A DNA stretch of 64,000 bases from Streptomyces globisporus. Its GTDB lineage: Bacteria; Actinomycetota; Actinomycetes; Streptomycetales; Streptomycetaceae. The notes under the pieces were generated by a model. The model searched no databases. It was given only the letters and a program-made list of their open reading frames with translations, and was not told where the DNA came from. Position numbers and translations under genes: made by a program. How positions within the stretch are numbered: position 1 is the stretch's first letter; every line of letters starts with the position of its first letter. This document shows positions 1 through 64,000 of the stretch, in pieces. Location: the NCBI GenBank assembly GCA_014649555.1, contig BMTG01000001.1, positions 372,001 through 436,000 of the forward strand, written 5' to 3'.

Positions 1-527
1 GGCTGCTCAGCGCCACCGTCATCGGGACGAACGCGCTGAGCTCCACGCCGTACGTCGCGCCGGATGGCCACCGCATCCCGCCGGAGGAGCTGCCCGGCGT
101 CTCCCCGGAGCTGATGGAGCTGTGGTCGCGGCCCGTCGAGGACCGGGGCCCGGAGGCGGAGCTGGAGCGGCGCGTCGAGCACTGGCGGGTGCTCGGCGGC
201 GACCTGATCCCGTTCGACGCCGTGTACGCCCGGGAGCTGGAGCGCCGGACCATCGCGCACACCGGCCATCACCACGCCGGAACCGCCCATGCCCGCGCCG
301 ACTACTCCGGCATGGAGCGCACCGAGCAGCTCGCCGCCACCGGGGTGCCGACGATGATCACCTCGGCGCCCGCCGAGCCGGTCGCGCCTGCCCCGCACGC
401 CGAGCACCTCGCCCAGGTCATCCGTGGCGCCCGGCTCGTCGAGATCCCCGGCATGGGGCACGCCCTGCCCCGCGAGGTCCACGCCCCGCTCGCCGCCGCG
501 ATCCTGGACCACACGGGCCGGAACTGA
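1..527 (+). CDS. alpha/beta hydrolase, C-terminal part (5' end outside window)
   Basis: The reading frame is open from the first bases, so the gene starts upstream of the window; about 174 residues are visible. The C-terminal part has the layout of alpha/beta-hydrolase proteins: a cap-like region, then a strand leading to a G-M-G-H segment (near 454-465) whose His is the likely catalytic base. The nucleophile elbow would lie upstream and cannot be checked. Substrate unknown. A gap of about 200 bases separates it from the next gene, so it probably ends its own transcript. Confidence 0.7.
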   Translation, partial: LLSATVIGTNALSSTPYVAPDGHRIPPEELPGVSPELMELWSRPVEDRGPEAELERRVEHWRVLGGDLIPFDAVYARELERRTIAHTGHHHAGTAHARADYSGMERTEQLAATGVPTMITSAPAEPVAPAPHAEHLAQVIRGARLVEIPGMGHALPREVHAPLAAAILDHTGRN

Positions 528-734
528 CGGCACACCGCCCGCCCCCGGCGTACGACCACACCACTCTCTCCCCGGGGCGTACGACCGGGAGTTGACGCCG
601 TGCCGGATACCCCGCGTCATACCTGAGAGCCACCCCGCAGGTGCACTCCTCAGCGGGACGCGGACTACCGTCCCCCGTTCGTAACTTCTGTACCGGAAGC
701 ACACATTGCCCCTGGTACGGAAGGACCTCACCCC

Positions 735-1700
735 ATGGCGGACCGCCCGCGCAGACCCCGTCTGCGCCGCACCCTGCTCGCCGCCCTCGTCACCTTCGCG
801 GTGGCCGTGCCGGTGTCCGGAGCGGCCCGGCCCGAGGCCGTGCCCGCCCCCGCCCCGACCGTGCTCGGGCCGCTGCGGGACGCGAGCCCGGCGGCGCTGG
901 AGGAGCGGTACGCGGTCAGCCGGAGCGACATCCGGGCGGCCGGACGGGCGGCGGACGCGCACGGGGACCGGAAGCGGGCGGACTCGCTGCGGGCGATGGC
1001 CGCGGCGGGGCGGCAGTTCCTGTCCTTCGACGGGCGGGACGGCGGCCGGAGCGTGGAGGTCGTGGGCGAGCTGTCCTCGGCTCGGCGGATCGCGGTCCTG
1101 GTGCCGGGGGCCGGTGTCGGCCTGGACGCGTACGGGCGGCTCCGGCGCGGCATGACCGCCCTGCGCGAGGAGTTGGGCGAGGGCACGGCCGTCCTCGCAT
1201 GGCTGGGCTACCGCTCGCCCGCCACCGTCAGCCCGGCCGCCCTGACGACCGGGCGCGCCGACGAGGCCGCGCCGGGGCTGCGCGCCCTGCTGGACGAGGT
1301 GCACGCGGTGCGGCCCGCCGCCCGGATCAGCCTGCTCTGCCACTCGTACGGTTCGGTGATCTGCGCCCGGTCCGCCTCCGGGACGGCGGCCGATGCCCTC
1401 GTCCTCTACGGCAGCCCCGGAGTCGGCGCCGAGGACGTGGCCGCGCTGCGCACCGGTGCGCGGGTCTGGGCGGGCCGGGGCGGTGACGACTGGATCGCCC
1501 GGGTGCCCCATGTCCGGGTGCGGGTGCCGTTCGTCGCCACGGTGGGGTTCGGAACGGATCCGGTGGCGGCCCGGTTCGGGGCCGAGGTGTTCGACGCGGG
1601 CGACGGCGGCCACAGCGACTATCTGCTGCCCGGTTCGCGTTCCCTGACGAACCTCGCCCGGATCGTGGCCGGGGCCGAACCGCTGGCGGCCTCCCGATGA
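735..1700 (+). CDS. secreted alpha/beta hydrolase (DUF1023-like)
   Basis: 321 aa. The N-terminus has an Arg-rich n-region and a hydrophobic stretch ending in an Ala-rich cleavage region, so it is probably exported. The catalytic domain carries the nucleophile elbow C-H-S-Y-G-S with Ser about residue 204, preceded by V-L-V-P-G-A-G and A-W-L-G-Y, the pattern of DUF1023 hydrolases; a G-H-S-D near the C-terminus is a candidate catalytic His. The start has a GGAAGGA ribosome site 9-15 bases upstream. Its stop overlaps the next gene (ATGA), so the two are translationally coupled. Substrate not predictable; a secreted esterase or amidase is the likeliest role. Confidence 0.8.
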   Translation: MADRPRRPRLRRTLLAALVTFAVAVPVSGAARPEAVPAPAPTVLGPLRDASPAALEERYAVSRSDIRAAGRAADAHGDRKRADSLRAMAAAGRQFLSFDGRDGGRSVEVVGELSSARRIAVLVPGAGVGLDAYGRLRRGMTALREELGEGTAVLAWLGYRSPATVSPAALTTGRADEAAPGLRALLDEVHAVRPAARISLLCHSYGSVICARSASGTAADALVLYGSPGVGAEDVAALRTGARVWAGRGGDDWIARVPHVRVRVPFVATVGFGTDPVAARFGAEVFDAGDGGHSDYLLPGSRSLTNLARIVAGAEPLAASR

Positions 1701-2887
1701 CCGGGGACCTCCCGATGACCGGGCTCGTCGCGCGGATCGAGGCCGCCACACCGCCCGGCCGCGACCGGGCCGTCGACGCCCTGCGCGCCCTGGCGATCCT
1801 GGGCGTCGTGGGCGGGCACTGGCTGGTGACCGCGCTCGTGGCCGACAGTGGCACGGTCCGCGGGGCCAGTCCGCTGACCGCCATGCCGCACCTCACCCCC
1901 GTCTCCTGGGTCTTCCAGACGCTCGCGGTGTTCTTCCTGGTGGGCGGGATGGTGGCGGCGGGGAGTTGGTCCTCGGCGCGGAAGCGGGGTGTGCCGTACG
2001 GGCGGTGGGTGGGCGGCCGTCTGGGACGGCTGTTCCGGCCGGTGGCGGCGGTGCTGGTGGTGTGGACGCTCGCGGCGGGGGCGATGCTGACGGCCGGGGT
2101 GGGTGAGTCCACCGTCCGGGCGCTGGGCAAGCTGGTCTGGTCGCCGCTGTGGTTCCTGCTGGTCTTCGCCGCGCTGACCGCACTGACTCCGCTGGTGGCG
2201 CGGCTGCACCCGCTGTGGCCGCTCGTGGTGGTGCTGCACGTCGACCTCGTACGCCTGGGTCCTGGCGGTCCGCGCGAGCTGGGGTGGGTCAATGTGGTCG
2301 CGGGCTGGCTGGTGCCCTACTGCCTGGGGGCGCTGGTCGCCCGGGGCGGGCTGCGCGGCCGGACGAGCCGCTGGGCGCTGCTGCTCGGCGGGGCGGTGGC
2401 GGCCACCACCCTCGTCCTGTGGGCCGGCTATCCGGCATCCATGGTCGGCGTTCCGGGCGGCCGGATATCCAATCTGGACCCGCCGAGCCTGGCCGCCGTC
2501 ACCTTCGGCCTGGCCCAGTGCGGGGCGGCGCTCCTGCTTCTCGGGCCGCTGCGCCGGGTGCTGCGCAGGCCTGCGGCATGGGCGGTGGTGGCGGTGGTGA
2601 ACCTGGCGGCGATGACCGTGTTCCTCTGGCACCAGACCGCGATGATCGTCGTGACGGCGAGTGCGCTGCTGCTCGCGGACGGCCCGCTGCCGGGGCTGCA
2701 CACCGTGCCCGACGACGCCAGCTGGGTGGTGGCCCGGCTGCTCTGGCTGCCGGTGTTCGCCCTGGCGTTGCTGGGGTGTTGGGCGGTGTTCCGGGGCTAC
2801 GAACAGGGCGGACGGCGTACGGGCGGGGGCTCCCTCGTCGTACGGGAATCCGCACCCGAGCGGAAGGGATGGGCGCGTCGTGCCTAG
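1697..2887 (+). CDS. acyltransferase-3 family integral membrane protein
   Basis: 396 aa with about ten hydrophobic segments. The opening R-A-V-D-A-L-R-A-L-A-I followed by V-G-G-H-W-L is the first membrane helix and conserved His of the acyltransferase-3 (OafA/YrhL-like) family, which moves acyl groups onto extracytoplasmic sugars or lipids. The ATG overlaps the stop of the upstream secreted hydrolase by four bases, so the pair may build and remove the same extracellular ester; that is inference. A second in-frame ATG at 1715 is an alternative start. The stop overlaps the possible start of the following histidine kinase. Confidence 0.8.
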   Translation: MTGDLPMTGLVARIEAATPPGRDRAVDALRALAILGVVGGHWLVTALVADSGTVRGASPLTAMPHLTPVSWVFQTLAVFFLVGGMVAAGSWSSARKRGVPYGRWVGGRLGRLFRPVAAVLVVWTLAAGAMLTAGVGESTVRALGKLVWSPLWFLLVFAALTALTPLVARLHPLWPLVVVLHVDLVRLGPGGPRELGWVNVVAGWLVPYCLGALVARGGLRGRTSRWALLLGGAVAATTLVLWAGYPASMVGVPGGRISNLDPPSLAAVTFGLAQCGAALLLLGPLRRVLRRPAAWAVVAVVNLAAMTVFLWHQTAMIVVTASALLLADGPLPGLHTVPDDASWVVARLLWLPVFALALLGCWAVFRGYEQGGRRTGGGSLVVRESAPERKGWARRA

Positions 2888-4289
2888 TCTGAGGGCCAGT
2901 GGAGCCGAGGGAGCGGTGGGGGCGGTGACGCCATCGAGAGCGGAGCGCCTGCGGGCGGCGGTGCGCCGGGCGCCGCGTGCGCTGTACGAGGAGATGTGGG
3001 CGGCGCCCGCCGACCCGGTGCCGCGCATGGGCGAGCCGGATGCGCCGGCGTGGCGGCCGGTGTTCCTCGTGGCGCTGGTGATCGTCGCGGTCGGCTTCAC
3101 CGCGGTCCGTACCGTCGAACTCACCCCGCACGGGGCGGAGGTCAGCGGCCTGGCGGTGCTGGTGGCCGTCGCGCAGTCCGCGGCGCTGGTGGCCGGGATG
3201 ATCCGCCCGGTGGGCGCCTGGTGGGCGGCGACGGCACTGGCGGTCGTGGCGATCCTGGTCACCGTGGCCGCCGCTCCTCAGGACCACGCGTCTCCGTGGG
3301 TCGACGGTCTGCCGATGAGCCCCGCGGTCCTGTATCCCAACCCCTTCGGAGGAGTGGCACTGCAGGGCGGCGCCCTGTTCCTGCTGGCGCTGCGGGTCCG
3401 GCGCCGTCGCGCGGTGGCCGCACTGGTGCTCTCGATGGCGCCCGCGCTGTTCCTGGCCCTGCGCATACCGCCGCTGCCTCATTCCGGCCTCGCCGCGACC
3501 GTGCTCGTCTTCGCCACGGCGACCGTGCTCGGCAGCGCACTGCGCAGCCTGCGCCTCGCCCGTAAGGACCTCGTCGTCCAGGCCGAGCTGACCACCGAGG
3601 AGCGGGCCCGGCGCACCCTGCTGGAGGAGCGCAACCGGATAGCGCGCGAACTGCACGACGTGGTCGCCCACCACATGTCGGTGATCTCCATCCAGGCCCA
3701 GGTCGCCCCGCATCTGGTGGAGAACCCGACCGACGCGTTGCGGGAGAATCTGACCGGCATCCGGGAGAACGCGCTCGAAGCCCTCGCCGAACTGCGCCGG
3801 GTGCTGGGCGTCCTGCGCTCCGAGGACGCCCCCGCCCGAGGAGACGACACCCGGCACGCCCCGCAGCCCGGCCTCGACGGACTCGACGGACTGGTCGCCA
3901 CCGTGCGCTCGACCGGTCTCGCCGTCGCCCTCCGCACCACCGGCGCACCCCGCCCCCTCCCTCCGGGCGTCGAGCTGTCCGCGTACCGCATCGTGCAGGA
4001 GTCGCTGAGCAACGTGATGCGTCACGCGCCCGGGGCGAGCGCCGAGGTGGTGATCGGCCACCGGCCCGCCGGGCTGACCGTCCGGGTCGTCAACTCCGCG
4101 CCGGACCGCCCGGCGGCCCCCTCCCCCGGTCTACGCCACGGTCTGCTCGGGATGCGTGAACGAGCGGCGATGCTCGGCGGCGAGCTGGCCACCGGACCCA
4201 CGCCCGACGGCGGATGGGAGGTCACCGCGATCCTCCCCGCCGGCACCGAGACGACCGTAACGACCAAGACGACCGAGGAAGTCCCATGA
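2880..4289 (+). CDS. two-component sensor histidine kinase (NarL-type partner, HisKA_3)
   Basis: About 469 aa. Several membrane helices form the N-terminal sensor half. A linker follows, then the HisKA_3 dimerisation segment R-E-L-H-D-V-V-A-H-H with the phosphoacceptor His about residue 259, then a HATPase domain (N-box-like S-L-S-N-V-M-R-H; G-L-L-G-M-R-E-R near the end). The GTG at 2880 overlaps the upstream stop; a GTG at 2925 is an equally plausible start. The C-terminus overlaps the response regulator by four bases (ATGA), marking a cognate pair. Signal unknown; coupling to an acyltransferase and exported hydrolase suggests a cell-envelope cue (inference). Confidence 0.85.
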   Translation: MPSLRASGAEGAVGAVTPSRAERLRAAVRRAPRALYEEMWAAPADPVPRMGEPDAPAWRPVFLVALVIVAVGFTAVRTVELTPHGAEVSGLAVLVAVAQSAALVAGMIRPVGAWWAATALAVVAILVTVAAAPQDHASPWVDGLPMSPAVLYPNPFGGVALQGGALFLLALRVRRRRAVAALVLSMAPALFLALRIPPLPHSGLAATVLVFATATVLGSALRSLRLARKDLVVQAELTTEERARRTLLEERNRIARELHDVVAHHMSVISIQAQVAPHLVENPTDALRENLTGIRENALEALAELRRVLGVLRSEDAPARGDDTRHAPQPGLDGLDGLVATVRSTGLAVALRTTGAPRPLPPGVELSAYRIVQESLSNVMRHAPGASAEVVIGHRPAGLTVRVVNSAPDRPAAPSPGLRHGLLGMRERAAMLGGELATGPTPDGGWEVTAILPAGTETTVTTKTTEEVP

Positions 4290-4960
4290 CCCCGCCCATC
4301 CGTGCCGTGATCGCCGACGACCAGATGATGGTCCGCCAGGGCTTCTCGGTCCTGCTCGACGCCGAGCCGGACATCGAGGTCGTCGGACAGGCCGTGAACG
4401 GGCTCGACGCGATCGCCAAGGTCGCCGAACTCGCCCCGGACGTCGTCCTGATGGACATCCGGATGCCCGAGATGGGCGGCATCGAGGCGACCCGGCGGAT
4501 CACCTCCCCCGAGGGCTCGACGGTGAAGGTGCTCGTCCTGACCACCTTCGATCTCGACGAGTACGTCTACGAGGCACTGCGCGCCGGTGCCTCCGGCTTC
4601 CTGCTCAAGGACGCCTCCGCCGATGAACTGGCCCACGCGGTAAGGGTGGTGGCGGCGGGCGACGCGCTGCTCTCTCCGAACATCACCAAGCGGCTCATCG
4701 TGGAGTTCTCCCGGACGGCCGGGGCACCCCGCGCACCGCTCAAGGCGCGGGTAGGGGATCTGACCGAGCGCGAGACGGAGGTGCTGACGCTGATCGCGGG
4801 CGGCCTGTCGAACGCCGAGATCGCCCGGCAGCTGATCGTCGCCGAGCAGACGGTGAAGACCCATGTGGGGCGCATCCTGGTCAAGTTGGGCGTCCGCGAC
4901 CGGACCCAGGCGGCGGTGTTCGCGTACGAGTCGGGGCTGGTGCGCCCGGCGGGACTCTGA
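4286..4960 (+). CDS. NarL/LuxR-family response regulator
   Basis: 224 aa. The receiver domain (about 5-120) has the acidic pair D11/D12, phosphoacceptor D57 in V-L-M-D-I-R-M-P, the conserved T in L-T-T-F and K in L-L-K-D. The LuxR-type helix-turn-helix (about 155-215) has L-T-E-R-E-T-E-V-L and N-A-E-I-A-R-Q-L. It is translationally coupled to the preceding kinase (ATGA overlap). It should dimerise and bind DNA when phosphorylated; targets are not identifiable here. Confidence 0.9.
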   Translation: MTPPIRAVIADDQMMVRQGFSVLLDAEPDIEVVGQAVNGLDAIAKVAELAPDVVLMDIRMPEMGGIEATRRITSPEGSTVKVLVLTTFDLDEYVYEALRAGASGFLLKDASADELAHAVRVVAAGDALLSPNITKRLIVEFSRTAGAPRAPLKARVGDLTERETEVLTLIAGGLSNAEIARQLIVAEQTVKTHVGRILVKLGVRDRTQAAVFAYESGLVRPAGL

Positions 4961-5003
4961 CCACCCGGGCTGGGCACGGGGCCCGTTTCGTAGGATCGGC
5001 TCC

Positions 5004-6182
5004 GTGACGACGGGGAACGGGGCAGGAACAGGGGGCGTCGGTACGGTGCCGCCCACGGAGATCGAACGGGCGCTGGCCGCGGCGGTCGCGGGCGGGAGCG
5101 CCGAGGCCGTGGTGGAGCTGCTCGCGCGGACCCGGCTGTACGTGCTCGTCGCCCGGCTGCACGCGGACATCCCCGGCTGGACGGCCCCGCTGCCCACCGT
5201 CCGCGACGAGGCCACTCGACGGACCTGTGTCCCGGTCCTGACCCAGGGAATGCTGCCGCCCTGGCACCCCGAGTGGGTCTTCCGCGAGGTGGGCCTCGAC
5301 GAGCTGGCCCGGACCTGGCCGTACGACGTGCGCCGGCTGGCGGTGAACCACGGCACCCCGTACGCGGTGATGGCCGACGCCCGGCCGGGCCGCCTCAAGG
5401 CCTGGCTGAAGGCCGCCGAACGCCTCGGCGGGCCCGAGCGGGGGATACTGCTCACCGACAGCGGCGGACCCCTGCACGGTCCGCTCGCCCACGGTCTGGC
5501 GCTCGGCGCCCATCTGGCCGTCACCAACGGCCTGATCTGGAACCGGCTCGGCGCCGCCTACGAGAACTACGCGATGGACCGCGCCCGGCTGCGCCGTCCG
5601 TGGGGCATCCAGCACCGCGCCGAGTACCGCGACCGTCTCGCGTCGCTGACGAGGAACCAGCTGGTCGGGCGCGTCCAGGAAGCCGTCCTGCGCACCCGGC
5701 ACACCCTGGCCGCCCGGACGGGGCGGACGCCGACGCGCGAGGAGTGGGCCGAGGCGGTGGGCCGGGCGTTCTCCGCGCGGGACACCGACGACCGGGCGCT
5801 GGCGGAACGGTCGTTGCGCCACATCGCCCTGTTCGAGGACCGGCTCCGGGCGGACGGCGCGCTGGCCCCGGACGGTCGCGTCGACACCCTGGCCGCCTTC
5901 GATCTCGGCCGGGCGGTCAACGTCGTACGGCTCGCGCTCGGCGCCCGGTACACCGATCCGTACGAGGCCGAGCAGGACGTCCTGCACCTCGGCGAACTCG
6001 CCCGGAGCACCTACTCCTCCTGGCCGGACTTCTCCCTCGGCTACCTCATGGCCCGGCTGGTCCACCGCGCGGAGGACGACGGCCCGGAGGCGGCGGAGGC
6101 CACGTACCGCCAGTCGCTCACCGAGCACCGCACCCTGACCCAGGACCCTGCCAGCCCCTACCGGAACCTCCCCTGGTCATGA
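5004..6182 (+). CDS. DUF1266 domain protein, first of a tandem pair
   Basis: 392 aa from a GTG about 40 bases after the response-regulator stop. The C-terminal half carries the DUF1266 signature: F-D-L-G-R-A-V-N, then G-A-R-Y, then Y-S-S-W-x-D-F-S-L-G-Y near the end. The N-terminal 150 residues contain a separate conserved block (T-Q-G-M-L-P-P-W-H-P-E-W-V-F-R) shared with the next gene. No signal peptide or membrane segment is evident, so it is probably cytoplasmic. DUF1266 has no assigned biochemical role. Its stop overlaps the start of a paralogue. Confidence 0.85.
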   Translation: MTTGNGAGTGGVGTVPPTEIERALAAAVAGGSAEAVVELLARTRLYVLVARLHADIPGWTAPLPTVRDEATRRTCVPVLTQGMLPPWHPEWVFREVGLDELARTWPYDVRRLAVNHGTPYAVMADARPGRLKAWLKAAERLGGPERGILLTDSGGPLHGPLAHGLALGAHLAVTNGLIWNRLGAAYENYAMDRARLRRPWGIQHRAEYRDRLASLTRNQLVGRVQEAVLRTRHTLAARTGRTPTREEWAEAVGRAFSARDTDDRALAERSLRHIALFEDRLRADGALAPDGRVDTLAAFDLGRAVNVVRLALGARYTDPYEAEQDVLHLGELARSTYSSWPDFSLGYLMARLVHRAEDDGPEAAEATYRQSLTEHRTLTQDPASPYRNLPWS

Positions 6183-7399
6183 ACCTCATGAACCCGAACC
6201 CGAACGCCGCTCCCCCGGCCCCGGCCCCCGGCGCTCCCGCCGCCGCACCCTGGGCCCCCGCCCCCTGGGTCCCGCCGTCCGAGACCGAGCAGCTCCTCCA
6301 CGAGGCCGCCCTGCGCGGCGACGTACGGGGCCAACTGGCCGCGCTGGCCGGGACCGAGCTGTACATCCCGGCCCCGCGCGCCGAGGTGGACGCCGACCCG
6401 GACACCGTGATGTGGCGGCGCCACGTCGACCCGGCGGGCTTCGTCTGCCGGCCGCTCCTCACCCGGGGCATGCTGCCCGCGTGGCACCCGGACTGGGTCT
6501 TCCGCGGGGTCTCGCTGCGGTGGGTCGCCGAGTTCGGCTGGAGTGATCCGCAGGTGTGGCTGGGCGTGAACGTGGGGACGCCCGGCCAGTTGCTGCTGCC
6601 CGCCGCCCCGCCCGACCTGGGGCTGTGGCAGCGGGCGTACGCGGAGAACGACCGGGCCTCCGCCAACCGCCTCGTCGCGCTGCGGCACGGCGCGCTGCAC
6701 GGACCGCTGGCGTACGGGCTGGCCTGCGGGGTGCATCTGGCGATCGGGAACGCCGTGCCGTGGAACGAGATCGGCACCGTCTACCGCGAGTACGTCGACG
6801 AGCGCGAGCAGCTCCGCGACTCCTGGGGCATCACCGGCCACGAGGGGTGGCGCCGGCAGCTGGACTTCCTGCTGGACGCGGCCAACAGCCCGCCGGAACC
6901 GGACTTCGTGCTGCGCGTCCGCGAGCAGCTGGCGGCGGCGATCGGTGAGCTGCCTTCGGCGGATCTGTGGCGGGAGACCGCCGCCGGGCACGCCCAGGAC
7001 CTCGGGGCCGACGCGGGCACGGTCAAGGGTATCGAGGACCTGGTGCGCCGGATCATGCGCTACGAGGCCCGGTTCCGCGCGGACGGGCTGCTGCCGCCGG
7101 ACGGCCGGGTGCGCACGACGGTGGCGTACGACTACGGGCGGGCGGTGAACCTGGCGCGCTGGGGGCTGTCGGCGCGGTTCTGCGGCCCGGCCGACGCGGA
7201 GGCGGCGATCGTGTACGCCGGGGCGCTGAGCAAGTCGGCGCACCGCTCGTGGGAGGAGTTCTCCGCGGGGTACGCGCTGGGGCGGGTGCTGCGGTTCGAC
7301 GAGGAGGAGTACGGGCCGTTCTACGAACAGAACGTCCTCGCCCACCGTCTGCTGACGGAGAGCGAGGGCAGTCCGTGGAAGCACATCCCGTGGCGGTGA
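6179..7399 (+). CDS. DUF1266 domain protein, second of a tandem pair
   Basis: 406 aa, starting in an ATGA overlap with the first DUF1266 gene. It is paralogous along its length: the N-terminal block T-R-G-M-L-P-A-W-H-P-D-W-V-F-R, the central G-A-L-H-G-P-L-A-Y-G-L-A, and the C-terminal Y-D-Y-G-R-A-V-N-L-A-R-W with S-W-E-E-F-S-A-G-Y. A Pro/Ala-rich N-terminal extension of about 35 residues is absent from its neighbour. Both end in P-W-x-x-I/L-P-W. Tandem coupling suggests they act together; function unknown. Confidence 0.85.
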   Translation: MNLMNPNPNAAPPAPAPGAPAAAPWAPAPWVPPSETEQLLHEAALRGDVRGQLAALAGTELYIPAPRAEVDADPDTVMWRRHVDPAGFVCRPLLTRGMLPAWHPDWVFRGVSLRWVAEFGWSDPQVWLGVNVGTPGQLLLPAAPPDLGLWQRAYAENDRASANRLVALRHGALHGPLAYGLACGVHLAIGNAVPWNEIGTVYREYVDEREQLRDSWGITGHEGWRRQLDFLLDAANSPPEPDFVLRVREQLAAAIGELPSADLWRETAAGHAQDLGADAGTVKGIEDLVRRIMRYEARFRADGLLPPDGRVRTTVAYDYGRAVNLARWGLSARFCGPADAEAAIVYAGALSKSAHRSWEEFSAGYALGRVLRFDEEEYGPFYEQNVLAHRLLTESEGSPWKHIPWR

Positions 7400-7417
7400 G
7401 CCCCGGCGAACCGCCGG

Positions 7418-8299
7418 TCAGCCGCCGGGGAGCAGATGGCGGTAGCTGTCCGGGTTCTCCACCAGGAACTGGGCGAAGCTCTGCGCCGGGCGGCCGGTGA
7501 GGGTGGGCACCGCGTCGGAGACGGCGGCCAGTTCACCGTTCGCGATGGCCTCGTACGAGGTGACCCAGCCGGCCACCTCCCAGTCCTCGGCCCCGTAGCC
7601 GGCCCGGGAGGCGTAGGCCTCCTCCCGGGTCTCGGGGACGTAGACGACGGGCCGCCCGGTGACCCGGCTCAGCTCGTCGGCCGCCTCGGCGAGGGTGAAG
7701 GCCTCGGGGCCGGTGAGGTCGTAGACCCGGTCGTCGTGTTCCGTGCCCTCGTCCAGCAGCACGGCCGCCGCCGCGTCGGCGATGTCCTCGTGGGCGACGG
7801 CAGCCACCCGCCCGTCGCCGCCGGGTCCGCGCAGCACGCCGTCGGTCCCGGTCATCGCGGGCAGCCCCGCGAGGTACCAGTTGTCCCGCAGGAAGGTGTG
7901 GCGGATCTCGGCCGTACGGATGTGGGCCTCGGTGTCCCAGTGGTCGCGGGCGAAGGTGAACGTGGCTTCGGGGGCGGCGCCTTGGAAGGAGACGTACACG
8001 ATCCGCTCCACCCCCACGGCCACGGCGGCGTCGATCGCGGTGGTGTGCTCGCGGACCCGGTGGGGGCTTTCGTGGGCGGAAACCAGGAAGAGGGTGTGGG
8101 CGCCGTCGAGGGCCCGGCGCATGGCCTCCCCGTCGCCGTAGGGGGCGGCGGGCGCGTGGTCGGCGCCGGGTACGTCGGGCAGCCGGGCGGGGTCGCGGCC
8201 GAGGAGCCGTACGGGGACGCCGGTCCGGGCCAGCCGTCGGGCGACCCGGCCGCCGACCGCTCCGCTCGCTCCGGTCACTGCGGTGAGGGGGCCGATCAC
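7418..8299 (-). CDS. NmrA-like / atypical SDR NAD(P)-binding oxidoreductase
   Basis: 293 aa. The N-terminal Rossmann motif is T-G-A-S-G-A-V-G-G, followed by R-x-L-G-R-D-P, suited to binding NADP. The later Y-V-S-F-Q-G-A segment replaces the classical YxxxK and is typical of the NmrA/QorB-like atypical SDR group, which includes redox sensors and quinone reductases. It ends convergently 18 bases from the DUF1266 pair and its start overlaps the stop of the upstream DUF952 gene by four bases, so those two form an operon. Substrate or sensing role undetermined. Confidence 0.82.
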   Translation of the reverse strand: MIGPLTAVTGASGAVGGRVARRLARTGVPVRLLGRDPARLPDVPGADHAPAAPYGDGEAMRRALDGAHTLFLVSAHESPHRVREHTTAIDAAVAVGVERIVYVSFQGAAPEATFTFARDHWDTEAHIRTAEIRHTFLRDNWYLAGLPAMTGTDGVLRGPGGDGRVAAVAHEDIADAAAAVLLDEGTEHDDRVYDLTGPEAFTLAEAADELSRVTGRPVVYVPETREEAYASRAGYGAEDWEVAGWVTSYEAIANGELAAVSDAVPTLTGRPAQSFAQFLVENPDSYRHLLPGG

Positions 8300-8655
8300 T
8301 GGGGTTCGTCTTCCTCTCGTCGGTCGTGGTACCAGTCGTCAAGGCCCCGCACCTCGACGACGGCGCCCACGGGGAGCGGTCCGTACAGGTGCGGGAACTC
8401 CTCGCCGCCGGGCTTCATCGCCTCGAACCGGACGGGGTCGGCGAGGCGCGCGGGGTCGACGACCAGGACCACGAGGTCCCGGTCGTCGCCTCCGTACAGC
8501 ATCCGGGCCACACCGGGGAGTTGGTGGGGCAGCGAGAGGTGGATGAAGCCCTCCTCCTGGAGGGTGCGGCCGCGGGTGGACATCTCGTACGTCCCTGTCC
8601 CCCGGGCCGCCTCCCACAGAGGTGCTTCGGCGAGGTGCAGCAGCGGTTCGGTCAT
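8296..8655 (-). CDS. DUF952 family protein
   Basis: 119 aa, matching the family's usual length. Motifs: an early L-H-L-A, G-F-I-H-L-S near residue 37-42, V-L-V-V-D-P-A-R-L and F-P-H-L-Y-G-P-L-P, all characteristic of DUF952, whose fold resembles ADP-ribosyl-binding or glutathione-transferase-related domains but whose activity is unproven. It is the first gene of a two-gene operon with the NmrA-like oxidoreductase (four-base overlap). Confidence 0.85.
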   Translation of the reverse strand: MTEPLLHLAEAPLWEAARGTGTYEMSTRGRTLQEEGFIHLSLPHQLPGVARMLYGGDDRDLVVLVVDPARLADPVRFEAMKPGGEEFPHLYGPLPVGAVVEVRGLDDWYHDRREEDEPQ

Positions 8656-8688
8656 CGAACCACGCTAACGGGCACTGCCGCGTGCCGG

Positions 8689-10254
8689 TCAGTAGGTGCG
8701 GCGACGAGCCCTGCGCGTGGCCACGAGGACCGTACCGCCGGCGGCCACCAGCGCTGCCGCGATGGACCCGATGATCCATTCGCCGCCCCGGGAGCCGGTG
8801 TCGGGCAGCTCACCCGGGTGGCTCGGCGCGTGCGTGGGGCGCGGCGAGTGGTGGGTGGGGGTCGGCGTCGGCTCGGTGGGGGTCGCGGTCGGGTCGCTGG
8901 GGGTCGGGGTGGGATCCGTCGGGGTGGGCGTCGGGTCCGTCGGCGTCGGCGTGGGATCCGTAGGCGTCGGGGTGGGATCCGTCGGCGTCGGGGTCGGGTC
9001 CGTCGGAGTGGGCGTCGGGTCCGTCGGGGACGGGGTCGGGTCCGTCGGGGACGGGGTCGGGTCCGTCGGCGTCGGTGTGGGGTCCGTCGGAGTGGGCGTC
9101 GGGTCCGTGGGGGTCGGCGTGGGATCCGTCGGCGTCGGGGTCGGGTCCGTCGGAGTGGGCGTGGGGTCCGTGGGCGTCGGCGTCGGTTCGGGGGCGCACG
9201 ACGGCAGGTCCCCGTCGAAGGGGTACGCGTGGATCTCCTGGCCGCCCGACTGGCCCTGCGAGGTGTGGGTGAGCGAACCCGCCGTGTAGAAGCGGCCGTT
9301 GGTGCCGCTCATGCTGAGCACCGTGGAGCTCGCCGGCTGGCCGACCAGGATGCTGCCCTCGAACTGGGCCGGGCCGGTCAGCGACAGAGCGGTGGCGTCC
9401 GGGAAGTTCCACAGCAGGTTCTCGCGGAGGCCCTCGTTGGGGAACGAGCCCATGAACGTGGCGACGCTGCGGGTGCTGCCGTACACGTTGACCAGGACGG
9501 TCGCGCCCTCGGGGATCCCGTTGAAGACGAACCCCGTGTTGCCGCCCGTCTCCGACTCCAGGTCCGCGTCCACATCGAAGATCTGGATCGCGGAGGTGCC
9601 GTCGCCGGTGAAGGTCATGAGGTCGCCGACCTGCTGCCAGGTGCCCGTCGCCTCGCGGTGCTCGTCGCCGTCGTAGGCGTAGCACTGGCTGGCCTCGGTG
9701 AGCTGCGGGCGCAGCTGGGTGTACGGGGCGGCCGCGTCCTCGTCGAAGCGCGGGGCGGTGGTGGGGTTCACCGTGCCGGTGAGGTCCCCCGCGTACGCGA
9801 CGCGGCCGGAGTGCTCACCCTCCTCGGCAAGGAGGCGCTGACCGTCGGCGATCGTGATGTCCCCGCCCGTCGTCAGATAGTCGGAGCCGTCCGGCGGCGG
9901 CACCCGCGAACCGACGCCCGCGATGCCGACGTTGTAGATCTGCGAGACCCCCTCCCGCTTGTTCATGTCGAACTCGCCGAGGGTGACGACCTTGCCCTCC
10001 GCCTCGGCGGCCGCCTCGCGGACCAGGAAGTCCCCGCCGACGAAGACGTTGATGTTGCTGTCGAAGCCGACCACCGGGCCGTTGTTGGGGTCGTTCCAGC
10101 TGGGCGGGCAGGAGCTGCCGAGGCAGGGTCCCAGTCCGCCCGGCAGCGGATCGGCACCCGCGGCCGGGGCCAGCACGCCCACCATCGCCGCGGCCGTGGC
10201 CACTGTCACTGCTGCCCGGATTGCGTTGCCGCGCCTGCGCGCCTTCTGTTCCAT
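8689..10254 (-). CDS. choice-of-anchor A family surface protein with LPDTG sorting signal
   Basis: About 521 aa from the ATG at 10254 (a TTG nine bases upstream is in frame). The layout is a basic, hydrophobic signal peptide ending A-G-A-D; a choice-of-anchor A domain with the early [15 protein letters not shown]; an extended wall-spanning tract of about 16 T-P-T-P-T-D-P units; then L-P-D-T-G, a hydrophobic helix and an R-R-A-R-R-R-T-Y tail. This is a sortase substrate covalently attached to peptidoglycan. Streptomyces class E sortases usually prefer LAxTG, so LPDTG is slightly atypical. No sortase gene is adjacent. The domain resembles adhesin or ice-binding-type surface proteins, but the ligand is unknown. 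Confidence 0.85.
8850..9190 (-). repeat. 21-bp tandem repeat tract inside the surface protein gene
   Basis: About 16 tandem 21-bp units encode T-P-T-P-T-D-P with variants [14 protein letters not shown] and T-A-T-P-T-E-P. Third positions vary between units while the protein repeat is kept, so the tract is under protein-level constraint. Such arrays can change length by slippage or recombination, altering how far the domain projects from the wall. Confidence 0.9.
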
Positions 10255-10402
10255 GCCGCGCAATATGCATGGTCATCACTTTATCGTTTTGTATGACACG
10301 CCGCTCTTGCCCCGTTGTGTAGGCCTATGGGTGGTTTCCTCGCGCGACACGCGCACGGGAGCGGTGAGTCCGAGCGACGGGGTGGCAGAGCGTCAGCAGC
10401 CG

Positions 10403-11401
10403 TCAGAGCGCCAGCAGCTTCGCCTCCCGTTCGGGGTCGAGGCCGACGGCCGGGCGGTCGGGGCGCTGGGGCGCCGTGCCGCCGAGCGCGCGCAGCCAGG
10501 CCCAGGTGTCCGCGACGGTCTCCTCCACCGGGCGGCAGCGCAGCCCCGCCGCGTGTGCCTTGGTGTGGTCGCCGCGGTGCATCGTGTCGTACAGCTCGCC
10601 CGGCGGCAGCCAGATCGGCAGGTCGCTCCAGGGCTCGGCACCGGCGGCCCGCAGGACCTCCGGGTCCGTCCAGCGCAGCTCGGCGTCGGAGCCGGTGGCC
10701 CGCACGCAGGCTTCCAGCAGCTCGCCCATGGTCGCGTGGCCGGGGCGGCTGACGGTGTTGTACGGGCCGTTCAGCCCGGCCGCCGCCGCGTCCAGGATCC
10801 ACTCCGCCAGGTCCCGGGCGTCGATGTACTGGAGCTGTGCGTCGGGCCGGCCGGGGGCGATCACCGGTCCTCCGCGGGCGATCCGCGACAGCCACCAGGG
10901 AAGCCGGCCGATGTTCTCCCCGGGGCCGATGATCAGCCCGGCCCGTGCCAGCAGGGCCCGGTCGCCGAAGGCGTCGAGGGCGGCCAGCTCGCCGCCGCGC
11001 TTGGCCCGGTCGTACGGTACGTCCCCGCCGTCGTCGGGCGAGGCGCCGGTGACCAGCGGGCCGTTCTCGTCGAGTCCGGGAGCGGCCGGGTAGGCGTACA
11101 CCGAGCGGCTGGAGACGTAACTGAAGTGCCCGGCCCGGCCGGACAGCAGACGGGCGGCGTCCCGGACGGCCGCCGGGGCACCGCTCCAGGTGTCGACGAC
11201 CAGGTCCCAGTCCTGCCCGCTCTCCGCCAGCGCCGCGAGCCCCCGCTCACCCGCGGTCCGGTTCCCGGTCAGCGCGCTCGCACCGGGCGGCGGCGCGTGG
11301 CGGCCGCGGTGGAACACCGTGACACCCCAGCCCCGCTCCAGCGCCGCGTCGGCGACGGCCCGCCCGACGAACTCCGTACCGCCCAGCATCAGAAGCCTCA
11401 T
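10403..11401 (-). CDS. NAD-dependent epimerase/dehydratase (extended SDR)
   Basis: 332 aa. The N-terminus M-R-L-L-M-L-G-G-T-E-F-V-G-R is a variant extended-SDR nucleotide-binding motif; S-Y-V-S-S-R-S-V-Y-A-Y supplies the catalytic Ser/Tyr region, with Y-D-R-A-K-R-G as the Y-x-x-x-K motif (about 154-160). Proteins of this type are often annotated as NAD-dependent epimerases or isoflavone-reductase-like reductases. It stands alone between two minus-strand genes, with no pathway partners, so the substrate is open. Confidence 0.8.
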   Translation of the reverse strand: MRLLMLGGTEFVGRAVADAALERGWGVTVFHRGRHAPPPGASALTGNRTAGERGLAALAESGQDWDLVVDTWSGAPAAVRDAARLLSGRAGHFSYVSSRSVYAYPAAPGLDENGPLVTGASPDDGGDVPYDRAKRGGELAALDAFGDRALLARAGLIIGPGENIGRLPWWLSRIARGGPVIAPGRPDAQLQYIDARDLAEWILDAAAAGLNGPYNTVSRPGHATMGELLEACVRATGSDAELRWTDPEVLRAAGAEPWSDLPIWLPPGELYDTMHRGDHTKAHAAGLRCRPVEETVADTWAWLRALGGTAPQRPDRPAVGLDPEREAKLLAL

Positions 11402-11522
11402 GGGACGACTCTGCCCGGCAGCAAGCGGTGGAGGAACCCGTGCACGCTGTCAGCAGAACGGGGAACCCTCCGCAGTCGGCGGACAGGCGGGTCGGCTCGC
11501 GGACCGGCGGGACCATGTGGGG

Positions 11523-12476
11523 TCAGGGCGTACGGGCCAGCGGCGAGCGGTGGCGCAGCAGCCACTCGTGGTAGCCGCTCGCCCGTCGCGCCGCGTCCCG
11601 GTAGGCGTCCTCCAACTGCGCGTACACCACCTCGATGTCGGTCCCGGGCCGGGAGACGAGGAGGAGGCGTACCGCGAGCGGGTCGCCCAGCAGCGGGCGG
11701 ATCACCATGTCGTCGCGCGGGCCCGACGTCGGCTGGCAGGGGGCGACGGCCTCGCCGAGCACGACGAGGGAGGCGGCGGTGAGGTAGTCGCCGTGCAGGA
11801 CCGGCGGGTTCAGTCCTGCGGCGCCGAGCACCCGGCGCACCCCGTCCCACTCGCCATCCACCGTCGGATCGACCATCCACGGGTCGCCCGCGAGGTCCCC
11901 GAGCTCCACCACCCGGCGGCGGGCGGCCGGGTGATCGCGGGAGAGGGAGATGAACTGCGGTTCGCGGTCCACGAGTACGCGCTGCTCCAGACCCTCCGGC
12001 AGCGTCAGCGGGCAGCCCTCCACCTCGTGCACGAAGGCGACGTCCAGGCTGCCCGCCGCGACCGAGCGCAGTAGCGCGTGGGCGGAGACGTCGACCCGCA
12101 GGGAGATGTCCGTACCGGGGAGGGCGACCCGCAGCCGGCGCAGCCAGCCGCCGATGACCCGGCTCGCGGTCGAGCCGATGCGCAGCCGGGAGCCGCGGGG
12201 CCGGGCGGCCTCGGCCTCCGCCAGCGCCGCGGCCACCAGGTCGCTCATGCCGTCGACGAGGGGCCGGGCCCGGCTCAGGACGGCCCGGCCCAGGGACGTC
12301 GGGCGGCAGCCGGTCCGTTCGCGGAGGAACAGTTCGGCGCCGAGCACGTTCTCGATCCGCCGCAGCTGGGTCGTCAGGGACGGCTGGCTCACGCCGAGGC
12401 GGCGGGCCGCCTGATGCAGACTGCCCGCGTCGGCGATGGCGCACAGCGCCTTGAGGTGTCTCACCTCCAGCTCCAT
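11523..12476 (-). CDS. snpR: LysR-type regulator of snapalysin (SnpR/MprR)
   Basis: 317 aa. The LysR-type helix-turn-helix is at residues about 19-50 (A-A-R-R-L-G-V-S-Q-P-S-L), followed by an effector-binding domain. It is transcribed away from the snapalysin gene, the arrangement seen for snpR/snpA (also mprR/mprA) in other Streptomyces, where this regulator activates the protease. A palindrome fitting the T-N11-A LysR box lies between the two genes. The identity rests on context plus family; the effector is unknown. Confidence 0.87.
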   Translation of the reverse strand: MELEVRHLKALCAIADAGSLHQAARRLGVSQPSLTTQLRRIENVLGAELFLRERTGCRPTSLGRAVLSRARPLVDGMSDLVAAALAEAEAARPRGSRLRIGSTASRVIGGWLRRLRVALPGTDISLRVDVSAHALLRSVAAGSLDVAFVHEVEGCPLTLPEGLEQRVLVDREPQFISLSRDHPAARRRVVELGDLAGDPWMVDPTVDGEWDGVRRVLGAAGLNPPVLHGDYLTAASLVVLGEAVAPCQPTSGPRDDMVIRPLLGDPLAVRLLLVSRPGTDIEVVYAQLEDAYRDAARRASGYHEWLLRHRSPLARTP

Positions 12477-12643
12477 GCAGCGGAGACTATGACCGCCGTC
12501 CGCCGCACACCAGACGTCGCAACCCCACCAAACAGCCGCAATTCAGGGAGTGTTGGGACCGGAGACCTGTGGCGATGCCGTGTTGATGACGTGGGCATGG
12601 CATGACGGTGAGCGGCTGACGTGCGCAAAGAGAAGGGACCGGG

Positions 12644-12668
12644 CGGCGATAGGGCGGTGCTATCGCCG
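12644..12668. promoter_or_regulatory. candidate LysR (SnpR) operator
   Basis: The perfect inverted repeat CGGCGATAG-N7-CTATCGCCG has 9-bp arms. Its centre TAG-N7-CTA fits the T-N11-A LysR box. It is 125 bases before snpA and 168 before snpR, suited to activating snpA and autoregulating snpR. The rest of the 316-base intergenic region holds two shorter inverted repeats near the snpA start (TGTCCG-N5-CGGACA at 12731-12747 and CCCAC-N3-GTGGG next to it). Confidence 0.65.
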
Positions 12669-12792
12669 TTCGGCATCATCCCCGGCTGCTGTGCGCTGCA
12701 CCACACTCTTCCCCGTACCACCCCACGTCTTGTCCGTTCAGCGGACACCCCCACGGCGTGGGTTCGTTCGGACAGGTAGGAGAAATCCCCCC

Positions 12793-13449
12793 ATGAGACA
12801 CCTCAAGAACGCCGTCGCCACCGCCGCCGCCGGCCTCGGTCTCGTCGCCGCGCTGGGCACCGCACCGGTCGCTGTCGCCGCTCCGGCCCCTGCCGCCCCT
12901 TCCGCCTCCTCCACCATCGCCGCGTACAACGGCTCCGGCGAGAACGCCGCCGCCAACCGCGCCTTCCTCGACGCGGTCATGAAGTCCGTCGCCGAGAAGC
13001 GCGCGGCCAACCCGGGCATCAAGGCCGTCACGGTCACCTACGACGCCTCCGGCGCGCCGTCCTTCCGCAGCCAGATAGCCAACAGCACACAGATCTGGAA
13101 CAGCTCGGTCTCCAACGTCCAGCTCCAGGAGGGCTCCGGCGCGGACTTCACGTACCGCGAGGGCAACGACCCGCGCGGCTCCTACGCGAGCACCGACGGC
13201 CACGGCCGCGGGTACATCTTCCTGGACTACGCCCAGAACCAGCAGTACGACTCGACCCGCGTCACCACGCACGAGACCGGGCATGTGCTCGGCCTGCCGG
13301 ACAACTACTCCGGTCCGTGCAGCGAGTTGATGTCCGGCGGCGGCCCCGGCCCGTCCTGCACCAACGCGCAGCCGGACGCCAACGAGCGGGCCCGGGTCAA
13401 CCAGCTGTGGCAGAACGGCCTGGCCTCGCTCGCCCGTTCCGCTTCCTGA
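12793..13449 (+). CDS. snpA: snapalysin, small neutral metalloprotease (M7)
   Basis: 218 aa preproprotein. A signal peptide (about 1-36, ending A-V-A-A-P) and short propeptide precede the catalytic domain. The zinc site [11 protein letters not shown] fits the M7 HExxHxxGxxD signature, with Asp rather than His as third ligand; the C-terminal P-C-S-E-L-M-S-G-G region contains the Met-turn and a Cys that can pair with the later C-T-N. It is a secreted milk-hydrolysing endopeptidase preferring aromatic P1' residues (family knowledge). GGTAGGAGA precedes the ATG. Expression is probably activated by the divergent SnpR. Confidence 0.95.
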
Positions 13450-13481
13450 CGCCGTCACGTTCCTGACGTCATCGCGCTCGT

Positions 13482-13512
13482 CCGGCCGGTCCCGTGTCCC
13501 GGGACCGGCCGG
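13482..13512 (+). terminator. hairpin terminator after snpA
   Basis: A perfect 12-bp GC-rich stem (CCGGCCGGTCCC and its complement) with a 7-base loop lies 32 bases after the snpA stop. There is no T-run, as is usual in Streptomyces. Confidence 0.75.
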
Positions 13513-13527
13513 CACCCCCCACACGAC

Positions 13528-13559
13528 AGAGGACCGTTCCGCTTCCGGAACGGTCCTCT
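13528..13559. terminator. bidirectional terminator between snpA and the GntR gene
   Basis: A 14-bp perfect stem with the 4-base loop CTTC is followed by TT on the plus strand. It lies between two convergent genes and can serve both. Confidence 0.8.
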
Positions 13560-13583
13560 TCGCGGGCCCGACGCCTCCCCCTG

Positions 13584-13940
13584 TCAGGCGTCGAGTTCGT
13601 TACGGACGAGGGTCAGCAGTTCGTCCTCGGTCATGCCCAGGTCCCGGGCGTCCGCGACCGCTTCGCGCACCCTCTCCAGCAGCCGGGCACGCTGCGGCGA
13701 GGCGCCCGCGGTGATCGCCGCGCCCCGTCCGCGGCGCAGTTCGATGAGCCCTTCCTCGCGCAGTCGTTGGTAGCCGCGCAGGACGGTGTGGACGTTGACG
13801 CCGAGGGATTCGGCGAGCGCCCGGGCGGCGGGCAGCCGCTCACCCGGGGCGACGGCGCCCTCGGCGACCGCACGCCGGACCGAGGCGGCGATCTGGTCCC
13901 CGAGCGGCACGGTGGAGGTCGGATCGACCCGGAAGAGCAT
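13584..13940 (-). CDS. GntR-family regulator, YtrA subfamily
   Basis: 118 aa, the short length of the YtrA group. The winged helix is N-terminal (P-L-G-D-Q-I-A-A-S-V-R-R-A; L-A-E-S-L-G-V-N-V-H-T-V-L-R-G-Y), followed by a short dimerisation helix pair instead of a ligand-binding domain. It is two bases downstream of the DUF1648 membrane protein gene, so it probably autoregulates that operon. YtrA-type repressors often respond to envelope stress or antibiotics (family knowledge). Confidence 0.88.
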   Translation of the reverse strand: MLFRVDPTSTVPLGDQIAASVRRAVAEGAVAPGERLPAARALAESLGVNVHTVLRGYQRLREEGLIELRRGRGAAITAGASPQRARLLERVREAVADARDLGMTEDELLTLVRNELDA

Positions 13941-13942
13941 GG

Positions 13943-14911
13943 TCAGCGCCCCGCCCGCTGCCGGTCGAGCAGTGTGTTGAGCAGCGCGGCGCCGGTGGCC
14001 GAGTCACCGACGGTGACGGCGAACTCGCGGCCGCTCGTCAGGCTGACGACGATGGCCTCGCCCGAGCGGGTGATGACGCCGCTGCGCTCGGGGCGGATGC
14101 GATAGCCCCAGCCGCCGTACTCCGCGAGGGCGTTGACCGGGCGGCTGCCCGCGGCCTCCATCCGCTCCAGCGGCACCCGCACCCGTGGCCGGGGCAGCAG
14201 ACCGGAGACGGTGAGGCCTCGCCGGTCCACGGTGACGTGGGGGCGGCAGAAGGTGCCCATCACCAGGGCGAGCAGGATCAGCGGCACCCCGATGTACCAG
14301 TTCTGCTCCCGGCCGACGGTGACACCGGCCGCCATCAGCACCAGCACGGCGACGGGTGCCCACCAGGCGCCGATGCCGCGCCCCCAGGCGGCCATCTCGC
14401 CGTCGGCGAGGACGATCCTCTCCCGGGTCGCCGGGTCCGGGTCGCGGGGGTCGTCGGGCACAGGGACCAGTCGGGACAGCAGCAGCCCGACGGCTCCGGC
14501 GAGGGCGGCCGCCCCGAGGGCCACCGCGATGTGCCAGAGCGGGAACCCGTCCGGCGAACCGCCGTCGGGGACGTCCACGTTGACGAACAGGACGGCGATC
14601 AGCAGATAGCCGAGGAACGCGGCCACGGCGAAGCCTCCGCCGATGAACCAGCGGTGGGCGCGGCCGTGGATCCTGCCTTTGACCGCGATGAACGCCCACA
14701 GCGCGCCGAGCACGAGCAGCGAGGGGAGCGTGTAGAGCAGATAGGAGCTGAAGCTCGTGTATCCGTTGGCGGATCCGCCGGCGTCGAAGTGGACGGCCAG
14801 CCGGTCGGGCAGGCGGTCCTTGATGCCGGCGTAGAGCGTGAGGTCGATGAGGAGTGCGAGCACAAAGGGCAGGGCGGCGAGAGTGACGCGGCCAAGGTTC
14901 TTGCTTGTCAT
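13943..14911 (-). CDS. DUF1648 domain integral membrane protein
   Basis: 322 aa. The N-terminus has a membrane helix followed by L-P-D-R-L-A-V-H-F-D-A-G-G-S-A-N-G-Y, the DUF1648 signature. Five to six further hydrophobic segments follow, then a C-terminal soluble region of about 90 residues. It is operonic with a YtrA-type GntR regulator, a pairing found in many actinobacteria. Function unknown. Confidence 0.85.
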   Translation of the reverse strand: MTSKNLGRVTLAALPFVLALLIDLTLYAGIKDRLPDRLAVHFDAGGSANGYTSFSSYLLYTLPSLLVLGALWAFIAVKGRIHGRAHRWFIGGGFAVAAFLGYLLIAVLFVNVDVPDGGSPDGFPLWHIAVALGAAALAGAVGLLLSRLVPVPDDPRDPDPATRERIVLADGEMAAWGRGIGAWWAPVAVLVLMAAGVTVGREQNWYIGVPLILLALVMGTFCRPHVTVDRRGLTVSGLLPRPRVRVPLERMEAAGSRPVNALAEYGGWGYRIRPERSGVITRSGEAIVVSLTSGREFAVTVGDSATGAALLNTLLDRQRAGR

Positions 14912-14923
14912 GGAAAACCTCCG

Positions 14924-14946
14924 TTGTTTGCATGCTAGTAGAACAA
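14924..14946 (-). promoter_or_regulatory. possible GntR operator/promoter upstream of the DUF1648 operon
   Basis: Short AT-rich segment with 5-bp inverted arms TTGTT...AACAA around a CTAG core, 13 bases before the DUF1648 start. It is the only AT-rich patch in this gap, so a promoter with overlapping autoregulator site is plausible but weakly supported. Confidence 0.35.
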
Positions 14947-14982
14947 TGTGGCGGAGGCAACAGGTGAAGGCAGCGGGGGACG

Positions 14983-15023
14983 CGCGTCCGCCCCGTACCG
15001 GGATGCGGTACGGGGCGGACGCG
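14983..15023. terminator. strong hairpin between convergent/tandem transcripts
   Basis: A perfect 18-bp stem (CGCGTCCGCCCCGTACCG and complement) with a 5-base loop lies 71 bases downstream of the stop of the 149-aa gene. It separates that transcript from the DUF1648 operon promoter. Confidence 0.8.
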
Positions 15024-15093
15024 AACGGTTCGTCGTTGGCGGGAGGTTGAGGGAATTGAGGGAGGTTGCCGGTGGCGGCAGGACGGCTTCGGG

Positions 15094-15543
15094 TCAGGCG
15101 GCTCCGGGCCAGGCGGCCAGGGTCTGGACATGGACGTCGTCCGGAAGGGCCCGCTCCACGGCGGCCAGGGCCGCGGCGAAGTCACGCTCGGCGCGGGCCG
15201 ATTCGTACACCGCGCCGTCCAAGTGGAGGGCGAGATGGAGATCCGGGTCGGCTCGGCGCAGGGAGAGCAGGCACGTGAGTGTGGCCTGGCGGAGCGTTCC
15301 CGCGACGAGGACGGGCAGCGGCCGGTCCCACTCCAGGACGCAGTCGGTGAGCGCGCCGTCCCTGAGGCCGAACGTCCCGTCCTCCGGCGGGGCGCCCGCG
15401 ACGGGCCTCAGGCCGTCGAAGCTCTCGCCCTCGAAGTCGGCCCCTCTGATCCGGAGCCGGATCCGCTGTCCGTCCGTGGTGAGAACGGCCGCGTCGGAAC
15501 CCTTGTTGTCCCGGTACCAGCCGGCCCACGACTCATCTGTCAT
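15094..15543 (-). CDS. hypothetical protein, DUF6304-like
   Basis: 149 aa, no signal peptide or membrane helix. The N-terminal W-A-G-W-Y-R-D-N-K-G and R-I-R-G-A-D-F-E-G-E-S-F-D-G-L-R-P resemble the opening of DUF6304 proteins as I remember them, but this protein lacks their longer Cys/aromatic C-terminal part, so it may be a truncated relative. Codon use is ordinary for the window. It is followed by a strong terminator hairpin. No function assignable. Confidence 0.6.
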   Translation of the reverse strand: MTDESWAGWYRDNKGSDAAVLTTDGQRIRLRIRGADFEGESFDGLRPVAGAPPEDGTFGLRDGALTDCVLEWDRPLPVLVAGTLRQATLTCLLSLRRADPDLHLALHLDGAVYESARAERDFAAALAAVERALPDDVHVQTLAAWPGAA

Positions 15544-15610
15544 GAGCAGGGACTGTAGCCCCCGCCTCGGACATCTGCCGTACCGCCCTCCGCGGTGAAC
15601 CGACGGGGCG

Positions 15611-16207
15611 TCAACGCGTCCGGGGTTCCCGCCACATGGGGTACATCGGCGGCCCGTCCGGCAGGTCGACCGCGCGGCCGAGGAAGCGGAATCCGAGCCG
15701 CTCGTACAGCACCCGGCTCCGGGCGCTGCTGGCCTCCAGATAGGCCGGCAGGCCCTCCCGGTCGCAGCGCTCCAGCTCCGCTCCGATCAGCTCCGCCCCG
15801 ATGCCTTCTCCCTGGCGATCGGGGCGGACGCCGATCATCAGCAGATAGGCGTGTGCACGGTCGTGCGGGTGGATCGCCCCGGTGAGCCTGCCCACCAGTT
15901 CGCAGCGCTCGTTGCCGGGGTCGGCGGTCTCCCGCATCAGCGCGGGCGTGGGGTCCTCCTCCTCGGGGGCCCCGGCGGGCACCTGCAGCCAGAGGGCCAC
16001 CGCCGCCTCGTCCTCGGCGATGTCGATACGCCCCTCGGCCAGGGCGACGTCGACGAAGACGCCGAGGAACCTGCCGTGCACCGCGCGCCGGTGGGCCTCG
16101 TCGGGGAAAACCCAGCTGCTGACCGGGTCGTCGTGGAAAGCCTCCCCCATGACCGAGACGACGAGTTCCCGGTCGCGCTGCTCCGCCTGCTGGATCCGTA
16201 TACCCAT
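15611..16207 (-). CDS. GNAT-family N-acetyltransferase
   Basis: 198 aa. The GNAT core is visible: L-L-M-I-G-V-R-P-D-R-Q-G-E-G-I-G (acetyl-CoA pyrophosphate loop, Q-x-x-G-x-G) at about 128-143 and the A-R-S-R-V-L-Y-E-R-L-G-F motif near 163-174. The N-terminal half has the F-H-D-D-P-V-S-S-W-V-F-P variant seen in actinobacterial GNATs of unknown substrate. It is co-directional with the polyprenyl synthase and encapsulin genes 87 bases upstream, so it could be a distal member of that transcript. Confidence 0.82.
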   Translation of the reverse strand: MGIRIQQAEQRDRELVVSVMGEAFHDDPVSSWVFPDEAHRRAVHGRFLGVFVDVALAEGRIDIAEDEAAVALWLQVPAGAPEEEDPTPALMRETADPGNERCELVGRLTGAIHPHDRAHAYLLMIGVRPDRQGEGIGAELIGAELERCDREGLPAYLEASSARSRVLYERLGFRFLGRAVDLPDGPPMYPMWREPRTR

Positions 16208-16294
16208 GACGGGCTGCCGCCTCTCTGCTGCCTTCCTTCAACCAACCTCCGGAATACTAGAGTTGACAGGATGCCGTCGGTCACCGGAGGTGGG

Positions 16295-17344
16295 TCAGCT
16301 GGTCCGGCGGGTGACGAATTCGGCCAGTGCCAGCAGGTCGCCCGCCGCGCTCGGGTCAGGGACCGCCCGGGAGAGGTGGTGGACCGCGCGGGCCATCCGG
16401 TCGGCCGCGCAGACCTGGGCCCAGTCCCGCCCGCCGGCCCGGTCCACCGCGTCGGCCGCCCTGCTCACCTCGGCGGCGGTGTTCATGGGCCCCCGGTAGA
16501 GCGCGGCGAGCTCGGCGGCGGCCGGGGTGCCCGAGGTGAGGGCGGCGACCACGGGCAGGGACTTCTTGTGGGCGGCCAGGTCGGCCCCGACGGGCTTGCC
16601 GGTGCGGTCGGGGTCGCCCCAGATGCCGATCAGGTCGTCGATGAGCTGGAACGAGAGTCCGGCCTCCCGTCCGAACCCGTCCATCGCGCGGACGGCCCGG
16701 TCCTCCGCCCCGGCGTAGAGGGCGCCGAGCGCGCAGGCGCAGCCGAGCAGGGCGCCGGTCTTGGCGGTCGCCATGGCGAGGCATTCGTCGAGGGTGATCT
16801 CGTCGGGGCCGCGCTCCTCGAAGGCGCAGTCCGCCTGCTGGCCCGCGCACAGCTCGATGACGCAGGTGGAGAGCCGGGCGGCGGCGGGCGCCGCGGCCGG
16901 ATGCGCGTCCTCGGCCAGCAGCCGCTGGGCGAGGGCGAGCATGGCGTCTCCGGTGATGATGGCGTCCGGGATGCCGAAGACCGCCCAGGCGGTGGGCCGG
17001 TGCCTGCGGGTGGTGTCCTCGTCGATGACGTCGTCGTGGAGCAGGGTGAAGTTGTGGGCGAGTTCGACGGCGACGGCGGCCCGGACGGCGCGTTCCGGAT
17101 CGCCGCCCAGCGCGCGGGCGGCGGCCAGCACGAGAGCCGGCCTGATGGCCTTTCCTGCCTGGCCGGCGGCTGGGGTTCCGTCGGCGTTCTGCCAGCCGAA
17201 GTGGTACATCGCGATCCGGCGTATGCCGCCGGGCAACGACTCCACGGCCGATCGCAGGTGCGGGTCGACGACGGCGCGGGTGCGCTCCAGGAGCGCCGCG
17301 GCCTCGTGCCCTTCCGTCGCTGCGTCCGTACTGGTCATGGTCAC
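16295..17344 (-). CDS. polyprenyl diphosphate synthase, probable encapsulin cargo
   Basis: 349 aa from the GTG at 17344, which has GGGAG six bases upstream (TTG 17350 and ATG 17338 are alternatives). The first Asp-rich motif D-D-V-I-D is at about residues 104-108 and followed by R-R. The second is D-D-L-I-G-I-W-G-D, where the DDxxD final Asp is replaced by Gly, a form common among actinobacterial polyprenyl synthases. K-P-V-G-A-D-L and H-K-K-S are also present. It should condense isopentenyl diphosphate with an allylic diphosphate; chain length is not predictable. The adjoining shell gene suggests encapsulation. The N-terminal extension before the helical core is only about 15-20 residues, so any cargo signal is short or elsewhere. 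Confidence 0.88.
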   Translation of the reverse strand: MTMTSTDAATEGHEAAALLERTRAVVDPHLRSAVESLPGGIRRIAMYHFGWQNADGTPAAGQAGKAIRPALVLAAARALGGDPERAVRAAVAVELAHNFTLLHDDVIDEDTTRRHRPTAWAVFGIPDAIITGDAMLALAQRLLAEDAHPAAAPAAARLSTCVIELCAGQQADCAFEERGPDEITLDECLAMATAKTGALLGCACALGALYAGAEDRAVRAMDGFGREAGLSFQLIDDLIGIWGDPDRTGKPVGADLAAHKKSLPVVAALTSGTPAAAELAALYRGPMNTAAEVSRAADAVDRAGGRDWAQVCAADRMARAVHHLSRAVPDPSAAGDLLALAEFVTRRTS

Positions 17345-17378
17345 GGTCAACTCCCTGGGGCGAGGCGGTGGGTGCGGA

Positions 17379-17418
17379 CCCGGGGGTCCGGGCGGCCGCT
17401 GCCGCCCGGACCCCCGGG
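17379..17418 (-). terminator. 18-bp hairpin between encapsulin and polyprenyl synthase genes
   Basis: A perfect 18-bp GC stem with the 4-base loop CGCT fills the 85-base gap between the two genes. No T-run follows and the next gene has its own ribosome site, so it could act as an attenuator or mRNA 3'-end protector giving more shell than enzyme, rather than as a full terminator. Confidence 0.7.
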
Positions 17419-17429
17419 GTGACTCGGGC

Positions 17430-18836
17430 TCAGCGCCAGCGGCTGACCTCGACGTTCTCCAGCACTCCGAGGGCGTCCGGTACCAGGATGGCGGCGGAGT
17501 AGTACGCCGTCACGAGGTAGGAGATGATCGCCTGCTCGTCGATCCCCATGAAGCGGACCGAGAGGCTCGGTTCGATCTCGTCGGGGATCCCGGTCTGCTG
17601 GAGGCCGATGACGCCCTGCTCGGCCTCACCGGTCCTCATGCAGATGATGGAGGTGGTGCGGGCGTCGGTGACGGGGATCTTGTTGGACGGGAAGATCGGC
17701 ACCCCGCGCCAGGCGGGCACGTGGTGGCCGCCGATGTCGACGCTCTCCGGGACGAGTCCGCGCCGGTTGCACTCGCGGCCGAAGGCGGCGATGGCCTTCG
17801 GGTGGGCGAGGAAGAGCTTCGACCCGCGGCGGCGCGAGAGGAGCTCGTCCATGTCGTCCGGGCCGGGCACCCCGTCGTGGGGCTGGATCCGCTGCCCGTA
17901 GTCGCAGTTGTTGAGAAGACCGAACTCCCTGTTGTTGATCAGCTCGTGTTCCTGGCGCTCGCGCAGCGCCTCGACCGTGAGCCGCAACTGCTGCTCGGTC
18001 TGGTTCATCGGCTGGTTGTAGAGGTCGGCGACCCTGCTGTGGACCTTCAGAACGGTCTGGGCGACGCTCAGTTCGTACTCGCGCGGCGCCGCGTCGTAGT
18101 CGACGAAGGTGTGCGGGACGACGGCCTCGCCGACATGGCCGGCGGAGAGGTCGATCGCCGCCTCGCCGTAGTGGTTGGTCCGCTGGTGCGGGATGGAGAG
18201 CAGTCCGGCGAGGTGGCCGCGCAGCGACTCGGCGCGCTCCGCGAGGTTGTACACATCGGCCCGGCTCAGGGTGAGGAGCGTGCACGGGGTGACCGTGCGG
18301 GCGGTGTACTCCCAGACGGCGTCGCCGTCGACCAGGCTCTGGTCGCCGAAGTACGCGCCGTCGGCGAGGACCCCGAGCTCCGTCTCGTCCCCGTAGAGGC
18401 CGGAGCCGATCTTCTCGACCTTGCCGTGGGCCAGCAGATAGACCCGGTCCGCCGCGTCCCCCAAGGCGGCGAGCACCTCCCCCGCGGCCACATCCCGCTG
18501 CTCGCACCTGCGCGCGAGCTCGGCGAGGACCTCCTCGTCCCCGAAGTCGCGCAGAGCGGGCAGCTCCCCCAACTCGGCGGGGATCACGGCCACCCGGTCC
18601 CCGGTCTGTACGAAGGTCACCCGGCCGTCGCCGACCGAATAGCTGAGCCGACGGTTCACCCGGTACGTACCGCCCTGTACCTGCACCCACGGCAGCATCT
18701 TCAGCAGCCACCGTGAGGTGATCTCCTGCATCTGCGGCGCGGATTTGGTGGTCGTCGCGAGGTTCCGCGCAGCTGCCGTCCCCAGACTCTGCTGCGGCGG
18801 CGCCTGCGTGTCGCGAACCTCTTCACCAACGGACAT
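17430..18836 (-). CDS. eshA: Family 2B encapsulin shell protein with cyclic-nucleotide-binding-like domain (EshA)
   Basis: 468 aa. An N-terminal arm (about 1-75) and a C-terminal HK97-fold part (about 225-468, with [19 protein letters not shown]-x-F-M-G-I-D-E-Q-type segments) flank a cNMP-binding-like domain (about 95-215: A-A-G-E-V-L...G-A-Y-F-G-D-Q-S-L...T-A-R-T-V). This is the EshA / Family 2B encapsulin layout, known to self-assemble into virus-like shells that enclose enzymes such as 2-methylisoborneol synthase or polyprenyl synthases. A canonical PR-A-A phosphate-binding cassette is not seen, so nucleotide binding is uncertain. It is transcribed divergently from nsrR. Confidence 0.92.
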
Positions 18837-18975
18837 CTGACGTCCTCTCGATCATGGGCTGACCTGCGAGGAAAAGACTTTCAGCAGAAGGGGGAGGCCC
18901 GCCATTACACAAAAGAGTGTGACTAATCCACCTTCAGGCGGGGCACGTTGATCCCCGCCACCGGACCATCTCTTT

Positions 18976-18998
18976 AATTTGCATCTCCTGTGCAACTT
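18976..18998 (+). promoter_or_regulatory. candidate Rrf2/NsrR operator upstream of nsrR
   Basis: Imperfect inverted repeat AATTTGCAT-N5-GTGCAACTT, 15 bases before the nsrR ATG, in the only AT-rich stretch of the intergenic region. This fits autoregulation by an NsrR-type repressor. The 178-base gap also holds the eshA promoter on the other strand, which I cannot pinpoint. Confidence 0.5.
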
Positions 18999-19013
18999 AT
19001 CTACGCTGAGCCC

Positions 19014-19460
19014 ATGCGGCTGACGAGATTCACCGACGTGGCACTCCGCGTCCTCATGCGGCTCGCCGTCGCCGAGAGCGCGGAAGCGCCGACCACCCGC
19101 GAGGTGGCGGCCACCATGCGGGTCCCCTACACCCATGCCGCGAAGGTCGTCGCCCGGCTCCAGCACCTCGGCCTCCTCGACGCCCGGCGCGGCCGGGGCG
19201 GCGGGCTCACCCTGACCTCGGCCGGCCGCTCCGCGTCGATCGGCTCGCTGGTGCGGGAGCTGGAGGGGCCGGAGGAGGTCGTCGAGTGCGAGGGCGACAC
19301 GCCCTGCCCGCTCCGCTCCGCCTGCCGGCTGCGCGGGGCCCTGCGCGGAGCCCAGGAGGCCTTCTACGCCGCACTGGACCCGATCACCGTCGCCGACCTC
19401 GTCGCCTCCCCCACCGGCCCGCTCCTGCTCGGCATCGGCAGCGGCCCACCACCCGGCTGA
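19014..19460 (+). CDS. nsrR: Rrf2-family nitric-oxide-sensing repressor NsrR
   Basis: 148 aa. The N-terminal winged helix (M-R-L-T-R-F-T-D-V-A-L-R-V-L) is that of Rrf2 proteins. Three cysteines spaced C-x5-C-x5-C (V-E-C...T-P-C...S-A-C, about residues 91-103) match the Fe-S ligand spacing of Streptomyces NsrR, whose [4Fe-4S] cluster is destroyed by NO. The next gene is flavohaemoglobin, the classical NsrR target. An upstream in-frame start would add eight residues, but the ATG used matches the family N-terminus. Confidence 0.9.
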   Translation: MRLTRFTDVALRVLMRLAVAESAEAPTTREVAATMRVPYTHAAKVVARLQHLGLLDARRGRGGGLTLTSAGRSASIGSLVRELEGPEEVVECEGDTPCPLRSACRLRGALRGAQEAFYAALDPITVADLVASPTGPLLLGIGSGPPPG

Positions 19461-19530
19461 CCCCGACCGACCCCCACCCCGGCTCCGCGCACGCGCGCAC
19501 CCCCGCACGCCGAGCGAGCCACCCTGCCCT

Positions 19531-19556
19531 TAAATACGCATCCACCATTCCAATAA
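19531..19556 (+). promoter_or_regulatory. AT-rich putative promoter/NsrR site before hmp
   Basis: A short AT-rich segment (TTAAATACGCAT...CAATAATAAGG) lies just before the AAGGAG ribosome site of hmp. It shares the A-x-GCAT element with the nsrR upstream repeat, but the second half is degenerate. Confidence 0.4.
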
Positions 19557-19567
19557 TAAGGAGCCTC

Positions 19568-20764
19568 ATGCTCTCCGATCGGTCCACCGCCACCGTCCGT
19601 GCCACTCTTCCCGCCGTCGGGGCGGCCATCGGGGACATCGCCGACCTCTTCTACGAGAAGCTCTTCAACGCCCATCCCGAGCTGCTGCGTGACCTGTTCA
19701 ACCGCGGCAACCAGGCCTCCGGCGACCAGCGACGGGCACTCGCGGGCTCCATCGCCGCGTTCGCGACCGCGCTGGTCGAGCGGCCCGGCACCCGGCCCGA
19801 CGTGATGCTGGACCGGATCGCCCACAAGCACGCCTCGCTCGGGGTGACCCCGGAGAGTTACGACGTGGTGCACACCCATCTGTTCGCGGCCATCGCCGAC
19901 GTCCTGGGCGACGCGGTCACCCCGGAGGTCGCGGCCGCCTGGGACGAGGTCTACTGGCTGATGGCGGGCTCCCTGATCGCCGTCGAGGAACGCCTCTACG
20001 CCCAGCAGGGCGTCCTGGCGGGCGACGTCTGGCACGCGTGGGAGGTGGCCGCCCGGGTCGAGGAGACCGAGGACGTCGCCACGTTCCTGCTGCGCCCCGC
20101 CCAGGACATGACCGCGCCCGCCTTCCGGCCCGGCCAGTACGTCTCCGTACAGGTCGAACTGCCGGACGGGGCCCGCCAGATACGCCAGTACAGCCTCTCC
20201 TGCGCCCCCGGCTCCCGGCTCCGGTCGATCACCGTGAAGCGCGTGCGCGGCCAGGGCTCGCCCGACGGCGAGGTCTCCGGCCATCTGCACGAGCACACCC
20301 GCGTGGGGGACCTGCTGCGCGTCTCCGTCCCCTACGGGGACCTGGTACTGGACCACCTGGACGCGCCCCTGCTGCTGGCATCGGCGGGCATCGGCTGCAC
20401 CCCCATGCTGTCGATGCTGGAGTACCTCACCCAGGAGGGCCACCAGGGCCCGGTCACCGTCGTGCACGGCGACCGCTCACCGGCCGACCACGCCCTGCGC
20501 ACCGACCACGTACGGCTGACGGAGAAGCTCCCGGACGCCGAGGCGCACTTCTGGTACGAGACCCCGGAGGCCGGACAGCCGGCGAACCGCACCGGCCTCG
20601 TCGACCTGGCCGGCATCACCGTACGACCGGGAACGCACGCCTATCTGTGCGGCCCGCTCCCCTTCATGCGGGCCGTCCGGGCCCAGCTCCTGGAGGCGGG
20701 GGTCCGGCCGGCCGACGTCCACTACGAGGTGTTCGGCCCGGACCTCTGGCTGGCCGCTTCCTGA
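19568..20764 (+). CDS. hmp: flavohaemoglobin, nitric oxide dioxygenase
   Basis: 398 aa. The N-terminal globin domain (1-140) has the F8 His in H-K-H-A-S (about residue 88). The FAD domain (about 150-255) has F-R-P-G-Q-Y-V-S-V and R-Q-Y-S-L-S. The NAD domain has A-S-A-G-I-G-C-T-P-M-L, Y-L-C-G-P-L-P-F-M and the terminal V-F-G-P-D. It converts NO, O2 and NAD(P)H to nitrate. The ATG has AAGGAG five bases upstream. It is separated from nsrR by 107 bases, so it likely has its own NsrR-controlled promoter. Confidence 0.95.
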   Translation: MLSDRSTATVRATLPAVGAAIGDIADLFYEKLFNAHPELLRDLFNRGNQASGDQRRALAGSIAAFATALVERPGTRPDVMLDRIAHKHASLGVTPESYDVVHTHLFAAIADVLGDAVTPEVAAAWDEVYWLMAGSLIAVEERLYAQQGVLAGDVWHAWEVAARVEETEDVATFLLRPAQDMTAPAFRPGQYVSVQVELPDGARQIRQYSLSCAPGSRLRSITVKRVRGQGSPDGEVSGHLHEHTRVGDLLRVSVPYGDLVLDHLDAPLLLASAGIGCTPMLSMLEYLTQEGHQGPVTVVHGDRSPADHALRTDHVRLTEKLPDAEAHFWYETPEAGQPANRTGLVDLAGITVRPGTHAYLCGPLPFMRAVRAQLLEAGVRPADVHYEVFGPDLWLAAS

Positions 20765-20801
20765 AACACCGCCTCCACGACGGGCAGGCGACAATGAGCG
20801 G

Positions 20802-21740
20802 GTGACCAGCCCGCCCCCCGGCCCGCCCAGCCTCGACGCCCTCCTCCGGCCCCGGCTCCCCTCCCCTCTGCGGGAGGTCCGCGACGAGCACTTCGCCCGC
20901 CGTGGGGTGCGGCTGTTCCTCAAGCGGGACGATCTGATCCACCCCGATCTGCCGGGCAACAAGTGGCGCAAACTCGCCCTCAATCTGGAGGCCGCCGCCG
21001 GGCGCACCGTGCTCACGTTCGGGGGTGCGTACTCCAACCATCTCCGGGCCACCGCGGCGGCCGGGCGGCTGCTGGGCTTCGGGACCGTCGGCGTCGTCCG
21101 CGGCGACGAGTTGGCGCACCGACCGCTCAACCCCTCGCTGGCGCGGTGCGCGGCCGACGGGATGCGGCTGCACTTCGTGGACCGTACGACGTACCGGGCG
21201 AAGGCATCGCCCGAGGTCCTGGCGGGGCTGCTGAGCCGGTTCGGGGACGTCGAGGTCATCCCGGAGGGCGGCAGCAACGCCCTGGCCGCACAGGGCTGTA
21301 CGGCGCTGGGGCGCGAGTTGGCCGGAGAGGCCGATGTGGCGGCCGTGGCCTGCGGGACCGGCGGCACCCTGGCCGGGCTCGCCGCCGGGCTGGATCCCGG
21401 GCAGCGGGCGCTGGGCGTGCCGGTGGTCGGCGGCGGTTTCCTGGCCGGGGAGCTGGCGCGGCTCCAGCGCGAGGCGTTCGGCGGCCCGGCCGGGGACTGG
21501 GCGCTGGAGGAGCGCTTCACCTTCGGCGGCTACGCCCGTACGACCCCGGAACTGGACGCCTTCGCCGACGGCTTCGAGGACCGGCACGGGCTGCCCGTGG
21601 AGCGCGTCTACGTCGCCAAGCTGCTGTTCGCGCTGACCGCGCTGGCCGACGAGGGGGCGTTCGCGCCGGGCACCCGGGTGGCCGCCGTGATCACCGGCGC
21701 CCCGGACGCGCCGCTTCAGGAGTCGTCCGTCTCCCGGTAG
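20802..21740 (+). CDS. PLP-dependent D-cysteine desulfhydrase / ACC deaminase family protein
   Basis: 312 aa from a GTG. The fold-type II PLP enzyme signature is clear: L-F-L-K-R-D-D-L early, then G-N-K-W-R-K-L with the Schiff-base Lys, F-G-G-A-Y-S-N-H as the phosphate/substrate loop, and P-E-G-G-S-N near 150-155. It belongs to the ACC deaminase/D-cysteine desulfhydrase group; bacterial members without the ACC-specific residues usually degrade D-cysteine to pyruvate, H2S and ammonia. The stop lies 25 bases inside the 3' end of the convergent antiporter gene. Confidence 0.85.
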   Translation: MTSPPPGPPSLDALLRPRLPSPLREVRDEHFARRGVRLFLKRDDLIHPDLPGNKWRKLALNLEAAAGRTVLTFGGAYSNHLRATAAAGRLLGFGTVGVVRGDELAHRPLNPSLARCAADGMRLHFVDRTTYRAKASPEVLAGLLSRFGDVEVIPEGGSNALAAQGCTALGRELAGEADVAAVACGTGGTLAGLAAGLDPGQRALGVPVVGGGFLAGELARLQREAFGGPAGDWALEERFTFGGYARTTPELDAFADGFEDRHGLPVERVYVAKLLFALTALADEGAFAPGTRVAAVITGAPDAPLQESSVSR

Positions 21741-23317
21741 GCGGCCGCCTCCTCCAGGTCCAGTCGGCGCAGCAGCGTACGCATCATCTCGTCGTCGATC
21801 CGCCGCTCGTCCCGGAGCCGGACGAAGACCTCGCGTTCGGCCTCGATCATCTCCCGCGAGAGCCGCCGGTAGGTGTCGTCCGCCGATTCGCCGGTGACCG
21901 GGTCGGCGGCGCCCAGCCGCTCCCAGACGGCGTTGCGGCGGCGCTCCAGCACCGTGCGCAGCCGGTCGGCCAGCGGCGGGGGGAGGCTGTTGTGCGGGTC
22001 GTCGAGCAGTTCCCGCAGCCGGGCCTCCGCCGCCTCGGACGCCTCGCTCTGGGCCTGCGCCTCGATGAGCGTGACGGTCTGCGGGTCGGGGTGCGGCAGT
22101 TTCAGTACGCGGACGAGGACGGGCAGGGTCAGGCCCTGGATCACCAGCGTCCCGATGACGGTGGTGAAGGTCAGGAACAGCACCAGGCTGCGGGCCGGGA
22201 ACGGTTCACCGTCCTGCGTGACCAGCGGGATGGAGAACGCGACGGCGAGCGAGACGACCCCGCGCATTCCGGCCCAGCCGACGATGAGCGGCGCGGTCCA
22301 GTCGGTGCCGGGCTCGCGCTCCCGGACCCGCCGGGAGAGCCACCGGGGCAGATAGGTGGCCGGGTAGACCCAGACGAAGCGGACCACGACGACGGCCACG
22401 AAGACCACGACCGCGTAACCGATGGCCTCCTCGACGCCGAACGGGCCGAGCTCCTTCAGGACGAACGGAAGCTGGAGGCCGATCAGCGCGAAGACCGAGG
22501 ACTCCAGGATGAACGCCACCATCTTCCAGACGGCCGCTTCCTGAAGACGCGTGGCGAAGTCGACCTGCCAGGAGCGGTGGCCCAAGTAGAGGGCGACGAC
22601 GACCACGGCGAGGACACCGGAGGCGTGCACCCGTTCGGCCGCCGCGTACGCCACGAAGGGGATCAGGAGGGACAGCGTGTTCTGGAGGAGCGCTTCCTTG
22701 AGATGCGTGCGCAGCCAGTGCAACGGGACCATCAGCAGCAGGCCGACGCCGACCCCGCCGATCGCGGCGAGCAGGAACTCGCCGATTCCGGCGCCCCAGC
22801 TCATCCCCTCCCCCACCGCCGCGGCCAGCGCCACCCTGAAGGCGGTGATCGCCGTGGCGTCGTTCACCAGGGACTCGCCCTGGAGGATCGTCGTCACCCG
22901 GGCGGGCAGCCCGACCCGGCGGGCGATCGCGGCGGCCGTCACGGCGTCCGGCGGGGCGACGACCGCCCCCAGGACCAGCGCGGCGGTCAGCGGCAGGTCC
23001 GGGATGATCCGGTACGCCAGCCAGCCCACCGCCACGGTGGCGAAGAGGGTGTAGCCGACGGAGAGCAGGGCGACCGGCCGGATGTTGGCCCGCAGATCCA
23101 GGTAGGAGCTGTCCAGGGCGGCCGTATGGAGCAACGGCGGAAGCAGCAGCGGGAGGACGACATGGGCGTCCAGGTGGTACGTCGGGACGCCCGGAGAAAA
23201 GCCGGCCACGAGCCCCACGGCGACGAGCACGAGCGGGGCGGGCACCGGGGTGCGGCGGGCCGCGCCGGCCACCGCCGCACTCACGGCGACCAGGGCGATC
23301 AGCGGCAGCGCGTCCAT
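21716..23317 (-). CDS. Na+/H+ antiporter, CPA1 family
   Basis: 533 aa. About 12 membrane helices (1-410) are followed by a charged cytoplasmic tail of about 120 residues. CPA1 hallmarks are A-P-P-D-A-V-T-A-A (ion-binding region) and G-E-S-L-V-N-D-A-T-A (the N-D pair), then G-W-A-G-M-R-G-V-V-S-L. It exchanges cytoplasmic Na+ or K+ for H+. The ATG at 23317 gives the N-terminus expected for the family, so longer in-frame starts were rejected. It is divergent from the zinc finger gene (34 bases) and its 3' end overlaps the convergent PLP enzyme gene. Confidence 0.9.
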   Translation of the reverse strand: MDALPLIALVAVSAAVAGAARRTPVPAPLVLVAVGLVAGFSPGVPTYHLDAHVVLPLLLPPLLHTAALDSSYLDLRANIRPVALLSVGYTLFATVAVGWLAYRIIPDLPLTAALVLGAVVAPPDAVTAAAIARRVGLPARVTTILQGESLVNDATAITAFRVALAAAVGEGMSWGAGIGEFLLAAIGGVGVGLLLMVPLHWLRTHLKEALLQNTLSLLIPFVAYAAAERVHASGVLAVVVVALYLGHRSWQVDFATRLQEAAVWKMVAFILESSVFALIGLQLPFVLKELGPFGVEEAIGYAVVVFVAVVVVRFVWVYPATYLPRWLSRRVREREPGTDWTAPLIVGWAGMRGVVSLAVAFSIPLVTQDGEPFPARSLVLFLTFTTVIGTLVIQGLTLPVLVRVLKLPHPDPQTVTLIEAQAQSEASEAAEARLRELLDDPHNSLPPPLADRLRTVLERRRNAVWERLGAADPVTGESADDTYRRLSREMIEAEREVFVRLRDERRIDDEMMRTLLRRLDLEEAAAYRETDDS

Positions 23318-23351
23318 CCCACCGTCCTCGATCCGTCGTAACCTGCCCATC

Positions 23352-23612
23352 ATGAGCGAGTGTGCGCATGTAGCGGATCTGCCACGCCCCGAGCCCGTGC
23401 CGCTCGGCAGGACGTGTCCCGAGTGCCTGGAGGCGGGCACCCACCCCGTACAGCTGCGGCTCTGTCTGACCTGCGGGCACGTCGGCTGCTGCGATTCGTC
23501 GCCGCTGCGGCACGCTACCGGACACTTCCGGGCGACCGGTCATCCCGTGATGCGGAGCTTCGAGCCGGGCGAGAGCTGGCGCTGGTGCTTCGAGGACGGT
23601 TCGATCGTCTGA
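23352..23612 (+). CDS. UBP-type zinc finger protein
   Basis: 86 aa, almost entirely one ZnF-UBP domain. C-A-H near the N-terminus, C-P-E-C, L-C-L-T-C-G-H-V-G-C-C and H-A-T-G-H-F-R-A-T-G-H supply the Cys/His zinc ligands; W-R-W-C-F closes the domain. In eukaryotes this fold binds the ubiquitin C-terminus; bacterial copies have no established partner. It precedes ushX-sigH on the same strand with a gap of about 230 bases. Confidence 0.85.
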   Translation: MSECAHVADLPRPEPVPLGRTCPECLEAGTHPVQLRLCLTCGHVGCCDSSPLRHATGHFRATGHPVMRSFEPGESWRWCFEDGSIV

Positions 23613-23844
23613 CGCCTGGGTACGTCAATGCGGCGCCGGTTCTTCGTAATTGGACGCCGCAGACCCCTAGCCACTTTCCGTGCTCATGGAGTTACCATGA
23701 GTGACGGTCGCGGTGTGGGGTCCGTACGACACGGCATCATGGATCCGATAACGTCGCCGAGCCGAAGAACCGTCGACGGACCGCATGGCTCCGGGCCACC
23801 CTTCCCGGAACCTCGAAAGAGTTTGTGCCACCTTGGAGGTGAGG

Positions 23845-24258
23845 GTGTCCCAGATCGCAGGCGAGCCCGGGAATCAGGACTTCGTGGAAGTCCGGCTGCC
23901 CGCTGCGGGTGCCTACCTGTCGGTGCTGCGAACGGCCACGGCCGGTCTCGCAGCGCGTTTGGACTTCACTCTCGACGAGATCGAGGATCTTCGCATCGCG
24001 GTCGACGAGGCCTGCGCGATCCTGCTCCAGCAGGCCGTGCCGGGCTCGGTCCTCAGCTGCGTCTTCCGTCTCGTCGACGACTCCCTCGAAGTGACGGTGT
24101 CGGCGCCCACCACCGACGGCCGGGCACCCGAGCGCGACACCTTCGCCTGGACGGTGCTCTCCGCACTGGCCGGCAAGGTCGACTCCACGGTCGCGGACGA
24201 CCGTACGGTCAGCATCAGCCTCTACAAACAGCGCGGCGCGGGCCCCGGGCCGGCGTGA
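23845..24258 (+). CDS. ushX: anti-sigma factor UshX, RsbW-like but with degenerate ATP site
   Basis: 137 aa from a GTG with GGAGG five bases upstream; longer in-frame starts are less well supported. The fold of an RsbW/SpoIIAB anti-sigma factor is recognisable (V-E-V-R-L-P-A at the start; L-R-I-A-V-D-E-A-C), but the usual N-box Asn after E-A-x-x is replaced (E-A-C-A-I-L-L) and no DxGxG box is present. Its stop overlaps the GTG of the sigma factor. It should hold SigH inactive until a stress signal or anti-anti-sigma factor releases it. Confidence 0.82.
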   Translation: MSQIAGEPGNQDFVEVRLPAAGAYLSVLRTATAGLAARLDFTLDEIEDLRIAVDEACAILLQQAVPGSVLSCVFRLVDDSLEVTVSAPTTDGRAPERDTFAWTVLSALAGKVDSTVADDRTVSISLYKQRGAGPGPA

Positions 24259-25211
24259 GCGACGGGAACGGGGACGGTCCTGTGCGGGACGAGACGATCC
24301 GATCCGGGGTGGTGCGCCCAGCAGGCATCCCGGAGCAACAGGCCCGGCCGCATCCGGAGGACGGAGCGGACGGGCCCGAGGGCTTCGACGTCGCGGTGGA
24401 GCAGCAGTCGCAGGCAGAGCGGGCGGGCCAGATGAGCGAGCACGGGCACCACGATCCACACGACCGCAGCGGGGCCCGGGCCCTGTTCTTCGAGCTGCGG
24501 GAGCTGCCCGACGGTTCCGCGGAGAAGGCGGAGCTGCGCAACCGGCTGGTGCGCATGCATCTGCCGCTGGTGGAGCACCTCGCCCGCCGGTTCCGCAATC
24601 GCGGCGAGCCGCTGGACGACCTCACACAGGTCGCCACGATCGGGCTGATCAAGTCCGTGGACCGGTTCGACCCGGACCGGGGGGTGGAGTTCTCGACGTA
24701 CGCCACTCCCACGGTGGTCGGCGAGATCAAGCGCCACTTCCGGGACAAGGGCTGGGCGGTGCGGGTGCCGCGCCGCCTCCAGGAGCTGCGCCTGTCGCTG
24801 ACCACGGCCACCGCGGAGCTCTCCCAGCAGCACGGCCGTTCGCCGACCGTGCACGAGCTGGCGGAGCGGCTCGGCATCTCCGAGGAGGAGGTGCTGGAGG
24901 GCCTGGAGTCGGCCAACGCGTACAGCACGCTCTCGCTGGACGTGCCGGACACGGACGACGAGTCGCCGGCCGTGGCGGACACCCTGGGCTCGGAGGACGA
25001 GGCGCTGGAGGGCGTGGAGTACCGGGAGTCGCTCAAGCCGCTCCTGGAGGACCTGCCGCCGCGCGAGAAGCGGATCCTGCTGCTGCGCTTCTTCGGGAAC
25101 ATGACCCAGTCGCAGATCGCCCAGGAGGTCGGCATCTCGCAGATGCACGTCTCGCGGCTGCTGGCCCGCACCCTGGCGCAGCTGCGCGAGCGGCTGCTCG
25201 TCGAGGAGTGA
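24255..25211 (+). CDS. sigH: stress/development sigma factor SigH (SigB/F family)
   Basis: 318 aa from the GTG at 24255, which overlaps the ushX stop; in-frame GTG 24282 and ATG 24432 would give shorter forms. A hydrophilic N-terminal extension of about 75 residues precedes sigma regions 2 (D-L-T-Q-V-A-T-I-G-L-I-K; Y-A-T-P-T-V-V-G-E-I-K-R-H-F-R-D), 3 and 4 (E-K-R-I-L-L-L-R-F-F; S-Q-I-A-Q-E-V-G-I-S-Q-M-H-V-S-R-L). The neighbourhood (ushX upstream, wblE and a diacylglycerol-kinase-like gene downstream) is that of S. coelicolor sigH, needed for osmotic and heat stress and septation. Several protein forms are known there, matching the multiple starts. Confidence 0.9.
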   Translation: MSDGNGDGPVRDETIRSGVVRPAGIPEQQARPHPEDGADGPEGFDVAVEQQSQAERAGQMSEHGHHDPHDRSGARALFFELRELPDGSAEKAELRNRLVRMHLPLVEHLARRFRNRGEPLDDLTQVATIGLIKSVDRFDPDRGVEFSTYATPTVVGEIKRHFRDKGWAVRVPRRLQELRLSLTTATAELSQQHGRSPTVHELAERLGISEEEVLEGLESANAYSTLSLDVPDTDDESPAVADTLGSEDEALEGVEYRESLKPLLEDLPPREKRILLLRFFGNMTQSQIAQEVGISQMHVSRLLARTLAQLRERLLVEE

Positions 25212-25241
25212 GCCGGGGAGCGCCGAGCGGGGCCGTGTGGC

Positions 25242-25691
25242 TCAGGCGTCGGGGGTCGTCCTCGGCCCCCGGCGGATGCCCAGGTCCTGGGTGGTCGCCG
25301 GGTTCAGGACGAGCACGAGGCCGGTGACGGCGACCGCCGCGAGAACGATCCCGGTGGGGATCAGCGCACCCTGCGAGCGCAGCAGCGTCCAGGCCACCGG
25401 CAGCGCCATGATCTGGGTGATCAGCGCGGGCCCCCGGCTCCAGCTGCGCAGCAGCAGCAGTCCACGGGCGGCGATCAGCGGGATGGCGCCGAGCGCGACC
25501 AGGGTGATGCCGACCGTCTCCGCCTGCTGCGTGCTCTCCAGCTTCCCGAGCAGCCCCATGATCAGCAGGTAGATCCCGCCGACGGCGAGAGCCACGCCTT
25601 CGAGGGCGTTGACCCCGGCGAGGAGGGTGATCCTGGTCGGGCGCTCCGCGGTGGAGGGCGGCGGGGTGGACGGTGTCTGCTGAGTGCTCAC
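25242..25691 (-). CDS. small integral membrane protein
   Basis: 149 aa from a GTG. A Pro/Thr-rich cytoplasmic N-terminus of about 25 residues precedes four hydrophobic helices. It lies convergent to sigH (30 bases) and divergent from the diacylglycerol-kinase-like gene. No recognised domain; its place between sigH and wblE appears conserved in Streptomyces from memory. Function unknown. Confidence 0.75.
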   Translation of the reverse strand: MSTQQTPSTPPPSTAERPTRITLLAGVNALEGVALAVGGIYLLIMGLLGKLESTQQAETVGITLVALGAIPLIAARGLLLLRSWSRGPALITQIMALPVAWTLLRSQGALIPTGIVLAAVAVTGLVLVLNPATTQDLGIRRGPRTTPDA

Positions 25692-25856
25692 GCCTTTCAG
25701 GTTGGCATCCCCGGGGCCCGGAAGTGAAGCCGGGGTGCGCGGGAGCCGTACCCGTTCGGCGGTACACCAGGGCAGGGCGTCACTCTCCGTCACCACCCCG
25801 GAGCGCAGCGAACCTGGGCTTCGGCCTCGAACCGCCCGGTAGGTAGGCTGGCCGTC

Positions 25857-26825
25857 ATGCGCGCACTCCTCGTGGTCAATCCAGCTGCTACCACCACCAG
25901 TGCCCGCACCCGTGACGTGCTCATCCACGCGCTGGCCAGCGAGATGAAGCTGGAGGCGGTGACCACGGAGTACCGGGGGCACGCGCGGGATCTGGGGCGG
26001 CGGGCCGCGGACAGCGACGACATCGATCTCGTGGTCGCCCTCGGCGGCGACGGCACGGTGAACGAGGTCGTGAACGGGCTGCTGCACCGGGGCCCGGACG
26101 TGGACAGCCTCCCGAAGCTCGCCGTGGTCCCCGGCGGGTCCACGAATGTCTTCGCGCGCGCCCTGGGGCTGCCGAACGACGCGGTGGAGGCGACCGGCGC
26201 GATCCTGGACGCCCTGGAGAACCGGACCGAACGCACGGTTGGTCTGGGCCTGGCCGCCGGCACCCCGGGCACCGAGGACGAGTCCGTTCCCGAACGCTGG
26301 TTCACTTTCTGTGCCGGACTCGGGTTCGACGCGGGAGTCGTCGGCCGGGTCGAACAGAAACGCGAGGGCGGGAAGCGTTCGACGCACGCCCTGTACGTAC
26401 GCCAGGTGGTGCGGCAGTTCCTGAACGAGGCCCACCGCAGACACGGGACGATCACGCTCGACGTGCCCGGCCAGGACCCGGTGACCGACCTCGCGCTCTC
26501 CATAATCTGCAACACCGCACCCTGGACCTACCTGGGCAATCGTCCGGTCTACGCCTCACCGAAGGCCTCCTTCGACACCGCACTGGACGTCCTCGGACTG
26601 AAGCGTCTGTCCACTCCGGCGGTGGCCCTGTACGGCACCCAGCTGCTCACTTCGAGCCCCGAGAAGGGGCCGCGCGGGAAGCATGCCGTTTCACGGCATG
26701 ACCTCACGGACTTCACCTTGCATTCAAAGGTTCCACTGCCCTTCCAGATGGACGGTGACCACCTGGGACTGCGTACGAGCGTGACGTTCACAGGCGTACG
26801 CCGTGCACTGCGTGTGATTGTGTGA
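25857..26825 (+). CDS. diacylglycerol kinase family lipid kinase
   Basis: 322 aa. The catalytic domain has V-N-P-A-A at the N-terminus, the nucleotide-binding A-L-G-G-D-G-T-V-N-E-V-V-N-G-L (about 62-76), and V-V-P-G-G-S-T-N-V-F-A-R-A-L-G, all DAGK/YegS hallmarks. The C-terminal beta domain is complete. It probably phosphorylates diacylglycerol or a related membrane lipid. Confidence 0.9.
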   Translation: MRALLVVNPAATTTSARTRDVLIHALASEMKLEAVTTEYRGHARDLGRRAADSDDIDLVVALGGDGTVNEVVNGLLHRGPDVDSLPKLAVVPGGSTNVFARALGLPNDAVEATGAILDALENRTERTVGLGLAAGTPGTEDESVPERWFTFCAGLGFDAGVVGRVEQKREGGKRSTHALYVRQVVRQFLNEAHRRHGTITLDVPGQDPVTDLALSIICNTAPWTYLGNRPVYASPKASFDTALDVLGLKRLSTPAVALYGTQLLTSSPEKGPRGKHAVSRHDLTDFTLHSKVPLPFQMDGDHLGLRTSVTFTGVRRALRVIV

Positions 26826-27145
26826 GTGGAAGGGCCGAAAGTCCTTTAACTCGAACGTTTGGACTGGGTCCCACCCCCAAGAAGTGCGCCTGTGACCTAG
26901 TCGACACCGAGGAATCAAAAAAAACTTTCCAGAAGGGGTTGTATCCGTCGCCCAGGTTTGGGAATCTCTTCATGGCGATCGGGACGGCCCGCAACACCGG
27001 CCTCCACTGAGAGCCAGAACCCCTCCTCACCATCACAGACCGCACCCAGTCCATCTGGGGGTCGGCCCGTCATCTGCGGGGGGATTCGTGAAAGCGTTCA
27101 CATTCACAAGCAACAAGCGTGTAATACCAAGGAGAGGTAGCAGCC
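26826..27145 (+). promoter_or_regulatory. long leader/promoter region of wblE
   Basis: 320 bases without a gene. It is unusually AT-rich for this genome, with an A8 tract at 26917-26924 and AT-rich stretches at 26840-26860 and 27085-27130. The ribosome site AAGGAGAGG (27129-27137) precedes the wblE ATG. No convincing -10/-35 pair could be fixed. The length suggests more than one promoter or an upstream regulatory region. Confidence 0.5.
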
Positions 27146-27403
27146 ATGGACTGGCGTCACAACGCCGTTTGTCGTGAGGAAGACCCCGAGCTGTTCTTCC
27201 CCATCGGCAACACCGGTCCTGCGCTGCTGCAGATCGAGGAAGCCAAGGCTGTCTGCCGTCGCTGCCCCGTCATGGAGCAGTGCCTGCAGTGGGCGCTCGA
27301 GTCCGGCCAGGACTCCGGCGTCTGGGGTGGCCTCAGCGAGGACGAGCGCCGCGCGATGAAGCGCCGCGCCGCTCGCAACCGGGCGCGTAACGCCAGCGCC
27401 TGA
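27146..27403 (+). CDS. wblE: WhiB-like Fe-S transcription factor WblE (WhiB1 orthologue)
   Basis: 85 aa. Cys 9, 37, 40 and 46 (C...C-R-R-C-P-V-M-E-Q-C) are the four ligands of the [4Fe-4S] cluster; G-V-W-G-G is the beta-turn; the K-R-R-A-A-R-N-R-A-R tail binds DNA. Such proteins act with the principal sigma factor, and the cluster reacts with NO. The neighbouring sigH and PdtaS-like kinase genes match both the S. coelicolor wblE locus and the mycobacterial whiB1 neighbourhood, supporting orthology. Confidence 0.93.
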   Translation: MDWRHNAVCREEDPELFFPIGNTGPALLQIEEAKAVCRRCPVMEQCLQWALESGQDSGVWGGLSEDERRAMKRRAARNRARNASA

Positions 27404-27516
27404 GCAACACCCCGCACCAAGCCTCAGCCCGGCGGCGCGTACAGAGCGTACGCACAGCCCCGCCTTCGAGTCGCAGCGCGCAGTACCCCGAAGCGCATCG
27501 CAACGTGAGCATCACG

Positions 27517-27554
27517 GAGCGGGCCCGGACCGTCACCACGGTCCGGGCCCGCTC
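27517..27554. terminator. bidirectional terminator between wblE and the sensor kinase
   Basis: A perfect 17-bp GC stem with a CACC loop lies in the gap between the convergent ends of wblE and the kinase gene. It serves both directions. Confidence 0.85.
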
Positions 27555-27590
27555 TGCTGTGTGCGCTCGGTCGCCCGGGAGGGCCCGGGG

Positions 27591-29066
27591 CTACTTGAGA
27601 CCCTGCACCGGGAGGTCCAGCACCACCTGGGTGCCGCGCTCCGGGGCCGGGACCATGCCGAACGCTCCGCCCAACTCCCCCTCCACCAGCGTCCGTACGA
27701 TCTGGAGCCCGAGGTTTCCGGCCTGCTTCGGGTCGAACCCCTCGGGCAGGCCGCGCCCGTCGTCGGTGACGGTGATCAGCAACCGCCCCTCGGTGGGCGA
27801 TCCGCCGCGTACGGCGGAGACCTCGACCGTGCCGTGGTCGGCCAGGGTGAAGGCGTGCTCCAGGGCGTTCTGCAGCACCTCGGTCAGCACCATGGAGAGC
27901 GGGGTGGCGACCTCGGCGTCGAGGATGCCGAAGCGTCCGGTGCGCCGGCAGGTCACCTTGCCCGGGGAGATCTCCGACACCATCGCGATGACGCGGTCGG
28001 CGATCTCGTCGAACTCGACCCGCTCGTCCAGATTCTGGGAAAGCGTCTCATGGACGATGGCGATCGAACCGACGCGCCGGACCGCCTCGTTGAGGGCCTC
28101 GCGGCCCTGCTCGGAGTCCATCCGGCGGGACTGGAGGCGCAACAGGGCGGCCACCGTCTGGAGGTTGTTCTTCACCCGGTGGTGGATCTCCCGGATGGTC
28201 GCGTCCTTGGTGATCAACTCTCGCTCGCGGCGGCGCAGTTCGGTGACGTCCCTCAGGAGGACCAGGGAGCCGATCCGGACGCCCTTGGGCTTGAGCGGGA
28301 TGGCCCGCAGCTGGATCACCCCGCCCGCGCACTCCACCTCGAACTCGCGGGGCGCGTAACCGCTCGCCACCTTGACCAGGGCCTCGTCCACCGGCCCCCG
28401 CGACGGGGCCAGTTCGGCGGTGACGGTGCCGAGGTGGTGGCCGACCAGGTCGGAGGCGAGGCCGAGACGGTGGTAGGCGGAGAGGCCGTTGGGGCTGGCG
28501 TACTGGACGATGCCGTCGGCGTCGAGCCGGATCAGTCCGTCGCCCACGCGCGGGGAGGCGTCCATGTCGACCTGCTGGCCGGGAAACGGGAAGGACCCGG
28601 CGGCGATCATCTGGGCCAGGTCGGAGGCGGACTGGAGGTAGGTGAGCTCCAGCCGGGAAGGGGTGCGCACGGTGAGCAGGTTGGTGTTGCGGGCGATGAC
28701 GCCGAGCACCCGCCCGTCGCGGCGTACGGGGATGGACTCGACCCGTACGGGCACCTCCTCGCGCCACTCCGGATCGCCCTCGCGCACGATCCGGCCCTCG
28801 TCCAGGGCCGCGTCCAGCAGCGGGCGGCGGCCGCGCGGCACCAGGTGGCCGACCATGTCGTCCTGGTAGGAGGTGGGCCCGGTGTTGGGGCGCATCTGGG
28901 CGACGGAGACGTACCGCGTGCCGTCGCGGGTGGGCACCCACAGCACGAGGTCGGCGAAGGACAGGTCGGAGAGCAGCTGCCACTCCGAGACCAGCAGATG
29001 GAGCCACTCGAGGTCGGTGTCGCTCAGAGCGGTGTGCTGGCGGACGAGGTCGTTCATGGAGGGCAC
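27591..29066 (-). CDS. PdtaS-like sensor histidine kinase (GAF-like N domain, PAS, HisKA_2, HATPase)
   Basis: 491 aa, no membrane segment. An N-terminal histidine_kinase_N/GAF-like domain (about 5-145), a PAS domain (about 175-285), a HisKA_2 segment R-E-I-H-H-R-V-K-N-N-L-Q-T (phosphoacceptor His about residue 295) and a HATPase domain (E-V-L-Q-N-A-L-E-H-A; D-D-G-R-G-L-P) follow in order. This is the architecture of mycobacterial PdtaS, which signals to an RNA-binding ANTAR regulator, PdtaR. No PdtaR gene is in the window. A dre-like element lies 138 bases upstream. Confidence 0.88.
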   Translation of the reverse strand: MPSMNDLVRQHTALSDTDLEWLHLLVSEWQLLSDLSFADLVLWVPTRDGTRYVSVAQMRPNTGPTSYQDDMVGHLVPRGRRPLLDAALDEGRIVREGDPEWREEVPVRVESIPVRRDGRVLGVIARNTNLLTVRTPSRLELTYLQSASDLAQMIAAGSFPFPGQQVDMDASPRVGDGLIRLDADGIVQYASPNGLSAYHRLGLASDLVGHHLGTVTAELAPSRGPVDEALVKVASGYAPREFEVECAGGVIQLRAIPLKPKGVRIGSLVLLRDVTELRRRERELITKDATIREIHHRVKNNLQTVAALLRLQSRRMDSEQGREALNEAVRRVGSIAIVHETLSQNLDERVEFDEIADRVIAMVSEISPGKVTCRRTGRFGILDAEVATPLSMVLTEVLQNALEHAFTLADHGTVEVSAVRGGSPTEGRLLITVTDDGRGLPEGFDPKQAGNLGLQIVRTLVEGELGGAFGMVPAPERGTQVVLDLPVQGLK

Positions 29067-29201
29067 GTGTGGAGCGTACCTGGGGTTACCGAAGGCGTTC
29101 GAACCGCTGGGGCCGATGAACCGTGCAGGTGTACGGAGGTACGACGATGGACAGGGGCGGCGGCCGGCCCGAGAATGTCGTGCACACGGATGGACACGGG
29201 T

Positions 29202-29217
29202 ATTGGTCTAGTCCACA
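29202..29217 (-). promoter_or_regulatory. dre-like (DasR) site upstream of the PdtaS-like kinase
   Basis: ATTGGTCTAGTCCACA, with core TGGTCTAGTCCA, differs from the dre palindrome TGGTCTAGACCA at one position. It is in the 360-base gap between the SIS-domain gene and the kinase, upstream of the kinase. The rest of that gap holds no gene. Confidence 0.5.
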
Positions 29218-29426
29218 ATGTTCATCAAGACCTCCGCTCTCCCCGCACAGGAGAGTGGACCGAGGCACCCGGCGCTCTCTGCCCTGACCGCGCCGGTGCC
29301 TCCAGTGGCCGGGGGCACCGCACACCGCCGGCCAGGTAGCTCCGGGCTGCGGTGCCGGGCGGGCTGAGGGTCCCGCCCCGGCGCCGCGGCCCGCGGGTGT
29401 TTCCGGGGCGCCACCGCCTCCGGCCC

Positions 29427-30509
29427 TCAGCGGGTCTCGGTGACCTTCGCCAGGGCGCGGGGCGCGTCCGGGTCCTGGCCCCGGGCGATCGTCACCTCGT
29501 ACGCCAGCATCTGCAGCGGCAGGATCTCCAGGATCGGCTGCAACTCCTCCGGGACGCCCGCCGTGGGCAGCGAGAAGCCGGCGGACGCCGCCTCCACCTG
29601 GGCCTTGGGGCCGACCACGAAGAGATCCGCGCCGCGGCCGCGCAGCCGGTCCAGCACCGGCTGGAGGGCCTCGCCGCCCCGGCCGTCGGTGACCACGGCG
29701 ATCACCGGGGAGATGTTGTCGACCATCGCCAGCGGACCGTGCAGCAGATCCGCGCCGGAGTAGGAGAGAGCGGGGATGTAGCTGGTCTCCATCAGCTTCA
29801 GGGCCGCTTCCTTGGCCGTCGGATAGCCGTAGCCGCGCGAGGTGATCACCATGCGTTCGGCGAAGCGGTAGCGGGAGGCCAGCGCCTTGACCTCGGCCCG
29901 GCGGCCCAGGATCGCGCCCGCGAGGTCGGGCAGGCCCCCGGCGGCCTCGGTGCCGTCGTGGCCGCCCAGGCCTTCCACGAAGAGGTAGAGGGAGAGCAGG
30001 GAGGCGGTGTACGTCTTGGTGGCCGGGAGCGCCTTCTCCGGGCCCGCCAGGATGTCGATGTGGTACTCGGACACGGCGGCGAGCGCGGAGTCCGGGTTGT
30101 TGGTGACGGCGAGGGTGACGGCCCCGGCCTCCCGGGCGGCCCGCGTGGAGGCCACCAGGTCCGGTGAGCCGCCCGACTGGCTGACGGTGACCACGAGGAC
30201 GTCCCGCAGATCGGGCTTGGCCCCGTACGCCGTCGTGGTGGACATCGAGGCGAGGCCGCAGGGCAGGCCGAGGCGGATCTCCAGCAGGTACTTGGCGTAG
30301 AGCGCCGCGTTGTCGGAGGTCCCGCGCGCGGTGAGCAGGACGAAGCGGGGCTTCCGGGCGGCGATCTCGGCGGCGACCTCGCGGATGCGGGGCGCGCCCC
30401 GGTCGAGGATGCGGCGCAGCATCGCGGGCTGCTCGGCCATCTCGCCGGACATGATGCGGCCGGGCTCGTCGCCCCGGCCGCCCGGGTCGACCGGAAAGGT
30501 GGCGGACAT
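29427..30509 (-). CDS. SIS-domain aminosugar-phosphate isomerase/deaminase-like protein
   Basis: 360 aa. Two SIS domains in tandem resemble the isomerase half of GlmS without its glutaminase part: T-A-R-G-T-S-D-N-A, V-S-Q-S-G-G-S-P-D-L, G-Y-G-Y-P-T-A-K-E-A-A-L-K-L-M-E and H-G-P-L-A-M-V. It may be a GlmS-like or NagB-II-type glucosamine-6-phosphate processing enzyme. The ATG at 30509 has GGGAGG upstream. It is divergent from nagB, with a dre site in the shared 207-base gap, placing it in the DasR regulon. Confidence 0.85.
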   Translation of the reverse strand: MSATFPVDPGGRGDEPGRIMSGEMAEQPAMLRRILDRGAPRIREVAAEIAARKPRFVLLTARGTSDNAALYAKYLLEIRLGLPCGLASMSTTTAYGAKPDLRDVLVVTVSQSGGSPDLVASTRAAREAGAVTLAVTNNPDSALAAVSEYHIDILAGPEKALPATKTYTASLLSLYLFVEGLGGHDGTEAAGGLPDLAGAILGRRAEVKALASRYRFAERMVITSRGYGYPTAKEAALKLMETSYIPALSYSGADLLHGPLAMVDNISPVIAVVTDGRGGEALQPVLDRLRGRGADLFVVGPKAQVEAASAGFSLPTAGVPEELQPILEILPLQMLAYEVTIARGQDPDAPRALAKVTETR

Positions 30510-30670
30510 GTGGGGGCCTCCCTGCGCTGTCGGCTGCGGTGTCGCCGTACCGGACAAGTCGACCAGGCAATCCCGTGGGCCGCCAGCGGGCCGGGGCGGG
30601 CGGGGATACGGGCCGCCGGTGTGCGGACTCCTCTCCGTACGGCTGCCCGATTCTGCTAAATTGGAGTTTG

Positions 30671-30687
30671 ATTGGTCTATACCACCT
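30671..30687. promoter_or_regulatory. DasR operator (dre) upstream of nagB
   Basis: ATTGGTCTATACCACCT contains the palindrome TGGTCTATACCA, almost identical to the dre consensus. It lies 30 bases before the nagB start in the intergenic region shared with the SIS gene. DasR repression here is relieved by GlcN-6-P (established for Streptomyces). Confidence 0.85.
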
Positions 30688-30716
30688 CCACCTCTAGTCA
30701 GATCGGCAGGCACAGC

Positions 30717-31502
30717 GTGGAAGTTGTCATCGTCCCGGACGCCACGGCAGGCGGCGAACTGATCGCGGAGGCCATCGCCGCGCTGCTCCGCCGCAAGCCC
30801 GACGCCCTGCTCGGCGTTGCCACCGGCTCGACCCCGCTGCCCATCTACCGCGCGCTCGCGTCGAAGGTCGCCTCCGGCGCGGTCGACGCGTCGCGCGCCC
30901 GGATCTGCCAGCTCGACGAGTACGTCGGGCTGCCCGCGGGCCACCCGGAGTCGTACCGCTCCGTGGTGCTGCGCGAGGTCGTCGAGCCGCTCGGGCTCTC
31001 CGAGGCCTCCTTCATGGGCCCCGACGGCGCGGCCGAGGACGTCCAGGCGGCCTGCGAGGCGTACGACCGGGCGCTGGCGGAGGCGGGCGGCGTCGACCTC
31101 CAGCTGCTGGGCATCGGCACGGACGGGCACATCGGCTTCAACGAGCCGTGCTCCTCGCTCGCCTCGCGCACCCGGATCAAGACGCTGACCGAGCAGACCC
31201 GGGTGGACAACGCGCGCTTCTTCGACGACGACATCGAGCAGGTGCCGCACCACGTGATCACGCAGGGCATCGGGACGATCCTGGACGCCCGGCACCCGAT
31301 CCTGCTGGCCACCGGCGAGGGCAAGGCGGAGGCCGTCGCCCAGACGGTGGAGGGGCCGGTCGCCTCGATCGTGCCCGCCTCCGCGCTCCAACTGCATCCG
31401 CACGCGACGGTGGTGGTGGACGAGGCGGCGGCGTCGAAGCTGAAGCTGGCGGACTACTTCCGGGCCACGTATGCGGCGAAGCCGGGGTGGCAGGGGCTGT
31501 AG
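30717..31502 (+). CDS. nagB: glucosamine-6-phosphate deaminase
   Basis: 261 aa from a GTG. NagB motifs are present: V-A-T-G-S-T-P (substrate phosphate), C-Q-L-D-E-Y-V-G, G-I-G-T-D-G-H-I-G-F-N-E-P (active-site Asp and His), and L-D-A-R-H-P-I-L-L-A-T-G-E-G-K-A. It converts GlcN-6-P to fructose-6-P and ammonia, and sets the level of the DasR effector. The allosteric lid residues of E. coli NagB cannot be judged here. Confidence 0.93.
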   Translation: MEVVIVPDATAGGELIAEAIAALLRRKPDALLGVATGSTPLPIYRALASKVASGAVDASRARICQLDEYVGLPAGHPESYRSVVLREVVEPLGLSEASFMGPDGAAEDVQAACEAYDRALAEAGGVDLQLLGIGTDGHIGFNEPCSSLASRTRIKTLTEQTRVDNARFFDDDIEQVPHHVITQGIGTILDARHPILLATGEGKAEAVAQTVEGPVASIVPASALQLHPHATVVVDEAAASKLKLADYFRATYAAKPGWQGL

Positions 31503-31523
31503 GGCTTCGCCCCTCGCCCCGTT

Positions 31524-31570
31524 ACGGCAGAGGGCCGGGACACCGTTGCGGTGTCCCGGCCCTCTGCCGT
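31524..31570. terminator. very strong bidirectional terminator after nagB
   Basis: A perfect 21-bp stem with a 5-base loop, 22 bases after nagB, lies between convergent nagB and the hexosaminidase gene. Confidence 0.88.
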
Positions 31571-31588
31571 GCGGTATGCGGAATGGTG

Positions 31589-31653
31589 CAGCCCGTCCGG
31601 CGGGAGGTTTTGTCCTCGATCGCCGGACGGGCTGGTTTTGGGCCGGACGGGCT
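31589..31653. repeat. intergenic palindromic repeat (Streptomyces REP-like element)
   Basis: Inverted repeat CAGCCCGTCCGGCG (31589-31602) with its exact complement (31621-31634), then a third partial copy GGCCGGACGGGCTT (31641-31653). The same GCCCGTCCGGCG-ATxGAGG sequence recurs between genes in many Streptomyces genomes (from memory), usually near transcript ends. Confidence 0.65.
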
Positions 31654-31667
31654 TGATTGTGCCGGTG

Positions 31668-33197
31668 TCAGGACTTCGTGCCGGTCAGCGCTTCCGCCGC
31701 AGCCACTCCGCAGACCCTCGCCGCGCCGTGGGTGGCTATGTGCAGCGCGCCCCGGGGGTCCGACTGGGGCAGGCCCATCTCGACCACGACCGTGTCCGGG
31801 CGGGCCGCCAGCAGGGCGTCGAGCGCCGCGCCCATCCACGCGTGCCGGTGCTCGTCGCGGACCACGGCGACGATGCGCCGCTCCCCCGCCGCCGCCAGGA
31901 TCGCCTCCACCACACCGGTGGTCCCGGCCGTGTAGGTGTCCGTGCCGGTGCCGGGCAGGATCCGCTCCAGCTCGGCGGCGATGCCCCACGGGGTCTCGTC
32001 GCCGACCGCGATGTTGGCCTCCGCGCCGAACGAGGCCACATATGCCGCCTCGGTCAGCCGGTCGCCGGAGCCGGTCACCCGGACCGCGCGGCGGGCGGCG
32101 ATCAGACCGATGTCGGAGCTGACTCCGGTGCCGGGCGCGGTCCCCTCCTGCACTGCCGCGCCCGACTCCCGGATGTCCCCCCGAACCCTCTGCGTCCAGG
32201 ACGCCAGGGCTCGTACACGGGCGGCCGCGTCGGCGAGCCGCTCCTCGGTCAGTTCCCCGCTGCGCACGGCCGCGACGAGGGCGTCGCGCAGCCGCAGCAC
32301 CGTCTCCTCGTCGGCCAGGCCGCCGCCCACACAGATGGCGTCGGCGCCCGCCGCGAGGGCGAGGACGGACCCGCGCTCGATGCCGTACGCACCGGCGATG
32401 GCGTCCATCTCCACGGCGTCCGTGACGATCAGGCCGTCGTAGCCCAGCTCCTGGCGCAGCAGACCGGTGAGGATCTGCGGACTCAGGGTCGCCGGGCGGT
32501 CGGGATCGAGTGCGGGAAGCAGGATATGCGCGCTCATCACCGATTTGGAACCCGCGGCGATGGCCGCCCGGAAGGGCACCAGCTCACGGGCGTGCAAGGT
32601 GCCCAGGTCCACATCGATGCGGGGCATCGCGAGGTGGGAGTCGACCGCGGTGTCGCCGTGTCCGGGGAAGTGCTTGGTGCAGGCGGCGACGCCGGCGGCC
32701 TGGAGCCCCTCGATGTACGCGGCGGTGTGCCGGGCGGCCAGCCGGGTGTCGGCGCCGAAGGAGCGTACGCCGATGACGGGATTGCCCGGGTTGGAGTTGA
32801 CGTCGGCGGACGGCGCCCAGTTGAGGTTGACGCCGCACTCGGCGAGCCGGCGGCCGAGCTCCTGGGCGACGGCCCGGGTGAGGTGGACGTCGTCCACCGA
32901 GCCGAGCGCGAAGTTGCCGGGGAACGAGGAGCCGTGCGTGACCTCCAGGCGGGTCACGTCCCCGCCCTCCTCGTCGATGGCGACGAGGACATCGTCCCGT
33001 TCGGCGCGCAGCCGCGCGGTGAGCGCGGTGAGCTGCTCGGGCGAGGTGATGTTGCGGCCGAACAGGCCCACGGAGGCGAGGCCCTCACCGACGCGGCGCA
33101 GCAGCCAGTCCGGTGCGGTGGTTCCGGTGAATCCGGGCTGGAGCACGGCGAGCGCGTCGCGCGTCACCGTGTCCGTGGTGGAGACGAGGGTGGTCAT
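31668..33197 (-). CDS. dasD: GH3 beta-N-acetylglucosaminidase of the das locus
   Basis: 509 aa. The GH3/NagZ catalytic core has D-E-E-G-G (about 73-77), K-H-F-P-G-H-G-D-T-A-V-D-S-H (catalytic His/Asp dyad), and nucleophile Asp in D-A-V-E-M-D-A-I. A C-terminal domain of about 170 residues follows. No signal peptide is seen, so it works in the cytoplasm on imported chitobiose rather than on chitin. It follows dasC by nine bases, so it is the last gene of dasABC-D. The symbol follows S. coelicolor usage from memory. Confidence 0.88.
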   Translation of the reverse strand: MTTLVSTTDTVTRDALAVLQPGFTGTTAPDWLLRRVGEGLASVGLFGRNITSPEQLTALTARLRAERDDVLVAIDEEGGDVTRLEVTHGSSFPGNFALGSVDDVHLTRAVAQELGRRLAECGVNLNWAPSADVNSNPGNPVIGVRSFGADTRLAARHTAAYIEGLQAAGVAACTKHFPGHGDTAVDSHLAMPRIDVDLGTLHARELVPFRAAIAAGSKSVMSAHILLPALDPDRPATLSPQILTGLLRQELGYDGLIVTDAVEMDAIAGAYGIERGSVLALAAGADAICVGGGLADEETVLRLRDALVAAVRSGELTEERLADAAARVRALASWTQRVRGDIRESGAAVQEGTAPGTGVSSDIGLIAARRAVRVTGSGDRLTEAAYVASFGAEANIAVGDETPWGIAAELERILPGTGTDTYTAGTTGVVEAILAAAGERRIVAVVRDEHRHAWMGAALDALLAARPDTVVVEMGLPQSDPRGALHIATHGAARVCGVAAAEALTGTKS

Positions 33198-33206
33198 GGG
33201 CCCGCA

Positions 33207-34070
33207 CTATCCCTTCACGGCGCCGGAAGTGAGGCCGGTGGCCATCTTCTTCTGGATGATCATGAAGAACACGACGACGGGGATGGCGATCATGGTCGAT
33301 GCGGCCATGAGGGCGCCGTAGTCCGTTCCGCGCTCGGTCGTGAACGTCATCAGCCAGACGTTCAGCGTGTACTTGGAGTTGTCGTTGATCAGGATGTACG
33401 CGAAGAGGTACTCGTTCCACGCGTTCACCAGGGCGAAGATCGACGCGGCGGCGAGCCCGGGGGCGAGCAGCGGGAAGATCACCCGGCGGAAGGCCTGGAA
33501 GCGGGTGCAGCCGTCCACCATCGCGGACTCCTCCAGCTCCACCGGGATGTTCACGACGAAGCCGCGGATCATGATGGTGGCGAAGGGCAGCGTGGAGACG
33601 AGGTAGACGACGATCAGGCCCCAGTACTCGTCGATCCCGCCCATCGCGTTGAGCTGGGCGTAGATGGGGATGAGCATCGCCGTCGGCGGCAGCATCTGGA
33701 CCAGGATCATGATCAGGACCAGGGCCTTGCGGCCGAAGAACCGGAACCGGCCGATCGCCAGGGCCGCCAGCGTCGCGATGATCATGCCGCCGACCACCGC
33801 GGTGACCGCGACGATCAGGCTGGACTGGATGGCGGTGCCGAAGTTCGGCTGCTCGGTGGCCCGGACGAAGTTGTCGAAGGTGATCGACGTGGGCCAGAGC
33901 GTCTGGTCGTAGCTGCGGATCTCCCGGTTGGGCCGCAGGGCGCTGATGACCAGCCAGTAGACCGGGAAGACCATGACCAGGGCGATACCGAGGCCGAGGA
34001 TGTCGAGGTGGAGCCGGCTCTTCTTGCGGTCGGGCCGCAGCGCCTGTGTCGTCTGGGTCGTGCTGCTCAT
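33207..34070 (-). CDS. dasC: chitobiose ABC importer permease DasC
   Basis: 287 aa, six membrane helices, MalG-type permease. The EAA loop E-L-E-E-S-A-M-V-D-G-C-T (about 195) contacts the ATPase, probably the shared MsiK encoded elsewhere, since none is present here. The ATG overlaps the dasB stop by four bases. Position third in dasABC and identity with the GlcNAc importer locus support the name. Confidence 0.93.
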   Translation of the reverse strand: MSSTTQTTQALRPDRKKSRLHLDILGLGIALVMVFPVYWLVISALRPNREIRSYDQTLWPTSITFDNFVRATEQPNFGTAIQSSLIVAVTAVVGGMIIATLAALAIGRFRFFGRKALVLIMILVQMLPPTAMLIPIYAQLNAMGGIDEYWGLIVVYLVSTLPFATIMIRGFVVNIPVELEESAMVDGCTRFQAFRRVIFPLLAPGLAAASIFALVNAWNEYLFAYILINDNSKYTLNVWLMTFTTERGTDYGALMAASTMIAIPVVVFFMIIQKKMATGLTSGAVKG

Positions 34071-35074
34071 TCGACCTCTCCCGTCTTCATGAGCTGGCGC
34101 AGGTAGTACACGGCCACGCCGGACAGCAGCAGCACCGTGATCAGGGCGATCGCGGTGCCCTGGCTGAAGGAGGTGGACTCGAACGCCTTGGAGTAGGAGT
34201 AGAGGCCGAGGGTCTCGTACTCGGGCTCGGGCTTGTTGCCGCGCAGAAGCCAGATCTGGCCGAAGACGTTGAAGTCCCAGATCACCGAGAGGGTGGCGAC
34301 CATGGTGAAGACCGGCTTGATGACCGGCCAGGTGACGAACCTGTAGACGCCGTAGGCGCTGGCACCGTCGAGGGCGGCGGCCTCCTCCAGCTCCTGGGGG
34401 ACCTGGGTGAGGGCGGCGTACAGGGTGACGACGACGAACGGGATGGCGCCCCAGACGACCAGCAGCGTGATGATGCCGAAGCCCTGGATCGGGTTGAGGT
34501 ACCAGTTGTGTCCGAGCCAGTCCTCGCCGGCGACCTTGGCGATCAGGGTGTTGATCAGGCCGTAGTCGGAGTCGGCCATGAACCGGAAGATCGAGGCGGC
34601 GACCATCAGCGGCATGGACCAGGCGGCGATGAGGCAGGCGGTGAGCACCAGCCGGACCCAGGTGGAGAGCTTGCGCATGAGCAGGGCGACCAGCAGCCCG
34701 ATACCCATGGTGAGCACCACGCAGATGGCCATGAAGACGATCGTGCGGAAGGTGACCCACCAGAACTCGGAGTCGCCGAGGATGTTCGTGAACTGCTCGA
34801 AGCCGACCCAGGGGGCCGGCTCTCCGGACCACAGCTCGCGGCGGCCCATGTCCTGGAAGGACATGACGACCGTCTTGCCGAGGGGGTAGAGGTAGACGGC
34901 GGCGATCGCCACGATCGCCGGGAGGATCAGGAAGTAGGGGAGCAGTTCGCCCTTCTTCCGCTTCCTCTTCTGCACCCGGGGCGCGTCGTCGTCGTGGGAC
35001 GACTTCCCGATCGCCTGCGGGACGGGTGGTACGGGGACCGGCGGCCCGGCGGCCTTGGTATCAGCGGCAGACAC
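34067..35074 (-). CDS. dasB: chitobiose ABC importer permease DasB
   Basis: 335 aa, MalF-type permease. A Pro-rich cytoplasmic N-terminus (about 45 residues) with a basic K-R-K-R-K-K patch is followed by six or more helices and the EAA loop E-L-E-E-A-A-A-L-D-G-A-S. It is translationally coupled to dasC. Confidence 0.93.
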   Translation of the reverse strand: MSAADTKAAGPPVPVPPVPQAIGKSSHDDDAPRVQKRKRKKGELLPYFLILPAIVAIAAVYLYPLGKTVVMSFQDMGRRELWSGEPAPWVGFEQFTNILGDSEFWWVTFRTIVFMAICVVLTMGIGLLVALLMRKLSTWVRLVLTACLIAAWSMPLMVAASIFRFMADSDYGLINTLIAKVAGEDWLGHNWYLNPIQGFGIITLLVVWGAIPFVVVTLYAALTQVPQELEEAAALDGASAYGVYRFVTWPVIKPVFTMVATLSVIWDFNVFGQIWLLRGNKPEPEYETLGLYSYSKAFESTSFSQGTAIALITVLLLSGVAVYYLRQLMKTGEVE

Positions 35075-35142
35075 GTGGCTGACCTTCCATCGCGGGTCCG
35101 GGGCGAACCCCGGAATTCACGGCATGCACTTGCGGGAAAGGA

Positions 35143-35174
35143 GCGGGGGCCCGGCACAGGTGCCGGGCCCCCGC
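35143..35174 (-). terminator. intercistronic hairpin between dasA and dasB
   Basis: 15-bp perfect stem with a 2-base loop in the 115-base gap. Likely stabilises the dasA message or attenuates readthrough, giving more binding protein than permease, as in other binding-protein operons. Confidence 0.75.
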
Positions 35175-35189
35175 CTGGCGATCGGAAGG

Positions 35190-36488
35190 TCAGGATTCCT
35201 TGTTGATCAGCTCGTTGATCTTCTCGTCGGCCTTCTTGCTGGCGTCGGCGACGGAGGCACCCTTGACGATCTCCAGGAGCATGTTCTGGAGGATCTCCTC
35301 CTTCTCCACGGAGGCCCAGCCAGGCGCGATCGGCGTGAACCAGGCGTCCGGCACCGCGTTGGCGATGGCGGCGGTCTCCGGCTTCTGCTTCAGCGGCTCA
35401 AGCTGCTTCTCGTTGTTGGGGAGGATGTTCTTCGACGCGAGGACCTCCATGGACTTCGCGTTGGTGAAGAGGGAGATCCACTCCTCGCCGAGGTCCTGAA
35501 CCTTGGACTTGGAGATGGTCGCGAGGTCCGAGCCGCCGATGAAGGACGGGAGGGCCTTGCCCTCGGGGCCGGGCATACCGGCCGTGGCGATCTTGCCCTC
35601 GAGCTTCGGGTTGCCGTTCTCGCCGGTGGTGACGCTGCCGGCCTCCCAGGCCTGGCCGTAGATCACGGCGGCCTTCTCGTTGGCCATGACGTTGGCGTGG
35701 TCCTGCTCGTCCTTCGTCACGTCGGCCTTGTTGTACTTCTTGACCAGGTCGACGAAGTGCTGCAGGCCCTTCTGCGCCTCGGGGGTGGACAGCGCGGCCT
35801 TCCACTCCTTGCTGCCCTCGTCGTACGTGGCTATCTGGCCACCGAAGGCGGCGACGTAGGACATCGCGGCGTACCAGTAACGGCCCGGGAAGTAGAGGGA
35901 GGAGGCGCGCTTGTCCTTCTTGCCCAGCTCGGCGTCGACCTTGTCCATCGCGGCGAGGAACTCGTCCTCGGTCTGCGGGAGGACGTCGCTGCCGGTGCCG
36001 GCCTTCAGCATGTCCTTGTTGTACACGGCGAGACGGGCGCTCGCGTAGTAAGGAACGCAGTAGGTCTTGCCCTCGAAGGAGCAGGTGTCCTTCAGACCCT
36101 TGATCCAGGTGTCCGAGTTCTCGTACTTCTTGGGGTCGATTTCTCCGAGCGCACCATTGAGGATGTACTGCATGGTCTCGGTGTTGCCGAGTTCGACGAC
36201 ATCCGGGAATTTGTCGCCACCGAGGGAGGTGTCCAGCTTCTTGACCTTGTCGGCCCACTGCTGGTACTGAACCTTTACGGTGACGCCCGGGTACTTCTTG
36301 TTGAACTCGGCGTTGACGTCCTTGACCAGCTCCGGCCAGGTGGACTGGGCCTCACCCATGAGCCAGACGGTCAGGGTTTCCTTGCGGTCCTTGGGGTCGG
36401 CGGACGAATTCTTGTCATCCGAACCACACGCTGCGACCGAAACCAACATGCCCGCGACACCGATCGCCGCGATGAGCTTGCGCTTCAC
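35190..36488 (-). CDS. dasA: chitobiose-binding lipoprotein DasA
   Basis: 432 aa. The signal peptide ends in the lipobox V-A-A-C with Cys21 as the lipidated residue. The rest is a type 1 extracellular solute-binding domain, rich in Lys, Asp and Trp. It captures N,N'-diacetylchitobiose for DasBC. The upstream region holds two dre elements, so it is strongly controlled by DasR. The lower GC of codons relative to neighbours fits a highly expressed binding protein. Confidence 0.94.
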   Translation of the reverse strand: MKRKLIAAIGVAGMLVSVAACGSDDKNSSADPKDRKETLTVWLMGEAQSTWPELVKDVNAEFNKKYPGVTVKVQYQQWADKVKKLDTSLGGDKFPDVVELGNTETMQYILNGALGEIDPKKYENSDTWIKGLKDTCSFEGKTYCVPYYASARLAVYNKDMLKAGTGSDVLPQTEDEFLAAMDKVDAELGKKDKRASSLYFPGRYWYAAMSYVAAFGGQIATYDEGSKEWKAALSTPEAQKGLQHFVDLVKKYNKADVTKDEQDHANVMANEKAAVIYGQAWEAGSVTTGENGNPKLEGKIATAGMPGPEGKALPSFIGGSDLATISKSKVQDLGEEWISLFTNAKSMEVLASKNILPNNEKQLEPLKQKPETAAIANAVPDAWFTPIAPGWASVEKEEILQNMLLEIVKGASVADASKKADEKINELINKES

Positions 36489-36570
36489 GTCAAACCCTCC
36501 TCAGGGATGCTGCAACCCCACCCACCGCGAAGACATTCGACGAGTTCTGCTGGGGCTGGACCTGGTCTTT

Positions 36571-36608
36571 AATGGTTTAGACCAGTACCGGGAGCTTGGC
36601 CTAGACCT
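36571..36608 (-). promoter_or_regulatory. tandem DasR operators upstream of dasA
   Basis: Site 1 core TGGTTTAGACCA (36573-36584) and site 2 core TGGCCTAGACCT (36597-36608) are centred 24 bases apart, 85-120 bases before the dasA start. A TGGTCT half-site at 36563 precedes them. The same 279-base region must also carry the dasR promoter. Confidence 0.75.
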
Positions 36609-36767
36609 TTAGGGGTGTCAAGGGTGTATAAGAAGTGCACTCGCGTCCGTTATAGGACCGACACCTAAGGGAGGGCGACGACCCGTGACCGGACCGTGCC
36701 ACCATGTGAGCCGCGACAGTCGGAGGAGCCGGTGACGGCAGTAACGCAAGCGTCGGGAAGGCGGGCC

Positions 36768-37532
36768 ATGAGTGCCGACGGGGGCAGTACGGGGAGTGAG
36801 ACCGGTACCGGTGCGCGCACGGCGCGCGTGCCGAAGTACTACCGGCTCAAGCGGCATCTCCTCGATATGACGGACACCCTGCCGCCGGGGACCCCGGTGC
36901 CGCCCGAGCGCACCCTGGCCGCCGAGTTCGACACCTCGCGCACCACCGTGCGCCAGGCGCTCCAGGAACTGGTCGTCGAGGGACGGCTGGAGCGGATCCA
37001 GGGCAAGGGCACCTTCGTCGCCAAGCCGAAGGTCTCCCAGGCCCTTCAGCTCACCTCGTACACCGAGGACATGCGCGCCCAGGGGCTGGAGCCGACGTCC
37101 CAACTGCTGGACATCGGCTATGTCACGGCGGACGACACGCTCGCCGGTCTGCTGGACATCTCGACGGGCGGCCGGGTGCTGCGCATCGAGCGGCTGCGGC
37201 TCGCCAGCGGCGAGCCGATGGCGATCGAGACCACGCATCTTTCGGCCAAACGCTTCCCGGCGCTGCGCCGTTCGCTGGTGAAGTACACGTCGCTCTACAC
37301 CGCGCTCGCCGAGGTGTACGACGTCCGTCTCGCCGAGGCGGAGGAGACCATCGAGACCTCGCTCGCCACGCCCCGGGAAGCGGGGCTGCTGGGCACGGAC
37401 GTGGGCCTGCCGATGCTGATGCTGTCCCGTCATTCGGTGGACGGCCAGGGCGAACCGGTCGAGTGGGTGCGCTCGGTGTACCGGGGCGACCGCTACAAAT
37501 TCGTGGCGCGCCTCAAGCGCCCGACGGACTGA
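36768..37532 (+). CDS. dasR: GntR/HutC regulator DasR
   Basis: 254 aa from the ATG at 36768, the length of S. coelicolor DasR; an upstream GTG at 36732 with GGAGG is also possible. The GntR winged helix (about 20-80: [21 protein letters not shown]) is followed by a UTRA effector domain. DasR represses aminosugar uptake and links GlcNAc to development and antibiotic production. GlcN-6-P and GlcNAc-6-P release it. It is divergent from its target dasA. Confidence 0.95.
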
Positions 37533-37561
37533 GAGCCGCAGGCGACAGCAGCACGGACACA

Positions 37562-37600
37562 GGGCGGTGGCCCGGGGATCGACTCCCCGGGCCACCGCCC
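37562..37600. terminator. bidirectional terminator between dasR and the aldo/keto reductase operon
   Basis: 17-bp perfect stem, 5-base loop, followed by GTTTT on the plus strand; it lies between convergent transcripts. Confidence 0.88.
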
Positions 37601-37622
37601 GTTTTCGGTCACACAAGGAGCG

Positions 37623-38633
37623 TCAGCGCAGTTCGGGGTCCATCTCGATCACGCTGTACGGGTACGGGAGCGCCTGGTCGCTCGCCGCGGTGAGCAGGGC
37701 CGCGTCGGCCGGGTCCAGGTCCAGGTCCGCGGCGCCCAGGTTGGTCTCCAGCTGCTCCAGGGTGCGCGCGCCCACGATGGGCGCGGTGACGCCGGGCCGG
37801 CCGAGCAGCCAGGCGAGGGCCAGCACCGGCACCGCCAGGCCCGTGCGTCCCGCGACCTCGTGCAGGGCGTCCAGCACCCGCCAGGTGCGCTCGTCGCCCT
37901 CGTACGCGCTCCAGGACTCGCCCCAGCCGAGCCGCTCGGCGGTCTCCACGCGGGTGCCCGTGGGCGGCCGTTCCGCACCGCGCCGGATCGCTCCGCTCAG
38001 CCAGCCGCCGCGCAGCGGGCTCCACGGGATGACGCCGAGGCCCTCGTTGCGGCTGACCTCCAGCAGTTCCCACTCCGCGGAGCGGTCCAGCAGGTTGTAG
38101 AGCGGCTGGAGGGCGGTGAAGGGCTCCCAGCCGTTCGCACGGCTGAGGTCGACGGCCTTCTGGAGCTGCCAGCCGGAGAAGTTGCTGGCCCCGATGTAGC
38201 GCACCTTGCCGGAGGTGACCAGGGCGTCCAGCGTCGCGAGGGTCTCCTCCAGCGGCGTGCCGGGGTCCCAGGCGTGCACCTGGTAGAGGTCGATGTGGTC
38301 GGTACCCAGCCGGCGCAGGCTCGACTCGACCCCGGCCATCAGGTGGTTGCGGCCCAGGCCGCGGTCGTTCTGGCCTTCCCCGGTGCCGTACCGGACCTTG
38401 GTGGCGATCACCACGTCGTCGCGGCGCTGTCTCTTCAGCCAGCGGCCGAGGATCTCCTCGGAGGCTCCGGCGGAGTAGATGTCGGCGGTGTCCACGAAGG
38501 TGCCGCCCGCGTCGGTGAAGCGGTCCAGCAGAGCGTGGCTGGTGGTCTCGTCGGCCTCCCGGCCGAACGTCATGGCGCCCAGGCAGAGTTCACTGACCCG
38601 CAGGCCGGTCTTGCCGAGGTAGCGGTAACGCAT
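37623..38633 (-). CDS. aldo/keto reductase
   Basis: 336 aa. The AKR tetrad is visible: F-V-D-T-A-D-I-Y (Asp, Tyr), V-I-A-T-K-V-R-Y (Lys), and Q-V-H-A-W-D (His). It uses NADPH to reduce aldehydes, ketones or keto-sugars. It is the last gene of the long minus-strand glycan operon: GAAGGAA precedes the ATG, and its start lies 44 bases inside the upstream EEP gene. It may simply be co-transcribed. Confidence 0.85.
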
Positions 38634-39732
38634 GGTGGGTTCCTTCGTCGTGGTGGTGGACACCGAGGCCGGCCGTGGGCCGTTCGTCCGGTTCGGCGAG
38701 CGACACGGACACCTCCTGGACGCAGTGGTCGGACAGTCCGCGCGGATCGCGGAAGCGGTAGCTGTGGACGCGGGCGCCCGGTGTGCTGAGCACCCAGTCC
38801 AGCCGCCACCAGCGCAGGCCCGGGCGAGCCTGCCAGGAGACGGGGCAGATCTTCCCGGCCAGGGCGACGGCATCGGCGCCCAGGCGGGCGATGCGGCGGG
38901 CGTCCCCGATCGCGGCGGTGGTGTTGAAGTCCCCGGCGATCAGGGCCGGATGGGGGCAGTCGGCGACGTCCGCGAGGAGTCCCCGGTACTCCTGCCCCCG
39001 GTCGGCGGCCCGGGAGCGGACCGCGCGGTAGAAGTCTGCGCGCAACGGACTGATCAGCCGCAGCTGTACCGGGATGTGGACATTGAACGTGGCCAGAATC
39101 CGACCGTCGCCGGGCATCTCCAGATCCACCCGCAAGGTCCGGCGGGCGGCCGTCTCGACGGTCGCGGCGACCGGAAGGCGGGACAGGGTGATCAGGCCGC
39201 GGGCGATGACGGCCTCGTGATCGGGGAATGCCGCGCGCAGCCGCCGCTCGTCGTCGATCAGCCGGTAGGTGCCGTTGAACCGGTCGTGGTGGTACTCCTG
39301 GAGGAGGTAGACGTCGGCGTCGAGCTCGCGCAGGAAGGCGTAGAACGGCTCGGGGTCGGTGCTCTGGCACCAGTGCTGGGTGTTCCAGGAGACGATGCGC
39401 ACGGCCCCGTCCGGCGGTGGGCGGCGCACTCCCCGTACCAGTGCGCCGGGCACCAGACCGGACTGCCGGGCCCCCAGCAGCAGAGCCGCGGCGGCCACCG
39501 CTCCGGCCGCGAGGTCTCCCGTCACCCCGGCGAGCACCAGGAGCAGGGCGGGCACCGCGACGAAGAGGGGCGGCGGCAGCAACGAGGGCAGCAGCCAGAA
39601 CCACCAGCGGCCGTTGAGGGCGAGGTGGGCGGCGAGAAATCCGGCCCAGGCCAGCGCGGCCCACAGCGGCGGGCCCGGTTCCCCCGCAGCCGCGTTCGCC
39701 AGGAACCCGCCGAGGGCGACGGCCGTCATCAC
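38590..39732 (-). CDS. membrane-anchored endonuclease/exonuclease/phosphatase-family hydrolase (EEP 1)
   Basis: 380 aa. Three or so N-terminal hydrophobic helices (1-95) are followed by an EEP domain: V-S-W-N-T, L-L-Q-E-Y, I-A-G-D-F-N-T, L-D-W-V-L-S and S-D-H-C near the end. The catalytic part probably faces outward, pointing to a lipid- or glycan-phosphodiesterase rather than a nuclease. GTG 39732 and ATG 39729 both overlap the GT4 stop. The last 20 residues run past the usual EEP end and overlap the next gene. Confidence 0.8.
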
Positions 39733-40895
39733 GCGGGGGCTCCCTGAACGCCCCGCCGTGCTCCGGCCTCCCGGAACAGGGCGTCGTAGGCGTCCAGGCA
39801 GTGGTCCGTCCCGTACCGGGCGCGGGCGTCGCGGCCTCCCTCGGCGCGGCGCTCCGGCGAGTAGGCCGCCACCTCGCGCAGGGCCGCGGCCAGGGCGCGC
39901 GCGTCGCCGGGCGGGAAGAGACGGCCGAAACCCGTCTCCGTCACCGGGACGCGCATCCCCGGAGCATCGCTCGCGACCGAGGGGACGCCGAGCATCATCG
40001 CCTCCGCCTGCGAGATACCGAAGGACTCCTCGGCGACGGACGGGAGGGCGAAGGCGTCCAGCGAGGCGTAGAACCCTGCCACCTGGTCATCGTGGAGGAA
40101 GCCGGTGAAGCGGATGCGGGGGTCGTCCCCGGCCCTGGTGCGCAGCGCCCCGACGACACTGCCGCCTGCGACTTTGGAGTAGTCCCCCGCGATGAGCAGC
40201 CGGGCCTCGGGGTCCGGGATGGTCCGGAAGGCGTCCACCAGGTGGTGGAGCCCCTTCTCCGGGGCGATTCGGCCGAGGAAACCGATGTGCGGGCCCGCCG
40301 TCTCGCGGAAGGCGGCGGGCGCGGGCTCGCGCTCCCGGCAGGGCGGGGCGATGGAGAGCAGACGGCGCTCGCGCATCAGGGGCCAGTGGCGTGAATGCTC
40401 CGCGTGGTCCACGTTGTTGACGACGACGGCGGCCGAGCGGCGCAGCGCCCCGGCCACCGAGGCGTCGACCACCTTGACCTGGAGCGGGGCGAGCGCGCCG
40501 CCGGCCAGCCAGACGTCGTCGTGGTGGGTGGCGACGACCGGGGTGTCTCCGGCGAGCCGGGCGACCATCCCGGCCTCCAGCATCGGCAGATGGAGGTTGA
40601 CGACCCGGGAGGCGCGGGCGATCCGTCCGGCGAGCGGGGCGAACCCGGGGCTGACCACGCCGCGTCCGACGCGAGCGACGACCGGGGCGCGGAACACCTC
40701 CACGCCGTTCACGGTCTCCCGCGCGGGGTGTCCGGGTTCGTGGCGGCAGGCGACGACGGCGACCCGGCGGCCCCGTGCGGCCAGCCCTTCGGCGACCGTG
40801 CGCGCCACTTCGGTGAGCCCGCTGGTGTACGGGAGGTAGTAGGTGAGCACGATCGTCGCGTCGAAGCGGGGCGAGCGCGCGGAGCGCCGGGTCAT
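39729..40895 (-). CDS. GT4-family glycosyltransferase
   Basis: 388 aa. N-terminal acceptor domain starts I-V-L-T-Y-Y-L-P-Y-T-S-G-L-T. The GT-B C-terminal donor domain has F-L-G-R-I-A-P-E-K-G-L and the E-S-F-G-I-S-Q-A-E-A-M donor-binding E-x7-E motif. It uses an activated sugar nucleotide, retaining mechanism (family). It sits between two EEP phosphodiesterase genes with four-base overlaps on both sides. Confidence 0.88.
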   Translation of the reverse strand: MTRRSARSPRFDATIVLTYYLPYTSGLTEVARTVAEGLAARGRRVAVVACRHEPGHPARETVNGVEVFRAPVVARVGRGVVSPGFAPLAGRIARASRVVNLHLPMLEAGMVARLAGDTPVVATHHDDVWLAGGALAPLQVKVVDASVAGALRRSAAVVVNNVDHAEHSRHWPLMRERRLLSIAPPCREREPAPAAFRETAGPHIGFLGRIAPEKGLHHLVDAFRTIPDPEARLLIAGDYSKVAGGSVVGALRTRAGDDPRIRFTGFLHDDQVAGFYASLDAFALPSVAEESFGISQAEAMMLGVPSVASDAPGMRVPVTETGFGRLFPPGDARALAAALREVAAYSPERRAEGGRDARARYGTDHCLDAYDALFREAGARRGVQGAPA

Positions 40896-42064
40896 GACCG
40901 GTCCTTCTCGGTGGCCGGGGCGGTGGTGGCCCCGGAGGCGGGCAGGGAGAGGTCCAGCTCGATCAGCCGGTGGGTGGAGAGCGCGGCGGGCGGGTCCTGG
41001 ACGGACTGCCGGTGCAGGTCGACCCGGGGCGACACGAACGCCCAGTCGAGCCGCCAGAGAGCCGGGCCGCTCACCGGGAACGTCGCCGGGTACACCGAGT
41101 CCCCGGCGTGGGCGGCGTCCCGCAGCCCGTCGAACCAGCGCAGGTCCCCGGTGCCCGGCAGCACGTTGAGGTCCCCGGCGAGGACCACCGGGTTCTCGTT
41201 GGCGTCGAGGTCGTCGCGCAGGGCCCGGAAGTGGCGGTCGCGGCGGTCGGAGAGCTGCCGTACGGAGCGGTGGTAGGCGGCGGTCAGGGGGTTGCGGTCG
41301 ACGTTCAGCAGATCGGGCAGGTGCGTGTTGTAGAGGGACAGGGTCTCGCCGTCCACGTCGATGTCGGTGCGCAGGACGCGGATGTTCCAGTAGTCGGCCC
41401 AGGAGGTGTCGGGCGGGGCGAGGCCGTCGGGCCGCAGCGCCCGGACCGAGGTGACCGGGAAGCGGGACAGGGTGAGGAACTCCCCCTCGGTGGCGATGTG
41501 GAAGCCCGGGAACTCCCGTCGGATCCGGGCCAGATCATCGATCGGGGCGGGTTCGTCGCCCCGGGCGTTCTGGTACTCCTGCAGGAGGTAGACGTCGGCG
41601 GAGTGGGACTTCAGATAGGCGTAGAAGGCGTCGGTGTCGCTGTCCTGGTCCCAGAAGAAGGTGTTCCAGTTGACCACCTTCAGGGCACCCGGGGGTACGG
41701 CCGGGTGTCCGCGCAGCAGCGCCCCGGGGTGCAGTCCGGTCTGCCAGGAGCCCAGCAGGAGCGAGACCAGGACGACGCCCACGGCCGCCCGCCGCCGGTG
41801 GCGGATCAGCGCGGCCGGGATCAACAGGACGAGCGGGAAGAGGAGATGGAGGAGGGGCGGGGCGAGACCGAACCCGTTCCACACCCACCACCGGCCGCTG
41901 AGGAGCGCGCGGGCGGCGACGAACAGGGCCCACAGCACGGCGACGGCGAGCAGCAGCCGGCCGGGCCACCGGCGAACTCGCTCTTCCCGTTGGGCCGGTG
42001 TGCCCGCGTCGGCCGCGTCCGGCTCCGTGGGGGCGGCACTGTCCGCCGCCAGGGTCCCCGTCAC
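40892..42064 (-). CDS. membrane-anchored EEP-family hydrolase (EEP 2)
   Basis: 390 aa from the GTG overlapping the GT2 stop. A Pro/Ala/Asp-rich N-terminus is followed by about three membrane helices and then an EEP domain: V-N-W-N-T-F-F-W, L-L-Q-E-Y-Q-N, L-A-G-D-L-N-V-L, L-D-W-A-F-V-S, and S-T-H-R-L. The SDH motif is S-T-H here; His is kept. It is a paralogue of the other EEP gene two places downstream. Confidence 0.82.
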   Translation of the reverse strand: MTGTLAADSAAPTEPDAADAGTPAQREERVRRWPGRLLLAVAVLWALFVAARALLSGRWWVWNGFGLAPPLLHLLFPLVLLIPAALIRHRRRAAVGVVLVSLLLGSWQTGLHPGALLRGHPAVPPGALKVVNWNTFFWDQDSDTDAFYAYLKSHSADVYLLQEYQNARGDEPAPIDDLARIRREFPGFHIATEGEFLTLSRFPVTSVRALRPDGLAPPDTSWADYWNIRVLRTDIDVDGETLSLYNTHLPDLLNVDRNPLTAAYHRSVRQLSDRRDRHFRALRDDLDANENPVVLAGDLNVLPGTGDLRWFDGLRDAAHAGDSVYPATFPVSGPALWRLDWAFVSPRVDLHRQSVQDPPAALSTHRLIELDLSLPASGATTAPATEKDRS

Positions 42065-43092
42065 GGGGTGGCCCGTACCGCGGCGAGGTGCGCGCCCGGC
42101 TCGTACAGGCGCCGGAAGCGGCGCGAGACCAGCCACTGGAGGGCGCCGACGCCCGCGCCCGCCGCGATGACGGCGTTGACGACGGTGTGCGCGAAGGCGA
42201 AGTAGGCGGCGAACAGGGGGCCCCGGCGGCGCAGCACGAAACGGTACAGGGCCGTGTCCGCGAGCAGGGTGAGGGCGAGCAGGGCGGCCGGGACGAGCAG
42301 CCAGGGCGCGGCGATCAGGCCGAGCGGCAGGGTGATCAGGGCGAGCAGGGCCGCGATGCTGGCCCCGGCCCGGGGTCCGGTGGCGATACCGCCGGGGAGG
42401 TCGCCCCGGCGCACGTACAGCGGGATGTGCAGCCGGGTGCGGTGGAAGACCTTGCGCAGGACGACCCGCCAGGTGTCGTCGTGGTCGTGCCGGCCCCGGA
42501 CGGCGGTGGAGCTGTGGACCTCGTAGCTCCGGCAGATGCGGGCGGCGTAGTCGCCGTCCTCGGTGTGGCGCAGCCGGGGGTTGAAGGGGCCGATCTCGGC
42601 GAAGACCCGGGCGGGCATGGCGCAGATCGCGGTGTGCAGGGTGCCGATGCGGCCCTCGGTCTCGGCCAGCCAGTAGAACTGGTGAAGGCAGCGGTACTCC
42701 TCGATCAGGCTGTCGCGGATGAGGGGTTCGGCGTCGTAGGTGCCGCAGACCGCGCCGATGCGGGGGTCGGAGTCGAGCAGGGCGACGGCATTGGCGATCG
42801 CGTCCGGTTCCATCGCCACGTCGGAGTCGACGAACACGACGATCTCGCCCCGGGCGTGGGCCGCCCCCGTGTTGCGGGTGGTGGCGACCCCGCTGTTGAC
42901 GCCGGTGCTGATCACCCGGACCCCGCAGGCCTCGGCGACGGCGACGGAGTCGTCGGTGGAGCAGTCGTCGACGAGCAGCACCTCCAGGGGCTCGTAGGTC
43001 TGGGTGAGGGCGGCGCGCAGGCAGAGTTCCAGGGCGCGGCCGTAGTTGTAGTTGGGGATGACGACGGAGACGAGGGGGTGCTTCCGGTTCAT
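42061..43092 (-). CDS. GT2-family glycosyltransferase with C-terminal membrane helices
   Basis: 343 aa. GT-A domain: V-S-V-V-I-P-N-Y-N-Y, L-V-D-D-C-S-T-D-D-S, and the DxD-type V-D-S-D-V; H-T-E-D-G-D acceptor region. Two to three C-terminal helices hold it in the membrane. It resembles the second GT2 of this operon in layout. It probably uses UDP-sugar with a lipid-linked acceptor. Confidence 0.88.
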   Translation of the reverse strand: MNRKHPLVSVVIPNYNYGRALELCLRAALTQTYEPLEVLLVDDCSTDDSVAVAEACGVRVISTGVNSGVATTRNTGAAHARGEIVVFVDSDVAMEPDAIANAVALLDSDPRIGAVCGTYDAEPLIRDSLIEEYRCLHQFYWLAETEGRIGTLHTAICAMPARVFAEIGPFNPRLRHTEDGDYAARICRSYEVHSSTAVRGRHDHDDTWRVVLRKVFHRTRLHIPLYVRRGDLPGGIATGPRAGASIAALLALITLPLGLIAAPWLLVPAALLALTLLADTALYRFVLRRRGPLFAAYFAFAHTVVNAVIAAGAGVGALQWLVSRRFRRLYEPGAHLAAVRATP

Positions 43093-43144
43093 GGGACGCC
43101 TTCGGGCGGTCGGAGGGGCGGACGGGCGGGCCGGGCGGAGACGG

Positions 43145-44200
43145 TCAGCCGGAGGGGTGCGTGAGGAGGGCGAGGGCGACGAGGACCGCCCACAGGCCGG
43201 CGTTGATGAGGGTCACGCGGTCCCGGAAGAGGACGTGGACGGGGTTGCCGCCGCCCTCCTCGACCAGGAGGAGCTGGAGGTAGCGGGCGAGGCCGAAGAC
43301 GGCGCAGGGGGCGGAGAGCAGGATGACGAAGGAGGCCCCGCCGGCGAGGGCCGCGTCGTCGCGGAGGTAGAGGACGTAACTGACGGCGGTCAGCGCGGCG
43401 ACCAGGACGACCAGGTGGTCGAGGAAGGCGAGCGTGTAGCCGCGCAGGGCGGGGCGGTGAGCGCGGCCCGCCGCCGTCATCTCGTGCCGCCGTTTGCCCA
43501 GGGACAGCATCAGGCAGAGCGAGAAGACGCAGAGCGCCAGCCATTCGGAGAGCCGGCCTCCGATGAGCAGCGCACCCTGGAGGAGCCGGAGGACGAAGCC
43601 GGTCGCCACGATGAAGGCGTCCACCAGCGGTACGTGTTTGAGCCCCTGGGAGTACGCGAGGCTCAGCGCCAGGTAGAGGGCGGTGGGCCACCACTGCCAG
43701 GCGGGACCGGCCACCGCCCAGCCGGTCAGCGACAGGGCGAGGAGCCCGCTCAGGACGGTGGCGGCGGCCGGGGAAACGCGGCCGGAGGCGATCGGACGGT
43801 GGCGTTTGACCGGGTGCAGGCGGTCCCGCTCCCGGTCGGCGAGGTCGTTGACGACGTAGACGACGGCGGAGGCGAGGGTGAAGCCAAGGATCGCCCAGCC
43901 GGTGCGCAGGAGGTCGGCGGCCCCCCAGGGATGGGTGTCGAGGAGTGCGAGCGGGACGACGGCCAGGTTCTTCACCCACTGGCCGGGGCGCACCAGCGCG
44001 AGCAGGTCACGGGGACGGCTGCGGCGGCGTTCCTCCGGTACGGCGGTGGGGGCGGCGGCCGTCGACTGCTGGTCGTGGGCGGGCTGGGACAGAGCGGTGA
44101 GGTCGGCGGGCTCGGTCAGAGCCGTGAGGTCGACGGGTTCGGGTTCGGGCGGGACTGCCACCACGCGCAGGGGCGCGGGGGACGACCGGGTGATGTCCAC
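43145..44200 (-). CDS. UbiA-family prenyltransferase, decaprenyl-phosphate phosphoribosyltransferase-like
   Basis: 351 aa from a GTG. A hydrophilic N-terminus of about 60 residues precedes eight or nine helices. V-V-N-D-L-A-D-R-E-R-D...H-P-V-K-R-H-R-P-I-A-S-G (about 115-137) fits the NDxxDxxxD plus HPxKxxRPIxxG signature of the DPPR synthase (Rv3806c) type, which transfers phosphoribose to decaprenyl phosphate in arabinan biosynthesis. In Streptomyces, which lacks arabinogalactan, the role is unclear. Confidence 0.87.
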   Translation of the reverse strand: MDITRSSPAPLRVVAVPPEPEPVDLTALTEPADLTALSQPAHDQQSTAAAPTAVPEERRRSRPRDLLALVRPGQWVKNLAVVPLALLDTHPWGAADLLRTGWAILGFTLASAVVYVVNDLADRERDRLHPVKRHRPIASGRVSPAAATVLSGLLALSLTGWAVAGPAWQWWPTALYLALSLAYSQGLKHVPLVDAFIVATGFVLRLLQGALLIGGRLSEWLALCVFSLCLMLSLGKRRHEMTAAGRAHRPALRGYTLAFLDHLVVLVAALTAVSYVLYLRDDAALAGGASFVILLSAPCAVFGLARYLQLLLVEEGGGNPVHVLFRDRVTLINAGLWAVLVALALLTHPSG

Positions 44201-44217
44201 GGCAGGGCTCCAGGGGA

Positions 44218-45264
44218 TCAGAAGAAGACCTTGGCCAGACCGAGCGCCCCTTGGCGCCACGGGTCCCGGCTGGTCCGGCCGGCTCCGGGAGCGGGGGCGC
44301 CGCCCCGCCGCTGGGTCCGCCACCACGCGTAGGTGGAGAGGATGGCGTCCCGGTTGGAGAGCGCGGGACGGAAGCCGAGCCGTTCGGTGGCCCGGGTGAT
44401 GTCCACGTAACTGTCGTCGAGGAGCTTGAACAGCAGCCTCCCGTAGACCGGGGAGAGCTTGGTGCGCTCCAGTGCGCGCAGGACCGCGAGTGCCGGTGCT
44501 GCCGGCAGCGGGACCACGCGCTTGCCGTGCCCGGCCGCGTCCAGTACGGCCTGGAAGTCCTCGCGCAGGGTGCCGAATTCGGCGGCGCCCAGGTTGTAGA
44601 CGTCGTTCGCGACCTCGGGCGGGGCGTGCAGGGCGAGCACCACGGCGTCGACCAGGTCGGCCATGCCGAACATCTGGATGCGGACGTCGCCCCGGCCCAG
44701 AACGGGGAAGTTGCGCCGTTCCTCGGCCCATTCGAAGAGCATCGAGAAGAGGCCCATCCGGCCGGGTCCGAGGAAGGTCTTGGGGCGCAGGACCGGCAGG
44801 CACATCCCGCGCCCCCGGAACTCCTCGCAGACCTCCTCGGCCTCGGCCTTGGCCCTGCTGTACGGGTCGACGGGCTCGCGGGGGTGACCCTCCGGGGTGG
44901 GGACCCGCTTCGGCAGTCCGTAGACGGCGGTGGAGGAGATGTGCACGACCCGTTCGACACGGGCCCGGTGCGCGGCGGTCAGGACGGCCCGGGTGCCGTC
45001 GACGGTGATCGAGCGGATCTGGTCGACGGGATAGGAGGGCAGGGCGGCGGCACAGTGCACCAGCGCGTGGGCTCCGTCGAAGGCGCGGGCGAGCGCGGCC
45101 CCGTCCCGGATGTCGGCGACGATGTGCCGGGCGCCGGCGGGCGGGTGGGGGTCCTCGCGCAGGTCGATCCCGACGACGTCGTGGCCGTCGGCGGCGAGCC
45201 GGGCGACAAGGTGGGAACCGAGCATGCCGGCGGCGCCGGTCACGGCGATGGTCAGGCCGCCCAT
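44218..45264 (-). CDS. NAD-dependent sugar epimerase/dehydratase
   Basis: 348 aa. Rossmann motif V-T-G-A-A-G-M-L-G; S-S-T-A-V-Y-G and Y-S-R-A-K provide the catalytic Ser/Tyr/Lys. This is the extended SDR class acting on nucleotide- or lipid-linked sugars. It starts 13 bases inside the upstream aminotransferase gene and directly precedes UbiA; a DPR-type ribose-to-arabinose epimerisation step is one possibility. Confidence 0.86.
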   Translation of the reverse strand: MGGLTIAVTGAAGMLGSHLVARLAADGHDVVGIDLREDPHPPAGARHIVADIRDGAALARAFDGAHALVHCAAALPSYPVDQIRSITVDGTRAVLTAAHRARVERVVHISSTAVYGLPKRVPTPEGHPREPVDPYSRAKAEAEEVCEEFRGRGMCLPVLRPKTFLGPGRMGLFSMLFEWAEERRNFPVLGRGDVRIQMFGMADLVDAVVLALHAPPEVANDVYNLGAAEFGTLREDFQAVLDAAGHGKRVVPLPAAPALAVLRALERTKLSPVYGRLLFKLLDDSYVDITRATERLGFRPALSNRDAILSTYAWWRTQRRGGAPAPGAGRTSRDPWRQGALGLAKVFF

Positions 45265-46700
45265 CGGGACACCGCCTTGTCCTTGAAGAAGGCGGTGAGA
45301 AGCCGGTTCATGCCCTTGGCCAGGGTCCGGTCGAAGGCGTCGAGGAAGATCTCCACCTCGTCGGGGCCCGCGACCAGACAGGGGGCGGCCACCAGGGGGC
45401 TGCGGCCGTTGAGCGTGTAGTACATGTACACGTCGTGGTCGTGGTACATCGCGTTGACGACCGCGCAGGTGATGACCTTGGTACGCAGCAGCGGGTCGCG
45501 GGCGAGGCCGCCGGGGGCGATCTTCGCGGCGAGGTCCAGGAGGCGGGGGCCGCCGTCGAGGAAGATCCCGTACAGCGCACCGGCGCCCCGGACGTCGGCG
45601 ATGAGGTCGGGGTATTGCTTGCGCAGCCTCTCCAGGCCCGGCTTCAGGACGCGTTCGATGGCGCGGGCGCGGGCCGGGTAGTCGTCCTCGACCGCGATGT
45701 TGACGGCTTCCAGCGCGGTGGCGGTCTCCTCGCCGAAGCCGTAGTAGGTGGTGCTGGTGGACTGGAGCATGGCGTCGCCGAGGCTGTCGTAGGCCGTACG
45801 GAAGACGGGTTCGCGGGCGACGAAGGCGGAGATGGAGGACTTGCCGCCGCCGAAGGACTTCGAGGTGGTCACGACGTCCGGGACCAGGTCCGGGTAGCGC
45901 ATGAAGTGGAAGAGGCTGCCCGTCTTGCCCCACCCGGTGTAGATCTCGTCGAAGATCAGCACGATCTTCTCGGCGGTGCACAACTCCCGCAGCCCGCGCA
46001 GGAACTCCTCGGAGCACTCGGTCATGGTGGAGGCCGAGAAGGACTCGATGAGGATCGCGTAGACGTCGCAGCGCCCCTTGGCGTCGCGGGCCCCGGCGAC
46101 CGCCTGCCGCACGGAGTCGAGGTCGCCGTACCGGAAGGCGGAGACACCGGGGATGCCGGGGAAGGCGAAGGCGTTCTGGGCGCTGCCGGTGAGGCTGCCG
46201 GAGCCGAGCAGCTTGCCGTGGAAGCTGATGTCGGCGTGCAGGATCTGCCGGCGGCGGCCGCCGTGGTACTTGTACGCGAGTTTCACCGCGCCCTCGACGG
46301 CCTCCGCCCCGGAGTTGGGGAAGAAGGAGAGGTTGAGGTCACCGGGGAGGAGCTGAGCGAGGTTGTGGCCGAGGGCGGCGATGTAGGGCGAGAAGTAGGT
46401 CTTGTGGACCTCCATCCGGCGCTGTTCCTGGAAGCGGCGGCGGGCGGCGAGGATCCGCGGGTGGTTGTGGCCGTGGTTGAGGACGCCGACGCCGCCGGTG
46501 AAGTCGAGGATCCGGCGGCCGTCCCGGGTGTGGATCCAGGACCCTTCGGCGTGGTCGACGAGTTCGCGGCCGAAGCCGAAGGAGGTCATCAGGGAGACCT
46601 GGCTCTTGTTGACGTGGGACCGGTACAGCTCGTGCACCTGGCTCGTCGACAGTTGTTCGCAGTCGTCCACGGTGAGCAGGGAGGTTGCGTCGGAGGTCAT
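45252..46700 (-). CDS. class III PLP-dependent aminotransferase
   Basis: 482 aa. Motifs: F-F-P-N-S-G-A-E-A-V-E phosphate-binding region, D251 in I-F-D-E-I-Y-T-G-W-G (binds PLP ring N), Lys281 in T-T-S-K-S-F-G-G-G (Schiff base). Relatives include diaminobutyrate-2-oxoglutarate and other omega-aminotransferases. It overlaps the flippase gene by four bases and may produce an amino sugar or an amino-acid moiety for the glycan. Confidence 0.87.
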   Translation of the reverse strand: MTSDATSLLTVDDCEQLSTSQVHELYRSHVNKSQVSLMTSFGFGRELVDHAEGSWIHTRDGRRILDFTGGVGVLNHGHNHPRILAARRRFQEQRRMEVHKTYFSPYIAALGHNLAQLLPGDLNLSFFPNSGAEAVEGAVKLAYKYHGGRRRQILHADISFHGKLLGSGSLTGSAQNAFAFPGIPGVSAFRYGDLDSVRQAVAGARDAKGRCDVYAILIESFSASTMTECSEEFLRGLRELCTAEKIVLIFDEIYTGWGKTGSLFHFMRYPDLVPDVVTTSKSFGGGKSSISAFVAREPVFRTAYDSLGDAMLQSTSTTYYGFGEETATALEAVNIAVEDDYPARARAIERVLKPGLERLRKQYPDLIADVRGAGALYGIFLDGGPRLLDLAAKIAPGGLARDPLLRTKVITCAVVNAMYHDHDVYMYYTLNGRSPLVAAPCLVAGPDEVEIFLDAFDRTLAKGMNRLLTAFFKDKAVSRWAA

Positions 46701-47815
46701 GCGGCTCCTTCCCGGAGCGCGGGTCGGGGGGCGGGCAGGGGTCCGGCGGCGCGGGCCCAGGCGAGGGCGGCGCCGGTGGCGGCGACCTCGCTGAGCACGC
46801 AGACGAGCCGGCTGGCGATGACGGCGGCGGTGGCCGCGGAGAGCGGCATGACCGCTCCCAGGGGGGCGAGGAGGACGAGCTCGCGTGCTCCCCAGCCGTC
46901 GGGCAGGACGAAGGCGAGGCTTCCGGCGACGGTGGCCAGGGCGAAACCGCCGACGCAGACGGGCAGGGAGAGCAGCGGCGGGGCGCCGAGCAGGACGGCG
47001 ATGACCCACAGGTGGAGTCCGGAGACCACCCAGGAGGCGCACGCCCAGCCGATGGAGAGCCGCAGGGCGCGGGGCGAGCTGTCGGCGGCCCCGGCGGGGC
47101 GGCGGGCCAGCCGCATCGTCCACGCGACGAGCCGGCCCACCCAGCCGGGCCGGGCCACGGCCGCCGCCGCGACCAGCACGAGCGGGGCGAAGACCCAGGC
47201 TCCCGTGCCGAACACGGCCGGGGCGACGAGGAGTCCGGCGGCGGCCCCGGTGGTCATCCCGATGACGAGGCCGAGTCCGAAGGCGGCGATCATCCGCTCG
47301 GGGGCGATGCCGGCGGCCTTGCCGAGCTGGACGTGGGCGAGGACGCCCCAGATGCGGCCGGGGACGAATTTGCTGATGACGCCGATGAAGAAGATGCGGG
47401 CGGTGTCGCTGGTACGGGCGGGGGAACCGCCGTCCACGACGAGGACCCGCCAGGAGAGCATGGACAGGACGAGTCCGGCGGCGTTGGCGACCAGGGCCGC
47501 GCTCAGCAGGAGCACTCCCCCGGGCCGGCCGGCGGCGTCGGCCAGCTCTGTTCCGGCCGCGCGGAGCGAGCCGCCGACGGCGAAGCAGGTGGCCGCGACG
47601 AGGACGAGCGCGGCGGCGGGACGCAGCACCCGGGCCCACCGGGAGGGAGGGGACTCGGCCTTCGGCGCCGCCGCGTCCACGGGTTCGGCGTCCGGCAGCG
47701 GGCCCCGGGACCGTATGGCCTCGGCTTCCGGCGACGCGGCCCCGGACCGTACGGCCCTGCGAAGCGCGCCCCTCGACCGTACGGCTTCCGGCTCCTGGTC
47801 CGGCCCGGCGCTCAC
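46697..47815 (-). CDS. LPG-synthase-TM / flippase-like integral membrane protein
   Basis: 372 aa from the GTG overlapping the GT2 stop. An Arg/Ala/Ser-rich N-terminus (1-50) contains internal repeats R-S-R-G. Eight or so helices follow, with I-S-K-F-V-P-G-R-I-W-G and L-P-D-G-W-G-A-R-E characteristic of the lysylphosphatidylglycerol-synthase transmembrane family (UPF0104), which move lipids or act as a flippase. The soluble aminoacyl-transfer domain is absent, so translocation of a polyprenyl-linked intermediate is the better guess. Confidence 0.83.
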   Translation of the reverse strand: MSAGPDQEPEAVRSRGALRRAVRSGAASPEAEAIRSRGPLPDAEPVDAAAPKAESPPSRWARVLRPAAALVLVAATCFAVGGSLRAAGTELADAAGRPGGVLLLSAALVANAAGLVLSMLSWRVLVVDGGSPARTSDTARIFFIGVISKFVPGRIWGVLAHVQLGKAAGIAPERMIAAFGLGLVIGMTTGAAAGLLVAPAVFGTGAWVFAPLVLVAAAAVARPGWVGRLVAWTMRLARRPAGAADSSPRALRLSIGWACASWVVSGLHLWVIAVLLGAPPLLSLPVCVGGFALATVAGSLAFVLPDGWGARELVLLAPLGAVMPLSAATAAVIASRLVCVLSEVAATGAALAWARAAGPLPAPRPALREGAA

Positions 47816-48849
47816 GGTGCCGCCGCCGGGGCCGGATCGCCGCTGCGGGCGCGGCGGCCCCGCGCCGAGGGGCCGAAGCGCGGGTCCACCAGCCAGCGCA
47901 CGCCGCCGGCCACCGCGCCGAGCACGAGGGCCAGGTGCACCGCGAAGTGCAGCGCGGTGAAGCGGAGCAGGAAGAGCCACCCCGTGCGGCGCGCCACGAA
48001 GCGGGACAGGCCCACGTCCGCCAGGGCGAAGGCCGCGGCGCAGGCGAGCGGCACCGCGAGGAGCCAGGGGGTGAGCAGGGCGAGCGGGAGCGTGAGCGGG
48101 ACCAGGCCGGCGGCGAGCACGCCGCCCGTACGGTTGGCCCGCAGTCCGCCGCCGCGCCGGCGTTCCACGGCGGCGACGGGGACGAGGAGCTGGGAGCGGC
48201 GGTACTGCTCGGCGAGCATCGGCAGCAGCCGGTCCACGTCGTCGTGGCGGCCGGTCACCCGTTCGCTGAGGCGGATGCGGTGGGTGGCGGCGAGGCGGTC
48301 GCTGTACTCGACGTCCTCGGAGTCGCGGAGGTTCTCGTCGAAGGGTCCGGTCGCCTCGAAGACGGAGCGCTCGATCGCGGCCAGGGCGAAGAAGGCGGTG
48401 CCGACGACTCCGGCGCTGCGGCGCCGCCAGAAGTGCGCGTGCAGGCAGTGGTAGACCTCCACCGGGCCGTCGTCGAAGAGCGGTTCGGGGTCGAGGACGC
48501 CGTGGACGCAGCCGGTCCCCGGATCGTCCATGAGCAGGTCGACGGCGTTCTCGATCGCGTCGGGGGCCAGGGCGATGTCGGAGTCGAGGAAGAACAGCAC
48601 CTGCCCGGAGGAGGCGGCGACGCCCAGGTTGCGCGCGGCGGAGACCCCGCCGTTCTCCGGGCGGGCCACCAGGACGCACGGGAAGGTGCGGGCGATGTCG
48701 CGGGAGCCGTCGGTGCTGGCGTCGTCCACGACGACCACGTCCAGCGGGCGCAGGGTCTGGGCGTAGACGGACTCCAGGCAGGCCCGCAGGGTCTTCTCGT
48801 AGTTGTGGTTGGGGATGATCACTGACACGGAGGGGCGCTCCCGTGGCAT
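47812..48849 (-). CDS. GT2-family glycosyltransferase with C-terminal membrane helices
   Basis: 345 aa. V-S-V-I-I-P-N-H-N-Y, V-V-D-D-A-S-T-D-G-S and F-L-D-S-D-I are the GT-A nucleotide-sugar motifs; D-S-E-D-V-E-Y is the acceptor Asp region. Hydrophobic helices near the C-terminus resemble the other GT2. It starts 31 bases inside the upstream small gene. Confidence 0.88.
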   Translation of the reverse strand: MPRERPSVSVIIPNHNYEKTLRACLESVYAQTLRPLDVVVVDDASTDGSRDIARTFPCVLVARPENGGVSAARNLGVAASSGQVLFFLDSDIALAPDAIENAVDLLMDDPGTGCVHGVLDPEPLFDDGPVEVYHCLHAHFWRRRSAGVVGTAFFALAAIERSVFEATGPFDENLRDSEDVEYSDRLAATHRIRLSERVTGRHDDVDRLLPMLAEQYRRSQLLVPVAAVERRRGGGLRANRTGGVLAAGLVPLTLPLALLTPWLLAVPLACAAAFALADVGLSRFVARRTGWLFLLRFTALHFAVHLALVLGAVAGGVRWLVDPRFGPSARGRRARSGDPAPAAAP

Positions 48850-49199
48850 GGCGGGTCCGGTCCTTTCGGTTCGGGGGATCGGTGCGGGCCCGGGCGGGCG
48901 AAGACGCCGCCGAGTGCGGCGGGCCGCCAGTCGAGGGAGGAGGGCCGGGCGGCGCACAGGGCGGCCAGGAGGTGCTCCAGCGCGGCCAGTTCGGCCTGGA
49001 GGGGGTCGGGGCTCTCCATGTACAGCGCGGCGCGGACCGTGCCGTCCGGGCCCTCGACGACGTACACATGGACCGGTCCGGGCGTGTGGGGCCCGGCCCG
49101 GACGTGGCGGGAGCGCAGCCAGCGGGCCAGGTCGCGGGCTGTCCACCGGTCGGTGCGCGGGGGTCCGGTGCGCACGAGGAGCGCGGTCACCAGGAACAC
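48819..49199 (-). CDS. small hypothetical protein at the operon head
   Basis: 126 aa from a GTG. A hydrophobic N-terminus (M-F-L-V-T-A-L-L) is followed by R-W-T-A-R-D-L-A-R-W-L, a V-H-V-Y-V-V-E-G-P-D-G-T-V-R-A beta-hairpin-like part and helices. No signal sequence of normal length, no known domain. The overlap with the GT2 gene shows it is transcribed with the operon. Coding status is supported by GC-at-third-position pattern and coupling rather than by homology. Confidence 0.6.
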   Translation of the reverse strand: MFLVTALLVRTGPPRTDRWTARDLARWLRSRHVRAGPHTPGPVHVYVVEGPDGTVRAALYMESPDPLQAELAALEHLLAALCAARPSSLDWRPAALGGVFARPGPHRSPEPKGPDPPCHGSAPPCQ

Positions 49200-49221
49200 G
49201 GAGGCGTCCCGTTCCCCCGGG

Positions 49222-49332
49222 TCACCCCCAGGAGAAGCCGTCCCGGGCCGAGGCGGCGCACAGCGCCGCCCCGAGGGCGGGAGAGCCGGCGGCCGACGCG
49301 TTGCGGAGGGCAGGGAGAAGGAACGCCCGCAT
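49222..49332 (-). CDS. 36-aa peptide, first ORF of the glycan operon
   Basis: Sequence starts M-R-A-F-L-L-P-A-L-R and ends D-G-F-S-W-G; the middle is Ala/Ser/Gly-rich with one Cys (residue 25). The ATG has an excellent GAGGAG site seven bases upstream, and the stop is 22 bases before the next gene, the geometry of a real operon-leading gene. It could be a secreted or signalling peptide, a RiPP-like precursor or a leader peptide. No modification enzyme typical of lanthipeptides is in the operon. Confidence 0.55.
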   Translation of the reverse strand: MRAFLLPALRNASAAGSPALGAALCAASARDGFSWG

Positions 49333-49624
49333 GGGAAGACTCCTCGGAATGTGGCGGTGTGTGAATGACTTGTGACGGCCAGATCCTGTCGCCATCGCCG
49401 CGCCGGGGGCCACGGTTACCGGGTGGCCGAAAGCTGCGGGGCAGCAGGGTGCCAGCCGCGGGAACGGCCTCACGAGGCCCACTGCCTGGGACGATGCGGT
49501 GGCGGCAGCAAACTGCCAGACACCTTGTGGCCATCCGTCGCCGCGCTCGGGGCACCGTGCGGCCACCGCCGGAGCTCGGCTTCTCCGGCCATGAGCGCCC
49601 CGCTGGGCCCATCCATCCCGTGGA

Positions 49625-49640
49625 CTTGGTCTATACCTTC
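49625..49640. promoter_or_regulatory. dre-like (DasR) site between the glycan operon and its regulator
   Basis: Core TGGTCTATACCT (49627-49638) differs by one base from the nagB operator core TGGTCTATACCA. It is 293 bases before the operon's first ORF and 95 bases before the divergent regulator start. The rest of the 400-base gap holds no gene. Confidence 0.5.
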
Positions 49641-49732
49641 ACAACGCACCGCCCCTACACTCGCGCCCGGTGCTGAAGGGGCGTCCCGCACCGGCGTGCG
49701 GGGACGGCGTGACATCTGCGGGGGAGCCAGGG

Positions 49733-50725
49733 ATGTTAGAGGTACTGGGGCTGGACGCGCGGACGGAGCTGGTCTACCGGCTCGTCCTGGAGGAACCGGA
49801 GCTGCGGCTCGACGAGATCGTGGCACGGCTGGGGCGGAGCGAGGACGATGTGCGCCGGGCCCTGGACCAGTTGGCGGAGCTGTGTCTGCTGGATGACGAC
49901 CCCCACGGCACGGAGCAGGGCCAGCCGGTCTTCCGGGCCCTGGACCCGGCGGCCAGCCTGCCGTTCCTCCTCTCCCGCCGGGAGGCCGAACTGGCACGGC
50001 AGCAGCGGGGGCTCGAAGTCGCCCGGGACGCGATGTCGGTCCTCACCACGGACCGGGGGCGGCGGGCCGGCGGCGGATTCGACGTCGTCAAGCGGCTGGA
50101 GGGGCTCGACGCGGTACGCGAGCGGCTGACCGAACTGGCCGAGCTGGCCAGGGCGGAGTGCCTCTCGCTGCTACCCGGCGGCGCGCAGTCCCCGGACACG
50201 CTGGAGGCGAGCTGGCCTCTCGACCGGCGGGCGCTGGAGCGCGGTGTGCGGCTGCGCAGCATCTACCAGGACAGCTTCCGCAACGACCCGCCGACCCTGC
50301 GCTACGTGAACCGGCTGGGGTCGCTCGGCGCGGAGAGCCGGACGCTGCCGACACTGCCGCTGGTCATGGTGGTGGTCGACGGCGAGGTCGCGCTCGTGCC
50401 GCTGGACCCCGACGACGGGCGGGCGGGCGCCCTGGAGTTGCGCAGCAAGGGGGCGGTCGCGGTGGCCCGGATGCTGTTCGAGCAGCTGTGGGTGAACGCC
50501 ACCCCGCTCTGCTCCGCTCCCGCCCGGGACGGCAACGGGCTGACCCCTCAGGAGGACGAGTTGCTGTCGCTGCTGGCGAAGGGGCACACGGACGCGACCG
50601 CGGCACGCCGCCTGGGAGTGTCGCTGCGCACCGTGCGCCGGATGAACGCCGAGCTGACGGCCCGGATGCAGGTCCGCAGCAGGTTCCAGGCGGGTGCGGA
50701 GGCGGCCCGGCGGGGCTGGGTCTGA
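49733..50725 (+). CDS. TrmB/LuxR-type helix-turn-helix regulator
   Basis: 330 aa from an ATG with GGGGAG six bases upstream. An N-terminal winged-helix (TrmB-like: L-G-L-D-A-R-T-E-L-V-Y-R-L) and a central PLD-like domain precede a C-terminal LuxR-type HTH ([27 protein letters not shown]). This architecture is common in Streptomyces next to specialised-metabolite genes. It is divergent from the twelve-gene operon, so control of that operon is likely. Confidence 0.82.
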   Translation: MLEVLGLDARTELVYRLVLEEPELRLDEIVARLGRSEDDVRRALDQLAELCLLDDDPHGTEQGQPVFRALDPAASLPFLLSRREAELARQQRGLEVARDAMSVLTTDRGRRAGGGFDVVKRLEGLDAVRERLTELAELARAECLSLLPGGAQSPDTLEASWPLDRRALERGVRLRSIYQDSFRNDPPTLRYVNRLGSLGAESRTLPTLPLVMVVVDGEVALVPLDPDDGRAGALELRSKGAVAVARMLFEQLWVNATPLCSAPARDGNGLTPQEDELLSLLAKGHTDATAARRLGVSLRTVRRMNAELTARMQVRSRFQAGAEAARRGWV

Positions 50726-50887
50726 GCGCCCCGCGCCGAGTGAACCGGGCCGGAGTGCCGCCCGTGTCCTGTTGCGACACATCACCGTTGCCGGACCGCA
50801 ATGCGGACAGGGGGTGACGCTGGTCGGACGCGTCCCATAGATTTCCTGCCCATCGCACCGGTGATCAGCGAGGGGACGGAGCAACAC

Positions 50888-53113
50888 ATGGCGGAATCGC
50901 CCACACCAGCACCACCTGCCTCACCAGCAGCAGGGCGGCGGGGGCCGACCCCGAAGTCCATAGCCGTCTGGAGCCTGGTGGCCCTGGCCGGCGCCATCGG
51001 CTGGGCCACCCTCGCGCTCTCGCGGGGTGAAGAGGTCTCGGCCGCCTGGATGCTGGCGGCGGCCCTCGGTTCGTACGCCATCGCGTACCGCTTCTACTCC
51101 CGGTTCATCGCCAACCGGGTCCTGAAGGCCGACAAGAACCGTGCGACCCCGGCCGAACGGCTGGACAACGGTGTCGACTTCCACCCCACCGACCGCCGGG
51201 TGCTTTTCGGTCACCACTTCGCCGCCATCGCCGGGGCGGGGCCGCTGGTCGGCCCCGTGCTCGCCGCGCAGATGGGTTATCTGCCCGGCACGATCTGGCT
51301 CGTCGTCGGCGTCATCTTCGCCGGCGCCGTCCAGGACATGGTGACGCTCTTCTTCTCGACCCGCCGCAACGGCCGTTCGCTCGGTCAGATGGCGCGCGAC
51401 GAGATTGGCCCGGTCGGCGGGATCGCCGCCCTGGTCGCGGTCTTCATCATCATGATCATCCTGCTCGCGGTCCTCGCGCTGGTCATCGTGAACGCGCTCG
51501 CGCACTCGCCGTGGGGCGTCTTCTCCATCGGCATGACGATCCCGATCGCCCTCTTCATGGGCGTCTATCTGCGCGTCCTGCGGCCCGGCAAGGTCAGCGA
51601 GGTCTCCTTCATAGGCGTCGCGCTGCTGCTCCTCGCGATCGTCTCGGGCGGCTGGGTCGCCGAGTCGTCCTGGGCGGACTTCTTCACGCTGGAGCCGGGC
51701 ACGCTGGTCATCTGGATGATCGTGTACGGGTTCCTCGCCTCCGTGCTCCCCGTCTGGCTGCTGCTGGCCCCGCGCGACTACCTCTCCACCTTCATGAAGG
51801 TCGGCACGATCGGGCTGCTGGCCCTCGGCGTGGTCGTCGCGCTGCCGACCCTGAAGATGCCCGCGGTCACCGACTTCGCCTCCAGCGGCTCGGGCCCGGT
51901 CTTCGCCGGCTCGATGTTCCCGTTCGTCTTCATCACCATCGCCTGCGGTGCGCTCTCCGGCTTCCACTCCCTGGTCTCCTCCGGCACCACGCCGAAGATG
52001 GTCCAGAAGGAGACGCAGATCCGGATGATCGGCTACGGCTCCATGCTGGTCGAGTCGTTCGTCGCGATCATGGCGATGATCGCCGCCTGCATCATCGACC
52101 CCGGCCTCTACTTCGCCATCAACGCGCCCGTCGGTGTGATCGGCGACAGCGTCCAGTCCGCCTCGCAGGCCGTCGCCAACTTCGGCTTCACCATCACCCC
52201 GGACGCCCTGGCCCGGGCGGCCGCGGACGTCGAGGAGGCGAGCCTGCTCTCCCGGACCGGTGGCGCGCCCACGTTCGCGCTCGGCATGTCGGAGATCTTC
52301 TCCGCGGTCGTCGGCGGAACCGCGATGAAGGCGTTCTGGTACCACTTCGCCATCATGTTCGAGGCGCTCTTCATCCTCACCACGGTGGACGCCGGCACCC
52401 GGGTCGGGCGCTTCATGCTCCAGGACATGCTGGGCAACGCCTACAAGCCGTTCCGCGAGGTCAGCTGGAAGCCGGGCGTCTGGTTCGCCAGTGCCGTCGT
52501 GGTCGGCGGCTGGGGGTACTTCCTCTGGGTCGGCGTGCACGACCCGCTGGGCGGCATCAACCAGCTCTTCCCGCTCTTCGGCATCGCCAACCAGCTGCTG
52601 GCCGCCGTCGCGCTGGCCGTCTGCACCACTCTGCTCGTCAAGTCCGGCCGGCTGAAGTGGGCGTGGGTCACCGCGGTCCCGCTCGCCTGGGACGTGGCGG
52701 TCACGCTCACCGCGAGCTGGCAGAAGATCTTCTCCGACGACGTGAAGGTCGGCTTCTTCGCCCAGCGCGACAAGTACCAGGCGGGCATCGACGCGGGCGA
52801 GGTGCTGGCGCCGGCCAAGTCCATGGACGACATGCGGACCGTCGTCACCAACTCCACGGTCGACGGGGTGCTGAGCGCGCTCTTCGCGCTCCTCATCATC
52901 GTGGTGCTCGTGGACGCCGGCCGGGTCTGCTACAAGGCCATCCGCGACCCCGAGAGCGTCAAGCTCCACGAGGCGCCGTACGTCGAGTCCAAGCTCGTCG
53001 CCCCGGCCTCGCTCTTCGCGACCAAGGAGGAGAAGGCCGAACTGGTCGCCGCCGGCGTCGGACCCGAGGGCGGCATCCGCAAGGAGCCGGCGGAGACGGG
53101 GAGCCGGACATGA
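50888..53113 (+). CDS. cstA: carbon starvation protein CstA, peptide/pyruvate transporter
   Basis: 741 aa with about 16-18 membrane helices. The CstA N-terminal part has G-H-H-F-A-A-I-A-G-A-G-P-L-V-G-P-V-L-A-A-Q-M-G-Y and the Q-D motif; the C-terminal region has G-T-A-M-K-A-F-W-Y-H. In E. coli the family imports peptides and pyruvate on carbon limitation. It is translationally coupled to the small YbdD-type gene. Confidence 0.94.
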   Translation: MAESPTPAPPASPAAGRRGPTPKSIAVWSLVALAGAIGWATLALSRGEEVSAAWMLAAALGSYAIAYRFYSRFIANRVLKADKNRATPAERLDNGVDFHPTDRRVLFGHHFAAIAGAGPLVGPVLAAQMGYLPGTIWLVVGVIFAGAVQDMVTLFFSTRRNGRSLGQMARDEIGPVGGIAALVAVFIIMIILLAVLALVIVNALAHSPWGVFSIGMTIPIALFMGVYLRVLRPGKVSEVSFIGVALLLLAIVSGGWVAESSWADFFTLEPGTLVIWMIVYGFLASVLPVWLLLAPRDYLSTFMKVGTIGLLALGVVVALPTLKMPAVTDFASSGSGPVFAGSMFPFVFITIACGALSGFHSLVSSGTTPKMVQKETQIRMIGYGSMLVESFVAIMAMIAACIIDPGLYFAINAPVGVIGDSVQSASQAVANFGFTITPDALARAAADVEEASLLSRTGGAPTFALGMSEIFSAVVGGTAMKAFWYHFAIMFEALFILTTVDAGTRVGRFMLQDMLGNAYKPFREVSWKPGVWFASAVVVGGWGYFLWVGVHDPLGGINQLFPLFGIANQLLAAVALAVCTTLLVKSGRLKWAWVTAVPLAWDVAVTLTASWQKIFSDDVKVGFFAQRDKYQAGIDAGEVLAPAKSMDDMRTVVTNSTVDGVLSALFALLIIVVLVDAGRVCYKAIRDPESVKLHEAPYVESKLVAPASLFATKEEKAELVAAGVGPEGGIRKEPAETGSRT

Positions 53114-53313
53114 CGGTCGCGGACGTACGACGGGTGGCCGGACGGATCCGCTGGTACGTCCGTGAGCTGACCGGCGAGTCCACGTACGACCGCTATGTGG
53201 CGCACGCGAGGACGCACGATCCGGACGCACCGGTGATGTCCCGCCGCGCCTTCGAACGCAGCCGTACGGACGCCCGCGAGGCGGATCCCCGCGAGGGCTT
53301 CCGCTGCTGCTGA
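53110..53313 (+). CDS. YbdD/YjiX family small protein, CstA partner
   Basis: 67 aa. Y-D-R-Y-V-A-H and P-V-M-S-R-R-A-F-E-R-S-R are the YbdD/YjiX core. It ends in F-R-C-C. It starts in an ATGA overlap with cstA; the same pairing (CstA-YbdD, BtsT-YjiX) occurs in enterobacteria, where the small protein is needed for transport. Confidence 0.9.
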   Translation: MTVADVRRVAGRIRWYVRELTGESTYDRYVAHARTHDPDAPVMSRRAFERSRTDAREADPREGFRCC

Positions 53314-53434
53314 GCACCACGGGCCGCACCGGGGCCGCCGCATCCGCCCAGGGGCGCGGTGGCCCCTTTCCGCGTCCCCGGCCGGGCATGGCCGTGCGGA
53401 ACACCGAGCCCTCGCCGTAGATAAGGATGTGCTC

Positions 53435-54127
53435 ATGACACCGCGCTTCCGGTCACCCCGGCTCCGCCCCCTCCTCCTGACCACCACGCTGACCATGACG
53501 CTGGCCCTCGCCCTGGCGGCGACGGGCTGCGGCACCGAGCCGGCGCCCGGCTCGCAGACGGCGGCCGACCGGAGTTCCTCGGCCGATCCGGCACCCGACC
53601 GGGCGGAGTTGGAGGCGCGGGCGAGCGCCGCCCAGCTCGTCGCGGAGCATGTGTGGGTGACCGAGGCCGCGGGCTACGCCCTGGCCCGCCAGTCGGTCGG
53701 GGTGCTCGGCGACGACGGGTTCGGCAGCGTCTACACCGAGCCGGACGGCGGGCAGATCCGGCTGTCGGTGGAACGCCTCCCGCACGCCGACGCCGACTGC
53801 ACGGACGGCCCCGCGTCGGGCAGCGCCCAGGAGCCCCTGGTGACGTGCGAGCGGGACGGCGAACAGTGGTACCGGGCCACGGAGTCGGGTCACGCGTACG
53901 CCCGGGAACAGGACGGCCTGGTGGTGACGTTGAGCGGACCACGCCAGGAGGTGGACCGGGCGACGCTGCGCGCGGCGGCCCGGGCCGCCCACCGCGCCGA
54001 CGACTACGAACTGGACCGGGTTCTGCCGCCGGCCGGGGAGGCCGCCGGGCGACAGCCCGTCGAGCGCGGCGATCTGCCGCCGGAGGGCGACGGGGCCCCG
54101 AACAATGAAGTGGGAGCGAGCGGCTGA
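53435..54127 (+). CDS. putative lipoprotein
   Basis: 230 aa. The N-terminus is basic, then a long hydrophobic stretch ending A-A-T-G-C with Cys as lipidated residue. The mature part has no known domain but has four Cys positions including D-C-T-D and V-T-C-E. AAGGA precedes the ATG; a GTG two codons earlier is possible. It overlaps the GNAT gene by one base. Confidence 0.75.
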   Translation: MTPRFRSPRLRPLLLTTTLTMTLALALAATGCGTEPAPGSQTAADRSSSADPAPDRAELEARASAAQLVAEHVWVTEAAGYALARQSVGVLGDDGFGSVYTEPDGGQIRLSVERLPHADADCTDGPASGSAQEPLVTCERDGEQWYRATESGHAYAREQDGLVVTLSGPRQEVDRATLRAAARAAHRADDYELDRVLPPAGEAAGRQPVERGDLPPEGDGAPNNEVGASG

Positions 54128-54636
54128 TGGATCTGACGATCAGGGTGGCCGAGCCGGCCGAGTACGGCGTGCTCGGCGAGATCGTCGCCGAGGCGTATCT
54201 CGGTGACGGTCTGCTGGACGGGCCGCAGGACCCGTACCTCCGCAAACTGCGGGCGGTGGAGCAGCGGGCGGCCGAGGCGGAGACGCTGGTCGCGCTCGAC
54301 GCGGACGGGGTGGTGCTCGGCGGTGTGACGTATGCCGCTCCCGGCACGCCGTGGCGCGACATCGCCGGTCCGGACGAGGCCGAATTCCGGATGCTGGCCG
54401 TGGCCCGCGAGGGGCGTGGACGGGGCGTGGGCGAGGCGCTCGTACGGGCGTGCATCGAGCGGGCCCGGTCGGCGGAAGGCGTCCGGGCGCTGGTGCTGTC
54501 GACGCAGCCGGCCATGCTCTCAGCCCATAGGATCTACCGTCGGCTCGGCTTTCTGCGGACCCCCGAACGGGACTGGGAGCCGGTGCCGGGCCTACGGCTC
54601 ATGACCTTCCGGCTGCCGCTGGAGGCGGTGTCCTGA
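54127..54636 (+). CDS. GNAT-family N-acetyltransferase
   Basis: 169 aa. F-R-M-L-A-V-A-R-E-G-R-G-R-G-V-G (acetyl-CoA binding) and A-H-R-I-Y-R-R-L-G-F are clear. The substrate is unknown. It is coupled to the lipoprotein gene (TGATG) and followed by a strong terminator. Confidence 0.87.
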   Translation: MDLTIRVAEPAEYGVLGEIVAEAYLGDGLLDGPQDPYLRKLRAVEQRAAEAETLVALDADGVVLGGVTYAAPGTPWRDIAGPDEAEFRMLAVAREGRGRGVGEALVRACIERARSAEGVRALVLSTQPAMLSAHRIYRRLGFLRTPERDWEPVPGLRLMTFRLPLEAVS

Positions 54637-54662
54637 GGGGCACATGAAATCGACGCGACACA

Positions 54663-54700
54663 ACATGTGGGGGCCGCAGCATCTGGCGGCCCCCACATGT
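54663..54700 (+). terminator. terminator after the GNAT gene
   Basis: 15-bp perfect stem ACATGTGGGGGCCGC with its complement, 8-base loop, 27 bases after the stop. It ends just before the cobalamin riboswitch. Confidence 0.8.
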
Positions 54701-54711
54701 ATGCTCGACCT

Positions 54712-54814
54712 CGCTGTCGCCGCAGGGGAATCCGGTGCGAATCCGGAACTGTCCCGCAACGGTGTGATCAGTGTGCTTTTGCGCACCTGCAAGTCCGAAG
54801 ACCTGTCGACAGCG
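54712..54814 (+). ncRNA. cobalamin (AdoCbl) riboswitch aptamer upstream of nrdAB
   Basis: P1 is closed by CGCTGTCG (54712-54719) pairing with CGACAGCG (54807-54814). The conserved core GGGAATCCGGTG...GAATCCGGAACTG, the CCCGCAACGGTG segment and the B12-box part AAGTCCGAAGACCTG are all present. In Streptomyces this riboswitch shuts off class I RNR when B12 is plentiful and the B12-dependent class II enzyme can work. The expression platform follows (54815-54961); GGCTTCCC at 54915 can pair with the SD-containing GGGAAAGCC at 54951-54959, which fits translational control. Confidence 0.93.
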
Positions 54815-54961
54815 CGTCCGGCTCGACCGAACCGGACGCCAGACGTCCGGGCCTCGCGGATAGGCCGGTGGACGCCGTCAGCAGTGCTGCCCCGCCCCGG
54901 GTTTCGCGCTGCCCGGCTTCCCCTCCTTCCGCAGGCCCCCTGCCGAGCGAGGGAAAGCCCA

Positions 54962-57376
54962 GTGACCATCGCGCCCGCCGATCCGGTTTCAGCCACCGAA
55001 TCCGCCGAGTCGACCCCGGCCGGGAAAGCCCCGAACGACGGACCCGGGACCGCTTTGCTGCGGACCCTGACCGACCTCACCGTCGATCTTCCCGACACCG
55101 ACCCCGGACGGGTCGCCGCCGCAGCACTGCGCGGGCGCAACGCCCGCTCCGACGAGGCCGAGCTGCGCATGCTGGCCACCGAGGCAGCCGCGGGGCTGAT
55201 CTCCGAGGACCCGGCGTACTCCCGGCTGGCCGCCCGGCTGCTGACCCTCTCGATCGCCGACGAGGCCGCGGGCCAAGGCGCGACGTCCTTCTCCGCCTCG
55301 GTCGCCGTGGGCCACCGCGAGGGCCTGATCGCCGACCGCACCGCCGCCTTCGTCGAGCTGCACGCGAAGGCGCTGGACGAGCTGGTCGAGCGGACGCTGG
55401 CCGAGGGCGCGGACGACCGCTTCGGCTACTTCGGTCTCCGTACGCTGCACAGCCGTTACCTGCTGCGCCACCCGATCACCCGCCAGGTCATCGAGACCCC
55501 GCAGCACTTCATGCTGCGCGTGGCCGCGGGCCTCGCCGAGGACGAGTCGGTGCGGGCGCTGGACGAGGTCGCCGCGCTCTACGGGCTGATGAGCAAGCTG
55601 GACTATCTCCCCTCCTCCCCCACCCTCTTCAACTCCGGTACCCGGCACCCGCAGATGTCCTCCTGCTATCTGCTGGACTCGCCGAAGGACGAGCTGGACT
55701 CGATCTACGACCGCTACCACCAGGTGGCGCGGCTCTCGAAGCACGCGGGCGGCATCGGTCTGTCGTACTCCCGCATCCGCGCCCGGGGTTCGCTGATCCG
55801 GGGCACCAACGGGCACTCCAACGGCATCGTGCCCTTCCTCAAGACGCTGGACGCCTCGGTGGCGGCGGTGAACCAGGGCGGCCGGCGCAAGGGCGCCGCG
55901 GCGGTCTACCTGGAGACCTGGCACGCGGACATCGAGGAGTTCCTGGAGCTCCGCGACAACACCGGTGAGGACCAGCGGCGTACGCACAACCTGAACCTGG
56001 CGCACTGGATCCCGGACGAGTTCATGCGCCGGGTCGACGCGGACACCGAGTGGTCGCTGTTCTCCCCGGCGGACGTGCCCGAGCTGGTCGACCTGTGGGG
56101 CGACGAGTTCGACGCGGCCTACCGCGCGGCCGAGGCCAAGGGCCTGGCCCGCAAGACGATGCCGGCGCGTGAGCTGTACGGCCGGATGATGCGGACCCTC
56201 GCGCAGACCGGCCAGGGCTGGATGACGTTCAAGGACGCCTCCAACCGGACCGCGAACCAGACCGCCGAGCCGGGCCGGGTCGTGCACTCCTCGAACCTGT
56301 GCACGGAGATCCTGGAGGTCACCGACGACGGCGAGACGGCCGTCTGCAACCTGGGCTCGGTCAACCTGGGCGCGTTCGTGGCGAACGGCTCGATCGACTG
56401 GGACCGTCTGGACTCCACGGTCCGCACCGCGGTCACCTTCCTGGACCGGGTCGTCGACATCAACTTCTACCCGACCGAGCAGGCCGGGAACTCCAACTCC
56501 CGCTGGCGGCCGGTCGGCCTGGGCGCCATGGGCCTCCAGGACGTCTTCTTCCAGCTGCGCCTGCCGTTCGACTCGCCCGAGGCGCGCGCGCTCTCCACGA
56601 AGATCTCCGAGCGGATCATGCTGGCCGCGTACGAGGCGTCCTGCGACCTCGCCGAGCGCTCGGGCCCGCTGCCCGCGTGGTCGGAGACGCGTGCCGCGCG
56701 TGGTGTGCTGCACCCCGACCACTACGACACCGAGCTGAACTGGCCGGAGCGCTGGGACGCCCTGCGTGCCCGGGTCGCGAAGACCGGTATGCGCAACTCC
56801 CTGCTGCTCGCCATCGCGCCGACCGCGACGATCGCCTCGATCGCGGGCGTGTACGAGTGCATCGAGCCGCAGGTCTCCAACCTGTTCAAGCGCGAGACGC
56901 TCAGCGGTGAGTTCCTCCAGGTCAACGCCTACCTGGTGGACGAGCTGAAGAAGCTCGGCGTGTGGGACGCCCGCACCCGTGAGGCGCTGCGCGAGGCCAG
57001 CGGCTCCGTGCAGGGCTTCGCCTGGATCCCCGAGGACGTGCGGGCGCTGTACCGCACGGCGTGGGAGATCCCGCAGCGCGGTCTGATCGACATGGCGGCG
57101 GCCCGTACGCCGTTCCTGGACCAGAGCCAGTCGCTCAACCTGTTCCTGGAGACGCCGACGATCGGCAAGCTCTCCTCGATGTACGCGTACGCCTGGAAGC
57201 AGGGGCTGAAGACGACGTACTACCTGCGTTCGCGCCCGGCGACCCGGATCGCCCGTGCCGCGTCCGGCCAGGCGTCGGCCGCCGCCCCCATTCCCGTACA
57301 GCAGGCTTCGGCGCCCGACGCGGACGCCATCGCCTGCTCTCTCGAAAACCCCGAGTCCTGCGAGGCCTGCCAGTAA
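54962..57376 (+). CDS. nrdA: class I ribonucleotide reductase alpha subunit
   Basis: 804 aa from a GTG with GAGGGA upstream. An ATP-cone-like N-terminal region is short or atypical. The catalytic barrel has S-S-C-Y-L-L-D-S, N-L-C-T-E-I-L and A-V-C-N-L-G-S-V-N-L (active-site Cys and N-x-C-x-E motif), P-T-A-T-I-A-S-I-A, and a C-terminal C-E-A-C redox pair. It makes dNDPs with NrdB. The stop overlaps nrdB by one base. Confidence 0.95.
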   Translation: MTIAPADPVSATESAESTPAGKAPNDGPGTALLRTLTDLTVDLPDTDPGRVAAAALRGRNARSDEAELRMLATEAAAGLISEDPAYSRLAARLLTLSIADEAAGQGATSFSASVAVGHREGLIADRTAAFVELHAKALDELVERTLAEGADDRFGYFGLRTLHSRYLLRHPITRQVIETPQHFMLRVAAGLAEDESVRALDEVAALYGLMSKLDYLPSSPTLFNSGTRHPQMSSCYLLDSPKDELDSIYDRYHQVARLSKHAGGIGLSYSRIRARGSLIRGTNGHSNGIVPFLKTLDASVAAVNQGGRRKGAAAVYLETWHADIEEFLELRDNTGEDQRRTHNLNLAHWIPDEFMRRVDADTEWSLFSPADVPELVDLWGDEFDAAYRAAEAKGLARKTMPARELYGRMMRTLAQTGQGWMTFKDASNRTANQTAEPGRVVHSSNLCTEILEVTDDGETAVCNLGSVNLGAFVANGSIDWDRLDSTVRTAVTFLDRVVDINFYPTEQAGNSNSRWRPVGLGAMGLQDVFFQLRLPFDSPEARALSTKISERIMLAAYEASCDLAERSGPLPAWSETRAARGVLHPDHYDTELNWPERWDALRARVAKTGMRNSLLLAIAPTATIASIAGVYECIEPQVSNLFKRETLSGEFLQVNAYLVDELKKLGVWDARTREALREASGSVQGFAWIPEDVRALYRTAWEIPQRGLIDMAAARTPFLDQSQSLNLFLETPTIGKLSSMYAYAWKQGLKTTYYLRSRPATRIARAASGQASAAAPIPVQQASAPDADAIACSLENPESCEACQ

Positions 57377-58395
57377 TGAGCACCACGAACAACGAGAAGA
57401 ACCTGCTCGACCCGGGATTCGAGCTGACCCTGCGTCCCATGCGTTACCCGGACTTCTACGAGCGCTACCGGGACGCGATCAAGAACACCTGGACCGTGGA
57501 GGAGGTCGACCTCCACTCGGACGTCGCCGACCTCGCGAAGCTGTCGCCGGGTGAGCAGCACATGATCGGCCGGCTGGTGGCGTTCTTCGCGACCGGTGAC
57601 TCGATCGTCTCGAACAACCTCGTGCTGACGCTGTACAAGCACATCAACTCCCCCGAGGCGCGGCTGTACCTGTCGCGGCAGCTGTTCGAGGAGGCCGTGC
57701 ACGTCCAGTTCTATCTGACGCTCCTGGACACCTATCTGCCCGACCCGGACGACCGGGCGGCGGCGTTCGACGCGGTCGAGGAGATCCCGTCGATCCGCGA
57801 GAAGGCGCAGTTCTGCTTCAAGTGGATGGACTCGGTCGAGAAGATCGAGCGGCTGGAGACGAAGGCGGACCGCCGTCGCTTCCTGCTGAACCTGATCTGC
57901 TTCGCGGCCTGCATCGAGGGGCTGTTCTTCTACGGGGCGTTCGCGTACGTGTACTGGTTCCGCTCGCGCGGTCTGCTGCACGGTCTCGCCACGGGCACCA
58001 ACTGGGTGTTCCGTGACGAGACGATGCACATGAACTTCGCGTTCGAGGTCGTGGACACCGTCCGCAAGGAGGAGCCGGAGCTCTTCGACGACGCACTCCA
58101 GCAGCAGGTCACCGACATGCTGAAGGAAGCGGTCGAGGCGGAGCTGCAGTTCGGCCGCGACCTGTGCGGCGAGGGCCTGCCGGGCATGAACACCGAGTCG
58201 ATGCGCCAGTACCTGGAGTGCGTCGCCGACCAGCGGCTCGCCCGCCTCGGCTTCCCGACGGTGTACGGCTCGGAGAACCCGTTCTCGTTCATGGAGCTGC
58301 AGGGCGTGCAGGAGCTGACGAACTTCTTCGAGCGCCGCCCGTCCGCCTACCAGGTGGCGGTGGAGGGCTCGGTCGGGTTCGACGACGACTTCTAG
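57376..58395 (+). CDS. nrdB: class I ribonucleotide reductase beta subunit
   Basis: 339 aa. Iron ligands and radical Tyr can be placed: D in F-F-A-T-G-D-S-I, and E-E-A-V-H-V-Q-F-Y, where E, H(+3) and Y(+7) match E. coli E115/H118/Y122, so it is Tyr-type (Ia), not the Phe-type Ic. Later E-G and E-T-M-H-M provide the second ligand set. Confidence 0.95.
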   Translation: MSTTNNEKNLLDPGFELTLRPMRYPDFYERYRDAIKNTWTVEEVDLHSDVADLAKLSPGEQHMIGRLVAFFATGDSIVSNNLVLTLYKHINSPEARLYLSRQLFEEAVHVQFYLTLLDTYLPDPDDRAAAFDAVEEIPSIREKAQFCFKWMDSVEKIERLETKADRRRFLLNLICFAACIEGLFFYGAFAYVYWFRSRGLLHGLATGTNWVFRDETMHMNFAFEVVDTVRKEEPELFDDALQQQVTDMLKEAVEAELQFGRDLCGEGLPGMNTESMRQYLECVADQRLARLGFPTVYGSENPFSFMELQGVQELTNFFERRPSAYQVAVEGSVGFDDDF

Positions 58396-58419
58396 GCCCT
58401 TTGCGGATTCCGTACGACA

Positions 58420-58457
58420 GAAGGCCCCACCGTGCTGCTGAGCACGGTGGGGCCTTC
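58420..58457 (+). terminator. terminator after nrdB
   Basis: 17-bp perfect stem with GCTG loop, 24 bases after the nrdB stop. Confidence 0.87.
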
Positions 58458-58501
58458 CGCGTCCCCTGACGGCATGACGAGGGCCGGCCGAACGGAAAAA
58501 C

Positions 58502-58518
58502 ACTTGGACTAGACCAAG
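58502..58518. promoter_or_regulatory. dre-like palindrome upstream of the ABC-2 exporter
   Basis: CTTGGACTAGACCAAG, core TGGACTAGACCA (58505-58516), one mismatch to the dre palindrome and with symmetric flanks. It lies 69 bases before the ABC ATPase start. Confidence 0.5.
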
Positions 58519-58584
58519 CCTCGGCGTGCAGACTCGCAGATCGATCACGCCCGACCGGGCCCGGATCGCTCCAGAGAGGCGCAC

Positions 58585-59556
58585 ATGCCCGTCATAGAAG
58601 TGGCAGACCTCGTCAAGGAGTTCAGCCGACCCACACGGCAGGAGGGCCGCTTCGCGGGCCTCCGTACGCTGCTGACGCGTGAGCAGACCGTCAAGCGTGC
58701 CGTCGACGGCGTGAACTTCACGGTTCAGCAGGGCGAGATGGTCGGCTATCTCGGCCCCAACGGTGCGGGGAAGTCCACCACCATCAAGATGCTCACCGGC
58801 ATCCTCGTCCCGACCTCCGGCACCGTCACGGTTGCCGGTGCCACGCCCTGGCGGGACCGGTCCCGCAACGCCCGCCGGATAGGCGTGGTCTTCGGCCAGC
58901 GCAGCCAGCTCTGGTGGGACCTGCCGCTGCGCGACTCGCTCTGGCTGATCAGCCGCCTCTACGACGTTCCGGAGGCCCGGTTCCGCGAGAGGCAGCGGCA
59001 GTTCGGTGAGGTGCTCGACCTCGGTCCGTTCCTCGACACTCCCGTCCGCCAGCTCTCCCTGGGCCAGCGGATGCGCGGCGACCTCGCCGCCGCGATGCTC
59101 TACGACCCGGACATCCTCTATCTGGACGAGCCGACCGTCGGGCTCGACGTCATCGCCAAGGAGCGGATACGCACCTTCGTCGGGGAGCTGAACCGCGCGT
59201 CGGGCACCACGGTCGTCCTCACCACCCACGACCTCGACGACGTCGAGGAACTCTGCGACCGGATCATCCTCATCGACCACGGCAGGGTCGCCTACGACGG
59301 CGCGGTGGACGAGCTGAAGACCCGCTACGCGCCGCACCGCGAACTCGTGGTGCAGACCGACCGGCTGGAGAGCGTCGAAGGCGCGGAGGTCGTCCGCCGC
59401 GAGGACGGCAAGGTGTGGCTGCGCTTCGACCCCGTCCGCACCCCGCCCGCCGAGCTGGTGGCCGCGGTGCTGGAGCGGCACCGGGTGACCGACCTCTCGA
59501 TCGTGGAACCCGAGCTGGAGAGCGTCATCCACCGGATCTACGCGGACCGCGGATGA
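58585..59556 (+). CDS. ABC-2 exporter ATP-binding protein
   Basis: 323 aa. Walker A G-P-N-G-A-G-K-S-T-T, Q-loop region, signature L-S-L-G-Q-R-M-R (variant LSGGQ), Walker B I-L-Y-L-D-E-P, H-loop T-H-D. A long N-terminal insert precedes V-D-G-V-N-F. It energises the two following permeases (ATGA overlap). The substrate is unknown; PF06182-type permeases export lipids or drugs. Confidence 0.92.
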   Translation: MPVIEVADLVKEFSRPTRQEGRFAGLRTLLTREQTVKRAVDGVNFTVQQGEMVGYLGPNGAGKSTTIKMLTGILVPTSGTVTVAGATPWRDRSRNARRIGVVFGQRSQLWWDLPLRDSLWLISRLYDVPEARFRERQRQFGEVLDLGPFLDTPVRQLSLGQRMRGDLAAAMLYDPDILYLDEPTVGLDVIAKERIRTFVGELNRASGTTVVLTTHDLDDVEELCDRIILIDHGRVAYDGAVDELKTRYAPHRELVVQTDRLESVEGAEVVRREDGKVWLRFDPVRTPPAELVAAVLERHRVTDLSIVEPELESVIHRIYADRG

Positions 59557-60410
59557 CCGCCCCGACGGCCTCCGCCACGAAGACGGCCCCCACCTCCGCG
59601 AAGCAGCCGCCCGGATCACTGCTGCGGGCTCATCTCGCCTGCGCCCGGATGGAGTTCCGCGCCGCCCTCACCTACCGCACGGCCTATCTGTCGTCCTTCG
59701 CCATGATGCTCCTCCAGATCTGGCTGCTGACGGTGGTCTGGAAAGCCCTCTACGACGGCCGCGCGGAGGTGGACGGGCTCAGCCTCACCACCATGACGGC
59801 GTACGCGACGCTGACGACGCTCCAGTACCAGCTCGTCAGCCCGTGGCGGTCCTCCCCCATCGACCAGCGGGTACGGGAGGGCAAGGTCGCCGTGGACCTG
59901 CTGCGGCCCGTCGGCTTTCCCGGGCAGATGCTCGCCGGCCAGCTCGGGTGGGCATCGGCCGCAGTCCCGGTCCTGCTGGTGGCGCTGCCGTTCGCGCTGC
60001 TGATCGGAGCGGGCCGATCGCCCGCATCGGCGGCCGCGGGGTTCGCCTACCCGGTGGCGCTGATCGGCGCGCTGCTCGTGAACCAGCTGCTCGGGCTGCT
60101 GCTCGGCATGGTCTCCTTCTGGACCCTGGAGGTGAGCGGCGCCCTCATGGCCTACCGCTTCGTCGCACAGTTCTTCTCCGGGGCCCTGGTCCCGTTGTGG
60201 TTCATGCCGGGACCGGTGAGGGCGGCCGCGGAATGGCTGCCCTTCCAGGCCACCGCGTACACCCCCGCGGCCGTCTACCTGGGCCAGGTCGAGGGCCTGG
60301 GCATCGTGGCCGCCCTGGGGGTCCAGCTCGCCTGGATCGGCGCGCTCGGCGCGCTGGCCGCGTTCGTCTGGTCGCGCGCCCGGCGCCGCGTCATGTCGCA
60401 GGGAGGATGA
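59553..60410 (+). CDS. ABC-2 family permease 1
   Basis: 285 aa, six helices after a 30-residue cytoplasmic N-terminus. It belongs to the ABC2_membrane_6-type (conserved F-R-A-A-L-T-Y-R-T-A-Y; W-R-S-S-P-I-D-Q-R-V-R-E-G-K-V-A-V-D-L-L-R-P). Coupled to the ATPase gene. Confidence 0.9.
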   Translation: MTAPTASATKTAPTSAKQPPGSLLRAHLACARMEFRAALTYRTAYLSSFAMMLLQIWLLTVVWKALYDGRAEVDGLSLTTMTAYATLTTLQYQLVSPWRSSPIDQRVREGKVAVDLLRPVGFPGQMLAGQLGWASAAVPVLLVALPFALLIGAGRSPASAAAGFAYPVALIGALLVNQLLGLLLGMVSFWTLEVSGALMAYRFVAQFFSGALVPLWFMPGPVRAAAEWLPFQATAYTPAAVYLGQVEGLGIVAALGVQLAWIGALGALAAFVWSRARRRVMSQGG

Positions 60411-60415
60411 GGGCG

Positions 60416-61216
60416 ATGCGAGGTGCGCGCGTCTATCTGCTGCTGGCCGGTGCGGCGTTCCGGGCCGAGTTCCAGTACCGGGGGAACCTGTTCATCAACA
60501 TCATCGGCGGCCTGTTCTACCAGGGTGTCGGGCTGGCGTTCATCTGGGCGGTGCTGGACCGCTTCGGGCAGGTCGGCGGCTGGGGACTGGCGGAGATCGC
60601 CTTCCTCTACGGAATCAGGCTCACCGCCCACGGACTGTGGCTGCTCCCCGGCCACCAGCTGATCCACGTCGACGAGGTCGTCATCGAGGGCGACTACGAC
60701 CGCTATCTCGTCCGTCCGGTGTCACCGCTGGTCCAGCTCCTCACCCGCAGGGTCCGGCTGAGCTCCCTCGGTGACCTGGCGGGCGGCGTGTTCCTCCTGT
60801 CCATCGCCTCGGCCTCCGCCCCGGTCGACTGGTCACCGGGAGCCGTCTGCTTCCTCCTGCTCGCCGTGGTGGGCGGTGCGCTGGTGGAAGGTTCTCTGCA
60901 ACTGGCCGCCTCCGCGCTGGTCTTCAGGATGAAGAGGGTCTCTCCCATCAAGTTCGCCATCGACATGATCTTCAGCGACTTCGGCAACTACCCGCTGAAG
61001 ATCTTCGGCCCGGTGGCCGGCTTCGGGCTGACCTTCGTCTTCCCGCTGGCCTTCGTCGCCTATCTGCCGGCGACGGTGCTGATGGACCGGGAGGAGGAAC
61101 TCGCCGTGCCGGAATGGCTCGCCTGGGGCGCTCCGGCCATCGGCGTCGTGGTCATGTACGCCGCGTACCGCTTCTGGGAGCGCCAGTCCCGCCATTACGA
61201 GAGCAGCGGGCACTGA
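60416..61216 (+). CDS. ABC-2 family permease 2
   Basis: 266 aa from the ATG at 60416 with GGGAGG nine bases upstream; an earlier ATG at 60407 overlaps the previous stop. It has six helices, F-Q-Y-R-G-N-L-F and D-Y-D-R-Y-L-V-R-P. It pairs with permease 1 as a heterodimer. Its 3' end overlaps the convergent small ORF by 22 bases. Confidence 0.9.
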   Translation: MRGARVYLLLAGAAFRAEFQYRGNLFINIIGGLFYQGVGLAFIWAVLDRFGQVGGWGLAEIAFLYGIRLTAHGLWLLPGHQLIHVDEVVIEGDYDRYLVRPVSPLVQLLTRRVRLSSLGDLAGGVFLLSIASASAPVDWSPGAVCFLLLAVVGGALVEGSLQLAASALVFRMKRVSPIKFAIDMIFSDFGNYPLKIFGPVAGFGLTFVFPLAFVAYLPATVLMDREEELAVPEWLAWGAPAIGVVVMYAAYRFWERQSRHYESSGH

Positions 61217-61407
61217 GCAACCACGACCGTGTGAGGCTCCTGGGAGAACGCGTCTCGGCTTTCCGTTTCCGTCGGTTCCGCATCCCTCCGTGCGGCGTCG
61301 CGCAGCTGGCGGTCGATGCGGCGCTCACGGGCGAGGCCGAGGCCCGCGGGGAGGAGGACGAGGGCGAGGAGGGCGGTCACGACGAGGTAGTTCAGGAAGA
61401 GGTTCAT
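61195..61407 (-). CDS. small single-helix membrane protein
   Basis: 70 aa: one N-terminal helix (N-Y-L-V-V-T-A-L-L-A-L-V-L-L-P) and a charged cytoplasmic tail R-E-R-R-I-D-R-Q-L-R-D-A-A. A GAAGGT-type site precedes the ATG. Divergent from the AraC regulator, from which it may be controlled. No recognised family. Confidence 0.6.
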   Translation of the reverse strand: MNLFLNYLVVTALLALVLLPAGLGLARERRIDRQLRDAARRDAEPTETESRDAFSQEPHTVVVAQCPLLS

Positions 61408-61442
61408 GCCTCTACCTTCGTCCGCCCGGGGGATTTTGGTCA

Positions 61443-61480
61443 GTGGCAGCACTGCCACACAGCATCAAATTACTGCCACA
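61443..61480. promoter_or_regulatory. inverted and direct repeats between the small ORF and the AraC regulator
   Basis: GTGGCAG-CA-CTGCCAC (61443-61458) is a perfect inverted repeat. ACTGCCACA recurs as a direct repeat at 61451-61459 and 61472-61480, 21 bases apart (two helical turns), the layout expected for AraC-family binding. Confidence 0.55.
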
Positions 61481-61488
61481 CTGACTCC

Positions 61489-62463
61489 ATGCTGAACAAT
61501 GTCGCCGTCCTGCTGCTGGACGAGGTCCACCCCTTCGAACTAGGCGTGCTGTGCGAGGTGTTCGGCCTCGACCGCAGCGAAGAGGGCCTGCCGGTGCACG
61601 ATTTCGCGGTGGTCTCCGCCGAGGGGCCCGAACTGCGCACCCACGCGGGCTTCACCATCAGCACGCCCCACGGTCTGGACCGGCTGGAGGAGGCCGACCT
61701 CATCGCCGTCCCCGCGAGCGGCAACGTCATGGCCAAGACGCATCCGGAAGAGGCCCTGTCGGCGCTGCGGCGGGCCGTGGAGCGCGGGGCACGGGTGCTG
61801 AGCGTCTGTTCGGGGGCGTACGTCCTCGGCGCGGCCGGGCTGCTGGACGGCCGCCGCTGCACGACGCACTGGCGGCACGCGGCGGATCTGGCCCGCCGCT
61901 ACCCGAAGGCGATCGTGGAGCCGGACGTGCTGTACGTCGACGAGGGCCCGGTGATCACCTCGGCCGGGACCGCCGCCGGGATCGACGCCTGCCTGCATCT
62001 GGTCCGCCAGGAGTACGGGCAGGACGCGGCCAACACCATCGCCCGGCGGATGGTGGTCCCGCCGCACCGGGACGGCGGTCAGGCGCAGTACATCGACCGG
62101 CCGCTGCCCAGAAACGCCTGCGACACGGTCGGCGGGACCCTGGCGTGGATGGAGCAGCACCTCGACCAGGAGATGACGGTGGAGCAACTGGCCGCGCAGG
62201 CGCACATGTCGCCGCGCACCTTCGCCCGGCGGTTCCAGCAGGAGACCGGGACGACGCCGTACCGCTGGCTGCTGCGGCAGCGGGTGCTGCTGGCCCAGCA
62301 TTTGCTGGAGACCTCCGACCGGACGGTCGACACGATCGCGGGCCAGACGGGCTTCGGTACGGCGGCGACGCTGCGGCACCAGTTCGTGCGCACGCTCGGT
62401 ACGACGCCGAACGCCTACCGCCGGACCTTCCGGGGCCCGGCGGCCACGGCCGACGCCGCCTGA
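61489..62463 (+). CDS. nrdS: GlxA/AraC-family regulator, NrdS-like
   Basis: 324 aa. The N-terminal DJ-1/PfpI-like domain (about 1-185) has C-S-G-A-Y in the nucleophile-elbow position. The C-terminal AraC double HTH (about 215-315) is M-T-V-E-Q-L-A-A-Q-A-H-M-S-P-R-T-F-A-R-R-F. In S. coelicolor an AraC-type regulator gene, nrdS, follows nrdAB; here three ABC genes and a small ORF intervene, so the name is by family and nearness. Confidence 0.78.
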   Translation: MLNNVAVLLLDEVHPFELGVLCEVFGLDRSEEGLPVHDFAVVSAEGPELRTHAGFTISTPHGLDRLEEADLIAVPASGNVMAKTHPEEALSALRRAVERGARVLSVCSGAYVLGAAGLLDGRRCTTHWRHAADLARRYPKAIVEPDVLYVDEGPVITSAGTAAGIDACLHLVRQEYGQDAANTIARRMVVPPHRDGGQAQYIDRPLPRNACDTVGGTLAWMEQHLDQEMTVEQLAAQAHMSPRTFARRFQQETGTTPYRWLLRQRVLLAQHLLETSDRTVDTIAGQTGFGTAATLRHQFVRTLGTTPNAYRRTFRGPAATADAA

Positions 62464-62469
62464 GAGCCC

Positions 62470-63108
62470 TCAGTCGTTGGGGACGGTCTCGTAGCGCGGC
62501 GTGCCCTCTTCCATCTGCCGCAGCGCGTCCTTGCGCTCCCGCTTGGAGAGCCGGTCGATGTACAGGTAGCCGTACAGGTGGTCCGTCTCGTGCTGGAGGC
62601 AGCGCGCGAAGTAGCCGGTGCCCTTGACCCGGATCGGGTTGCCCCGGGCGTCCTGGCCGCGCACCACCGCGTAGTCGGGGCGGGCGAGCGAGGCGTACGC
62701 CGTCGGGACCGAGAGGCAGCCCTCGTTGGAGTCGTCGAGCACCCGCATCTCGGGGGCCAGCTCCTCCAGCACCGGGTTGCAGACGACGCCGGTGTGGCGC
62801 TTGCCGTCGTCGTCCGGGCAGTCGTAGACGAAGACCTTCAGGTCCACGCCGATCTGGTTGGCCGCGAGGCCGACGCCCTCGGCCGTCTTCTGGCTGGCGA
62901 ACATGTCGTCGATCAGCTGGGCCAGCTCGTCGTCGAACGCGGTGACGTCCTTGCACTCCTTGTGGAGCACCGGGTTGCCCACGACCGTGATCGGACGCGA
63001 GGTACCGCGCGCGCGGTAGGCCGCCTCGCGCTCCTCGCAGTCCTCGGTGTCGACGACGAACCCCTCGTCGTCCACGTCGATCCGCCCGTCCGTCTCCTGC
63101 TGCGACAT
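62470..63108 (-). CDS. def: peptide deformylase
   Basis: 212 aa. Motif 1 [10 protein letters not shown], motif 2 E-G-C-L-S-V-P (Cys metal ligand), motif 3 Q-H-E-T-D-H-L (HExxH-type metal site). It removes N-formyl from nascent proteins. A charged 45-residue N-terminal extension is longer than E. coli Def. It ends convergently six bases from the AraC gene. Confidence 0.95.
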
Positions 63109-63183
63109 GTCCGCCGTACGCCTTCCTGCAAAACCTGGGGGAACCGCACCGCGATCGGTGCGCCTACAGCCTACGGGCAGCGG

Positions 63184-64000
63184 TCAGCAGACTTCTTCGA
63201 GATCCCGCCACTCGCGGCTGTCGGGGCTGTCGGCGACCCAGCCGTCCAGCAGCCCGCGCACCAGTCCGGCGGGGGCGGCGAGACCGCATTCGCGCTCGGG
63301 CACCCAGAGGTCGCCGGCCCCGGCGGTGCGGTGGCCGAGCGGTCCCGGGTGGCCGGGCTCGCTGTGGTCGTGCGGGTCCAGGTGCTCCCCGTCGCCCTCG
63401 TCGCTCTCCATCCGGCTCTCCGAGCACGCCCGGCAGAGCAGGCGCACGGACGAGGACCAGTCCTCAGCGGCGAACCCGGCGTCCGATGCCAGCTTCTCCA
63501 GCGCGTCCCGGTCCTCCTCGGTCGCCGCCTCCAGCAGCACCACCCAGGTCGGCACCGGGGACGGCGCCCACAGCTCGATCTCGTCGAACACCGGATACGC
63601 GGGCCCGGCCGCGGTGACCCGCTCGCCGTTGGGTACCCCGTCATGCAGGACGACCTCGCCCCAGCGCCGCCCGGAGGACGGCAGCGGGATCGAGAGCACC
63701 TCGATGCGGGCCGGGTCGAGCCGGCGGCCCCAGACCACCTCGGCCTCGCCCTCCGGCGAGAGCCGCACGGCGGCGCTGCCCAGCTCCATGCCGGTCGGCT
63801 CGGTGGTGGCCGCGCTGTGCTGGCCGCCGCCGGGGACCTTCAGTCCGTACGCCTGCCAGGCCCGCCGCGCCAGCGGCCAGTCCTGCAGCGCGGTGGCCGC
63901 GATCCCCACGTTCCACCAGTCCGGGGCGCCGGACTCGCGGTCCAGCAGTGCGACCGCCCGCAGGCCCGCCGCACGCGCCTGCTCCCAGTCGTGCCGGAAC
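63184..64000 (-). CDS. TPR-like hypothetical protein, C-terminal part (5' end outside window)
   Basis: At least 271 residues are visible; the frame is open to the window edge. The visible start has W-E-Q-A-R-A-A-G-L-R-A and A-L-Q-D-W-P-L-A-R-R-A-W-Q-A-Y-G-L, a TPR-like pair. The C-terminal region has C-R-A-C and H-L-D-P-H-D-H-S. It is on the strand of def, 75 bases upstream of it. Function unknown. Confidence 0.75.
   Translation of the reverse strand, partial: FRHDWEQARAAGLRAVALLDRESGAPDWWNVGIAATALQDWPLARRAWQAYGLKVPGGGQHSAATTEPTGMELGSAAVRLSPEGEAEVVWGRRLDPARIEVLSIPLPSSGRRWGEVVLHDGVPNGERVTAAGPAYPVFDEIELWAPSPVPTWVVLLEAATEEDRDALEKLASDAGFAAEDWSSSVRLLCRACSESRMESDEGDGEHLDPHDHSEPGHPGPLGHRTAGAGDLWVPERECGLAAPAGLVRGLLDGWVADSPDSREWRDLEEVC

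What the first reader, a model, noticed from the sequence alone, without database searches (positions are those of the whole stretch)
37623..49332. Twelve-gene polyprenyl-linked glycan operon of unknown product
All genes from the 36-aa ORF to the aldo/keto reductase run on one strand, mostly with overlaps of four bases. They encode a DPPR-synthase-like UbiA protein, an epimerase, a class III aminotransferase, two GT2 and one GT4 enzymes, a flippase-like protein and two membrane-anchored EEP hydrolases. This fits assembly, export and trimming of a lipid-linked saccharide. Streptomyces has no arabinogalactan, so the DPPR-like enzyme implies a different decaprenyl-phosphate pentose product.
Basis: partly seen in the sequence, partly recalled or inferred. 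Interest (0 to 1): 0.8.

Follow-up and report, generated by a model that had tools for sequence, protein, structure and literature searches.

The report
Peptide-signal module heading a glycan operon
A Streptomyces operon for a membrane-linked sugar product begins with a tiny gene that looks like a secreted signalling peptide, and similar peptide-plus-regulator pairs stand in front of other genes in many Streptomyces, hinting at an undescribed chemical language.

Summary
The one-strand run (37623-49332) is real. In the 10 fetched loci of the window's own type that span it, the divergent regulator C and g02-g12 keep the same order. But it is two things. g03-g12 are a glycoconjugate pathway with a DPPR-synthase-like UbiA. 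The "36-aa ORF" (g01) and a 126-aa orphan (g02) belong with C (49733-50725) to a recurrent module. g01 is found in the window and 24 of 24 loci examined; of 18 distinct sequences 15 end in GFSWG. Three distant clusters have an unrelated, longer leader that also ends in GFSWG. Of 105 loci of C-like regulators, 51 have a divergent small, signal-like peptide with a C-terminal Trp motif, 70 a g02-family gene, 43 both, 27 neither. The peptide filter gave 52 hits in 94.5 strand-kb there and 1 in 180.8 around other LuxR-type genes. Best reading: a peptide signal and its cytoplasmic regulator control an amino-glycan operon beside dasR. Secretion, import, binding and product are inferred. Six literature searches in an open-licence library showed no description of the module.

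The parts
49733..50725 (+). C: regulator, LuxR-type HTH at the C-terminus, weak TrmB-like wHTH at the N-terminus, 330 aa; candidate peptide receptor
   Evidence: GerE 29.1 bits (cut-off 23.5), TrmB 16.7 (cut-off 25.6); start set by an ATG with RBS seen in relatives; AlphaFold2 model of low confidence, pLDDT 63.2
49626..49637 (.). dre-like (DasR) element before C: TTGGTCTATACC
   Evidence: GGTnTAGACCA 87-108 bp before the regulator in 19 of 105 loci, 0 of 105 in control stretches; the 16-bp dre match in the window is under 12 of 16
49503..49518 (-). operator-like inverted repeat 1, TGGCAGTTTGCTGCCG, 170 bp before g01
   Evidence: near-match to TGGC-N8-GCCA, enriched upstream of this regulator family; not remarkable by itself in the window
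49439..49454 (-). operator-like inverted repeat 2, TGGCACCCTGCTGCCC, 106 bp before g01
   Evidence: as above
49222..49332 (-). g01: 36-aa peptide precursor ending GFSWG
   Evidence: in 24 of 24 loci examined, 15 of 18 distinct sequences end GFSWG; same ending behind an unrelated leader in L185, L186, L193
48819..49199 (-). g02: small protein, predicted ferredoxin-like fold, recurrent partner of C-like regulators
   Evidence: HMM family; AlphaFold2 pLDDT 79.9; no PDB match at E 0.001
47812..48849 (-). g03: GT2 glycosyltransferase
   Evidence: PF00535
46697..47815 (-). g04: LPG_synthase_TM (flippase-like) membrane protein
   Evidence: PF03706
45252..46700 (-). g05: class III aminotransferase
   Evidence: PF00202; nearest solved structure putrescine aminotransferase 4uox
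44218..45264 (-). g06: extended SDR, epimerase/dehydrogenase-like
   Evidence: PF01370; NCBIfam HpnA and OleD below cut-off
43145..44164 (-). g07: UbiA protein, DPPR-synthase-like (start uncertain)
   Evidence: PF01040; 8j8j E 1.1e-27
42061..43092 (-). g08: GT2 glycosyltransferase
   Evidence: PF00535
40892..42064 (-). g09: EEP-family hydrolase with N-terminal hydrophobic part (start uncertain)
   Evidence: PF03372; motifs WNT, LLQEY, AGDxN, RLDW
39729..40895 (-). g10: GT4 glycosyltransferase
   Evidence: PF13692/PF00534
38590..39732 (-). g11: EEP-family hydrolase with N-terminal hydrophobic part
   Evidence: PF03372; motifs
37623..38633 (-). g12: aldo/keto reductase
   Evidence: PF00248

Best explanation
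The run is a glycoconjugate pathway (g03-g12) behind a peptide-signal module (peptide g01, small protein g02, regulator C). Inferred mechanism: g01 is exported and its C-terminal end (GFSWG or a little longer) is released as a short linear peptide; as it builds up it re-enters the cell through an oligopeptide importer and binds C, perhaps with g02; C then acts on TGGC-N8-GCCA-like operators before g01 and switches the run g01-g12, with feedback. A dre-like element before C would add control by DasR, the GlcNAc-responsive repressor encoded next to the run. The operon then makes an amino-substituted polyprenyl-phosphate-linked oligosaccharide: UbiA primes a lipid-phosphate sugar, g06 and g05 oxidise and aminate a unit, GT2, GT2 and GT4 extend it, g04 moves it across the membrane and the EEP enzymes cleave phosphodiesters. 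Shown by sequence: the genes, the recurrent three-part module, the conserved GFSWG ending, the enriched operator-like and dre-like elements. Inferred: secretion, processing, import, binding, direction of control, every substrate, and the product.
For: GFSWG ending kept while middle and leader vary. Peptide filter: 39 of 76 first loci against 2, 3 and 1 of 76 in control stretches; 52 hits in 94.5 strand-kb against 1 in 180.8. g02 family beside 70 of 105 regulators, both parts beside 43. Tandem repeats, with synonymous differences between units in 11 of 20 precursors looked at. Ending type follows the regulator tree (8 changes, shuffled mean 27.6, as low in 0 of 200). TGGC-N8-GCCA 33 sites in 63.0 kb upstream against 5 in 187.5 kb, in 28 of 78 loci with module parts and 2 of 27 without. 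dre-like element, dasR next to the run. Aminotransferase 71-77% and SDR 55-71% identical in variant clusters whose UbiA is 42-56%. A passage of PMC4398421 says that genes of the deoxysugar, ebosin-like cluster SCO0381-0401 were up in a dasR mutant; that this cluster holds relatives of these genes is recalled, not tested.
Against: The window's own g01 leader is only weakly hydrophobic (best 11-residue mean 1.79; 0.96 in L040, 0.61 in L041), and four of the 24 loci (L047, L119, L048, L120) lack the Trp. 27 of 105 regulators have neither part nearby (three of these, L121, L122 and L237, have them at the far end of the cluster). No operator in 25 loci of a later set, and in a scan of all 4-base half-sites CGGC-N4-GCCG was commoner (36 of 91 loci against 5 of 91). 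Variant UbiA clusters L187-L192, L049-L052 and L144 showed no convincing Trp peptide. The first peptide filter and the tree labels were drawn up after seeing examples. No experiment shows secretion or binding. No sugar polymerase was recognised among the twelve genes scanned.
Confidence: 0.4

Rival explanations
1. The peptides are secreted products rather than signals: g01 is the precursor of a RiPP-like or otherwise bioactive peptide, g02 a recognition or maturation helper, C only the regulator of the gene set.
For: Small precursor with variable leader and conserved C-terminal core; tandem cores; g02 is small and co-occurs.
Against: No shared modifying enzyme was noticed among the ORFs printed around 76 loci (read by eye, no family scan of them); the neighbours differ between loci; the constant partner is a DNA-binding regulator, and the ending type follows its tree.
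Confidence: 0.25
2. g01 and its likes are leader ORFs in the 5' region that regulate the operon in cis by translation (attenuation or coupling), so that the encoded ending, with its Trp codon, matters only to the ribosome.
For: g01 is short, lies 22 bases before g02, and its last codons are the same DNA in the relatives printed (read there).
Against: Signal-like leaders and repeated motifs in other members; in many loci the g02-family gene comes before the peptide gene, so the peptide ORF is not the leader of the run (for example L151, L153, L162, L170); endings also WD, WT, WQ.
Confidence: 0.15
3. Only the pathway matters: g07 makes a polyprenyl-phosphate pentose, and g01/g02 are unimportant.
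For: Alignment to 8j8j.
Against: Below the curated cut-offs; g01 and g02 conserved with C; amination genes better conserved than UbiA.
Confidence: 0.15

Closest known systems
RRNPP peptide quorum sensing of Firmicutes (Rap/Phr, PlcR, Rgg/SHP)
   Same: Small secreted-looking propeptide gene beside the gene of a cytoplasmic DNA-binding regulator (the RRNPP description is from the abstract and listing of PMC10075063 and recall)
   Different: C has wHTH and LuxR-type HTH matches and no TPR match; a third, ferredoxin-like partner; Trp motifs
Orphan LuxR-type regulators of actinobacteria
   Same: LuxR-type C-terminal HTH; a census (PMC3466318, passages) reports almost no LuxI partner
   Different: Here a linked candidate peptide ligand; 'TrmB' does not occur in that paper's main text
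Decaprenyl-phosphate phosphoribosyltransferase (DPPR synthase, 8j8j)
   Same: Aligned over 278 residues with the active-loop motif
   Different: Below NCBIfam cut-offs; no Emb match in the genome; cluster holds aminotransferase and SDR
SCO0381-0401 deoxysugar / ste (ebosin) type clusters
   Same: Described as exopolysaccharide-type and affected by dasR (passage of PMC4398421)
   Different: Gene-by-gene relation not tested here

Membership tests
RRNPP peptide/receptor systems | Receptor with TPR domain | tested here: not met
   Pfam scan of C to E 1 shows HTH families, no TPR
RRNPP peptide/receptor systems | Small propeptide gene next to the receptor gene | tested here: met
   g01 beside C; 51 of 105 loci
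RRNPP peptide/receptor systems | Peptide exported, processed, re-imported and bound by the receptor | not testable with these tools
   Needs experiment
LuxR-type (GerE) regulators | GerE domain over the curated cut-off | tested here: met
   29.1 bits, cut-off 23.5
TrmB regulators | TrmB domain over the curated cut-off | tested here: not met
   16.7 bits, cut-off 25.6; the name TrmB-like is used here for likeness only
DPPR synthase | Homology and active-loop motif | tested here: met
   8j8j, E 1.1e-27
DPPR synthase | NCBIfam equivalog cut-off | tested here: not met
   189.8 of 234, 169.4 of 207 bits
DPPR synthase | PRPP and polyprenyl phosphate as substrates | not testable with these tools
   Needs assay
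Mycofactocin MftF | NCBIfam cut-off for g03 or g08 | tested here: not met
   86.2 and 89.7 of 280 bits
RiPP precursor | Dedicated modifying enzyme next to the precursor | tested here: inconclusive
   None noticed by eye among ORFs printed around 76 loci; those ORFs were not scanned

The most novel reading that the evidence does not exclude
Streptomyces carry a large undescribed family of peptide pheromone systems: short Trp-containing peptides (GFSWG, SINWD, VIGWD, DLPWT, DMGWQ and others), several made from alpha-factor-like tandem-repeat precursors, each read by its own wHTH-LuxR regulator with a ferredoxin-like partner; the window's copy puts an amino-glycan pathway under joint peptide and GlcNAc/DasR control.
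Probability: 0.45. Interest if true: 0.92.

Novelty: new variant of a known kind. Interest (0 to 1): 0.8.

Why it matters
Signalling by small linear peptides is well known in Firmicutes, while in Streptomyces the butyrolactone type is the well characterised one, and a census found almost no LuxI partners for actinobacterial LuxR proteins (passages of PMC3466318 and PMC4748050). A recurrent peptide/regulator/partner module with readable peptide endings would give testable ligands for many such regulators, a way to switch on silent gene sets with short synthetic peptides, and candidates for the long-sought peptides that Streptomyces take up as developmental signals (the unidentified BldK-imported peptide; recalled, no call). 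The pathway itself would add an uncharacterised amino-glycan or glycolipid.

Tried and rejected
Spurious 36-aa ORF: rejected, since start, RBS, place and ending recur. Scans that kept one start per ORF or looked only at the window's distant paralogues missed it. Regulators without a peptide in the first filter: a wider look on both strands gave nothing convincing; relaxed rules added L112, L145, L148 and L152.

UbiA alternatives: EboC 23.1 of 250 bits; Ubi-297 is placed in another UbiA group than the phosphoribosyltransferases (passages of PMC9235831). HpnA for g06: 80.6 of 367.65 bits. MftF for the GT2 proteins: below cut-off. EEP g09: no PDB sequence match at E 0.1.

Trp peptide in variant UbiA clusters L187, L189-L191, L049-L051: none. 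Perfect TGGCAGN4CTGCCA in the window's whole genome: one place, fewer than the backwards control. g02 fold search: best PDB match E 5.6e-3. Regulator model: low confidence, not searched.

Literature on the module: searches (motif letters as words), 29, 43, 72 and 85; listings and abstract starts seen, and passages of PMC3466318 and PMC4748050. On the pathway: searches; passages of PMC4021200, PMC4398421 and PMC9235831. The library has open-licence papers only, no bioRxiv.

The confidence, probability and interest scores are as in that draft.
Full report
WHAT IS THERE. Twelve minus-strand ORFs lie as described. Families: g03 GT2, g04 LPG_synthase_TM, g05 class III aminotransferase, g06 extended SDR, g07 UbiA, g08 GT2, g09 EEP, g10 GT4, g11 EEP, g12 aldo/keto reductase. 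g01 (36 aa) and g02 (126 aa) reached no family at the thresholds used. Five of 11 junctions are 4-base overlaps. Divergent to the run lies a regulator, C; an ATG with RBS that recurs in relatives puts its start at 49733. It has a LuxR-type HTH over cut-off and a TrmB-like wHTH below cut-off.

CONSERVATION. UbiA relatives occur in 86 of 199 genomes sampled in the genus at E <= 1e-20; 20 of these (the window's own included) have a hit of 42% identity or more, the other listed hits are 37% or less. In 10 loci of the window's type that span the region, C and g02-g12 keep their order. Variant clusters hold the same gene kinds reshuffled. In those with a good aminotransferase match it is 71-77% identical and the SDR 66-71%; the SDR is 55-60% in L049, L051, L144, L188 and L192, where the aminotransferase is absent or only distantly alike; UbiA is 42-56%. 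So amination, not the prenyl step alone, may define the product.

THE UBIA PROTEIN. It aligns with the solved decaprenyl-phosphate phosphoribosyltransferase 8j8j at E 1.1e-27 with the NDxxDxExDRxHPxKRxRPIA loop, but stays below NCBIfam's cut-offs. The genome gave no Emb match. A lipid-phosphate sugar primer is likely; donor, chain length and product are open. Such a protein outside arabinogalactan makers is not rare: 88 plasmid records matched, 31 of them Rhizobium, and 3 of the 15 listed rows bear the phosphoribosyltransferase name.

THE 36-aa ORF IS A PEPTIDE GENE. With a rule that takes the shortest ATG/RBS ORF ending within 70 bases before g02, it is found in the window and in 24 of 24 loci (some of the same genome fetched twice), 18 distinct sequences in all. 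Fifteen end GFSWG; the others end GFSRA (L047, L119), GFFRR (L048) and GFFRG (L120). In L185, L186 and L193 a precursor of 65-68 residues with a long hydrophobic leader, unlike g01, also ends GFSWG directly before a g02-family gene; the regulators of these clusters are 54-56% identical to C. Ending kept, leader replaced: the ending is probably what matters. The window's own leader is only weakly hydrophobic.

A RECURRENT MODULE. C has seven further relatives in its own genome that match over 249 residues or more and relatives at E <= 1e-25 in 115 of 121 genomes sampled in the genus. I examined 105 loci (76; L116/L231 and L117/L233 are the same places). A filter (RBS, ATG or GTG, basic N-terminus, hydrophobic stretch, Trp in the last six residues) finds a divergent peptide in 39 of the first 76 (L149 looks false), against 2, 3 and 1 of 76 in three control stretches of the same loci. 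Over 105 loci it gives 52 hits in 94.5 strand-kb; around 29 other LuxR-type loci of the window's genome 1 in 180.8 strand-kb (L217 left out because it adjoins a regulator of this family). The filter was drawn up after first examples and a few of the 52 hits are g02-family ORFs or doubtful.

PEPTIDE SHAPES. Endings fall into types: GFSWG; SINWD/SISWD/LNWD; VIGWD; DLPWT; xGWQ, DMIWQ and DMSWQ; others. Several precursors repeat the motif: L134 SINWD x4, L137 VIGWD x5, L175 DLPWT x3, L177 TTVWE x4, and L112 of the window's own genome DIAW x5. Of 20 repeat precursors looked at, 11 show synonymous differences between units (L108, L112, L137, L140, L150, L164, L173, L175, L180, L245, and L134 just behind the motif), 8 are identical in DNA, and L163 has one unit with the Trp changed. 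The ending type follows the tree of 49 regulators (8 changes; shuffled mean 27.6, as low in 0 of 200); labels were set by hand after inspection, the mixed WG label is not clustered (110 of 500), and near-copies add to the effect.

g02 FAMILY. An HMM grown from small proteins beside other such regulators picks out 67 of 13,111 ORFs at E < 1e-4, all in loci of these regulators or of UbiA clusters, which were most of what was searched. A model from 43 non-kin members finds the orthologues L120, L118, L046 and L048 at 7e-8 to 5e-7, the window's g02 at 0.008, and other close kin at 0.003-0.25. AlphaFold2 gives a beta-alpha-beta-beta-alpha-beta, ferredoxin-like fold (pLDDT 79.9) without significant PDB match. 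Tally over 105 loci: both parts 43, peptide only 8, g02 only 27, neither 27; without 14 kin 35, 8, 21 and 27 of 91. Three of the 'neither' regulators (L121, L122, L237) have their peptide and g02 at the far end of the cluster.

OPERATORS. Inverted repeats of the TGGCAG/CTGCC kind recur before g01 in the window-type loci printed. TGGC-N8-GCCA, derived from window-type and L185-type loci, occurs 33 times in 63.0 kb upstream of these regulators and 5 times in 187.5 kb of control; spacing 8 stands far above the other spacings tried, with small excesses at 4 (7 against 2 sites) and 13 (9 against 7). Non-kin: 20 of 91 loci against 1 of 91 in regulator ORFs. In the same scan CGGC-N4-GCCG was in 36 of 91 against 5 of 91, so the true operator may differ. 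28 of 78 loci with module parts have TGGC-N8-GCCA, 2 of 27 without. Against: 0 of 25 in a later set; the window's two sites each carry a mismatch and would not stand out alone (46 one-mismatch sites in the window, 50.66 expected).

LINK TO GlcNAc. The gene at 36696-37532 is DasR (E 3.4e-144 to 4zs8); dasR also lies beside the peptide end in L186 and L193. A dre-like GGTnTAGACCA sits 87-108 bp before the regulator in 19 of 105 loci (17 places without the two repeats), 0 of 105 in control stretches, and in 10 of 10 loci of the set L036-L048 named above. All 19 are window-type C (13 of 14 kin; L120 lacks it) or regulators 54-56% identical to it (L121, L122, L234-L237; of these L121, L122 and L237 were seen to belong to UbiA clusters). 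It matches the core of the consensus A(G/C)TGGTCTAGACCA(G/C)T quoted in PMC4398421 (passage); over 16 positions it reaches 12-13 in some loci and less in the window. DasR binding is inference.

RANGE. C-like regulators reach other families of the class (70 of 296 genomes at E <= 1e-30; 21 of 114 genera). Of 25 loci scanned from that search, 11 are of the genus (4 with a Trp peptide: L259, L264, L265, L267) and 14 are not (one doubtful, L279). L251 and L253, from another family of the order, have one.

VERDICT. The pathway half is an uncharacterised amino-glycan or glycolipid cluster. The surprising half is the head of the run: a conserved peptide gene with a partner and a regulator that recurs in Streptomyces. 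It would work like known peptide pheromone systems, but its regulator is not of the RRNPP family.

Noticed in passing
window 36696-37532 (+), 36571-36586: dasR lies at the tail of the run, with a good dre site (14 of 16) between dasR and the next genes, which read like dasA/dasB (recalled); both cluster types adjoin dasR.
   Followed up: partly
L108 (G000:C14:15000-22500) and L112 (G000:C14:170500-178000): Two more C-like regulators of the window's own genome face peptide genes with repeated DLPWT and DIAW motifs.
   Followed up: partly
L139, L140, L148, L151, L152, L162, L177: Behind several modules stand secreted proteins that read like CHAP or NlpC/P60 cell-wall hydrolases (by eye, not scanned).
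   Followed up: no
L053 8540-10769: An Ignavibacteria MAG contig has a UbiA (36%) directly followed by a g06-like SDR (46%), so the pair exists far from actinobacteria.
   Followed up: no
window 50801-53113 (+): A 770-aa membrane protein behind C reads like a CstA carbon-starvation transporter (recalled, not scanned); found beside C in close relatives only.
   Followed up: no
L126, L127, L128, L130: A g02-family gene without a recognised Trp peptide stands before a gene that reads like EPSP synthase in several genomes (by eye).
   Followed up: no
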